NCBI GenBank assembly: GCA_017543595.1
Contig: JAFYFU010000087.1
Coordinates: 1-34,243, forward strand
DNA from: Ruminococcus sp.
Lineage (GTDB): Bacteria; Bacillota; Clostridia; Oscillospirales; Ruminococcaceae
Reading direction: 5' to 3'
DNA length: 34,243 nt
How positions within the stretch are numbered: the stretch's first letter is position 1; the number at the start of each line of letters is the position of its first letter. The notes under the pieces are model-generated. The model was given only the letters and a program-made list of their open reading frames with translations, had not been told where the DNA came from and ran no database searches. Below are positions 1 to 34,243 of this stretch, piece by piece. The position numbers and the translations under genes were made by a program.

Positions 1-660
1 AGAGTAGCTATTGCAAGGGCTATTGCAATGAAGCCCGAAATAATCCTCTTTGATGAACCTACTTCCGCACTTGACCCGACTATGGTCGGGGAAGTTCTCG
101 CAGTTATAAGAAAACTCGCAAATGACGGCATGACCATGATGATTGTCACCCATGAAATGCAGTTTGCAAGAGATGTTTCAAACCGTGTTTTCTATATGGA
201 CGAAAGCGGTATCTATGAGGAAGGTACTCCCGAACAGATTTTTACAGCCCCGCAAAAAGAAAAGACAAAAATTTTTATAAACCGCATTAAAACTCTTTCT
301 TTTGATATAAATGATGAATCCGCCGATATAGCCGAATATAACGAAAAAATCGCTGAATTTTGTGCCGGGGCATCATCTCGCCAAAAAATAAAGAGAAATT
401 TCCAGCTTACCCTTGAAGAAATAGTGTTCATGAATATAATTCCCTTTATCAGTCACCATGAAAACGGTATGCCGATAAATGTTAATTTTCAGTATTCCGA
501 AATAACAGGAAATGCCGAAGCAAAAATAGTTTACGGCGGTATGCAGTATAATCCTCTTTCTGACGGAGATGAACTTTCATCAATACTTGTCAAGAAACTT
601 TCCGAAAAATCAAAATACAAATACTCTGAGAAAAATGTTTTAACAATAAAATTCAAATAA
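1..660 (+). CDS. Amino-acid-type ABC transporter ATPase with C-terminal HATPase-like extension (5' end outside window)
   Basis: The reading frame is open from base 1, so the start and the Walker A half lie upstream of the window. What remains begins in the region after the signature motif ([12 protein letters not shown]), then Walker B with the catalytic Glu ([13 protein letters not shown]) and the H-loop (MIVTHEM). The EGTPEQIF segment is typical of the GlnQ/HisP polar-amino-acid family, which powers uptake from the cytoplasmic face. Most members end soon after this point. Here about 120 more residues follow (from [10 protein letters not shown]), containing [10 protein letters not shown] and GMQYNPL. 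These resemble the N-box (E..EE...N) and the 'D-G-x-x-F-N-P-L' box of SpoIIAB/RsbW-like HATPase domains, but the Asp is replaced and no glycine-rich G2 box is visible, so the extension is probably not an active kinase. The ATPase call is firm; the extension call is tentative. A palindromic terminator follows directly. Confidence 0.85.
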
Positions 661-687
661 AAAAATCCCTGATATCAGGGATTTTTT
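661..687. terminator. Bidirectional intrinsic terminator
   Basis: A 26-bp perfect palindrome (661-686, arms 661-673 and 674-686, core TCCCTGATATCAGGGA) with A-run on the left and T-run on the right. It sits between two convergent genes and can stop transcription from both. Confidence 0.85.
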
Positions 688-690
688 ATT

Positions 691-1260
691 TTATTTCTTA
701 ACTTTCTTAGCTGCGAAAATGCCTATGCCTGCTATTAAAATTATACCGCCTGCAATTGAAAGTATAAGTGCTGTATTCTGGGAATCAGACGAACTTTTTT
801 CGGGATTGTTTGTCTTGACAACCGAAACAGACGAACTTTCGTTCACAGCTTTTGTCTGTGATGATGAATTTTCAGATTCGCTGTTTTCTTCGGAAACGGC
901 TGTTGTTTTGGTTTCCGCAGCAGATGAAGCAACTGTCGTAATATCCGATACTGTTGAAGTCACAACCGCTGAGGTAATTGTTGTACTCTGTGTGCTTTCT
1001 GTTTCCTGTTCGGAATCCGTAACAACCTCACCGTCATCTGACATCATCGGGAGTACATCTTCATCTTCGTCATTGTCCTCCGCCTCTATGTAGGTATATT
1101 CGTCCCAGTTTGTGTCATCGTTTTCGCTTATTGAATTATCATAAGGCACAAAGGGAGTTTCTATTGCCGATGCGGTAATTCCTGATTTTCCCAGCGAAAA
1201 TACCATTGCAAATGCGATAACGAAACTCAAAAAAAACGAACGTATTGATTTGTTTTTCAT
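691..1260 (-). CDS. Secreted Ser/Thr-rich protein with C-terminal membrane anchor
   Basis: 189 residues of unknown function. Visible parts are an N-terminal signal sequence (basic MKNKSIR, hydrophobic core to about residue 25, cut probably near ASA), an acidic stretch (about 45-75, rich in D and E), a long Ser/Thr/Glu-rich stalk (about 80-160), a C-terminal hydrophobic helix (ALILSIAGGIILIAGIGIF) and a KKVKK tail. This order fits a surface protein held by a C-terminal transmembrane segment. No LPXTG-like sorting motif precedes the helix, so sortase anchoring is not supported. It is the last gene of the unit that starts at 4420 and is separated from the upstream peptide gene by a hairpin. The low-complexity stalk makes homology assignment unreliable. 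Confidence 0.8.
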   Translation of the reverse strand: MKNKSIRSFFLSFVIAFAMVFSLGKSGITASAIETPFVPYDNSISENDDTNWDEYTYIEAEDNDEDEDVLPMMSDDGEVVTDSEQETESTQSTTITSAVVTSTVSDITTVASSAAETKTTAVSEENSESENSSSQTKAVNESSSVSVVKTNNPEKSSSDSQNTALILSIAGGIILIAGIGIFAAKKVKK

Positions 1261-1285
1261 ATCTTCTCCTTTTATCTGTAAATCA

Positions 1286-1310
1286 GGCGGACAGCTTTTC
1301 AGTGTCCGCC
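1286..1310 (-). other. Intercistronic hairpin
   Basis: GGCGGACA (1286-1293) pairs with TGTCCGCC (1303-1310), 8 bp with a 9-nt loop, located after the stop of the peptide gene at 1319. No T-run follows on the minus strand, so it looks like an RNA stabilising or processing hairpin, or a weak attenuator, rather than a full terminator. It is closely similar to the hairpin at 1502-1523. Confidence 0.6.
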
Positions 1311-1318
1311 CGATACAA

Positions 1319-1474
1319 TCAGCCGTTTATGGGACAGAAAGGTGTATCAGCAGTCAGCCATGTTCTTCTGCTTGTATGAACAATTTCATCACCGCTTGTT
1401 GCTATTACGTCTTTTGCCTCAAATTCTGTCATCTCCATTTCGGGAGTAACATACTCTTTCTCATTCTCTTTCAT
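1319..1474 (-). CDS. Short peptide of the 'D-[VI]-I-x-T-S' family (51 aa)
   Basis: Small gene with an excellent ribosome site (AGGAGG, 8 nt before the ATG at 1474). The product begins MKENEKEYVTPEMEMTEFEA, continues KDVIATSGDE and ends DTPFCPING. It is clearly paralogous to the 46-residue product at 1544-1684: both share YVTPE, AKD[VI]IATSGDE, VHT, W, DTPF and PIN near the end. There is no signal peptide or membrane helix. The short acidic front and variable tail recall leader-core organisation of modified peptides, but no modification enzyme or dedicated exporter is in the window, so this is only a possibility. The function is unknown to me. The single Cys near the C-terminus is absent from the paralogue. 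Confidence 0.75.
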   Translation of the reverse strand: MKENEKEYVTPEMEMTEFEAKDVIATSGDEIVHTSRRTWLTADTPFCPING

Positions 1475-1501
1475 ATCTATAACCTCCTATTCCGTATATC
1501 A

Positions 1502-1523
1502 GCGGACAGCACAAGCTGTCCGC
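1502..1523 (-). other. Intercistronic hairpin
   Basis: Perfect 9-bp stem GCGGACAGC (1502-1510) / GCTGTCCGC (1515-1523) with a 4-nt loop, after the stop of the peptide gene at 1544. It lacks a downstream T-run on the minus strand, so read-through into the next peptide gene is expected. It has nearly the same stem sequence as the hairpin at 1286-1310. Confidence 0.65.
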
Positions 1524-1543
1524 ATGACATCTTAATCAATTAA

Positions 1544-1684
1544 TCAGCTGTTTATCGGCAGGAAAGGCGTGTCGGGGACTGTCCAGGGTTCTGTATGAAC
1601 CTCATCGCCGCTTGTTGCGATAATGTCCTTTGCATCAAAACCTGTTATTTCAATCTCAGGTGTAACATATACTTTCTCTTTCAT
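1544..1684 (-). CDS. Short peptide of the 'D-[VI]-I-x-T-S' family (46 aa)
   Basis: 46 residues starting MKEKVYVTPEIEITGFDA, then KDIIATSGDEVHT and ending DTPFLPINS. The ribosome site AGGAGG precedes the ATG at 1684. The gene starts 15 bp after the stop of the 906-residue protein, too close for an own promoter, so the two are co-transcribed. It is a paralogue of the 51-residue peptide just downstream and a more distant one of the peptide at 10685-10837. The function is unknown. Confidence 0.75.
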   Translation of the reverse strand: MKEKVYVTPEIEITGFDAKDIIATSGDEVHTEPWTVPDTPFLPINS

Positions 1685-1699
1685 TTTAAAAACCTCCTT

Positions 1700-4420
1700 T
1701 TAAGCTTTTGTTACGCTCATTGCGTAATCTTTTACTGCCACATAGTATTCATAAAGTGCTGCCACAACATTCTTTACATCACCGCTGACACCGCTGTTGA
1801 GAGCCTCATAGCAGTATGTAAGCGGGCAATACTTCATGCTGTAATCGTCATTTATTTTTATTTCAAGAATCTGGTCGTACTCATTGGGCTTGATGTTGTC
1901 AAACTTGACACACTGCAAGAAACTGCCTTCGCCCTCTGCTTTGCGTGTAGTGCCGTAAGATGTAAGTTCAGCGTTCAAAGCACCTGCGCTCTTGAAGTAC
2001 ATTCTGAGATTTATCATTGAGTCAAGCTCAAAGCTTGATGTTTCGTATGTAACACCTTCGGGGAGTTTCTCATTCTTGTACTTGCTGTAATCCCATTTTG
2101 CAAGTGCGGTCTTTGCTGCCTCAATATCGGGAGTCTTTTCGCAGTATTTGTTTGCGAGATTATCTGTGTTGTACTTGAATACAACCTGTGCATATGCACC
2201 GTAGTTAAGCATAGCTTCCATTAAAGGAGCAGCCTTTTCGTATTCCTTGATATTGTTGTCGTTGTCAATTATTTCCTCTGCATAGCTTTCGATATCGTAC
2301 TTGTAATCCTTGCCTTTCTTTTCGCCGTTTGAATATACAAGCTGCGCTCTTACCTTTGAGGACATCTTCTTTGCGGGGATTCTGCACTTGAAAACATAAT
2401 ATGTGTTTCCGCCTGACTGAGTTTTTATTGCCTCGCTTACGGGTATTCTGCGGATTTCGTACTCATTTTCCTTTGATGTGGGAATTGCAAATTCCATATA
2501 TGCTGTCTTGTCGTTTACAACAACATCTTCAAGTGACATATGGAAGTTTATGCAGATATCTCCTTCAAGGCTGAGAGTAGTTCCTGCAAGTCTTTCAACA
2601 ACCTGCTGACCGAGAGTAGCCTCTGTTTTCTTTTTGTTCCAGATTACGCTGTAATCGGGGTTATCGGAAGTGAAGTATGCGGACGGGTCAATATCCTTGT
2701 GGATTTTTCCGTATCTTGTTGTGAAATCACGGGGACCTTCCGCAACTGTAACGCCTATGATACTGCCGTCAATGCCTGTTCCCTTGTTGTCGGCATCTTC
2801 AATTGTAAGGTATGTTCTCTTGGTAGCACCTTCGGAAGCGTAGTTGTCAATATAAACGTTGCTGTCGGTGATAGAATCTCTGTTTACGTTCTTATTGCCT
2901 GTGATATCGAGCGCACCGTCAATGTAAACATCTGCTGATGCGTAAACGCCTGCGCCCTTTTCATTTGCAAAGTTTCCTGTTATGCTTGCACCGTCAAGGT
3001 GGAGTTCATGAGTTGTGAAGATTCCGCCGCCGCCGTTGTCAGCGTGGTTTCCGCTGATTTTTGCGCCGTGAACATATGCTGTACCTGAGTTGTAGATACC
3101 GCCGCCCTGATTTTCCGAACTTTCTTCACCTACTGTTGTTGCCTTGCCATCTGTAATGATTACATTTTTGTAAACGTGAAGTTCGCCGTTGTTAAAGATT
3201 CCGCCGCCGCTTCTGTCCACGCTGTTATAGTTAATCAAAATATCGCTTTCATCACTTGAACCTACATACATTTTTCCGTCATTGTAAATTGCACCGCCAA
3301 AGCTTGCCGAACACGAAACCATTCTCATCACGCCGTCAGTTTTGTCATTGAAAATTCTGGCAGTGCCGTCTTTGCCGTTGTATATCGAACCGCCGTTGTT
3401 TGCCTTGTTTTGGTTGCAGTCGCAGTTGTATAAATAGAGGTCGCCGTCATTGTAAACTGCACCGCCGTCACTTGCATATCCTTTTACTAAATAAAAGTCT
3501 CTTATAACAGCCTCACAGCCTTTTTCAATACGGAAAAAGTTTGTTGTACTGCCACCGTTCAAAGTAGACATTGAATCGTTGATATTTCCCGTTATTTCGA
3601 CTTTACGTCCGTTGGTTATGTCAACGCCCTTAGTGAATGTATTTGAACTCTGCTTTGCCCAGAGTATATGTGTATCTATCTGGCTGCCTTCCTGATTTTC
3701 GGGGGCTGAATCAATTGCAGTTTGGAGCTGTTTCTCGGAGAAAACGACAAACATATTATAACCGCTTTCGGCATCGAAAATCTTTTCAAGACCCGTATCT
3801 TTGTCAATTGTAACCTTGTACGGTGCAGACGAAAGGGTTTTCAGCCTTGCATAGTTGGAATATGTATATGCAATTTTGTCCACATAATAAACTCTTTCTC
3901 CGTTCTCATAGTACCATATTCTGTTGTTTTTTGAATTGGTGAACCAGATTATGCCTGTATCGGGGTCTTCATAGTAAGCGAAAATTTCAGGTGTGCTGTC
4001 TGCAAGTTCAAAATCTTCACGGGGCCAGCCGTGATTATCGTTCAGGAGGTCGCTGAATCTCTCATCTGATTTATATTCATCATCAAAAACCAGTTCTTCG
4101 TTTGAGAAGCCAACTACGACACCTTTTGAATTTAATCTTACATCTGCGTATATATGGGCATTAATAATATTCCATTTGATACCGTCAATTTTGTTGTTGC
4201 AGTTTGCCTTGTACTTTGTTGTACCCTCACAGGGCTGAAAGTCATCAAGTCCGGCATCATAGTATACTCCGTCTTCTTTGATTGAACAGCCGCTGGCATG
4301 GGCTGAAAGTACATTTCCGCCGAAAACGTCTATTCCAAAGTTGCTCATTGGTACTGCTGAAACTGCCATCGCAGCCGTAAGAACCGCCGCACCTAATCTC
4401 ACCTTAAATTTTTTGCCCAT
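1700..4420 (-). CDS. Large secreted protein with parallel beta-helix repeats and a C-terminal module shared with its neighbour
   Basis: 906 residues. A signal peptide is clear (basic MGKKFKVR, hydrophobic AAVLTAAMAVSAV, likely cut near SAHASG at about 43). Residues of about 290-560 carry repeated GG-[AG]-I-[YF]-N-x-G units (SIYN, AIYN, GIFN, GIYN, GIFT), typical of right-handed parallel beta-helix surface proteins. The last 300 residues form a separate module (starting near LSLEGDICINFHM, with LNYGAYAQ, LRMYFKS and ALYEYYVAVKDYA). A related module is found in residues of about 40-335 of the 1982-residue protein upstream. No wall-anchor motif is seen. The ATG at 4420 follows AAGGAGGAA and has its own promoter. 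Role inferred: adhesion or matrix component on the cell exterior; no catalytic motif was recognised. Confidence 0.85.
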   Translation of the reverse strand: MGKKFKVRLGAAVLTAAMAVSAVPMSNFGIDVFGGNVLSAHASGCSIKEDGVYYDAGLDDFQPCEGTTKYKANCNNKIDGIKWNIINAHIYADVRLNSKGVVVGFSNEELVFDDEYKSDERFSDLLNDNHGWPREDFELADSTPEIFAYYEDPDTGIIWFTNSKNNRIWYYENGERVYYVDKIAYTYSNYARLKTLSSAPYKVTIDKDTGLEKIFDAESGYNMFVVFSEKQLQTAIDSAPENQEGSQIDTHILWAKQSSNTFTKGVDITNGRKVEITGNINDSMSTLNGGSTTNFFRIEKGCEAVIRDFYLVKGYASDGGAVYNDGDLYLYNCDCNQNKANNGGSIYNGKDGTARIFNDKTDGVMRMVSCSASFGGAIYNDGKMYVGSSDESDILINYNSVDRSGGGIFNNGELHVYKNVIITDGKATTVGEESSENQGGGIYNSGTAYVHGAKISGNHADNGGGGIFTTHELHLDGASITGNFANEKGAGVYASADVYIDGALDITGNKNVNRDSITDSNVYIDNYASEGATKRTYLTIEDADNKGTGIDGSIIGVTVAEGPRDFTTRYGKIHKDIDPSAYFTSDNPDYSVIWNKKKTEATLGQQVVERLAGTTLSLEGDICINFHMSLEDVVVNDKTAYMEFAIPTSKENEYEIRRIPVSEAIKTQSGGNTYYVFKCRIPAKKMSSKVRAQLVYSNGEKKGKDYKYDIESYAEEIIDNDNNIKEYEKAAPLMEAMLNYGAYAQVVFKYNTDNLANKYCEKTPDIEAAKTALAKWDYSKYKNEKLPEGVTYETSSFELDSMINLRMYFKSAGALNAELTSYGTTRKAEGEGSFLQCVKFDNIKPNEYDQILEIKINDDYSMKYCPLTYCYEALNSGVSGDVKNVVAALYEYYVAVKDYAMSVTKA

Positions 4421-4509
4421 TTCTGATTCCTCCTTAATAAATCAAACAACGATAAAGTATATATTTGGTATTTTTTCGGTTTTGTCATTTTTTCATATAC
4501 TCCGCATAT

Positions 4510-4538
4510 ATTATAACATATTTTTTACGGCTTTTCAA
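4510..4538 (-). promoter_or_regulatory. Sigma-A promoter of the beta-helix protein / peptide operon
   Basis: Minus strand: TTGAAA (4533-4538), 17-bp spacer, TATAAT (4510-4515). Gives a leader of about 80 nt before the ATG at 4420. Confidence 0.85.
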
Positions 4539-4650
4539 GCACTTCAAAAAATTATTTTTCTGTGTTTGTTCCGTTCTGTATATATATTCGTTTTAACAAA
4601 CACGAAAGGGACAATTTTTTAATTTTTTTTAAATTTTTTTGAACGAGAAA

Positions 4651-4678
4651 CTGCCCCGATTTTTTCAAATCGGGACAG
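4651..4678 (-). terminator. Intrinsic terminator of the 1982-residue gene
   Basis: Minus strand: CTGTCCCGATTT pairs with AAATCGGGGCAG (one G-U), loop of 4 nt, followed by TTTCTCGTTC. The stem is strong and the T-run short. It lies 33 bp after the stop codon and upstream of the next promoter, so it separates the two surface-protein units. Confidence 0.65.
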
Positions 4679-4710
4679 CTTTTAAGGAAAAGATTTATGA
4701 AAATGTAGAT

Positions 4711-7700
4711 TTACTTAACCCATACGCCTGTTAAAATTACTTTTCTCACTTTGTTGTCAACAAGACTGCCCAGTGCGTTTTCCAATGCGCTGAGGTCATC
4801 TGTCGGTTCTGTCTGAGCTTTGAGTAAAACTTCTCCCTTTGAATTTTTAACTTCTTCCCATGTCCAGCCTGCAAAAGAGCCTTCGGGAATGTTTTTAAGG
4901 TCTTCGAGAGAGGGCGTATTTATTATGTCTTCGGTCTTGAAAGTTCTTGTTACTGATTCTTCGGGATATTTAAAAGCAACCTTTATTGTGGAAGTCTTTT
5001 TGAAATATACCTTTATGCTTGTGTTCTTGTGTTCTTCGCTTGCTGTGCAGATAACATCGCCTTCAACTTCCTTGCCGTCAAATTCAACATATTCAAATTC
5101 ATAACCGCTTGCCCTGAGAAGTTCTGCTCTTTCGGGGTCGCTGTAATAGTTTACTGCATCTGCGGTTACTTCTTCGCCGTACTTGAATACGGGTCTCATA
5201 GTTCTGTCGTATTCTTCCTTTTCGTCATCGAATACGTCATTTCTGTAATCGCCGTTTTCGTCCTCAAAGAGATATTCAAGCTTGTATGAAGCATAGTCGG
5301 CTTTTTCTTTCTTTCCTACTATTGAAATATCCATATTTCCGTCAACTATGATATTTTCGCCGTCCTCGCTTTCAAGGCTGTTAAAGTCTGCAACGCAGGG
5401 AACGCAAGTTCCGTCAGGAAGTACGATTATCGCATCTTTGAGTATGTAATGTCCGTAAATATTCTGTGTAAGTTCGTATTTTGAAAGGCGTGAGAATATT
5501 TCCGAGAATGAAAGCATATCACCGCTTGATGCGCTGAATGTAAGGTCGTATGCTGAACCGCTTCCCTTCCAGTCCACAAACTCGCCGTCCTTATAAAGCG
5601 GAATTGAATAGCTGACTTTTATGCTGTTTGTAAATTCTCTGAGTCTTGCGTTGAGAGAAACTGCATTTGTACCCATGTATCTGTTGCTGTCGTCAAATGT
5701 TGATGTCCAGCATATAAATTCACAGTTCTTTGAGCTGAGGTCGGGTATAAATTCCGCAAGGTGTGTGCCGTATGCCATCTGAACTTCAAATATCTTGTCG
5801 CTTCCTGCCTCGCTGTCTATTATGTTGAGGGGATAGAGATTTCTTTCAAGGTAGATATCCATAGCTCCGCTGCCATCGGGGAGGAGCTTTACGGATTCTG
5901 TTGAGAATGCCCTGTTTACCGAGAAACCTTCGGGTATGCTGAGAAGCGGGAGAATATCGTCAAGAGTTACTGTATCCTCTGTATGGAACTGTCTGCCCTT
6001 GCTGTCGGATTCAACATTTTCAAGTGACTTGCAGCCGCTGAAATCTTCGTTCGGGTTGAAATATGCGTTGTCGTTGTAGTATTTTCTGAGAGTTTCAATT
6101 TCTTCCGCAAGAATATATGTACTCTTTCTTTCGGGCTTTGTTGAATCCATTTCCGCATATGCGAACGGGTCGTATTCCGAACCTATGGGCATACGCTGAA
6201 TGTGAACATTTACTTTTGATACCTTGTTGGGAGCAGGTGTCCACTTTGCCGTATATACGATATCTTCCTTGATTTTCGGATATTTTGCGGGGAAATCGAA
6301 CTTGTTGCCGTCCTTGTCGAACCAGCCCTCAAAGATATAGCCTCGTCTTACGGGGTCTTCGGGCCACTTGACTTCATCGCCTGCATTTGCTCTTACACAG
6401 GTTTCGTGAACGTTTTCGCCGACAAAGTAAATTGACGCTGCGTCGTACTGTTCCCAGTGTATTTTGAGAGTACGTGTGAATCTGTTGGAAGCAGCCGTAC
6501 TTCTTCTGTACTTGATGACCATTGTTGTATCTTCTGTTGAATTTTTATTATTTGCAATTGTTACTGTATTTGTGAGGTGGTTGTATGAGAACGCAGGATT
6601 TGAGAATATTACCGTATAAGCGTTTTCAAACTGCTCGTTCAGGAATCCTTCACGGTCCCATATGGAGTTGACAACTTTGTTTATGAATCCCATGTCGCTC
6701 GGTGAATCCGCTGCTGTCATGACATTTACCATTTTGAGTGCGCCTGTTTTCATGTTTATGCGGTTCATATCGTAGATGTCGTTCGGGAGTTTCATGGTTC
6801 TTGTCTTTACCATTTCATATTCAAGGTCTTTTTCGTCCATCGGGACAAATTCATACGGTGTCCATTCTTCTCCCAAATCCCATATCTTAAACTCATCGCT
6901 CCATATCGGCGCAACCAGTATCAGTTTACTGCTGTCAAGGAATTGTGTCGTAAACCGTATGTCCGCACATATTGCAAGTTCCATGTACACAGCACCGCAG
7001 TAGTCCTGTTTAATAGGTTCGCCCGATGTCCATTCAACATGGTAGTAGAAATAGCCCCAGAGCTGATATTTCAGACCTGCATAGAGGTTGAATCCCGCAT
7101 AGAGAAGCTTGTCGGAAAGCACGTTTATTCTGACACAGAAAGTAAATCCTGCCTTTATTCCGAGAGTACCCATTACATAGGCATCAAAGGACATATGTGC
7201 CTTTTCAATGTCGTATGATGCTGCGTTTGCTGTATGTTTGAGGAAGTCAACGCATATATTCCAGCCCTTTGCATAGTTGAACTGGAATGTCATTCCTGCC
7301 GCAACGTACAGACAGCCTTCAACTGAGAAATATATGGGGGCGTGTATGTTTACTATGCCGTAGAAGGAATAGAGGTCTACATCTGCTACCTTTACCTTGC
7401 AGAGTTCAACCCAGCCTGTGCCGTTTGAATCCTTTATCATTTTCTGATATCTCTTTGAGAGGGATTCCATATCGACAACTTTATCCTCGATAACGCCCTT
7501 TGTCTTATCTTTCTTTTCGTCCTTCTTTTCGCTCTTGTCCGCTGTGGGAGCGGCATCGGAATCCTCAGAACCTGCGGGCGGTGCTGCATCGGAATCCTCC
7601 GGCTTGCTTTCGTCCGACTTGTCGTCCGATTTATCATCTGATTTATCGTCTGATTTTTCTTTTGATGAATTTTCCTCATCGGAGGACTGTTTTGCGAGTT

Positions 7701-10659
7701 CCTTTACAAATCTCTCTGCAAATTTCTTTGCGTCTTCCTGAGTCATCTTTGTAAGGTCAACAACTTCTTTTTCATTTGATGTTCTGAGAGTTGCGGCAGC
7801 GGAGAAATCAGTGAATGTTCCGAAACGGAAATCCATATTTGCCTGCGCCGTCTTTACGCCTATGGGGATTATCTTTATTTCCTTGCCAAAGAAAGTAGGC
7901 CATTTGAGCTGTACATTTGTCTTGAAACCGTGTTCAAGCATGAGTTCCTGAGTGAAGCTGGCATTTGAGGTAACAATTATCTTGTTGTCCTTGCTCCAAT
8001 CCTTGTTTGTGAACTCTCCGACAAATGTAATTGTAAGAGTTGCCCTTATACCGTTGTTGCTGTTGCCGTTTTCGTCTTTGAAGTGTTCAAGATTCTTTCC
8101 GTACTTGATACTCGGCTTTACTTCAAAGTTTTTCTTTGTAAAGTTCCATGAAGAACCGCCGTCGCCTATCTTAATGGGATTATCGTCAATAACGCCGAAA
8201 TTGAGTTCAAGTTCGCCGCCCTCGTCACTGTCCGCATACTTCTGAAATTCTTCCGATGATTCTATCGCAACTGCGAGGTAGTCAACGGCATCGTCAACGA
8301 AACCGCTTTCCTCAGCCTGTCTTTTGAGTTCTTCCTCAACGGCATCAACGCCTTCTTCGGGGGCATCAATATCAATAACTTCGTTGTACTGATATTTCAT
8401 ATTGTCCTCGTATTCCTCAATAGATGTGGGGTCATATGAGATAGTATAGCCGTTTCCGCCAGTTCCCGTACCCGTAACAATACCGTAGCTGATATCCGAA
8501 AGATTTACAGCACCTTTTTCAGCCTGTGAGAAAATCTTTTCGATATCGCAGAATACAATCCAGTCATCAACTTCGGGGATATCATATTCTCCGAAACCGA
8601 AAGTCTCACGTATTTCGGGGCTGTAATCAAAAACTGAAAAGTCAACTGTGACTACGTTTCCGTCATTCGGTACTTTGTCGTCCTCGATGTTTACGGGGAA
8701 TATTTTCGGCATATTGATTATTTCTTCAAAGTTTGCCGCCGTATAGCTGTATGTGGAATTTCCGTCATCGTCCGTTATCTTTACATATGCAACGGAATCC
8801 TCGTCTGCATCAAGACTTTCTGTCTGGTCGGGACGCTGACCCTCATATATTGCGGCGATTGTGCCGACATTGAGTGTTTCTTCGCCTTTATATGAGAAAG
8901 TACCGCCTTCAAAATCCTGAACGACTACCTGACGGCTGTCTACTTCTTCATTTTCCTCGTCACCGAGAAGCTTGTCATTCTCAGTGCCTTCGATATCCTC
9001 GGCGAGATTGCCGAACGCATCACCTGTAAGATTTGATATTTCACTTTTTTCAATGAAAACCATATCTTTGTTGAGGTCAATTCCACGCTTGTCACGAGTT
9101 CTTGTCACAATAGTGTAATTGTCAACGCTCTTGTCCTGCTTTGTGTCGAAATATATAAACTGCACTTCTTCGTAACCGAAAGCAAGAGAGGCATTGTATA
9201 TGGAATTTTCCTTCCAGCCGTCAACGGGAACAATGCCGTATATGTTGCTGCCCTCGGGAATTATGTCATATTTAAGCTCAATTTCGGGAGAATCAGTTCT
9301 CTTGATTGTGAGATTTTTGTTTATGTATTCTTCATCGTCCGCATAAACTTTGAGGACAAATGTATTTTCGTCAACATTTACCTGTGCTAAGTATCCACCG
9401 CCGTCATTGTCAAGAATGTCCATGTTTTCGTCCGACATATTTGCATAAAGAATCATATTGCAGTCAACAATATCATCTTTTTCAGCCATTCTCGTGAGTT
9501 CCTTGTCATAGTACCAGCCGAGGAACGTTGAATTTTTGCGGTAAGGAGTCGGGAGAGTGTCAATTTTTCTGCCCTCCTTGAAAATTCCTGAGTCGGGAAG
9601 TATGGTGTCTTCCTCATCTTCGGCGGAAACATCTCCGCCAAGCTTGAATGCAACCATGTAGTAAGCGTCTGTATTTTCAACATTTTCCTTGCGGTAGGTT
9701 GCAAGCGACTGTCCGAAATCGTACAGCTTGCTTGCAAGGTCAGCCATTTCGGGAGTCTTTTTCTCGTTGTATGCACGGATAAGATAGTCGTTTACGGTAA
9801 ATTCCGCAACTGTTTCATTTCCGATTTTTACAGTATATTTTTCGTCAAAATCCTGCATTGAAACATTTTCTATGTCAATGTAGTAATATGTCTTTTTGCC
9901 AAATTTTTTAGAGCCGAATCCCACGGGATTTCCGTTTACGCTTACATCTTCGGGGAGCGTGTAAGTATCGTCAACAAGCGTGAAATACTCTCTCATGCCG
10001 AGATTTTCGTCAATCAGCATGGTTGAGGATTCATAGACAAGACCGCTGTCTTTAAGCTTGTCATCGTCAACATATCTTTTCGCAACTATGCCGCAGTCGT
10101 TCAAATTTATCATATCAAGGTGGAAATCGCCGTCATTTTCAACGTCTTTTTCAAAACTGTCCGTACGGTAGCCGAAATATTTTCTTGCGGCAAGACCGTA
10201 GTCAAGCAGTCCGTATATGAATGAGCCCGTTGTTTCGGACATGGCATATTCCATTTCCATAGCATATTCAGCGACTGAATATTTCATATCTTCCTGAATC
10301 ACTTTTCCGTCTGATTCTATTCTGCAATTATAGGTATCAAAAATCTTTTCGACAGATACGGGGATATGTGCCTTGTAAGACTCGGAAGCCTCATTGTAAA
10401 CAAATTTAACGGAAACTTCATCTTCCCCTGAATTTTCATTCTCATATACGAGTACGGGGTCTTTTACATCTTCGTCAAGCTTTGCATAAAGGTCAATTCC
10501 TATTGTATCTTCCGAAACAACCGATAAATTTACATTTACAGCTATGTCATCATTTGCTTTTCCTGCTGCAAATGCGTTCAGAACACCCGTTCCCGCAAGT
10601 GCCGAACAAGTGCTTGTTGCTGCCAGTACGGAAGCAAACATTCTTTTAAATAAACGCAA
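4711..10659 (-). CDS. Giant secreted multidomain surface protein (1982 aa)
   Basis: The start is TTG at 10659, chosen because GGGAGGAA lies 7 nt upstream and a signal peptide follows at once (MRLFKRMFASVLAATSTCSA..., cut near FAAG at about 32). Residues of about 40-335 are the module also found at the C-terminus of the 906-residue protein (YGLLDYGLAARKYFGY, MREYF, YYYIDIENVS, KLYDFGQSLATY). Residues of about 360-405 (FLGWYYDKELT) and 1425-1475 (GYIFEGWFDKDGNKF, VYTAKW) look like InlB-type B-repeats. Residues of about 995-1060 are a low-complexity linker with repeated KSDD. There is no recognisable catalytic motif, transmembrane anchor or sorting signal. A short peptide gene lies 25 bp upstream in the same transcript. 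Inferred role: extracellular scaffold or adhesin. Confidence 0.85.
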   Translation of the reverse strand: MRLFKRMFASVLAATSTCSALAGTGVLNAFAAGKANDDIAVNVNLSVVSEDTIGIDLYAKLDEDVKDPVLVYENENSGEDEVSVKFVYNEASESYKAHIPVSVEKIFDTYNCRIESDGKVIQEDMKYSVAEYAMEMEYAMSETTGSFIYGLLDYGLAARKYFGYRTDSFEKDVENDGDFHLDMINLNDCGIVAKRYVDDDKLKDSGLVYESSTMLIDENLGMREYFTLVDDTYTLPEDVSVNGNPVGFGSKKFGKKTYYYIDIENVSMQDFDEKYTVKIGNETVAEFTVNDYLIRAYNEKKTPEMADLASKLYDFGQSLATYRKENVENTDAYYMVAFKLGGDVSAEDEEDTILPDSGIFKEGRKIDTLPTPYRKNSTFLGWYYDKELTRMAEKDDIVDCNMILYANMSDENMDILDNDGGGYLAQVNVDENTFVLKVYADDEEYINKNLTIKRTDSPEIELKYDIIPEGSNIYGIVPVDGWKENSIYNASLAFGYEEVQFIYFDTKQDKSVDNYTIVTRTRDKRGIDLNKDMVFIEKSEISNLTGDAFGNLAEDIEGTENDKLLGDEENEEVDSRQVVVQDFEGGTFSYKGEETLNVGTIAAIYEGQRPDQTESLDADEDSVAYVKITDDDGNSTYSYTAANFEEIINMPKIFPVNIEDDKVPNDGNVVTVDFSVFDYSPEIRETFGFGEYDIPEVDDWIVFCDIEKIFSQAEKGAVNLSDISYGIVTGTGTGGNGYTISYDPTSIEEYEDNMKYQYNEVIDIDAPEEGVDAVEEELKRQAEESGFVDDAVDYLAVAIESSEEFQKYADSDEGGELELNFGVIDDNPIKIGDGGSSWNFTKKNFEVKPSIKYGKNLEHFKDENGNSNNGIRATLTITFVGEFTNKDWSKDNKIIVTSNASFTQELMLEHGFKTNVQLKWPTFFGKEIKIIPIGVKTAQANMDFRFGTFTDFSAAATLRTSNEKEVVDLTKMTQEDAKKFAERFVKELAKQSSDEENSSKEKSDDKSDDKSDDKSDESKPEDSDAAPPAGSEDSDAAPTADKSEKKDEKKDKTKGVIEDKVVDMESLSKRYQKMIKDSNGTGWVELCKVKVADVDLYSFYGIVNIHAPIYFSVEGCLYVAAGMTFQFNYAKGWNICVDFLKHTANAASYDIEKAHMSFDAYVMGTLGIKAGFTFCVRINVLSDKLLYAGFNLYAGLKYQLWGYFYYHVEWTSGEPIKQDYCGAVYMELAICADIRFTTQFLDSSKLILVAPIWSDEFKIWDLGEEWTPYEFVPMDEKDLEYEMVKTRTMKLPNDIYDMNRINMKTGALKMVNVMTAADSPSDMGFINKVVNSIWDREGFLNEQFENAYTVIFSNPAFSYNHLTNTVTIANNKNSTEDTTMVIKYRRSTAASNRFTRTLKIHWEQYDAASIYFVGENVHETCVRANAGDEVKWPEDPVRRGYIFEGWFDKDGNKFDFPAKYPKIKEDIVYTAKWTPAPNKVSKVNVHIQRMPIGSEYDPFAYAEMDSTKPERKSTYILAEEIETLRKYYNDNAYFNPNEDFSGCKSLENVESDSKGRQFHTEDTVTLDDILPLLSIPEGFSVNRAFSTESVKLLPDGSGAMDIYLERNLYPLNIIDSEAGSDKIFEVQMAYGTHLAEFIPDLSSKNCEFICWTSTFDDSNRYMGTNAVSLNARLREFTNSIKVSYSIPLYKDGEFVDWKGSGSAYDLTFSASSGDMLSFSEIFSRLSKYELTQNIYGHYILKDAIIVLPDGTCVPCVADFNSLESEDGENIIVDGNMDISIVGKKEKADYASYKLEYLFEDENGDYRNDVFDDEKEEYDRTMRPVFKYGEEVTADAVNYYSDPERAELLRASGYEFEYVEFDGKEVEGDVICTASEEHKNTSIKVYFKKTSTIKVAFKYPEESVTRTFKTEDIINTPSLEDLKNIPEGSFAGWTWEEVKNSKGEVLLKAQTEPTDDLSALENALGSLVDNKVRKVILTGVWVK

Positions 10660-10684
10660 TTTTTTATTCCTCCCTCTTTGAATT

Positions 10685-10837
10685 TTATGGATTTACGGGT
10701 AAAGTCTCATTGTGGTCAAGAAACTTGTCATTCGGGTTCGTTATATCTGTTATGTCATCGGGGTCGCTTGTCGTTATAACGTCCTCACAGTCAAACTCCA
10801 CTATATATAATTCAGCGGGTTCATATTCAGACCTCAT
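10685..10837 (-). CDS. Short peptide of the 'D-V-I-T-T-S' family (50 aa)
   Basis: 50 residues starting MRSEYEPAELYIVEFDCE, followed by DVITTSDPDDITDIT and ending NETLPVNP. The ribosome site is AAAGGAGG 8 nt before the ATG at 10837. It shares the pattern Y-x-P-(x)-E ... F-x-x-x-D-[VI]-I-x-T-S with the two peptides at 1319-1684. It heads the transcript that encodes the 1982-residue protein. It has no signal peptide and is strongly acidic. Function unknown to me; short proteins with this motif are, from memory, common as hypothetical proteins in Ruminococcus and Lachnospiraceae. Confidence 0.75.
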   Translation of the reverse strand: MRSEYEPAELYIVEFDCEDVITTSDPDDITDITNPNDKFLDHNETLPVNP

Positions 10838-10938
10838 GTAATTTCCTCCTTTCGGTAAAATTTTTTTCAGAAAAAGCTATCCTGTGTGAAAAGAAAATTT
10901 CATACTCTTTCACCGTCTTTCGGTTATGGTATAAACAA

Positions 10939-10967
10939 ATTCTATCACATCAATTGTAAAATGTCAA
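10939..10967 (-). promoter_or_regulatory. Sigma-A promoter of the peptide / 1982-residue protein unit
   Basis: Minus strand: TTGACA (10962-10967), 17-bp spacer, TAGAAT (10939-10944). The leader before the ATG at 10837 is about 95 nt. Nothing further is recognised in the A+T-rich stretch from 10968 to the prs terminator. Confidence 0.8.
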
Positions 10968-11113
10968 TATCAACAGATAATTGTTCACAGTTTTTTTTCA
11001 TTTATGCAGAAACAACACCGAAAATATGAACATTCTGTAAATATTTTACACTTCCCCACGTGATACATTCGTTCGGGCAGTTAAAAAAGGGACAATTTTT
11101 TCCGAAAAACAAA

Positions 11114-11143
11114 AAAACCGATTCCCGTGCGGAAACCGGTTTT
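11114..11143 (-). terminator. Intrinsic terminator of the ppa-prs operon
   Basis: Arms 11131-11143 and 11114-11126 form a 13-bp stem on the minus strand (AAAACCGGTTTCC with GGGAATCGGTTTT, two G-U pairs), loop GCAC, then TTTGTTTTT. Confidence 0.85.
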
Positions 11144-11150
11144 TACTCAA

Positions 11151-12296
11151 TTACTTCATGCCGTACTTTTTAAGAAGAACTTCTATCTTCTCGTGCGGGT
11201 CTATTATTTTAGAGATTGAAACCTCATGGTTGATTGCTTCAATAAAATATGCTATATATTTTGATACATCTACTTCGTGGAACCACGGTCTGCTGAGGAG
11301 TTCGGGAGTTCTGTAAGTAAGGTTAGTACCGAACACGCCGTCAATAACGCCTTCTTCAAAAGCCTTGTCGAACTTTTCAAGACCGTTTGTGAATATTGCA
11401 TATGTTGCATATGTGAAAATTCTGCCTGCCTTTTTCTCTTTGAGGGCATATGCGAGGTCAAGCATTGATTCGCCCGATGAGATTATGTCATCGGCAACGA
11501 AAATATCTTTTCCCTCAACGGAGTTACCGATATATTCATGTGCAACTATGGGATTTCTGCCGTTTACGATTGTGGAATAATCTCTCCTCTTGTAGAACAT
11601 ACCCATTTCAACGCCGAGTACGGACGCATAGTACATATTTCTGTTGAGTGCGCCTTCATCGGGGGAAACAACCATGAACTTGTCCTTTGTGTAGCTTACG
11701 CCCTTTATTTCCCTGAGCATTGTTTTGAGAACCTGATAAGTCGGCATAACGTTGTCAAATCCCATGAGGGGGACTGCATTCTGTACTCTGGGGTCGTGAG
11801 CGTCAAAGGCTACGATATTTGAAACTCCCATAGCTTCAAGTTCCTGCAAAGCGCAGGCGCAGTCAAGTGATTCCCTGTAATTTCTTCTGTGCTGTCTGCC
11901 GCCGTAGAGTATGGGCATTATGACATTTATTCTGTGAGCTTTTCCGCCCGCAGCCTGAATGATTCTCTTTAAGTCCTGATAGTGGTCATCGGGGGACATA
12001 CAGTTCTGATTTCCGAAATAGTCGTATTTTATGCTGTAATTTCCGACATCGACTATTATGAACAAATCCATGCCCCGTACAGTTGATTTGATAAGTCCCT
12101 TTCCGTCACCCGAAGAAAATCTGGGACACTCGCTTTCGATGAGGAAACTTTCGGTTTCGTATCCTGCTTTTTTGGACCAGTCAACGAGGTATCTGTTGAT
12201 TTTGTCGCCGAGTTCGGTGACACTGTTCATCGCTATGATTCCGATGGGCGCAGCACTTGACTGGCTGCTGAATAAATTTTCACTTGAAGCTGTCAT
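11151..12296 (-). CDS. prs: Ribose-phosphate pyrophosphokinase (PRPP synthetase), divergent long form
   Basis: Makes PRPP from ribose 5-phosphate and ATP for purine, pyrimidine, His and Trp synthesis in the cytoplasm. 381 residues against about 310-320 for the usual bacterial enzyme, with extra residues at the N-terminus and around 40-100. Visible family features are FDAHDPRVQ (the metal/ATP-binding 'D-x-H' segment), VVSPDEGAL (the region that is VVSPDVGG in the classical enzyme), the KRRDYS flexible-loop motif and the PRPP-binding loop VADDIISSGESML, which differs from the usual DDMIDTGGT. The core is intact and the protein is probably an active but distant member. It lies 28 bp after ppa in the same transcript; removal of pyrophosphate by PPase favours reactions that consume PRPP. 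Confidence 0.88.
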   Translation of the reverse strand: MTASSENLFSSQSSAAPIGIIAMNSVTELGDKINRYLVDWSKKAGYETESFLIESECPRFSSGDGKGLIKSTVRGMDLFIIVDVGNYSIKYDYFGNQNCMSPDDHYQDLKRIIQAAGGKAHRINVIMPILYGGRQHRRNYRESLDCACALQELEAMGVSNIVAFDAHDPRVQNAVPLMGFDNVMPTYQVLKTMLREIKGVSYTKDKFMVVSPDEGALNRNMYYASVLGVEMGMFYKRRDYSTIVNGRNPIVAHEYIGNSVEGKDIFVADDIISSGESMLDLAYALKEKKAGRIFTYATYAIFTNGLEKFDKAFEEGVIDGVFGTNLTYRTPELLSRPWFHEVDVSKYIAYFIEAINHEVSISKIIDPHEKIEVLLKKYGMK

Positions 12297-12324
12297 AAGA
12301 GTTCCTTTCGTTATTTAATTTTTA

Positions 12325-12858
12325 TTACTTGCAGAAGTTTTCGATATAGTTTTCTATATCATCGGCAATTATCTGCTTTGCTACTTCCGCATGGTCAACT
12401 TCGTTCACGGCAGTGGTTTTGTTTTCAAGTTCCTTGTACACGGTAAAGAAATGTGTCATTTCGTCAAAAACGTGTTTCGGGAGCTGTTCGATGTCCATAT
12501 ACATATTATAATTGGGGTCATCAAAAGGTATGGCAATGATTTTGTCGTCCCTGTGACCGTTGTCCAACATTCTTATAACGCCTATCGGGTAGCACTGAAC
12601 GAGAGTGAGCGGAATAAGTTTTTCCGAACACAGTACAAGGACATCGAGGGGGTCGTTGTCGTCAGAGTAGGTTCTTGGTATAAAACCGTAGTTTGCGGGA
12701 TAGTGTGTTGAAGTATGGAGTATTCTGTCCATTTTTATGAAACCCGTTTCCTTGTCGAGTTCATATTTGATTTTGCTTCCCTTTCCGATTTCCACAACGG
12801 CATAGAAATCATCGGGGCTGATTCTTTTGGGGTTTATATCGTGCCATATGTTTCTCAT
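12325..12858 (-). CDS. ppa: Inorganic pyrophosphatase, family I
   Basis: Hydrolyses pyrophosphate to phosphate in the cytoplasm with Mg2+. 177 residues, the normal size for the soluble family I enzyme. The family signature [11 protein letters not shown] (D-x-D-P-x-D-V) supplies the metal-binding aspartates, preceded by [17 protein letters not shown] and [12 protein letters not shown] and followed by [15 protein letters not shown], all standard blocks in the standard order. The ATG at 12858 follows GGAGG. First gene of a two-gene transcript with prs. The N-terminus starts slightly upstream of the usual position ([13 protein letters not shown]), as is common in Clostridia. Confidence 0.95.
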
Positions 12859-12903
12859 ATAAAAAACCTCCGCAGTATGTTTTGTGTTGTACCTGCTGAT
12901 TTC

Positions 12904-12932
12904 AGTATATCATTTTTTTTCCGGTTTGTCAA
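12904..12932 (-). promoter_or_regulatory. Promoter of ppa-prs
   Basis: Minus strand: TTGACA (12927-12932), 17-bp spacer, TATACT (12904-12909). Near-consensus sigma-A site with a leader of about 40 nt. Confidence 0.88.
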
Positions 12933-13089
12933 TATTGCGCTTGATTTTTGTCATTGTGACAGATTTTGTCGAAAACAGGCGACAGTTTTTATATGTTAAT
13001 TTTACAAGGGAACAGCCTCAACGCAAAACAGGGAAAAATCAATGAATTTATGAACAATCGGTTAATATTAAAATTGTCACAAAAAACTA

Positions 13090-13118
13090 TTGATTTTTTT
13101 GCGATTTTATTGTACAAT
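13090..13118 (+). promoter_or_regulatory. Promoter of the diguanylate cyclase gene
   Basis: TTGATT (13090-13095), 17-bp spacer, TACAAT (13113-13118). The leader is about 100 nt. The gap 12933-13089 between the two divergent promoters holds nothing else that I recognise. Confidence 0.75.
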
Positions 13119-13223
13119 GTAGGTAATGCTTTGAAAAAGCCGTTTGTATCCGCCGTAATAAAACAAATGTTCGGCAAATAACTGCAATATTAAAAAATTT
13201 CCGCAAAAGGAGTGTGTACTGCT

Positions 13224-15152
13224 GTGAATAAATATAAAATCGCAGTAATCATCGCAAGTATAGACCAGAGTTATCAGAGTTCAATACTCAATGGTATACA
13301 GGCATCTGCTGCCGAATGTTCCCTCGATATCTTTGTATTTGTTTCGTTCATAGGCTCTCTCGGCAATCCGGGACACGACACGGGAGAGTTCAATATATTC
13401 AATCTCCCCGATTTTTCACAGTTTGACGGAGCTATACTCCTCACAAACACCATAGACCACCCGCCTGTTGTGAGAAATATCTTTTCAAGAATAAGAGAAG
13501 CGGATATCCCTGCCGTAAGCATAGACAATGACGTTCCCGATATGTTCCACATAGGCATAGACAATATAACCGCCATGAGGAAAATAACGGAGCATTTCAT
13601 AAAAGTTCACAATGTCAAGAAATTCAATTATATATCCGGTCCGAGATATAACCCCGAAAGTTCCGACAGGCTTGACGCTTTCCTCGCAGTCCTCGAAGAA
13701 AATAACATAGAAATTGAAAATGACCGCATATATTACGGGGATTTCCGTGCGCCTTCGGGAAAAAATGCCGTTGAGTATTTCCTGAAAAGAAATTCAAGCA
13801 AGCCCGAAGCCATAATATGTGCAAATGATGTCATGGCAGCAACTGCCATAAACAGACTGCTCGCCGCAGGCTATAAAATCCCCTCGGAAATAAAAGTTTC
13901 GGGATTCGACAACACATACAACAAGCATAATTATCAGATGGAACTTACCTCCGTTGAACGCCCCCTCAAAGAATCGGGAAAACTCGCCTGCAAACTGCTT
14001 TACGACTATTTCAACAACCGAAACCCCGAAAGAAGCCATGTTCTCGATATGTCCCCGAAATTCAGGGAAAGCTGCGGCTGCTGCGACAACGAACCTTTCA
14101 ACATAGATGAGTTCAAGTCAATAAATTATACAAATTACAGGAAATATGAGGACATAAACACTTATATGTCAATATTCAACAAGCTTTCCTGCGATTTGCA
14201 GGACTGCGGAAGTTTCAGGCAATATATAGCCTCTTTCAAGAGATTTGTAGCCGATATGAACCCCGAAGAATTTTATTTCTGCCTCTGCGAAAACTGGGAT
14301 TCCGAAATATTTGACGAGAAAAACGACCTCGCCCACAACAACAAAAACGTCCCGACAGAATTTACCGAAAATGTAAATATTGAAATCGCCTATCTCAACG
14401 GTGTTTTCTACGACAGGACAACCATGAAAACAAAGGAACTTGTTCCGAAATTTGCAGAATCCTCCGAACCCGGTAAAATGTATTACTTTATCCCCCTGCA
14501 TTTCGGCGAACGCTGTCTCGGATTCATGGCTATAAGAATGACCAAACTCCCCCTGCACAACTCAATGTTCCAGTCATGGTGCATAACCATAAGCAATTCC
14601 CTCGAAAACATAAGAAAATTAATCTGCCTTGACCTCGCAGTACAGCGTCTCGGCAGACTCTACACAAAGGATACTTTCACGGGCATACTCAACAGAAACG
14701 GCTTTGTTCAGGCTACTTCCGAAATATATCAGAACTGCGTTGAGGAACACCGTGAAATAATGCTCATGTTCATAGACCTGGACGGTCTTAAAGTCATAAA
14801 CGACACTTACGGTCACGATGCGGGCGATGAGGCTATATGTGCAATTGCGGACGTTCTCACGGTCTCCTGCACAAACAATGAAGTTTTCTGCCGTTTCGGA
14901 GGAGATGAGTTTATAATATTCGCTGCGGACTACAATGACGATGACGCTAAAAGACTGACCGATATAATTAAAGAAAATATCAAAAAGAAAAACGCAGGCG
15001 AAGAAAAAGAATATAAACTCAGTGCAAGTACGGGCTATGTAATAGTTACTCCCTCCGAAGAACATGATATCTTCCGTTTCGTTACAGATGCCGACAAAAT
15101 GATGTACAAGGAAAAAAGAAAGAAAAAACGTTCAAAATATCTTAAAAGCTAA
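13224..15152 (+). CDS. Cytoplasmic diguanylate cyclase with LacI-type ligand-binding sensor domain
   Basis: The start is set at GTG 13224: an earlier in-frame GTG at 13212 overlaps the ribosome site AAAAGGAG itself. About 642 residues. Residues 1-300 match the periplasmic-binding-like sensor of LacI-family regulators (KIAVIIASIDQSYQSSILNG, AIICANDVMAATAINRL, KVSGFDNTY), but there is no HTH and no signal peptide, so it senses in the cytoplasm. A middle part (about 310-475) is probably GAF-like. The C-terminal GGDEF domain begins near FTGILNRNGF, with MFIDLDGLKVINDTYGHDAGD and an intact FGGDEF. The inhibitory RxxD site is absent (TNNE in its place). Predicted to make cyclic di-GMP from GTP in response to a small molecule, perhaps a sugar. 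kptA follows after 11 bp. Confidence 0.9.
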   Translation: MNKYKIAVIIASIDQSYQSSILNGIQASAAECSLDIFVFVSFIGSLGNPGHDTGEFNIFNLPDFSQFDGAILLTNTIDHPPVVRNIFSRIREADIPAVSIDNDVPDMFHIGIDNITAMRKITEHFIKVHNVKKFNYISGPRYNPESSDRLDAFLAVLEENNIEIENDRIYYGDFRAPSGKNAVEYFLKRNSSKPEAIICANDVMAATAINRLLAAGYKIPSEIKVSGFDNTYNKHNYQMELTSVERPLKESGKLACKLLYDYFNNRNPERSHVLDMSPKFRESCGCCDNEPFNIDEFKSINYTNYRKYEDINTYMSIFNKLSCDLQDCGSFRQYIASFKRFVADMNPEEFYFCLCENWDSEIFDEKNDLAHNNKNVPTEFTENVNIEIAYLNGVFYDRTTMKTKELVPKFAESSEPGKMYYFIPLHFGERCLGFMAIRMTKLPLHNSMFQSWCITISNSLENIRKLICLDLAVQRLGRLYTKDTFTGILNRNGFVQATSEIYQNCVEEHREIMLMFIDLDGLKVINDTYGHDAGDEAICAIADVLTVSCTNNEVFCRFGGDEFIIFAADYNDDDAKRLTDIIKENIKKKNAGEEKEYKLSASTGYVIVTPSEEHDIFRFVTDADKMMYKEKRKKKRSKYLKS

Positions 15153-15163
15153 GGAGTAACAAC

Positions 15164-15720
15164 ATGAAGAATCTTTCAAAATACCTCTGCCTGCTCCTGC
15201 GCCACAAACCCGAAGACGCAGAACTCGATATGGACGAACACGGCTGGGTATCCGTAAAACAACTTATAAACAATGTCAATAAATTCTCAAAATACAGAAT
15301 TTCACGGGAAACTCTCGAACAGATTGTAAGTGAGGACGAAAAAGGCAGATATCTGTTGACAGCAAACATAAAAAAATAAAATGCTGTCAGGGGCATTCAG
15401 TTGAATGGGTAGTTCCCGAACTTGAATACAAATCCCCGCCCGAATTTCTCTACCACGGCACAAATACAACCGCTCTCCGAAAAATAGAGGAAAGCGGAGA
15501 AATAAACAAAATGAAACGTCATGCCGTACATTTGCAGGCTGACGAGTTGAAAGCTTGGCAGTCCGCCGAACGCTGGAACAGTCCCCCCGTCGTAATAAAA
15601 ATAGATGCCGAATCCATGAACCGTGACGGTTTTAAATTCGGCGTTTCGGAAAATAATGTATGGTGCGTGGAAAATGTACCCATAAAATATATAATTGAAA
15701 AAATATACAAAAAAGCCTGA
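15164..15720 (+). pseudogene. kptA: RNA 2'-phosphotransferase (Tpt1/KptA), split by a -1 frameshift
   Basis: KptA transfers the 2'-phosphate from RNA to NAD+. The first frame (15164-15379) gives the N-terminal half (LSKYLCLLLRHKPEDAEL with the conserved Arg-His pair, HGWVSV, DEKGRYLLTAN) and stops at TAA 15377. The second half continues in the -1 frame from 15376 to 15720: QGHSVEW, PEFLYHGT, KRHAVHLQADE, PPVVIKIDAESM and SENNVWCVENVP, which are the family's blocks in order. The shift falls in AAAAAAA (15370-15376), in the phase A AAA AAA used by -1 slippery sites, directly before the stop. Joined, the two halves give about 185 residues, the normal KptA length. It may be a decayed gene, a sequencing error, or expressed by slippage. 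The ribosome site GGAG precedes the ATG; it is co-transcribed with the cyclase. Confidence 0.85.
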
Positions 15721-15741
15721 GAAAATCTCAGGCTTTGCTTT
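15712..15741. terminator. Bidirectional intrinsic terminator between kptA and aspS
   Basis: AAAGCCTGAGA (15712-15722) pairs perfectly with TCTCAGGCTTT (15726-15736) with a 3-nt loop; T-rich on the right, A-rich on the left, between convergent genes. The same stem recurs after leuS. Confidence 0.88.
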
Positions 15742-15750
15742 TTTGATATG

Positions 15751-17085
15751 TCAGGGAGTAAGTCTGTTTGGTCCTCTGAACAGGAACATTGATTCCTTTA
15801 TGTGAAGTCCGAAAAGGAGCATGGTCAGTCGGTCTACGCCGATTCCGAAACCGCCGTGAGGAGGACAGCCGTACCTGAAAAATTCAAGATAGAATTTAAC
15901 GTCCTCTGCAAGACCTTTTTCTTCTGCCTGTTTTTTGAGGACATCATAGCGGTGTTCACGCTGTGCGCCTGTGGTTATCTCAACGCCTCTCCATATAAGG
16001 TCATAACCCATAGGTATGCCGTTTTCGTCCCTCATATGATAGAAAGCTCTCTTTTCGGGTCCGAAATCCGTAACGAAAAGAAATTCATGGTTATAGTGTT
16101 TCTTTACCCATTCATAGCTTAATCTCTCCGCATCTGTTGTAAGGTCGTTCTTTTCGGATTCGTCAACGGTATAGCCGTATTCTTCTTCAAGGGCTTTGTA
16201 GAGGTCGGCAAGCTTTACAACAGGGAAAGGAGTTTCGGGGACGATAACTTCCGTTCCGAAAAGTTCCTTTATTTCCTCGCCGTATTTTTCCTTTACGGCT
16301 GAAAGCATGGCTTTGAGAAGTTCTTCTTCCATTTTCATTACGTCTTTGTAGGAATTTATATAGCTAAATTCAAGGTCAAAGCCCGTAAATTCAGTTGTGT
16401 GCTTGCTTGTGTAGGATTTTTCCGCACGGAAAACAGGTCCTACTTCAAAGATTCTCTCGAAACCGCTTGCCATAGCCATTTGCTTGTAGAACTGAGGGCT
16501 TTGTGCAAGGTATGCGTTTCTGTCGAAATATTTAACTTCAAAGACATTCGCACCGCTTTCGCTTGCCGCACCGATAAGCTTGGGAGTGTGTATCTCTATG
16601 AATTTTCTGTCAAGCAAAAACTGACGCATGGCATTTACCATAACTGTCTGAGCCTTGAACATAAGCTGATTTTCGTCTGTTCTGAGGTCAATCCAGCGGT
16701 AGTCTATTCTCTGGTCTATGCTTGAACGCTCAACAGCGGCTTTTTTCTTTGTTGCGGGAATATCTTTCCTTGCAATCGGGAGAGCCTCCGCAATGCTTTC
16801 GATGATTATTTCATCGGGTACGATGTCGATACCGCCGAGTTTTACATAATCGTCCTCTCTTACAGTGCCGACAACGGTTATAACGGAATCGCCCGTTAAT
16901 TTTTCAAGAGTGTCGCAGAGTTCGGGTTTAAGTTCCTTTTCAACAGTTACCTGCACTTTGCCTGTTATGTCTTTCACAACGATAAAAGCCATTTTACGGC
17001 TGTTTCTGAAATTCTCGACAAAGCCCTGAACTTTGATTTGCTGTCCGATAAAGTCTCTTATATCGGAAATATATGTTTTTTCCAT
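15751..17085 (-). CDS. aspS: Aspartyl-tRNA synthetase, archaeal type (probably Asp-tRNA(Asp/Asn))
   Basis: Charges tRNA with aspartate. The start is placed at ATG 17085: AAGGAG lies 8 nt before it and overlaps the codons after a further upstream ATG at 17103. 444 residues: an OB-fold anticodon-binding domain (about 10-105, IKVQGFVENF, VQVTVEKEL) and a class II core with motif 2 (FRAEKSYTSKHTTEF) and motif 3 (GFGIGVDRLTMLL), ending in FRGPNRLTP. The ending 'RLTP' and the lack of the 100-residue GAD insert of the 590-residue bacterial AspRS place it with the archaeal AspRS group rather than with bacterial AsnRS (which ends in FPRTPG). Bacterial members often also make Asp-tRNA(Asn) for GatCAB; that cannot be settled here. 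An AsnRS label is the main alternative. Confidence 0.85.
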   Translation of the reverse strand: MEKTYISDIRDFIGQQIKVQGFVENFRNSRKMAFIVVKDITGKVQVTVEKELKPELCDTLEKLTGDSVITVVGTVREDDYVKLGGIDIVPDEIIIESIAEALPIARKDIPATKKKAAVERSSIDQRIDYRWIDLRTDENQLMFKAQTVMVNAMRQFLLDRKFIEIHTPKLIGAASESGANVFEVKYFDRNAYLAQSPQFYKQMAMASGFERIFEVGPVFRAEKSYTSKHTTEFTGFDLEFSYINSYKDVMKMEEELLKAMLSAVKEKYGEEIKELFGTEVIVPETPFPVVKLADLYKALEEEYGYTVDESEKNDLTTDAERLSYEWVKKHYNHEFLFVTDFGPEKRAFYHMRDENGIPMGYDLIWRGVEITTGAQREHRYDVLKKQAEEKGLAEDVKFYLEFFRYGCPPHGGFGIGVDRLTMLLFGLHIKESMFLFRGPNRLTP

Positions 17086-17124
17086 TGTCAATGCTCCTTG
17101 CATTTTAATATATTACCACATTGA

Positions 17125-17153
17125 ATTATACCACATAAATATTTATTTGTCAA
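17125..17153 (-). promoter_or_regulatory. Promoter of aspS
   Basis: Minus strand: TTGACA (17148-17153), 17-bp spacer, TATAAT (17125-17130): a full consensus site. The leader is about 35 nt; no T-box is visible. Confidence 0.9.
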
Positions 17154-17183
17154 TCATATTTGAATTTTTATTTAAAAATATGC

Positions 17184-17212
17184 TTGACATATGCCCTTGA
17201 ATATGCTAAAAT
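17184..17212 (+). promoter_or_regulatory. Promoter of the O-acetylhomoserine sulfhydrylase gene
   Basis: TTGACA (17184-17189), 17-bp spacer, TAAAAT (17207-17212). The leader is about 40 nt, so there is no room for a SAM riboswitch. Confidence 0.85.
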
Positions 17213-17228
17213 AAGTTCTGTATTATAT

Positions 17229-17242
17229 ACGCTTTAAAGCGT
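17229..17242. promoter_or_regulatory. 14-bp palindrome just downstream of the transcription start
   Basis: ACGCTTTAAAGCGT is a perfect inverted repeat about 10-24 nt after the predicted start and 3 nt before the AAGGAGG ribosome site. It could be a repressor operator or a small leader hairpin next to the ribosome site. Confidence 0.5.
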
Positions 17243-17260
17243 TAAGGAGGTAGTTTTAGA

Positions 17261-18529
17261 ATGAACATAGAAACAAAATGCCTGCACGCAGGCTACACAC
17301 CCAAAAATACCGAGCCGAGAGTTGTGCCGATAGTACAGAGTACAACTTATGTGTACGATTCAACAGATGACGTTGCGGCTGTATTCGATGACCCCACAAA
17401 AAGCCTTATTTATTCAAGATTTGAGAATCCTACCGTTATGGCTGTTGAGGATAAGATTGCCGCTCTCGAAGGCGGTGTCGGTGCTATGTGTACTTCAAGC
17501 GGACAGGCTGCATCTCTCTGCTCGATACTCAACATATGCAAGGCAGGCGACAGCATTATCTCAACAACTGCTATTTACGGCGGTACTGTAAACCTCTTTG
17601 CGGTTACTTTCAAGAGAATGGGAATTGAATGTATATTCGTTTCTCCCGATGCTTCCGAGGACGAAATCCGTGCGGCTTTCAAGCCCAACACAAAGGCTGT
17701 TTTCGGTGAAACTCTTGCAAACCCAGCACTCACTGTCTTTGATATAGAGAAATTCGCAAAAATCGCCCACGAAAACAATGTTCCGCTTATTGTTGACAAT
17801 ACTTTCCCGACACCTATTCTCTGCCGTCCCATTGAACACGGTGCAGATATAGTTGTACATTCCACATCTAAATATATGGACGGTCACGCTGTACAGGTTG
17901 GCGGTGTTATAGTCGATGCAGGTACTTTTGACTGGACAAACGGAAAATTCCCCGAATTTACCGAACCCGATGAAAGCTATCACGGAACAATCTACACAAA
18001 GGCTTACGGAAAAGCTGCCTATATCGTAAAGGCAAGAATGCAGCTTATGCGTGACCTCGGCTGTTATCCCTCCGCACAGTCAGCATTCTATCTCAATCTC
18101 GGTCTTGAAACTCTCGCCGTAAGAATGAAACAGTACTGCGAAAATGCTTTGACTGTTGCAAAGTACCTTGAATCAAATGATTTGGTTGAATCAGTAAACT
18201 ATCCCGTACTTGAAAGCAATCCCTATAATGAACTTGCCAAGAAATACCTCCCTGACGGTTGCAGCGGAGTTATTTCATTCGTTATAAAGGGCGGAAGAAA
18301 TACGGCTGTCAAGTTCATGGATTCGCTTAAACTTGCGTCAAATGAAGTTCATGTCGCAGATATAAGAACGTGTGTTCTTCACCCCGCAAGTGCAACCCAC
18401 AGACAGCTTACAGATGAACAGCTTGTGGCAGCAGGCATAAACGGCGGACTTATAAGATTCTCCGTTGGTCTTGAAAACATCAACGATATCCTTGATGATT
18501 TGAAACAGGCTTTTGAGGCAATAAAATAA
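17261..18529 (+). CDS. metY: O-acetylhomoserine aminocarboxypropyltransferase (sulfhydrylase), PLP enzyme
   Basis: Forms homocysteine (or methionine) from O-acetylhomoserine and sulfide (or methanethiol) in the cytoplasm: the direct sulfhydrylation route to methionine. 422 residues, the usual length for MetY. Family blocks seen: TKCLHAGY at the start, YSRFENPTVMAVEDKIAALEGG, SSGQAA (PLP phosphate region), TAIYGGTVNLF, VDNTFPTP (the Asp that pairs with the pyridine nitrogen) and the PLP-binding Lys204 in HSTSKYMDGH. The longer insert around 215-255 (DWTNGKFPEFTEP...YHGTIY) is typical of MetY rather than MetB/MetC. Other Cys/Met-metabolism PLP enzymes (methionine gamma-lyase) are possible but less likely. 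The ribosome site AAGGAGG and a single-gene transcript with its own terminator are clear. Confidence 0.92.
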   Translation: MNIETKCLHAGYTPKNTEPRVVPIVQSTTYVYDSTDDVAAVFDDPTKSLIYSRFENPTVMAVEDKIAALEGGVGAMCTSSGQAASLCSILNICKAGDSIISTTAIYGGTVNLFAVTFKRMGIECIFVSPDASEDEIRAAFKPNTKAVFGETLANPALTVFDIEKFAKIAHENNVPLIVDNTFPTPILCRPIEHGADIVVHSTSKYMDGHAVQVGGVIVDAGTFDWTNGKFPEFTEPDESYHGTIYTKAYGKAAYIVKARMQLMRDLGCYPSAQSAFYLNLGLETLAVRMKQYCENALTVAKYLESNDLVESVNYPVLESNPYNELAKKYLPDGCSGVISFVIKGGRNTAVKFMDSLKLASNEVHVADIRTCVLHPASATHRQLTDEQLVAAGINGGLIRFSVGLENINDILDDLKQAFEAIK

Positions 18530-18538
18530 TAATAAAAT

Positions 18539-18564
18539 TCCCTGCATTTGCAGGGAGTTTTTTT
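18539..18564 (+). terminator. Intrinsic terminator of metY
   Basis: TCCCTGC (18539-18545) / GCAGGGA (18550-18556), loop ATTT, followed by a run of seven T. Confidence 0.88.
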
Positions 18565-18595
18565 GTTTAAATCCTGTAAAAATCCAACAAACAGA

Positions 18596-18624
18596 TTGAC
18601 AAATATTTGTAGAAATGATATAAT
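18596..18624 (+). promoter_or_regulatory. Promoter of the ABC exporter gene
   Basis: TTGACA (18596-18601), 17-bp spacer, TATAAT (18619-18624): full consensus; leader about 38 nt. Confidence 0.9.
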
Positions 18625-18668
18625 TAACTGTTAGTTTCTGCATACAAATAATAAAGAAAGGTGATTGA

Positions 18669-21629
18669 ATGTTGCAATTAAAAAATATAATCAAAAAATA
18701 CGGTGAGGGCGAAAATGTCGTCACCGCCCTCAACGGTGTAAGTATTGCTTTCCGTGAGAATGAATTTGTGTCGATTCTCGGTCATTCGGGCTGCGGAAAA
18801 ACTACCCTGCTGAATATAATCGGCGGTCTTGACCACTACACATCGGGCGATTTGATAATCAACGGAGTTTCCACAAAACAGTACAAAGACAGAGACTGGG
18901 ACGCTTACAGAAATCACTCCATAGGCTTTATTTTCCAAAGCTATAACCTTATACCTCATCAGACAGTTTTGTCAAATGTTGAACTCGCCCTGACAATTTC
19001 AGGCGTTTCAAAATCCGAAAGAAGAAAACGTGCAAAAGAAGCCCTCGAAAAAGTCGGTCTCGGAAATCAACTGCACAAAAGACCGAATCAGATGTCGGGC
19101 GGTCAGATGCAGAGAGTTGCTATCGCCCGTGCCTTGATTAATAATCCCGATATTCTGCTTGCCGATGAACCAACAGGCGCACTCGACAGCGAAACAAGCA
19201 TACAGGTTATGGAACTGTTAAAAGAAATAGCCAAAGACAAGCTTGTCATAATGGTAACGCATAACCCCGAACTCGCAGAAAAATATTCTACCCGCATAGT
19301 TAAAATAAAAGACGGTCAGCTTACTTCCGACAGTGCGCCCTATACCCCCGAAAAGGAAGAAATCAAAGAGGCAAAAAAGAAACGTGTTTCAATGTCTTTC
19401 GGAACGGCTGTATCGCTCTCAATGAACAATCTTTTAACTAAAAAAGGACGTACCGTCCTGACTGCCTTTGCAGGTTCAATAGGAATTATAGGCATAGCCC
19501 TTATATTATCCCTCGCAACGGGCATAAATGAGTATATAAACGATATTCAGGAGGAAACGCTTTCTTCGTATCCTTTGCAGATAATGCGTGAAAATGCCGA
19601 TACTTCGGGAATGATTGAATCCGTCATGGAGGCGCACCAAAACCTCGGCGAAAAAGAATTTGATGAAGGCAGAGTTTACGCAAATACGGACGTTTATGAT
19701 ATTTTCAACTCTTTCAATTCCGCTGCAAAACAAATCAACAATATGAACGATTTCAAGACTTTCCTTGAAAATGATGAAATCGTTCAGGAAAAAGCAAGCG
19801 CACTCGCCTACTCCTACGATATAAAAATGCCCGTCTATACACAGTCCCCGTCAGGAGATATAGTTAAAGTTGATTTCATGGATATGTACTCGGAAGCCCT
19901 CGGAATGAAAGATTCCGAATATATGACACAAGCTATGAACAACCCAATGACAGGCTTTGAAACTCAGGCTTTCGGACTTAATGTAATGGAGGAACTCCTC
20001 CCCGCAGAAAACGGCGACCCCGTAAATGAATTGATTAAAAGTCAGTATGATATTGTATACGGCAGATACCCCGAAAAATATGATGAAGTTGTTGTCGTTC
20101 TCACTAAGAACAACGAAATACCCGATGTTATTACATATTCACTCGGACTTAAAGACAGAGAAGGATTTTCCGAAACTCTCAGCGCAGTAATGACCGACAG
20201 CATAATAGAAAACTACGGTCAGGTTGAATGGAGTTTTGAAGAAATAATGGACAAGGAATTTAAACTCATTCTCCCCTGCGAATACTATAAGAAAAATGAA
20301 AACGGTACGGGCTGCACAGACCTCACCGCAACGGAAAAAGGTCTTGAATATCTCTTTAAATCGGAAGATATCGGAACAGATTTAAAAATAGTCGGATTCA
20401 TAAGACCCAATGAGGACGTTAAAGCCGCTATGATAAGCAGTTATGTGGGCTATACAAACAAGCTTACACAGTACATAATAGACAAGACAAACAAAAGCGA
20501 TATCGTAAAGGAGCAGGCTGACAATAAAACAGATGATATCCTCACGGGTACTAAATTCATGACAGACGACTATACAGAACCCTCGGACGAGGAAAAAATC
20601 AATACAATAAAAGATTTCATATCAAATGCCGATAATGATACAAAAGCCGATATGTTCAGATTTGTTTCCGAACAGCCCGACCCCTCAATGCTTGAAAAAC
20701 AAATAGCAGAGGCTATGAAAGATTTCAAGAAAGAGGATTTCATAAAGCAGATAACAGATATGTATTCCGCAGAACTCGGCGTTGATGCCTCTCAGGTCAC
20801 GGACTATATAAACCAGATGAGCGATGAGGAAATAAAACAATATGCGGAAGAAGCCGCAAAAGCCCAAATTTCCGAACAGTACGCTCAGGAGGCTGAAAAG
20901 AAACTCGCCTCAATGACAAATGAACAGCTTTCCGCACAGTTCGACAAACTTCCCCTCACAGACGAAATATATCTCCTGCTTTTTGAGGAATACACCCCCG
21001 AACAGATTTCCGAATCAACTTATGAGGATAATTTAAGACTTCTCGGAAAAGCCGATGAGTCCGACCCCTCACAGATAAGAATATATGCAAAGACTTTTGA
21101 GGACAAAGACGCAGTTTCCGCAAGAATAGACGCTTACAACGACACGGCAAGCGAAAAGGATTTCATTCATTTCACAGACTATGTTGCACTTCTCATGTCA
21201 TCTGTAACAAGCATAATAAGCGGTATATCCTATCTTCTTATAGCCTTTGTGGGAATATCCCTTGTCGTTTCTTCTATCATGATTGGAATTATAACTTATA
21301 TTTCAGTCCTTGAAAGAACAAGGGAAATAGGAATACTCCGTGCAATAGGTGCTTCAAAGCATGACGTTTCAACGGTATTCAATGCGGAAACTCTGCTTGT
21401 CGGACTTACTGCGGGACTTATCGGAATAGGAATATCATATCTTTTAACTATCCCGATAAATATAATAATCCACAATGTCACAAGCCTTGACACACTCAAC
21501 GCCCGTGTGCCTGCACTCGGCGCACTTGCACTTGTCGGAATAAGTATGGTTCTTACGCTTATCGCAGGACTTATCCCGTCAAGAATAGCCTCAAAGAAAG
21601 ACCCTGTTGAGGCTCTCAGAACAGAATAA
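18669..21629 (+). CDS. MacB/FtsX-type ABC transporter, fused ATPase and permease
   Basis: 986 residues. ATPase in residues 1-225: Walker A GHSGCGKT (38-45), Q-loop near FIFQSYNL, signature MSGGQ (142-146), Walker B ILLADEPTGAL (162-172), H-loop THNP (His198). One transmembrane helix follows (about 266-285), then an extracytoplasmic domain of about 560 residues with acidic, helical, probably coiled-coil stretches (about 640-800), then three more helices (about 855-975) with the FtsX-family motif SVLERTREIGILRAIGAS. The four-helix layout with a large external domain is that of MacB-type mechanotransmitting transporters, which pull or release lipids, peptides or proteins at the membrane rather than move solutes through a channel. 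Substrate unknown. The gene is monocistronic, with AAAGGTG before the ATG. Its stop abuts the convergent GNAT gene. Confidence 0.9.
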   Translation: MLQLKNIIKKYGEGENVVTALNGVSIAFRENEFVSILGHSGCGKTTLLNIIGGLDHYTSGDLIINGVSTKQYKDRDWDAYRNHSIGFIFQSYNLIPHQTVLSNVELALTISGVSKSERRKRAKEALEKVGLGNQLHKRPNQMSGGQMQRVAIARALINNPDILLADEPTGALDSETSIQVMELLKEIAKDKLVIMVTHNPELAEKYSTRIVKIKDGQLTSDSAPYTPEKEEIKEAKKKRVSMSFGTAVSLSMNNLLTKKGRTVLTAFAGSIGIIGIALILSLATGINEYINDIQEETLSSYPLQIMRENADTSGMIESVMEAHQNLGEKEFDEGRVYANTDVYDIFNSFNSAAKQINNMNDFKTFLENDEIVQEKASALAYSYDIKMPVYTQSPSGDIVKVDFMDMYSEALGMKDSEYMTQAMNNPMTGFETQAFGLNVMEELLPAENGDPVNELIKSQYDIVYGRYPEKYDEVVVVLTKNNEIPDVITYSLGLKDREGFSETLSAVMTDSIIENYGQVEWSFEEIMDKEFKLILPCEYYKKNENGTGCTDLTATEKGLEYLFKSEDIGTDLKIVGFIRPNEDVKAAMISSYVGYTNKLTQYIIDKTNKSDIVKEQADNKTDDILTGTKFMTDDYTEPSDEEKINTIKDFISNADNDTKADMFRFVSEQPDPSMLEKQIAEAMKDFKKEDFIKQITDMYSAELGVDASQVTDYINQMSDEEIKQYAEEAAKAQISEQYAQEAEKKLASMTNEQLSAQFDKLPLTDEIYLLLFEEYTPEQISESTYEDNLRLLGKADESDPSQIRIYAKTFEDKDAVSARIDAYNDTASEKDFIHFTDYVALLMSSVTSIISGISYLLIAFVGISLVVSSIMIGIITYISVLERTREIGILRAIGASKHDVSTVFNAETLLVGLTAGLIGIGISYLLTIPINIIIHNVTSLDTLNARVPALGALALVGISMVLTLIAGLIPSRIASKKDPVEALRTE

Positions 21630-22166
21630 TCATAAAAACCATTTGTCCGCAAGAGTAGGGCTTTCATAGCCCCAGTCCTCAGGAACGCCGTGAGCAGTCA
21701 TGATAAAGCCGTTTTTCCTGAGAACCTCTGCGGACGCTTTGTTTTCAATCATGGTGCTTGCGGTTATTATTTCAATATCCGTCCTGTAAAGATACTCAAT
21801 CATAAGCGCAACGGCTTCCGTTGCAATTCCCTGTCCCCAGTATTCTTCCCTCAGCCTGTAACCTATGCTTATTTTGTGCATATTGTCGTTAAAGCCGTAA
21901 AATTCGGCAATACCGCAGAACTCACAGGATTTTTTCAGATATATGCCCGTTATTACGGATTCCCTGTTGCCGAAACATTCCGAATATATCTTGTCCGTCA
22001 GGCAGTCCATGTCTGTATATTTTTTCTCAAAAAGAAAAGTCGGGAGATATCTGTAAACATTCGGATTGTTCACAAGGACGGAAAGTCCGTCTGCATCTGA
22101 TTTCCTGATTTTGCCGATAACTATTTGATTTTTTTCGATAAAGGGTATTTCGTCAAATATTTTCAT
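21630..22166 (-). CDS. GNAT acetyltransferase, RimJ/RimL-like
   Basis: 178 residues. It shows the acetyl-CoA-binding motif A region ISIGYRLREEYWGQGIATEA (Q-G-x-G/A) and the later ASTMIENKASAEVLRKNGF block, the hallmark of the RimJ/RimL-like subgroup that acetylates protein N-termini or small molecules using acetyl-CoA. The substrate cannot be deduced. AGGAGG lies 7 nt before the ATG. Its stop codon begins on the base next to the stop of the convergent ABC exporter gene, with no hairpin between, so the two transcripts must overlap. Confidence 0.88.
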   Translation of the reverse strand: MKIFDEIPFIEKNQIVIGKIRKSDADGLSVLVNNPNVYRYLPTFLFEKKYTDMDCLTDKIYSECFGNRESVITGIYLKKSCEFCGIAEFYGFNDNMHKISIGYRLREEYWGQGIATEAVALMIEYLYRTDIEIITASTMIENKASAEVLRKNGFIMTAHGVPEDWGYESPTLADKWFL

Positions 22167-22199
22167 ATTAGCCTCCTGTTTAAATTAATGCTGAACTTA

Positions 22200-22228
22200 A
22201 TTATATCATATTTAAAAAATTTCTGCAA
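22200..22228 (-). promoter_or_regulatory. Promoter of the GNAT gene
   Basis: Minus strand: TTGCAG (22223-22228), 17-bp spacer, TATAAT (22200-22205). Back-to-back with the leuS promoter, 11 bp away. Confidence 0.8.
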
Positions 22229-22239
22229 GAAGAAATATA

Positions 22240-22268
22240 TTGACTTTTATTTTTCGTTGTGATATAAT
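22240..22268 (+). promoter_or_regulatory. Promoter of leuS
   Basis: TTGACT (22240-22245), 17-bp spacer, TATAAT (22263-22268). The leader of about 35 nt is too short for a T-box, which is notable for an aminoacyl-tRNA synthetase gene in this group. Confidence 0.88.
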
Positions 22269-22308
22269 TAGTGGGTAAAAAAATCTTTTTTGAAATGAGG
22301 AAACAAAA

Positions 22309-24750
22309 ATGGGAAAACTGCACTATAACAGCAGTATCGACTCCAAATGGCAGAAAATCTGGAAAGATACCGAGCTGTATCATTTTGACGTAAATTCGGA
22401 TAAAAAGAAAATCTATCTCCTTGAAATGTTCTCTTATCCCTCCGCAAGCAAGCTCCATATGGGTCACTGGTGGAATTACAGCCTCCCCGACAGTTGGGGA
22501 CGCATGAAACGTATGCAGGGATTCAATGTCTTTCACCCGATGGGATTCGATGCTTTCGGACTTCCTGCCGAAAACTACGCCATAAAGACAGGTATTCACC
22601 CCAAGGATTCCACAAATGAAAATATCGCAACCATGGAACAGCAACTTGCTTCAATCGGCTGTACCTATGACTGGTCACACGAAATAAAAACCTGCGACCC
22701 CTCTTATTATAAGTGGACACAGTGGCTTTTCATTCAGCTTTACAAGCACGGTCTTGCATACAAGAAAGAGGCTCTTGTAAACTGGTGTCCCAAATGCAAT
22801 ACCGTTCTCGCAAATGAACAGGCTGCGGGCGGTGTCTGCGAAAGATGCGGAAGTACCGTTGAACAGAGAAATATGAGTCAGTGGTTCTTTAAAATCACCG
22901 ACTATGCGGAAGAACTCCTCAGCGGTCACGACAAACTCGACTGGCCCGAACGCACAAAGAGTATTCAGAAAAACTGGATTGGAAGAAGTACGGGTACGGA
23001 AGTTTCTTTCAAGGTGGAAAATTCCGATGAAATTATTTCCGTATTCACAACAAGAGTTGATACCCTTATGGGACTTTCCTATATAGTTCTTGCACCCGAA
23101 TCACCCCTCGCACTTAAACTTACAACTCCCGAACAGAAAGAAGTTGTCGAAAATTACATCAAGGAAGCCATGAAAAAGAACGAAATCGAACGTTCAAGCA
23201 CTTCCGCAGACTACGAAAAAACAGGCGTTTTCACAGGTTCTTATGCTGTTCACCCCCTCACGGGAAAAACCGTTCAGGTATGGATAAGCGATTATGTTAT
23301 CGCAAGCTACGGCACAGGCGCAGTTATGGCTGTTCCCGCACATGATGAGAGAGACTTTGAATTTGCAACAAAATTCAATCTCCCCATTAACAGAGTTATC
23401 ACCGCAAAGGACGGAAATGAAGAACTCCCCTACTGCGAAAAGGGTATACTCATAAACAGCGGAAAATATGACGGCATGGACTTTGAAACTGCTAAGAAAA
23501 CTATGACTGCCGACCTCTCCGCTATGGGTATGGGAAGCGAAAAAGTTACCTACCGTCTGAGAGACTGGTCTGTTTCCCGTCAGAGATACTGGGGCTGTCC
23601 GATTCCCGTTGTTTACTGCGACAAGTGCGGAACTGTCCCCGTTCCCGAAGAACAGCTCCCTGTTGAACTTCCCTATGATGTTGAGTTTATGCCGACAGGC
23701 GAATCACCTCTCAAATCCTGCGAATCATACGTAAATACAACCTGCCCGTGCTGCGGCGGAAAAGCTAAGAGAGAAACAGATACTCTCGATACTTTCGTAT
23801 GCTCCTCATGGTATCAGCTCAGATATCCCGAAAATACAAGAGATGATGTTCCTTTCGGTGAGGATACCGTTAATAAGTTCATGCCCGTTGATAAATATGT
23901 CGGCGGTATCGAACACGCAGCCATGCACCTTCTCTATTGCAGATTTATATACAAGGCTCTCCGTGATATGGGCTATCTCAAAGGCGATGAACCCTATCCG
24001 TCACTCGTTCATCAGGGCGTTATATTCGGACCGGACGGCGCAAGAATGAGCAAATCCCGTGGAAATACAGTCGCTCCCGATGAGTATGTAAGCAAATACG
24101 GCTCAGACGTTTTCCGTACATATCTCGCTTTCGGCTTTGAGTATTCCGCAGGCGGTGCTTGGAAAGACAGCGGTATTGAGGGAATTTCAACCTTTTTCAG
24201 AAGATTTACCCGTATGGTTGAATCATTTATCGAAAATCAGAATGACGGCAAAGATATAATCGTAAATGCCGAGGCTGACAGAATCCGCCACAAAACCATA
24301 AAAGCCGTTACAAACGATGTTGAGAATTTCCACTTCAATACTGCTATTGCAAGACTTATGGAGTTCTGCACGGCTATCATAAAGTATCAGTCCGAATGTG
24401 AGAGAAACTCCGCATTTGAACGCTCTCTCGTTGAGGACTTCATCAAGATGATAGGCATTTTCGCTCCCCATTACGGCGAGGAACTCTGGGAGGCAATCGG
24501 CAACGAATACTCTCTCTTTAATCAGGACTGGTGCGTACTGGACGAATCGAAAACCGTTTCCGACCAGTTTGAACTTGCCGTTCAGGTATGCGGAAAAATC
24601 AAGGATAAAATGATGGCTGCCGCTGACAGCTCAGAAGAAGAAATAAAGGCTGCTGCGCTCTCTCTTGAAAAGGTCAAGGCTTTCATAGGTGACAAGCCCG
24701 TAAGAAAAGTTATTGTTATCAAGAACAGACTTGTAAATATAGTAGTTTGA
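22309..24750 (+). CDS. leuS: Leucyl-tRNA synthetase
   Basis: Charges tRNA(Leu) with leucine. 813 residues, within the bacterial range. The class I HIGH motif is HMGH ([15 protein letters not shown], about 43-57) and the KMSKS motif is RMSKS ([10 protein letters not shown]). A zinc knuckle with CPKC and CERC lies at about residue 160-185. The CP1 editing domain is present, with [18 protein letters not shown] and AHDERDFEF (the conserved editing Asp), so mischarged Ile/norvaline should be cleared. The anticodon-binding helical bundle (about 640-760) and a C-terminal domain are complete. GAGGAAACAAAAATG gives the start. Confidence 0.97.
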
Positions 24751-24765
24751 TTAATAAATTACACA

Positions 24766-24793
24766 AAAAGCCTGAGAAAAATCTCAGGCTTTT
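24766..24793 (+). terminator. Intrinsic terminator of leuS
   Basis: AAAAGCCTGAGA (24766-24777) / TCTCAGGCTTTT (24782-24793), loop of 4 A. The stem matches that of the terminator at 15712-15736. Confidence 0.88.
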
Positions 24794-24808
24794 CTGTAAA
24801 CAAGAGGA

Positions 24809-24884
24809 AATTTGCGCCCTTGTGCCGAAAGTGAACGCAACAAAGTGAAGTGAACGAAGGCACAAGCCCCAAAAGGCGCAAATT
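24809..24884. repeat. Large imperfect inverted repeat upstream of the tyrosine recombinase gene
   Basis: AATTTGCGCC plus CTTGTGCC (24809-24826) are matched by GGCACAAG (24859-24866) and GGCGCAAATT (24875-24884), giving 18 bp of pairing with an 8-nt bulge (CCCCAAAA). The inner 32-nt loop contains two copies of AGTGAACG. There is no T-run on either side, so it is not an ordinary terminator. It may be an RNA structure in the leader of the recombinase gene, a dispersed palindromic repeat, or a recombination site. Confidence 0.6.
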
Positions 24885-24908
24885 GACGGTTTTAAATAAG
24901 GAGAAAAT

Positions 24909-25889
24909 ATGGCTAATTACAATAACTCTGAAAATCCTGAATTTATAAACGAATACCTCGTTCACCTGCGTGTTGTAAAAATGCTGTCCGAACGCACGAT
25001 TCAGGAATATTATTTCGATACAAGGCTTTTCCTGAAATATGTCCTTGCATCTCATACAAATACGGACCTCGACACGGAAGATATGAAAATAACGGATTTT
25101 CCTGCGGAAGAACTTAAAAAAATTTCCGTCACGGATATATATAATTTTATTTTCTATACTTCCGATGAAAGACATAACAAGGACAGGGCAAGATACAGGA
25201 AAATTTCCGCACTTAAAAGTTTTTTTAAATATCTTACAAAAGTCGCTCATCTTATTGATATTGACCCCATGAAAGATATTGAAGTCCCTACCCCTACATC
25301 TTCTATGCCGAAATTTTTGTCACTCAACGAGAGTATGCGCCTGCTTGACGCTGCAAACAACTCTGAATCCGTGAGAAATTACTGCATTTTAACGCTTTTC
25401 CTCAACTGCGGTATGCGTCTTAGCGAATTAATCGGCATTAATGTGAGTGATGTGGATTTCTTTGAAAACCGAATGAGAGTTCTCGGCAAAGGCAGAAAAG
25501 AACGTATGGTCTATCTTAACAATGCCTGCGTTGATTCAATCAACAAATACCTCGCCGTCAGAAACGAAAACCCCAAGGCAAAATCCGAACCCGCACTCTT
25601 TATAAGCAACAGGGGGACAAGAATTTCAAAAAGGCGTGTCCAGCAAATCGTTGAGGAATCCCTGAAACTTGCGGGTCTTGACGGTAAAGGGCTTTCAACC
25701 CACAAACTCCGCCACACGGCGGCTACTCTCATGTATCAGTACGGCGATGCGGACGTTCTCACCCTTAAAGAACTGCTCGGACATTCAAGCACCGCAACCA
25801 CCGAAATATATACTCATCTCAATGATGAGAGAGTCAGAAATGCCGTTGAAAACAATCCGCTTGCCAATATAAACAAGCCGAAAGAATAA
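24909..25889 (+). CDS. Tyrosine recombinase, XerC/XerD type
   Basis: 326 residues. An N-terminal SAM-like DNA-binding domain (about 10-120, RTIQEYYFDTRLFLKY, KISALKSFFKYL) precedes the catalytic domain with the full set of active-site residues: Arg in CGMRLSELIG, Lys in GKGRKER, His-x-x-Arg in STHKLRHTAATL, His in LGHSS and the nucleophile Tyr in TEIYTHL. Size and motifs match XerC/XerD-type enzymes that resolve chromosome dimers; a related integrase role cannot be excluded. No obvious promoter lies between the leuS terminator and this gene, but a large inverted repeat does. GGAGAAAAT precedes the ATG. Confidence 0.88.
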   Translation: MANYNNSENPEFINEYLVHLRVVKMLSERTIQEYYFDTRLFLKYVLASHTNTDLDTEDMKITDFPAEELKKISVTDIYNFIFYTSDERHNKDRARYRKISALKSFFKYLTKVAHLIDIDPMKDIEVPTPTSSMPKFLSLNESMRLLDAANNSESVRNYCILTLFLNCGMRLSELIGINVSDVDFFENRMRVLGKGRKERMVYLNNACVDSINKYLAVRNENPKAKSEPALFISNRGTRISKRRVQQIVEESLKLAGLDGKGLSTHKLRHTAATLMYQYGDADVLTLKELLGHSSTATTEIYTHLNDERVRNAVENNPLANINKPKE

Positions 25890-25890
25890 T

Positions 25891-26067
25891 TCAGAATTTC
25901 CTTGCTATTAGTTCAGCCGTGCCGTTTCTGTGCCTTATTACGATATACTGTTTCCCCATGTACTCAACGTGAAAGGCATAGACTTTCATTCCCGTATCGT
26001 TCACGGCAGTGTATCTTTCAATTATTTTCCCCTCGGATATAAGTTTTTTTGCAAGTGCTGTAAACAT
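25891..26067 (-). CDS. Small protein of unknown function (58 aa)
   Basis: The start is set at ATG 26067, because AAGGAGTGG stands 5 nt before it; the frame stays open further upstream, but that part covers the promoter. The product begins MFTALAKKLISEGKIIERYT and ends in RNGTAELIARKF; it looks like a compact, basic, alternating-strand protein (KVYAFHVEY, KQYIVIRH). I do not recognise the family. Its stop is one base from the convergent recombinase gene. The upstream region holds a 9-bp inverted repeat and three phased TGACAT copies, suggesting active regulation. Confidence 0.7.
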   Translation of the reverse strand: MFTALAKKLISEGKIIERYTAVNDTGMKVYAFHVEYMGKQYIVIRHRNGTAELIARKF

Positions 26068-26086
26068 TTTTCCACTCCTTAAATTT

Positions 26087-26157
26087 ATTGTTCCCGTTAT
26101 TTTCTTCTGTGGGAACAATAAAATTATAACATGACATTTATTGACATTCACTGACAT
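26087..26157 (-). promoter_or_regulatory. Regulated promoter of the 58-residue protein gene
   Basis: Minus strand: TATAAT at 26123-26128, with only a weak -35 (GTGAAT at 26146-26151). An inverted repeat ATTGTTCCC (26087-26095) / GGGAACAAT (26111-26119) straddles the expected start site. Upstream, TGACAT (plus-strand reading) recurs at 26132, 26142 and 26152, exactly 10 bp apart, covering the -35 region. The layout suggests an activator or repressor bound along one face of the DNA. Confidence 0.6.
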
Positions 26158-26189
26158 ATCGTCATTTTCCGACTTGTTATATAAAAAAT

Positions 26190-26220
26190 ATATCCGCCCG
26201 ACATTTTATCGGACGGATAT
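26190..26220 (-). terminator. Intrinsic terminator downstream of the catalase fragment
   Basis: Minus strand: ATATCCGTCCGA (26209-26220) pairs with TCGGGCGGATAT (26190-26201), one G-U, followed by ATTTTTTAT. It sits 21 bp after the stop of the cotJC-like fragment and so marks the natural end of that host gene. Confidence 0.82.
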
Positions 26221-26241
26221 TTTATATTTGGAGGGATATTT

Positions 26242-26661
26242 TTATTTTTTTCCACAGCCCTTGTCAAATGCAGGGTTGCAGGCGTAGAAATTCTTTGAAC
26301 TGAGGTTATCCTGTGCTATGCGGAGAGCCTCACCGAATCTCTGATAGTGAACAATTTCCCTTTCACGCAGAAATTTAATCGGGTCTCTTACATCGGGGTC
26401 ATCTGCGAAACGGAGAATATTGTCGTAAGTTGTTCTTGCTTTCTGTTCGGCAGCCATATCTTCATGAATATCTGTTATGACATCGCCCTTTGACTGAAAA
26501 TAAGTCGCCGTCAAAGGCATACCAGATGCCGCAACAGGATAAATTCCCGTTGTGTGGTCAACAAAATATGTGTCAAACCCGCTTTTCTTTATTTCTTCAA
26601 CGGAAAGATTTTTCGTGAGCTGATAGAGTATTGCCGATATCATCTCAAAATGGGCAAGCTC
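26242..26661 (-). pseudogene. cotJC: CotJC-type manganese catalase, C-terminal two thirds; 5' part removed by an insertion
   Basis: The frame gives ELAHFEMISAILYQLT, SGFDTYFVDHT, HEDMAAEQKARTTY, LREREIVHYQRFGEAL and KNFYACNPAFD, the block order of CotJC/manganese catalases (di-Mn H2O2-degrading, coat-associated in spore formers). The Glu and His ligands in E(E)LAH and in REREIVHYQRFGE are visible. The usual protein has about 70-90 more N-terminal residues. Here homology stops at codon 26659-26661; the frame runs on to TAA at 26692-26694 with unrelated residues. The ATG at 26643 is an internal Met with no ribosome site, so this is not a complete gene. The break lies 23 bp from the end of the serine recombinase gene. 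Its own terminator remains downstream. Confidence 0.85.
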
Positions 26662-26683
26662 TACAACACATTGATGATATAAA

Positions 26684-28186
26684 TTAAAGCTTTAAAAAAA
26701 CCTCCAGTGTAAATGGCGTATTGTCCCACTTGGTATGATTTTCTGTATGCCGTGTATAGCGTATTTCTTTCACTGATTTTTTTAAAAGAGTATTTTTTGT
26801 GCTTACATCTGCATCGGGATTTTTCAAAATTTCCAGAACTTCATAAAGCCCCAAAATTTTTTCTTCATAGTCAATCTCAGGCTCTGCTAAAACTCTGGCA
26901 TTTTCAAGGGACTTTTCAAGTTGTTTCTGTTTTTCCTTTAATTTCCCGTTTCTCTGCATGAAAATTTCATTTGTATACACACCCTGCTCCAAAAGGTCAT
27001 AAAGCTTGTCCTGCTGAGATTCAAGCGTTTTCAGTTCGGTTTCGATTTTTTTAACAACATCATTGTAACCAAAATCTTTTTTTGTTTTCACAGATTTGGC
27101 TTTTAATTCTTCAATCACAGTTCCAATCGACTGTATTACAGCATCTTCTACTTCCTTGTAAGTCGCTGACTTATTTCCGCAATGCTGCTGATGAGGACAG
27201 TGCAGTCTCGGTTCAGACTTTCCTTGCGGCTGATAGCTCATAGCTGTACCGCACTCACAGCGGAGAACTCCGGCAAAAGGGTTTACAAGCTTTTTTGTTT
27301 TATGGATTCTCGGGTGATTTTTCGTTTCCGACTGAACTTTGTTAAAAATTTCTTCTGTAATTATCGGTTCATGCTTGCCCTGCGTAAGTGTCCATGTCCC
27401 TTTATCTGACTTCGGGCGACTTGTCACTATTTCGCCATTCTCATATTTTTTTACTGTTTTTCGCCAATTCCAACGGATTTTTCCGATATATACAGGGTTA
27501 TGCAAAATTTCGGTTATGCTTGCAGCAGTCCAGAAATCTTTCTTTCTGGGCGAAAATCCGAGTGAATTAAGTCTTGAAGCAATTGCGCCTGCTCCCATTG
27601 ATTCTCTGGTGCTTAAATCAAAGATAAGTCTGACTACATCTGCCTCCGCAGGATTAATCGCAAGTGTCGGCTTTTTGTCAACCATTACCTTGTCATATCC
27701 GTAAGGCGGCACAGAACCGATAAAATTTCCCTCACTGACAGAAGCAAGTCTCCCTCTGAGCATTATTTCCTTTACGTATTCAAGATAATCATTTCCCCTC
27801 ATAAGTTCCGATTCAAAAAACTTACGGTCAAATTTTTCGGAAAGGTCATATGTTTTCGTGGGTGTTATGATGAGCGTGTTTGTGTAGCGAAAAGCACGGA
27901 TTATTGTGCCGCAGTCGCTTAAATCTCCCCTGCTCAGTCTTTGCGGGTCTACTACAAGCACTCCCTCAACATCTTCCGCCTGTATGCGGTTCAGAACAGC
28001 TTGTATAACAGGTCTGTCTTTGATTGTTTCACCTGAAACGATTTCACGGTATATGCAGTTTTCCTGAATCTCACAGCCGAAATTGCTCTTTGCATAATTT
28101 TGTAGTATTCTTTCGTGTCGTTCAAGTACCTCACTGACGGCTGCGCCTGAATCAACCCTTGATTTCCTGAGATATATAATATACAA
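26684..28186 (-). CDS. Large serine recombinase (site-specific integrase/excisionase)
   Basis: 500 residues from a TTG start at 28186, preceded by AGGAGG at 8 nt. N-terminal resolvase domain (1-150) begins YLRKSR with the catalytic Ser9, and continues with VDPQRLSRG (active-site Arg region). Recombinase domain at about 165-290 (PPYGYDKV, ILHNPVYIGKIRW). Zinc ribbon at about 315-350 (LRCECGTAM ... CPHQQHCGN, Cys/His ligands). A long coiled coil follows (about 385-445, rich in K, E and Q), which in this family controls integration versus excision direction. The C-terminus ends 23 bp from the broken catalase frame, so the attachment site is directly adjacent. No convincing own promoter; the -35 of the sRNA promoter at 28200 overlaps its ribosome-site region. 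Confidence 0.92.
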   Translation of the reverse strand: MYIIYLRKSRVDSGAAVSEVLERHERILQNYAKSNFGCEIQENCIYREIVSGETIKDRPVIQAVLNRIQAEDVEGVLVVDPQRLSRGDLSDCGTIIRAFRYTNTLIITPTKTYDLSEKFDRKFFESELMRGNDYLEYVKEIMLRGRLASVSEGNFIGSVPPYGYDKVMVDKKPTLAINPAEADVVRLIFDLSTRESMGAGAIASRLNSLGFSPRKKDFWTAASITEILHNPVYIGKIRWNWRKTVKKYENGEIVTSRPKSDKGTWTLTQGKHEPIITEEIFNKVQSETKNHPRIHKTKKLVNPFAGVLRCECGTAMSYQPQGKSEPRLHCPHQQHCGNKSATYKEVEDAVIQSIGTVIEELKAKSVKTKKDFGYNDVVKKIETELKTLESQQDKLYDLLEQGVYTNEIFMQRNGKLKEKQKQLEKSLENARVLAEPEIDYEEKILGLYEVLEILKNPDADVSTKNTLLKKSVKEIRYTRHTENHTKWDNTPFTLEVFLKL

Positions 28187-28199
28187 TTTTCATTCCTCC

Positions 28200-28228
28200 T
28201 TGACTTATGAGAATTTCTGTGATATAAT
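28200..28228 (+). promoter_or_regulatory. Promoter P1 of tandem short-RNA unit 1
   Basis: TTGACT (28200-28205), 17-bp spacer, TATAAT (28223-28228). It fires away from the recombinase gene. Confidence 0.82.
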
Positions 28229-28234
28229 GAAAAT

Positions 28235-28346
28235 ATATTCATCATCAATTTTTAAAGCTTTATTCAACAACTGTGGCTTATGAGATGATGAACAAAGAAT
28301 TACCCGAAAACCGCACGTTCTTTCCTTGACTTACGTGCGGTTTTTT
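28235..28346 (+). ncRNA. Predicted short RNA 1 (about 110 nt)
   Basis: Start predicted 7 nt after P1. It ends at a perfect 12-bp terminator, AAAACCGCACGT (28307-28318) / ACGTGCGGTTTT (28333-28344), with a T-run. An internal inverted repeat is TTCATCATC (28249-28257) with GATGATGAA further on. No start codon with a ribosome site leads into an open frame, so it looks non-coding. First of three similar units. Confidence 0.55.
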
Positions 28347-28347
28347 C

Positions 28348-28376
28348 TTGACTTTTGCCCGAATTTGTGATATAAT
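28348..28376 (+). promoter_or_regulatory. Promoter P2 of tandem short-RNA unit 2
   Basis: TTGACT (28348-28353), 17-bp spacer, TATAAT (28371-28376), starting 2 bp after the T-run of unit 1. Confidence 0.82.
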
Positions 28377-28382
28377 GATAAT

Positions 28383-28465
28383 GGAGCTAAGAGAGAGTAA
28401 ACGAGCATAATATGTACTTCCTTTCAAGAAATCCGCCTGATTTTTGCTTTGTCGGGCGGATTTTT
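28383..28465 (+). ncRNA. Predicted short RNA 2 (about 83 nt)
   Basis: It runs from P2 to a terminator AAATCCGCCTGA (28429-28440) / TCGGGCGGATTT (28452-28463) plus T-run. The single-stranded part contains the pyrimidine-rich ACTTCCTTTC (28416-28425), which could pair with ribosome sites. No plausible coding frame. Confidence 0.55.
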
Positions 28466-28467
28466 CC

Positions 28468-28496
28468 TTGACTTTTATTTTATATTTTGATATAAT
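28468..28496 (+). promoter_or_regulatory. Promoter P3 of tandem short-RNA unit 3
   Basis: TTGACT (28468-28473), 17-bp spacer, TATAAT (28491-28496). Shares TTGACTTTT and TGATATAAT with P2. Confidence 0.82.
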
Positions 28497-28502
28497 AATT
28501 TT

Positions 28503-28569
28503 GATAGATGAATCCAATATTTGTATCTCCTGAAATTCCGCCCTGCGCTTATGCGTGGGGCGGTTTTTT
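28503..28569 (+). ncRNA. Predicted short RNA 3 (about 67 nt)
   Basis: It runs from P3 to terminator CCGCCCTGCGC (28538-28548) / GCGTGGGGCGG (28553-28563) with six T. It contains TCTCCT (28526-28531), complementary to an AGGAGA/AGGAGG ribosome site. The 3' part (28517-28571) is repeated at 29454-29507. The hairpin has a T-run only on the plus strand, so it serves this RNA and not the convergent GNAT gene. Confidence 0.55.
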
Positions 28570-28571
28570 AT
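28517..28571 (+). repeat. Hairpin repeat, copy 1 (copy 2 at 29454-29507)
   Basis: About 54 bp with a few changes and one indel: ATATTTGT-TCTCC followed by the same GC-rich hairpin CTGCGCTTATGCGTGGGGCGG split around loop TTAT and six T. Each copy marks the 3' side of a minus-strand cargo gene. Confidence 0.75.
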
Positions 28572-29101
28572 ATTTCAAGATACATTGGAATGCAGCCGTC
28601 TGAAAAATCACTGCTGTGAACACTCTCATTTTCAGTAAAATATTTCATACCCATTTTTTCGTAGAATTTCAGTGTGTTTTGATTTGGCACAGAATGAAGT
28701 ATCAGGTATTCTATATTTATCATGGGTTTTATGCTGTTTTGTATGTAGGCGATAAGCCAACGGAAAGTAAACTCGGAATATTTAAGTTCCGTTCCATTTA
28801 TAACAATATTTTTGTGCTGATATGCCCTGTCAACTCCAAAAAGTTTTAATTCAGCGGCAGGCAGGGCAAATAATCCGTTTTTATTTTTTATTTGTATAGA
28901 AGATGCACAGAAAGAAACAAATGATATTATCTTTTCTGTTTCGTCAGTAAAAATATATGTTGTTGAGTGCATTTTATCAATATGTTTTTTGAACAACATA
29001 TTTATATCATCATTTTTACAATCAAATTCACCCAATCGGAAATAATTGTCTTTTTTATATGAACGCTGATATTTTACAGCGTTAATTTTCTGTTTCGACA
29101 T
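28568..29101 (-). CDS. GNAT-fold acetyltransferase-like protein, possible toxin
   Basis: 177 residues. The N-terminal LGEFDCKNDDINMLFKKH resembles the 'F-x-C-G-x-x-x-L-x-x-F-L' opening of TacT-type GNAT proteins, and the middle AAELKLFGVDRAYQHK plus the end VPNQNTLKFYEKMGMKYF match GNAT motifs. The acetyl-CoA pyrophosphate loop is weak (YQHKNIVING instead of Q-x-x-G-x-G/A), so activity is uncertain. It overlaps the upstream 63-residue gene by 20 bp, an arrangement common for toxin-antitoxin pairs, but the partner is not an obvious RHH antitoxin. Other readings: an acetyltransferase acting on another element-encoded target, or an inactive homologue. It sits in the accessory region next to the recombinase. 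Confidence 0.7.
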   Translation of the reverse strand: MSKQKINAVKYQRSYKKDNYFRLGEFDCKNDDINMLFKKHIDKMHSTTYIFTDETEKIISFVSFCASSIQIKNKNGLFALPAAELKLFGVDRAYQHKNIVINGTELKYSEFTFRWLIAYIQNSIKPMINIEYLILHSVPNQNTLKFYEKMGMKYFTENESVHSSDFSDGCIPMYLEI

Positions 29102-29273
29102 CTATGCTCACTCTCATCATACCATTTTCATCAGGCTTGAAATCAAACCATTCACTTCCGAAAACAGAAGCAAGTTCCTCAGCTATTCCCTCCTGCTCTT
29201 TGCTGTTCTCAAAGAATTTTTCCACGTCTTTTTCCTCTACCACAAAAGGCTTATTTACTTTTATTGCGTACAT
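29082..29273 (-). CDS. Small acidic protein overlapping the GNAT gene (63 aa)
   Basis: 63 residues, starting MYAIKVNKPFVVEEKDVEKF and ending MRVSIDVETEN. AAAGAGGG precedes the ATG by 8 nt. It begins with a beta-strand-like segment, then a Glu-rich helix (EKFFENSKEQEGIAEELAS) and a final strand. No known domain recognised. Because it is first in a two-gene transcript and overlaps the GNAT gene, it may be that protein's antidote or partner. Confidence 0.68.
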   Translation of the reverse strand: MYAIKVNKPFVVEEKDVEKFFENSKEQEGIAEELASVFGSEWFDFKPDENGMMRVSIDVETEN

Positions 29274-29302
29274 AAAAAATACCCTCTTTCTGTTTTTATA
29301 CT

Positions 29303-29331
29303 ATTATACTCATATATCGTGTTTATATCAA
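29303..29331 (-). promoter_or_regulatory. Promoter of the 63-residue/GNAT pair
   Basis: Minus strand: TTGATA (29326-29331), 17-bp spacer, TATAAT (29303-29308). A perfect palindrome ATGAAATTTCAT (29331-29342) abuts the -35 and could be an operator. Confidence 0.78.
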
Positions 29332-29338
29332 TGAAATT

Positions 29339-29470
29339 TCATTCCTCCTTTTTCATTTCATCAATCATAACAACAATTTTGGATCGCTGAACAAGAGAAA
29401 GTCCTTTCATCATATCAGCAATTTCAGTTATTTCAGAATCTGATGATGTACTTATATTTGTTTCTCCTTG
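29339..29470 (-). pseudogene. Remnant of an XRE regulator gene (last 43 codons)
   Basis: The minus strand encodes ISTSSDSEITEIADMMKG, then LSLVQRSKIVVMIDEMKKEE and a stop at 29339-29341, nearly identical to the C-terminus of the intact regulator at 31511-31885. The HTH part is missing; at its 5' side the sequence passes into the hairpin repeat. It lies just upstream of the 63-residue/GNAT transcript, in the same relative place that the intact gene has before the lipoprotein/BRCT-exonuclease transcript. Confidence 0.82.
29345..29470 (-). repeat. Direct repeat of the XRE 3' end, copy 1 (copy 2 at 31517-31642)
   Basis: About 126 bp, only a handful of differences, offset 2172 bp. The two copies bracket the BRCT-exonuclease/lipoprotein module and could recombine to delete it. 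Confidence 0.85.
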
Positions 29471-29507
29471 TAACCGTCCTGCGCTTATGCGTGGGGCGGT
29501 TTTTTAT
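29454..29507 (+). repeat. Hairpin repeat, copy 2 with terminator
   Basis: CCGTCCTGCGC (29474-29484) / GCGTGGGGCGG (29489-29499), loop TTAT, six T on the plus side only. Homologous to 28517-28571, but no plus-strand promoter is visible upstream, so here it may be an orphan terminator. Confidence 0.75.
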
Positions 29508-30706
29508 TCAAAAAAATCTTCTTCCTTTACAATCTCAACAGGTTTTCCTTTTTGCTGAAATTCCATAGCATCACTAACTTTACTGCCATAAGTGCCAAAT
29601 GACCAACTCGCACTTCCTAAAGCACCAACGATTACATAATTTGTTTTTCCCGAAACACCTGTTTTTACGTTTGCACCAAGTTTTTCAAGCTGAGAAGTTA
29701 TATCATCTCTGCTGCCTGCCTTGAAATCACCTGTAAGGACTATGTTTTTTCCTGAAATATCTGAATATGTATCTTTTATTTTTAATGACTGTGATGATGA
29801 ATTTTCGCTATTGTCACTTTCTTTGTAAACTCCATTATATTTTTCTTTGAGTTTTTCATAAACCTTGTAATTCGCAGTACAGTCGTTCAACGCCCTGTGT
29901 GCATGATATTCTATCCCGAAATATTCAGCAATAGTAGCAAGTCTGTAACTGCTTACTTCAATATCACAGTAATGAGAGTATTTCAGCGTATCAATCATAT
30001 CATTTGTGAAACTTCCGATATTCAGCTTTTCACAATATTTTCTGATGATATTGACATCAAAAGCCGATATGTTATGACCGACAACTATATCATTTCCGAT
30101 AAAATCAAGATATTCCTGCAATTTATCTTCAATTTTCGGGGCATTTTCAAGCATTTCATTTGTTATGCCTGTAATGTTTCTTATTTTCAGAGGAACAGGC
30201 TCATCGGGCTTTATAAGGGTATTGTATGTACTGATTATCTGACCGTTTCTTACTTTTACAGCAGCCATTTCTATTATTTCAGAAGAAGATGCATAACGGT
30301 CTGTTGTTTCGAGGTCTATAATGGTATAGTCTTTTATGCTTTTGCGTAAACTTTTACCTTTTGACATTTCTGCACTTCTGTTTCTTTTGAAAGCTCCCAT
30401 TCTTAAAGAACCAAAGAATACAGATTCGTCCATAACAGGAATGTCGGGATTATCTTTAACATATTTCTGCCAGAATGTTTTGTTTGAACTTGGAGGATAT
30501 ACATTATTACTTTTTACAATTTCAAGGTAAGTATCACTCATAACAATAATATCAGGGGTCTGGTTATGACTTACATCATATGAACCGTTTAAATTGACAC
30601 CGCCATTTTCGGAAATAAGTTTATGAAAATCCTGAGCGTTCATGCGTTTCAGCTCACCAACGAGGACGACTTTTCTTCCTTTCAGCACACCTTTATTTTC
30701 ACTCAT
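29504..30706 (-). CDS. BRCT - DEDDh exonuclease - BRCT protein
   Basis: The start is set at ATG 30706, because AAGGAGAG lies 7 nt before it; an earlier frame extension is inside the intercistronic gap. 400 residues with three parts. Residues 1-75 are BRCT-like (LKGRKVVLVGELKRM, DIIVMSD). About 125-290 form a DnaQ-type 3'-5' exonuclease with all acidic ligands: IIDLETTD, GHNISAFDVN and HRALNDCTAN (DEDDh). About 320-400 form a second BRCT (ISGKNIVLTGDFKAGSRDD, KTNYVIVGALGSA), as in DNA ligases. DnaQ-BRCT fusions are known in Firmicutes; two flanking BRCTs are less usual. Predicted to trim DNA or RNA ends at sites recognised by the BRCT domains. Third gene of the XRE-lipoprotein-exonuclease transcript; role in defence or element maintenance is inference. 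Confidence 0.88.
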   Translation of the reverse strand: MSENKGVLKGRKVVLVGELKRMNAQDFHKLISENGGVNLNGSYDVSHNQTPDIIVMSDTYLEIVKSNNVYPPSSNKTFWQKYVKDNPDIPVMDESVFFGSLRMGAFKRNRSAEMSKGKSLRKSIKDYTIIDLETTDRYASSSEIIEMAAVKVRNGQIISTYNTLIKPDEPVPLKIRNITGITNEMLENAPKIEDKLQEYLDFIGNDIVVGHNISAFDVNIIRKYCEKLNIGSFTNDMIDTLKYSHYCDIEVSSYRLATIAEYFGIEYHAHRALNDCTANYKVYEKLKEKYNGVYKESDNSENSSSQSLKIKDTYSDISGKNIVLTGDFKAGSRDDITSQLEKLGANVKTGVSGKTNYVIVGALGSASWSFGTYGSKVSDAMEFQQKGKPVEIVKEEDFFE

Positions 30707-30728
30707 TTTTAAACTCTCCTTATAAGTT

Positions 30729-31508
30729 TTATTCATTGTATGTATAACTGTCAAATTCATTGCCTTCAATGTCAAGATAATGAACTACAAATATAGGATT
30801 TTCTTTACCATCAAAGTGCTGATACAATTCTGATAATTTTTTAAATCCTGCTTCCGCCATAAAATCAAAAGTTTTTTTGTATTCACTAAAATCTGTAATG
30901 TAGAAATAGATTTCGGAGCAATCTTCATTGCGTGTGATATTGGTTATGGTTGTATAATTTTCTGAGGATATGATATTATTAATAGCTTCATCAAAATTAT
31001 TTCTAAGATTTTGCATAATTTCCTCATAAGCTTCGGCAGTCATGATATAAGTCATAGACCCGTCTGCATTTTCCTGAACACTTGTTACACTTTCATCATT
31101 TTCAGCCTCTTTGATTGCTGAATCAATGTTTGAAATCATATTTGACGGAATAGTTATAGTAACATCATCTGGGTTTCTCTGTATCCCTATATCTTCAATA
31201 ACTTCCAATGTATTTTGCTGTTGAGTGTTTGTTTCAGATGAAAGTTCTGTAATCTTTTCCGTTATAGGCTCTGTTTCTGTACTGGCTGTTTCATTCTCTG
31301 TCATTTCAGCGGCAGTTGTGGCTATGGTCGTTGTAATTGTTGTTTCAGCAGCCGTAGTTACTTCTGTTATCGTTATAACTTCGGCAGTTGTTTCGGTTGG
31401 AGCAGTCTTTTCTTCGGTAACGGTTGAAGATGTTGATGTACTCTCTCCGCATGAGACTAAACTTGCTATTAGAGCTGAAACAAGAATAATTGATAAATAT
31501 TTTTTCAT
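30729..31508 (-). CDS. Putative lipoprotein with Thr-rich stalk
   Basis: 259 residues. Signal peptide MKKYLSIILVSALIASLVSC with a lipobox (SLVSC, Cys20) indicates lipid anchoring on the outside of the membrane. A Thr/Glu/Ala-rich linker (about 22-100) is followed by a folded C-terminal domain (about 105-259; VTITIPSNMI, GSMTYIMTAEAYEEIM, EIYFYITDFSEYKKTFDFMAEAGF). Family not recognised. It starts 2 bp after the stop of the XRE gene and ends 22 bp before the BRCT-exonuclease gene, so all three are one transcript: an odd pairing of an exported lipoprotein with a cytoplasmic nuclease. Confidence 0.82.
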   Translation of the reverse strand: MKKYLSIILVSALIASLVSCGESTSTSSTVTEEKTAPTETTAEVITITEVTTAAETTITTTIATTAAEMTENETASTETEPITEKITELSSETNTQQQNTLEVIEDIGIQRNPDDVTITIPSNMISNIDSAIKEAENDESVTSVQENADGSMTYIMTAEAYEEIMQNLRNNFDEAINNIISSENYTTITNITRNEDCSEIYFYITDFSEYKKTFDFMAEAGFKKLSELYQHFDGKENPIFVVHYLDIEGNEFDSYTYNE

Positions 31509-31510
31509 AG

Positions 31511-31885
31511 TTAATTCTCCTTCTTCATTTCATCAATCATAACAACAATTTTGGAACGCTGAACAAGAGAAAGTCCTTTCATCATATCAGCAATTTCAGT
31601 TATTTCAGAATCTGATGATGTACTTATATTTATATCTCCATTGTTATTTACACTGTTATCACCTATTTTAATGCTATTATTCATATTCAATATTGGATTT
31701 TCAGTCCTTCCAAGAAGATAATCAACTGATATATCGAAGTAATCGGCAATTTTTATAAGAGTATCGGCTTTGATATTGCCTTTTTTCCAAGTTGGCAAAT
31801 TTCCGCTACTGCCTGTTATTTGTTTACAGAGGTCCGTTATTGCTATTCCATTTTTAACACAAAGTTCCCGAAGTCTTTCAAACAT
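31511..31885 (-). CDS. XRE-family transcriptional regulator
   Basis: Start at ATG 31885, preceded by AAAGGGGG at about 7 nt; a GTG further upstream in frame overlaps the ribosome site and is rejected. 124 residues. The N-terminal HTH (about 1-62: MFERLRELCVKNGIAITDLC, GNLPTWKKGNIKADTLIKIADYFDISVDYLLG) is a typical XRE/Cro-type fold with the family's 'Y-F-x-I-S-V-D-Y-L-L-G' ending. The C-terminal part has an Asn-rich linker and a helical segment (EIADMMKGLSLVQRSKIVVMID), probably for oligomerisation. First gene of the lipoprotein/exonuclease transcript; likely autoregulates through the palindromes in 31915-32007. Confidence 0.88.
   Translation of the reverse strand: MFERLRELCVKNGIAITDLCKQITGSSGNLPTWKKGNIKADTLIKIADYFDISVDYLLGRTENPILNMNNSIKIGDNSVNNNGDINISTSSDSEITEIADMMKGLSLVQRSKIVVMIDEMKKEN
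31517..31642 (-). repeat. Direct repeat of the XRE 3' end, copy 2 (copy 1 at 29345-29470)
   Basis: Intact copy, part of the XRE reading frame and its stop; see copy 1. Confidence 0.85.
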
Positions 31886-31963
31886 ACTAATACCCCCTTT
31901 TTGTCGAAAAAGCACAAATTCAATTAATAGAATTTGTATGAACTAATAATTTTTCAATATATC

Positions 31964-32014
31964 GAAATTAATTTCAAAAATTCGCTTGACATTTTCAAAA
32001 ACTTGAATTATAAT
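31964..32014 (+). promoter_or_regulatory. Divergent control region: plus promoter with palindromic sites
   Basis: TTGACA (31986-31991), 17-bp spacer, TATAAT (32009-32014) drives the plus strand. TTCAA-AAAC-TTGAA (31994-32007) fills the spacer, and GAAATTAATTTC (31964-31975) is a perfect palindrome on the side of the XRE gene. Such sites fit repressor control of both directions. No clean minus-strand promoter for the XRE gene is seen. Confidence 0.7.
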
Positions 32015-32023
32015 ACAATCATG

Positions 32024-32039
32024 GTAAACCAAAGTAAAC
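32024..32039 (+). promoter_or_regulatory. Putative operator, site 1
   Basis: GTAAACCAAAGTAAAC just after the expected start of the plus transcript; related to the site at 32621-32636 (GTTTACCAAAGTCAAC). The shared core is ACCAAAGT-AAC. Confidence 0.55.
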
Positions 32040-32061
32040 GCATGAAGCAAAGGTTAAAGAT

Positions 32062-32241
32062 ATGAAAGAAAAAATAATAAGGTTTTTGAATGTGTTAGTA
32101 AATATTTTGTGTATTTTGACACTTGCTGTACAAATTACTCAACTCATAACACATAAAGACCTTGCCGCTGATACAATTTATCGCCTTTGGATTGATACAA
32201 CTGTAATAATGCTTTATCTGAAAAGCGATTCTAATTGCTGA
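32062..32241 (+). CDS. Small single-helix membrane protein (59 aa)
   Basis: 59 residues: a short basic start (MKEKIIRF), one hydrophobic helix (LNVLVNILCILTLAVQITQLI, about 9-29) and a polar tail ending LKSDSNC. The ribosome site is AAAGGTTAAAGAT before the ATG. It is driven by the promoter at 31986-32014. Its last 11 bp overlap the 3' end of the convergent gene at 32231. Family not known; the size, single helix and antisense overlap resemble small toxin-like or holin-like membrane peptides, but this is inference. Confidence 0.6.
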   Translation: MKEKIIRFLNVLVNILCILTLAVQITQLITHKDLAADTIYRLWIDTTVIMLYLKSDSNC

Positions 32242-32584
32242 AAAAATCTATTATTGCCTCAATAACATTTTGAACTAATGGAGAGTATTTCTCAGCTATA
32301 CTTGGAAGAGTATTCATATATACTATTACAGCAGTCACTAATGCACACGCTCCTGATATGGTCAGTTCATATTTAAATTCTGGCGCATCTTCGGGCAGTT
32401 CGGCACAAAGAGCATTTAATTTATCTATGACAGAAACAGGCAGTGGTCTGTTATCATCTCTTGCTTTTTCAAGTAACTTTTCAGCACTTAATTGAAGTTC
32501 TTCCCATGTAAAGTTTGATGTTTTGCCCCATGTGAAACCTGAAACATCACCCCATGTCAATCCGCTTGATTTATTTTCTGACAT
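32231..32584 (-). CDS. Element-encoded protein with T-W repeats and one membrane helix (117 aa)
   Basis: Start at ATG 32584, with AAGGAAG about 8 nt upstream; the in-frame GTG at 32593 lies within that site. The N-terminus has three short repeats: SGLTWGD, SGFTWGK and SNFTWEE, about 8-10 residues apart. A helical region follows (about 30-65) and then a hydrophobic helix (LTISGACALVTAVIVYM, about 75-93) and an amphipathic tail (VQNVIEAIIDFFSN). Not recognised as a named family. It is transcribed towards, and overlaps by 11 bp, the small membrane protein gene; both promoters bear the same operator-like sequence. Confidence 0.72.
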   Translation of the reverse strand: MSENKSSGLTWGDVSGFTWGKTSNFTWEELQLSAEKLLEKARDDNRPLPVSVIDKLNALCAELPEDAPEFKYELTISGACALVTAVIVYMNTLPSIAEKYSPLVQNVIEAIIDFFSN

Positions 32585-32606
32585 ATTAATCACTTCCTTT
32601 TATTAT

Positions 32607-32636
32607 ATTATAACATTTGAGTTTACCAAAGTCAAC
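32607..32636 (-). promoter_or_regulatory. Promoter of the T-W repeat protein with operator site 2
   Basis: Minus strand: TTGACT (32630-32635), 17-bp spacer, TATAAT (32607-32612). The site GTTTACCAAAGTCAAC (32621-32636) overlaps the -35, so a bound repressor would block it; it also lies in the promoter region of the divergent regulator gene at 32668. Confidence 0.75.
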
Positions 32637-32667
32637 GATTTTTATAAAATTTGAAAGGAGAATTTGC

Positions 32668-32877
32668 TTGAAATACAATATCAAGGAAATAAGAATGGAC
32701 AGGAAAGTAACTCAGCAGGAGTTAGCTGACAGAATAGGTGTAACAAAAGGGTTTATCTGCCGTGTTGAGACAGGCACAAAACCAATATCGCTTGACCTTG
32801 CCGCAGCAATAGCCGATTATCTGAATGTAAGTCTTGACGAACTCGCAGGACGTAAGCAGGAGCAGGGGAAAGAGTAA
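32668..32877 (+). CDS. Small XRE-family regulator (69 aa)
   Basis: The TTG at 32668 is chosen as start because GAAAGGAG stands 7 nt before it; no ATG with a ribosome site exists until an internal Met. The 69 residues are almost only an HTH: IKEIRMDRKVTQQELADRIG, VTKGFICRVETGTKPISLDL and AAAIADYLNVSLDELAGR, with the XRE pattern of helix 2 'T-Q-Q-E-L-A' and recognition helix 'S-x-I-x-x-x-E-x-G'-like. Probably a Cro-like or early-gene regulator. First of the plus-strand early genes; the operator at 32621-32636 is directly upstream. Confidence 0.88.
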   Translation: MKYNIKEIRMDRKVTQQELADRIGVTKGFICRVETGTKPISLDLAAAIADYLNVSLDELAGRKQEQGKE

Positions 32878-32922
32878 TCATCGCAAAACAAACCGCATAG
32901 AAAGTATAAAGGAGATGATAGT

Positions 32923-33321
32923 ATGTCGTTTGAAGGCTACCTTGAATTTTTGGGTCTTGAAATCGTAGAAGAAGAACCTGCTCCGCCCTGCAAGACTTTA
33001 AAGGAAATTCTTGCAGACGGTGACTGCATTGAGGAACTGCCAAAAGAAGATTATACCGTTAAAAAAGTTGATGAAAATATCAAAAACTTTAAGCAGTACA
33101 GGACAGAGAATGAAATTATCTCTACTTACAACACTCCAAAGGCTAATATTATCGTGCATCAGCCTATTCCCGGAAGCATGGAGTACATCAACGGCAGAAC
33201 GGAATTTATTGAGGGCATGAAACTCTTTTATCAGAATCTTGTCAAAAACGGCTTTAACTGGGATAAAGCCGTCAAACAGGCAAGAGAACACGAAAAATTA
33301 AAGAAATATAAAAGCGTTTGA
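32923..33321 (+). CDS. Hypothetical element protein (132 aa)
   Basis: 132 residues, start ATG 32923 after AAAGGAGATGATAGT. An acidic N-terminal part (LEIVEEEPAPP, KTLKEILADG) and a basic helical C-terminus (FIEGMKLFYQNLVKNGFNWD, KAVKQAREHEKLKKYK). No membrane segment or catalytic motif. Family not recognised. It lies 45 bp after the small XRE gene in what looks like an early operon. Confidence 0.78.
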   Translation: MSFEGYLEFLGLEIVEEEPAPPCKTLKEILADGDCIEELPKEDYTVKKVDENIKNFKQYRTENEIISTYNTPKANIIVHQPIPGSMEYINGRTEFIEGMKLFYQNLVKNGFNWDKAVKQAREHEKLKKYKSV

Positions 33322-33331
33322 GGAAAAAACA

Positions 33332-33541
33332 ATGACTGAAATTATTATAAAAGGCAATGAAAACGATATTTCGCTGATAGTTGAAATGATTAAAAAGACT
33401 TACAATGTTGAACTGACAGATACCTGTCTGAAAATACTTTCAGGCAAAGAACAAGGCGAAATCGTCAGCGAGCTGATGAGCAGCGTTGATGTTCTTAAAA
33501 ATCTCATGAACAAAAAGGAGCAGAACCATGACAAAACGTGA
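33332..33541 (+). CDS. Hypothetical small element protein (69 aa)
   Basis: 69 residues, start ATG 33332 after GAGGAAAAAAC. MTEIIIKGNENDISLIVEMI suggests a beta strand followed by helices; no recognised domain. It overlaps the next gene by 14 bp, consistent with translational coupling. Confidence 0.72.
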   Translation: MTEIIIKGNENDISLIVEMIKKTYNVELTDTCLKILSGKEQGEIVSELMSSVDVLKNLMNKKEQNHDKT

Positions 33542-33737
33542 ACTCGCCATAATAATGGCATATACGGACGTTACAACGCTTACAGGTGACGACTTAAAAT
33601 ATTTTTATGAGTATGTGTCGGAGGTTGTAGGCAGGGAAATTTATACACATGAAATAGCAAAAGCTGTCAGTCTTTACAAGAATACGATTATCAAAAACGA
33701 TTTTGCCGCCCTCTGTCAGTCTGCAACCAATGACTGA
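33528..33737 (+). CDS. Phage/ICE-type small protein (69 aa)
   Basis: 69 residues, start ATG 33528 after AAGGAGCAGAACC. The beginning MTKRELAIIMAYTDVTTLTG and the block FYEYVSEVVGREIYTHEIA resemble a small uncharacterised protein seen often in Firmicutes prophages and conjugative elements (from memory, of the DUF7736 kind). Function unknown. Confidence 0.75.
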   Translation: MTKRELAIIMAYTDVTTLTGDDLKYFYEYVSEVVGREIYTHEIAKAVSLYKNTIIKNDFAALCQSATND

Positions 33738-33757
33738 GGAAGCAAGGAGATGATTAA

Positions 33758-33967
33758 ATGGAAAAGAAACGTGAATTTATAGAAGCTTTGGGGGATATTC
33801 TGCGTGAATATTCCCGTGAGAACGTCAATTATATCAGCTATGCAACAGTAAACGGTCAGGAGTATGCTCAGATTGTTTACATGAACGGTTACAGGAAACA
33901 GGTCAATATCACAGGAGATAGCTGTGCGGCGGTTCTTCACGATATTTACCGTGTTTTAGTGCGATAA
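33758..33967 (+). CDS. Hypothetical small element protein (69 aa)
   Basis: 69 residues, start ATG 33758 after AAGGAGATGATTAA. Helical N-terminus (MEKKREFIEALGDILREYSR) followed by a strand-rich part (YISYATVNGQEYAQIVYMNG, KQVNITGD). Not recognised. Spaced 20 bp from the preceding gene, same operon. Confidence 0.72.
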   Translation: MEKKREFIEALGDILREYSRENVNYISYATVNGQEYAQIVYMNGYRKQVNITGDSCAAVLHDIYRVLVR

Positions 33968-33981
33968 TACGGAGTGCTGAT

Positions 33982-34146
33982 ATGAAAGCATACACCAATT
34001 CTGACCTGCTGAAAGCTATGTACATAGTTGATAAGCTGTATGATATTGCAGGGATTTATATTTCAGCAACGGATATCATTGAGAAGTGCGAAAATGAACA
34101 GGAGCTTGACTTCCGGTATTATCCTCTTTGCTATAACAAATGGTAA
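33982..34146 (+). CDS. Hypothetical small element protein (54 aa)
   Basis: 54 residues beginning MKAYTNSDLLKAMYIVDKLY and ending RYYPLCYNKW. A ribosome-site-like GGAGTGCTGAT precedes the ATG, and it follows the previous stop by 14 bp. Codon use and spacing fit the surrounding operon; family unknown. Confidence 0.62.
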   Translation: MKAYTNSDLLKAMYIVDKLYDIAGIYISATDIIEKCENEQELDFRYYPLCYNKW

Positions 34147-34223
34147 GCGATTCGGCGGTTCGCTATAAAAAAGTACCGCTGCCATGCCCGAAAGGGCTGA
34201 ATATAATTGAAAGGAGAAAATCT

Positions 34224-34243
34224 ATGCTTACAGTTAAAAAGCC
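34224..34243 (+). CDS. Start of a further element gene (cut by window end)
   Basis: GAAAGGAGAAAATCT followed by ATG and an open frame (MLTVKK) to the last base. The strong ribosome site supports a real start; the product cannot be identified. The stretch 34147-34210 before it holds no gene that I can support. Confidence 0.55.

Follow-up and report, generated by a model that had tools for sequence, protein, structure and literature searches.

The cotJC piece in the window and the codon-65 cut

The 34,243-nucleotide stretch analysed here (the window) carries on its minus strand the 3' piece (26242..26661) of cotJC, a manganese catalase gene, covering codons 65-203 and the stop (26244-26242), and recognised by a match to PF05067 (profile 66-197) and by the fit of its register with a second piece on another contig, C53. 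The original prediction held that this catalase frame has neither a start codon nor a ribosome site, and this was borne out: the frame opens at E65 (GAG, 26661-26659), reading V-E-L-A-H-F-E-M, and its earliest in-frame ATG (26643) lies within conserved catalase sequence. The piece is 88% identical to the contiguous piece of a relative, genome G028, and a hairpin-like inverted repeat, noted by eye, lies past its stop at about 26190-26225. The adjoining chromosomal flank holds leuS and a XerC-like gene (22309..25889, plus strand), a pair also found in G028 and in Ruminococcus sp. UBA4383; in G028 it lies beside the 3' piece in the other orientation, with cotJB and cotJA in between.

A complete serine recombinase gene on the same strand, with its 3' end adjoining the break, had also been predicted, and is indeed present. 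This large serine recombinase, RecB (500 aa, TTG start; 26684..28186, minus strand), ends 22 bp from the break (26662-26683), its Resolvase, Recombinase and zinc-ribbon domains (PF00239, PF07508, PF13408) all score above the Pfam cut-off, and it shows 97% identity in viral contig L183 and 91% identity in UBA4383. The 22 bp (26662..26683, minus strand) form the phage arm of a hybrid attachment site, attR, within TATATCATCAATGTGTTGTA, and occur in the joined attP of L183. The dinucleotide GA (26660..26661, minus strand), which is found in register on both sides of the cut, is the presumed core from the register and the comparison with attP, and a shared core of only 2 bp at this cut (cut B) is weak by itself. 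The expected direct repeat matching 26655-26675 was not found and a long repeat there was rejected, as the in-register identity between the two sides of the cut consists of GA.

The element that begins at the break, prophage B, runs off the contig, with its recombinase end at 26662..34243 and its far end outside the window, at C53:1-2075. The IMG/VR contigs L183 and L194 have both ends of the element, that of the window and that of C53, joined at attP, with arms equal to those of the genome's own attR and attL; this joined form comes from metagenomes and not from the strain studied here. Prophage cargo in the window includes an exonuclease and BRCT protein (29504..30775, minus strand) and a phage-type Cro/C1 repressor (31511..31915, minus strand), both assigned from Pfam and PHROGs. 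Three of the five prophage proteins scanned matched PHROGs (these two and an endolysin on C53), and the other two had no match. Judged from its sequence, the codon-65 element is a temperate prophage with RecB as its integrase. UBA4383 (L167) has the same layout as the window, RecB - cotJC(64-204) - XerC - leuS, and the RecB relatives with more than 45% identity (own genome, G030, G013 and G035) adjoin a codon-65 cut.

The gene start and the codon-30 cut

A PF05067 profile search of the own genome, whose assembly is 93% complete in 127 contigs, returned exactly three pieces of cotJC, matching profile positions 1-33, 29-69 and 66-197 and jointly covering 1-197; no intact cotJC was found by this search of the 93% complete genome. 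Codons 1-31 lie at C97:10993-10901 (profile match C97:10895-10993), directly after CotJB (PF12652 match), beside which is a gene that we take to be cotJA. Codons 30-65 lie at C53:2182-2076 (profile match C53:2066-2185). When the sides of each cut were aligned in register, they shared GGCGG at codon 30 and GA at codon 65, the frame was kept at both, and closing both cuts would give a normal CotJC read-through. The 5' half of the catalase, whose absence from the genome would have spoken against an interrupted gene, thus exists, as two pieces on C53 and C97. The proposal of a gene cut by an integrated element with a serine recombinase holds as far as the in-frame cut with RecB goes, but excision of the window element alone would restore only codons 30-203 and not a full frame, since the start of the gene is set apart by another cut, at codon 30, which has a recombinase of its own. 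Because the 5' half of cotJC is itself split, we rejected a single prophage as the entire cause. Between the two roles suggested for the gene, in oxidative stress or in the spore coat, the latter is likelier than a vegetative oxidative-stress role because codons 1-31 follow CotJB; CotJC is presumably a spore-coat protein. Excision of the window element may act as a developmental switch.

The second serine recombinase, RecA (C97 9494-10885), is encoded on the strand opposite to the adjoining cotJC(1-31). Its Resolvase and Recombinase domains exceed the Pfam cut-off, and its zinc ribbon scores 24.3 bits, just below the cut-off of 25.3. The gene order on C97 is HTH - ImmA - cotJA/cotJB - cotJC(1-31) - RecA - sbcD - sbcC, and that on contig C10 of G028 is HTH - ImmA - RecS1 - cotJC(4-31) - RecA (71% identical) - sbcD - sbcC, with about 75 kb from RecA to the contig end on the sbcD side. 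On C53 and on contig C9 of G028, the piece starting at codon 30 is preceded by FtsH - HTH - GH44. These matching orders indicate that the two genomes share both chromosomal neighbourhoods in which the halves on either side of the codon-30 cut (cut A) are placed. On neither flank of cut A in the own genome was a discrete foreign element or phage seen, the genes there including sbcCD, plsY, FtsH and GH44, and cut A in this genome does not look like a plain prophage insertion. On both sides of the cut, in the own genome and in G028, lie inverted half-site arms, GG[AT]TATGAT.

To quantify selection on the pieces, we compared the own genome with G028. The three cotJC pieces (25, 33 and 132 codons) had dN/dS values of 0.025, 0 and 0.063, at dS values of 1.74, 0.92 and 1.02, which are near saturation. 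The corresponding dN/dS values for other genes were 0.058 (leuS), 0.070 (GH44), 0.161 (sbcD) and 0.175 (RecA), so that RecA evolves faster than leuS and about like sbcD. The cotJC pieces are under purifying selection, and nonfunctional halves would not be expected to remain so constrained.

Across 60 genomes, the own included, all seven RecA homologues with E < 1e-100, RecA itself among them, adjoin a cotJC piece cut at codon 30. Discrete elements of 2.6-6.2 kb occupy codon 30 in five relatives (G416, G058, G470, G007 and G436). A look at nine viral relatives of RecA, at 36-47% identity, turned up no joined attP close to RecA. In four of the nine (L198-L201, at 39-42% identity), inverted arms surround GGTCCTCC or GACCGCC close behind the recombinase, in an attP-like layout, and this GACCGCC-type core is the complement of cotJC codons 30-32 as they read in some hosts; in the other five no codon-30-32-like core was found, L204 excepted. 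At 4733-4900 of L204 (IMGVR_UViG_3300006145_000404) lie a RecA-like gene, an attP-like inverted repeat, a cotJC fragment from codon 30 and a second copy of the core; part of cotJC was apparently picked up by this element.

Some further features of these contigs were noted in passing. A second RecA-like gene of the own genome, on contig C42, proved to lie not in cotJC but behind a cut recombinase gene: positions 1-1692 (L075) hold a RecA-like serine recombinase directly after the cut 5' part of a serine-recombinase-like frame, and the layout upstream resembles by eye that of the window's element. Repeated modules, also seen by eye, lie upstream of the recombinase at 28190-28560 and 29470-29500 of the window and at 1690-2180 of L075; they consist of a -35/-10-like pair and a G+C-rich hairpin, and are perhaps small RNAs or tandem promoters. 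A RAMP-superfamily (type III CRISPR-like) gene is found near the cotJ locus of C97 (L005 15754-17655).

Split cotJC among relatives and the precision of the cuts

PF05067 matches were found in 49 of 60 genomes (the own and 59 relatives). Among the 35 relatives of the same genus, 10 were intact (counting G015, which also holds a decayed copy with the codon-6 arm, and G025 and G033, each with an extra partial match at a contig end), 18 had a copy counted as split, in some cases from a single piece (e.g. G011), and 7 had no match. An intact paralogue accompanies the split copy in two of the 18, G002 and G030, and two of the seven without a match (G012 and G017) retain cotJB together with a stub of the 5' end, cut at codon 6. 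In a family sample, from which G220 was left out as ambiguous when breaks were surveyed, 59 of 79 genomes, the own included, had matches, and the own and 19 others had a copy broken at a recurrent codon, six of these 19 beside an intact copy. The cuts fall at six sites across relatives, at about codons 6, 30, 62, 65, 135 and 175, and, where flanking sequence was read, most have a recombinase at the cut.

One piece cut at both ends occurs in 15 genomes (own, G002, G007, G013, G018, G019, G022, G028, G034, G035, G047, G058, G079, G436 and G473), a count that leaves out G006, whose piece stops at a contig end. All three pieces lie on a single contig in G058. A single 3.6-Mb contig of G034 carries the middle piece and both stubs, the 5' one with cotJB, all co-oriented and separated by gaps of 15.7 and about 160 kb; the codon-175 stub of G034 has the same neighbourhood as that of G019, and this cut may therefore also be old. 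Of 21 cases with consecutive pieces on one contig, 19 show them co-oriented and in order; the other two, G478 and G433, are inverted, and cotJB of G028 faces the 3' piece. The two codon-30 pieces of G478 (L234, contig C83, 4788-5345 and 15172-15267) are oppositely oriented, so that inversion, not excision, would join them. Decayed split copies were found in G442 and G015, each beside an intact copy; that of G442 (L238, contig C19, 3083-3596) has stop codons. In L240 (G334 C1:368001-383000), four stretches like one serine recombinase stand in tandem ahead of the codon-135 cut (4-7956).

Where both sides of a junction were available, all 43 pairs measured at the six sites (22, 9 and 12 in three rounds) meet at the same codon with no base gained or lost. 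The G442 pair is counted among these register-keeping pairs and has stop codons downstream, and the G478 pair stands outside the 43, its anchor being on the wrong piece. All 43 share at least two bases at the join, the shortest of these cores being weak by identity alone. Of the two arms of the codon-6 cut, the left, TGTTGTACA, is found unchanged in 8 of 9 genomes, or 10 of 11 with G012 and G017, and the right, TGTACAACA, in 6 of 11; viral contigs L207-L209, with related integrases, have a joined site with the codon-6 arms, with one changed base in L208 and L209. Relatives of RecB and RecS1 occur in viral contigs with joined attP; for RecS5, none of 12 candidate stretches in viral contigs was confirmed. 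A preference of the cuts for the most conserved DNA of the gene was rejected, the six sites having conservation percentiles, computed among 12 intact copies, of 0.97, 0.06, 0.71, 0.90, 0.57 and 0.81.

Contig ends within 300 bp on the element side were seen at 10 of 91 edges, compared to 1.1 expected, in 64 chosen loci (in two of the ten the contig end itself truncates the piece, and G416, G442 and the cotJB-side edges were left out). This fits a mixture of joined and split DNA, but also mixtures of strains.

The own genome has SpoIVA, which is present in 57 of the 60 genomes, a SigE-like gene (347.6 bits, just below the cut-off of 348.6) and a SigK-like gene (279 bits against a cut-off of 298.65). 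Sigma-E promoter patterns upstream of 30 recombinases, some with unchecked start codons, numbered 2, 2 and 1 from the loosest pattern on, compared to 1.1, 0.3 and 0.2 expected, and were not clearly enriched. Two relatives have a SigK-like gene in two co-oriented pieces in a skin-like arrangement, about 8.4 kb apart in G013 (C13:257478-257837 and 266272-266628) and about 5.5 kb apart in G015 (C60:28898-29257 and 23063-23416). The portion of a C. difficile study that concerns this gene (PMC11222575) refers to a role of CotJC in the spore coat, to a cotJC-like gene adjacent to the prophage deleted in that work, and to earlier cotJC-type mutants with less catalase and no significant coat defect.

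Probable rejoining of the pieces, its alternatives and known systems

Our analysis favours the view of cotJC as a sporulation gene split in three, probably rebuilt by recombination, most likely in the sporulating mother cell. Cut B holds a temperate prophage with RecB, and cut A, marked by RecA, separates two chromosomal neighbourhoods. During sporulation, RecA, RecB and putative directionality factors would recombine attL with attR at each cut, joining the pieces by excision, or by inversion where the pieces face each other, and so making cotJABC a continuous operon again for the assembly of the coat. The forespore would keep its germ-line copy split, and the spore would inherit the split gene. 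We infer in this way the rebuilding of cotJC by recombination, its timing and cell type, and the continued activity of cut A. A further proposal, which we advance tentatively and with considerable doubt, is that the pieces lie at separate loci, tens to about 160 kb apart with normal chromosomal genes in the gaps, and are joined by chromosome-scale recombination in the mother cell; this cell is terminal, and the intervening chromosome could be lost or inverted at little cost. The arrangements of the own genome and G028 at cut A, and of G034 with its gaps of 15.7 and about 160 kb, fit such a chromosome-scale assembly of pieces.

Phages and small elements could instead use cotJC as an attB and nothing more, with the gene lost wherever they insert and no regulated rebuilding. 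That several recombinase groups target the gene, that viral contigs with joined attP contain relatives of RecB and RecS1, and that split copies have decayed in G442 and G015 would all be explained in this way, and hot spots for large serine recombinases are known in other genes (PMC10083194, seen in part). We nevertheless consider such an integration hot spot unlikely, as the frame was kept at all 43 measured junctions, the cut-A arrangement is common to the own genome and G028 at dS 0.9-1.7 with strongly constrained pieces, and both decayed copies sit in genomes with an intact copy. The gene might also be restored stochastically, without developmental control: elements would excise spontaneously, or phages be induced, in a small number of vegetative cells, and these cells alone, now with an intact gene, would sporulate well. 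Permanent loss of elements would fix intact alleles, yet 18 of 35 same-genus relatives were counted as split, and no phage was seen on either flank of cut A in the own genome. We find this explanation improbable, even though it is in keeping with the joined attP forms in metagenomes, with the unclear sigma-E signature upstream of the 30 recombinases, and with the clustering of contig ends at cuts (10 of 91 edges against 1.1 expected), which strain mixtures would produce likewise.

It is hardly credible that the pieces were mis-joined or came from different strains through an error of assembly or binning. The own assembly, in 127 contigs, does place the three pieces on three contigs with no physical link; however, G028 independently has the same two neighbourhoods, L183 and L194 link the C53 end to the window end, and all three pieces lie on one contig in G058 and on one 3.6-Mb contig in G034.

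The reading of cotJC as a rebuilt sporulation gene has parallels in known systems. As general background, the skin element cuts a mother-cell sporulation gene, sigK, in frame, with a serine recombinase at its edge, and cotJC is similar in these respects; unlike skin, the target is cotJC, and up to two cuts at once and six points across relatives are apparent from the compared sequences. Three traits of the sporulation gene-intervening elements skin, spsM, vfbin, gin and yin were found here: a sporulation gene as the target, a serine recombinase at the edge, and a matching core and frame. The developmental rearrangements named in the part of PMC10747680 consulted are those of sigK (skin, in B. 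subtilis and C. difficile), spsM, spoVFB, gerE and yabG. Cut B resembles SP-beta, a temperate prophage that splits the spore-envelope gene spsM (PMC4191935, in part), but only one of the two cotJC cuts is a prophage. The 2.6-6.2 kb codon-30 elements of relatives are like gin in gerE of B. cereus ATCC10987, described in the portion seen as a non-phage intervening element in a small sporulation gene, with serine recombinases (PMC5595907); gin is a single cut, and cut A in the own genome is flanked by chromosomal genes. In yabG of C. botulinum, the prophage-like yin, with a detected circular form, likewise lies within a sporulation gene and is called unique by its authors in the excerpt of PMC10747680, while the cotJC cuts recur widely. 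Diverse large serine recombinases can converge on one conserved gene, as in a prolyl-isomerase example with one site (PMC10083194, in part), and cotJC similarly receives many integrases in one gene but differs in having six sites, often two of them occupied. Among the papers listed by searches of the open-licence PMC literature, none dealt with a split cotJC in its title or the start of its abstract. The gene cotJC, the multiple sites, the double cuts and the apparent drift of halves into separate chromosomal neighbourhoods are new in comparison with these systems.

Several groups of recombinases cut this gene for a coat enzyme, at six codons that recur in a rumen genus and beyond. Its pieces are easily mistaken for pseudogenes or missed, an error that would distort sporulation predictions based on genomes from gut and rumen, and the set offers matched pairs of recombinases and attachment sites for direct tests. 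If the pieces are rejoined, terminal differentiation would shelter the gene while many elements use it as a landing site, and its halves could drift to distant chromosomal neighbourhoods yet stay under selection.
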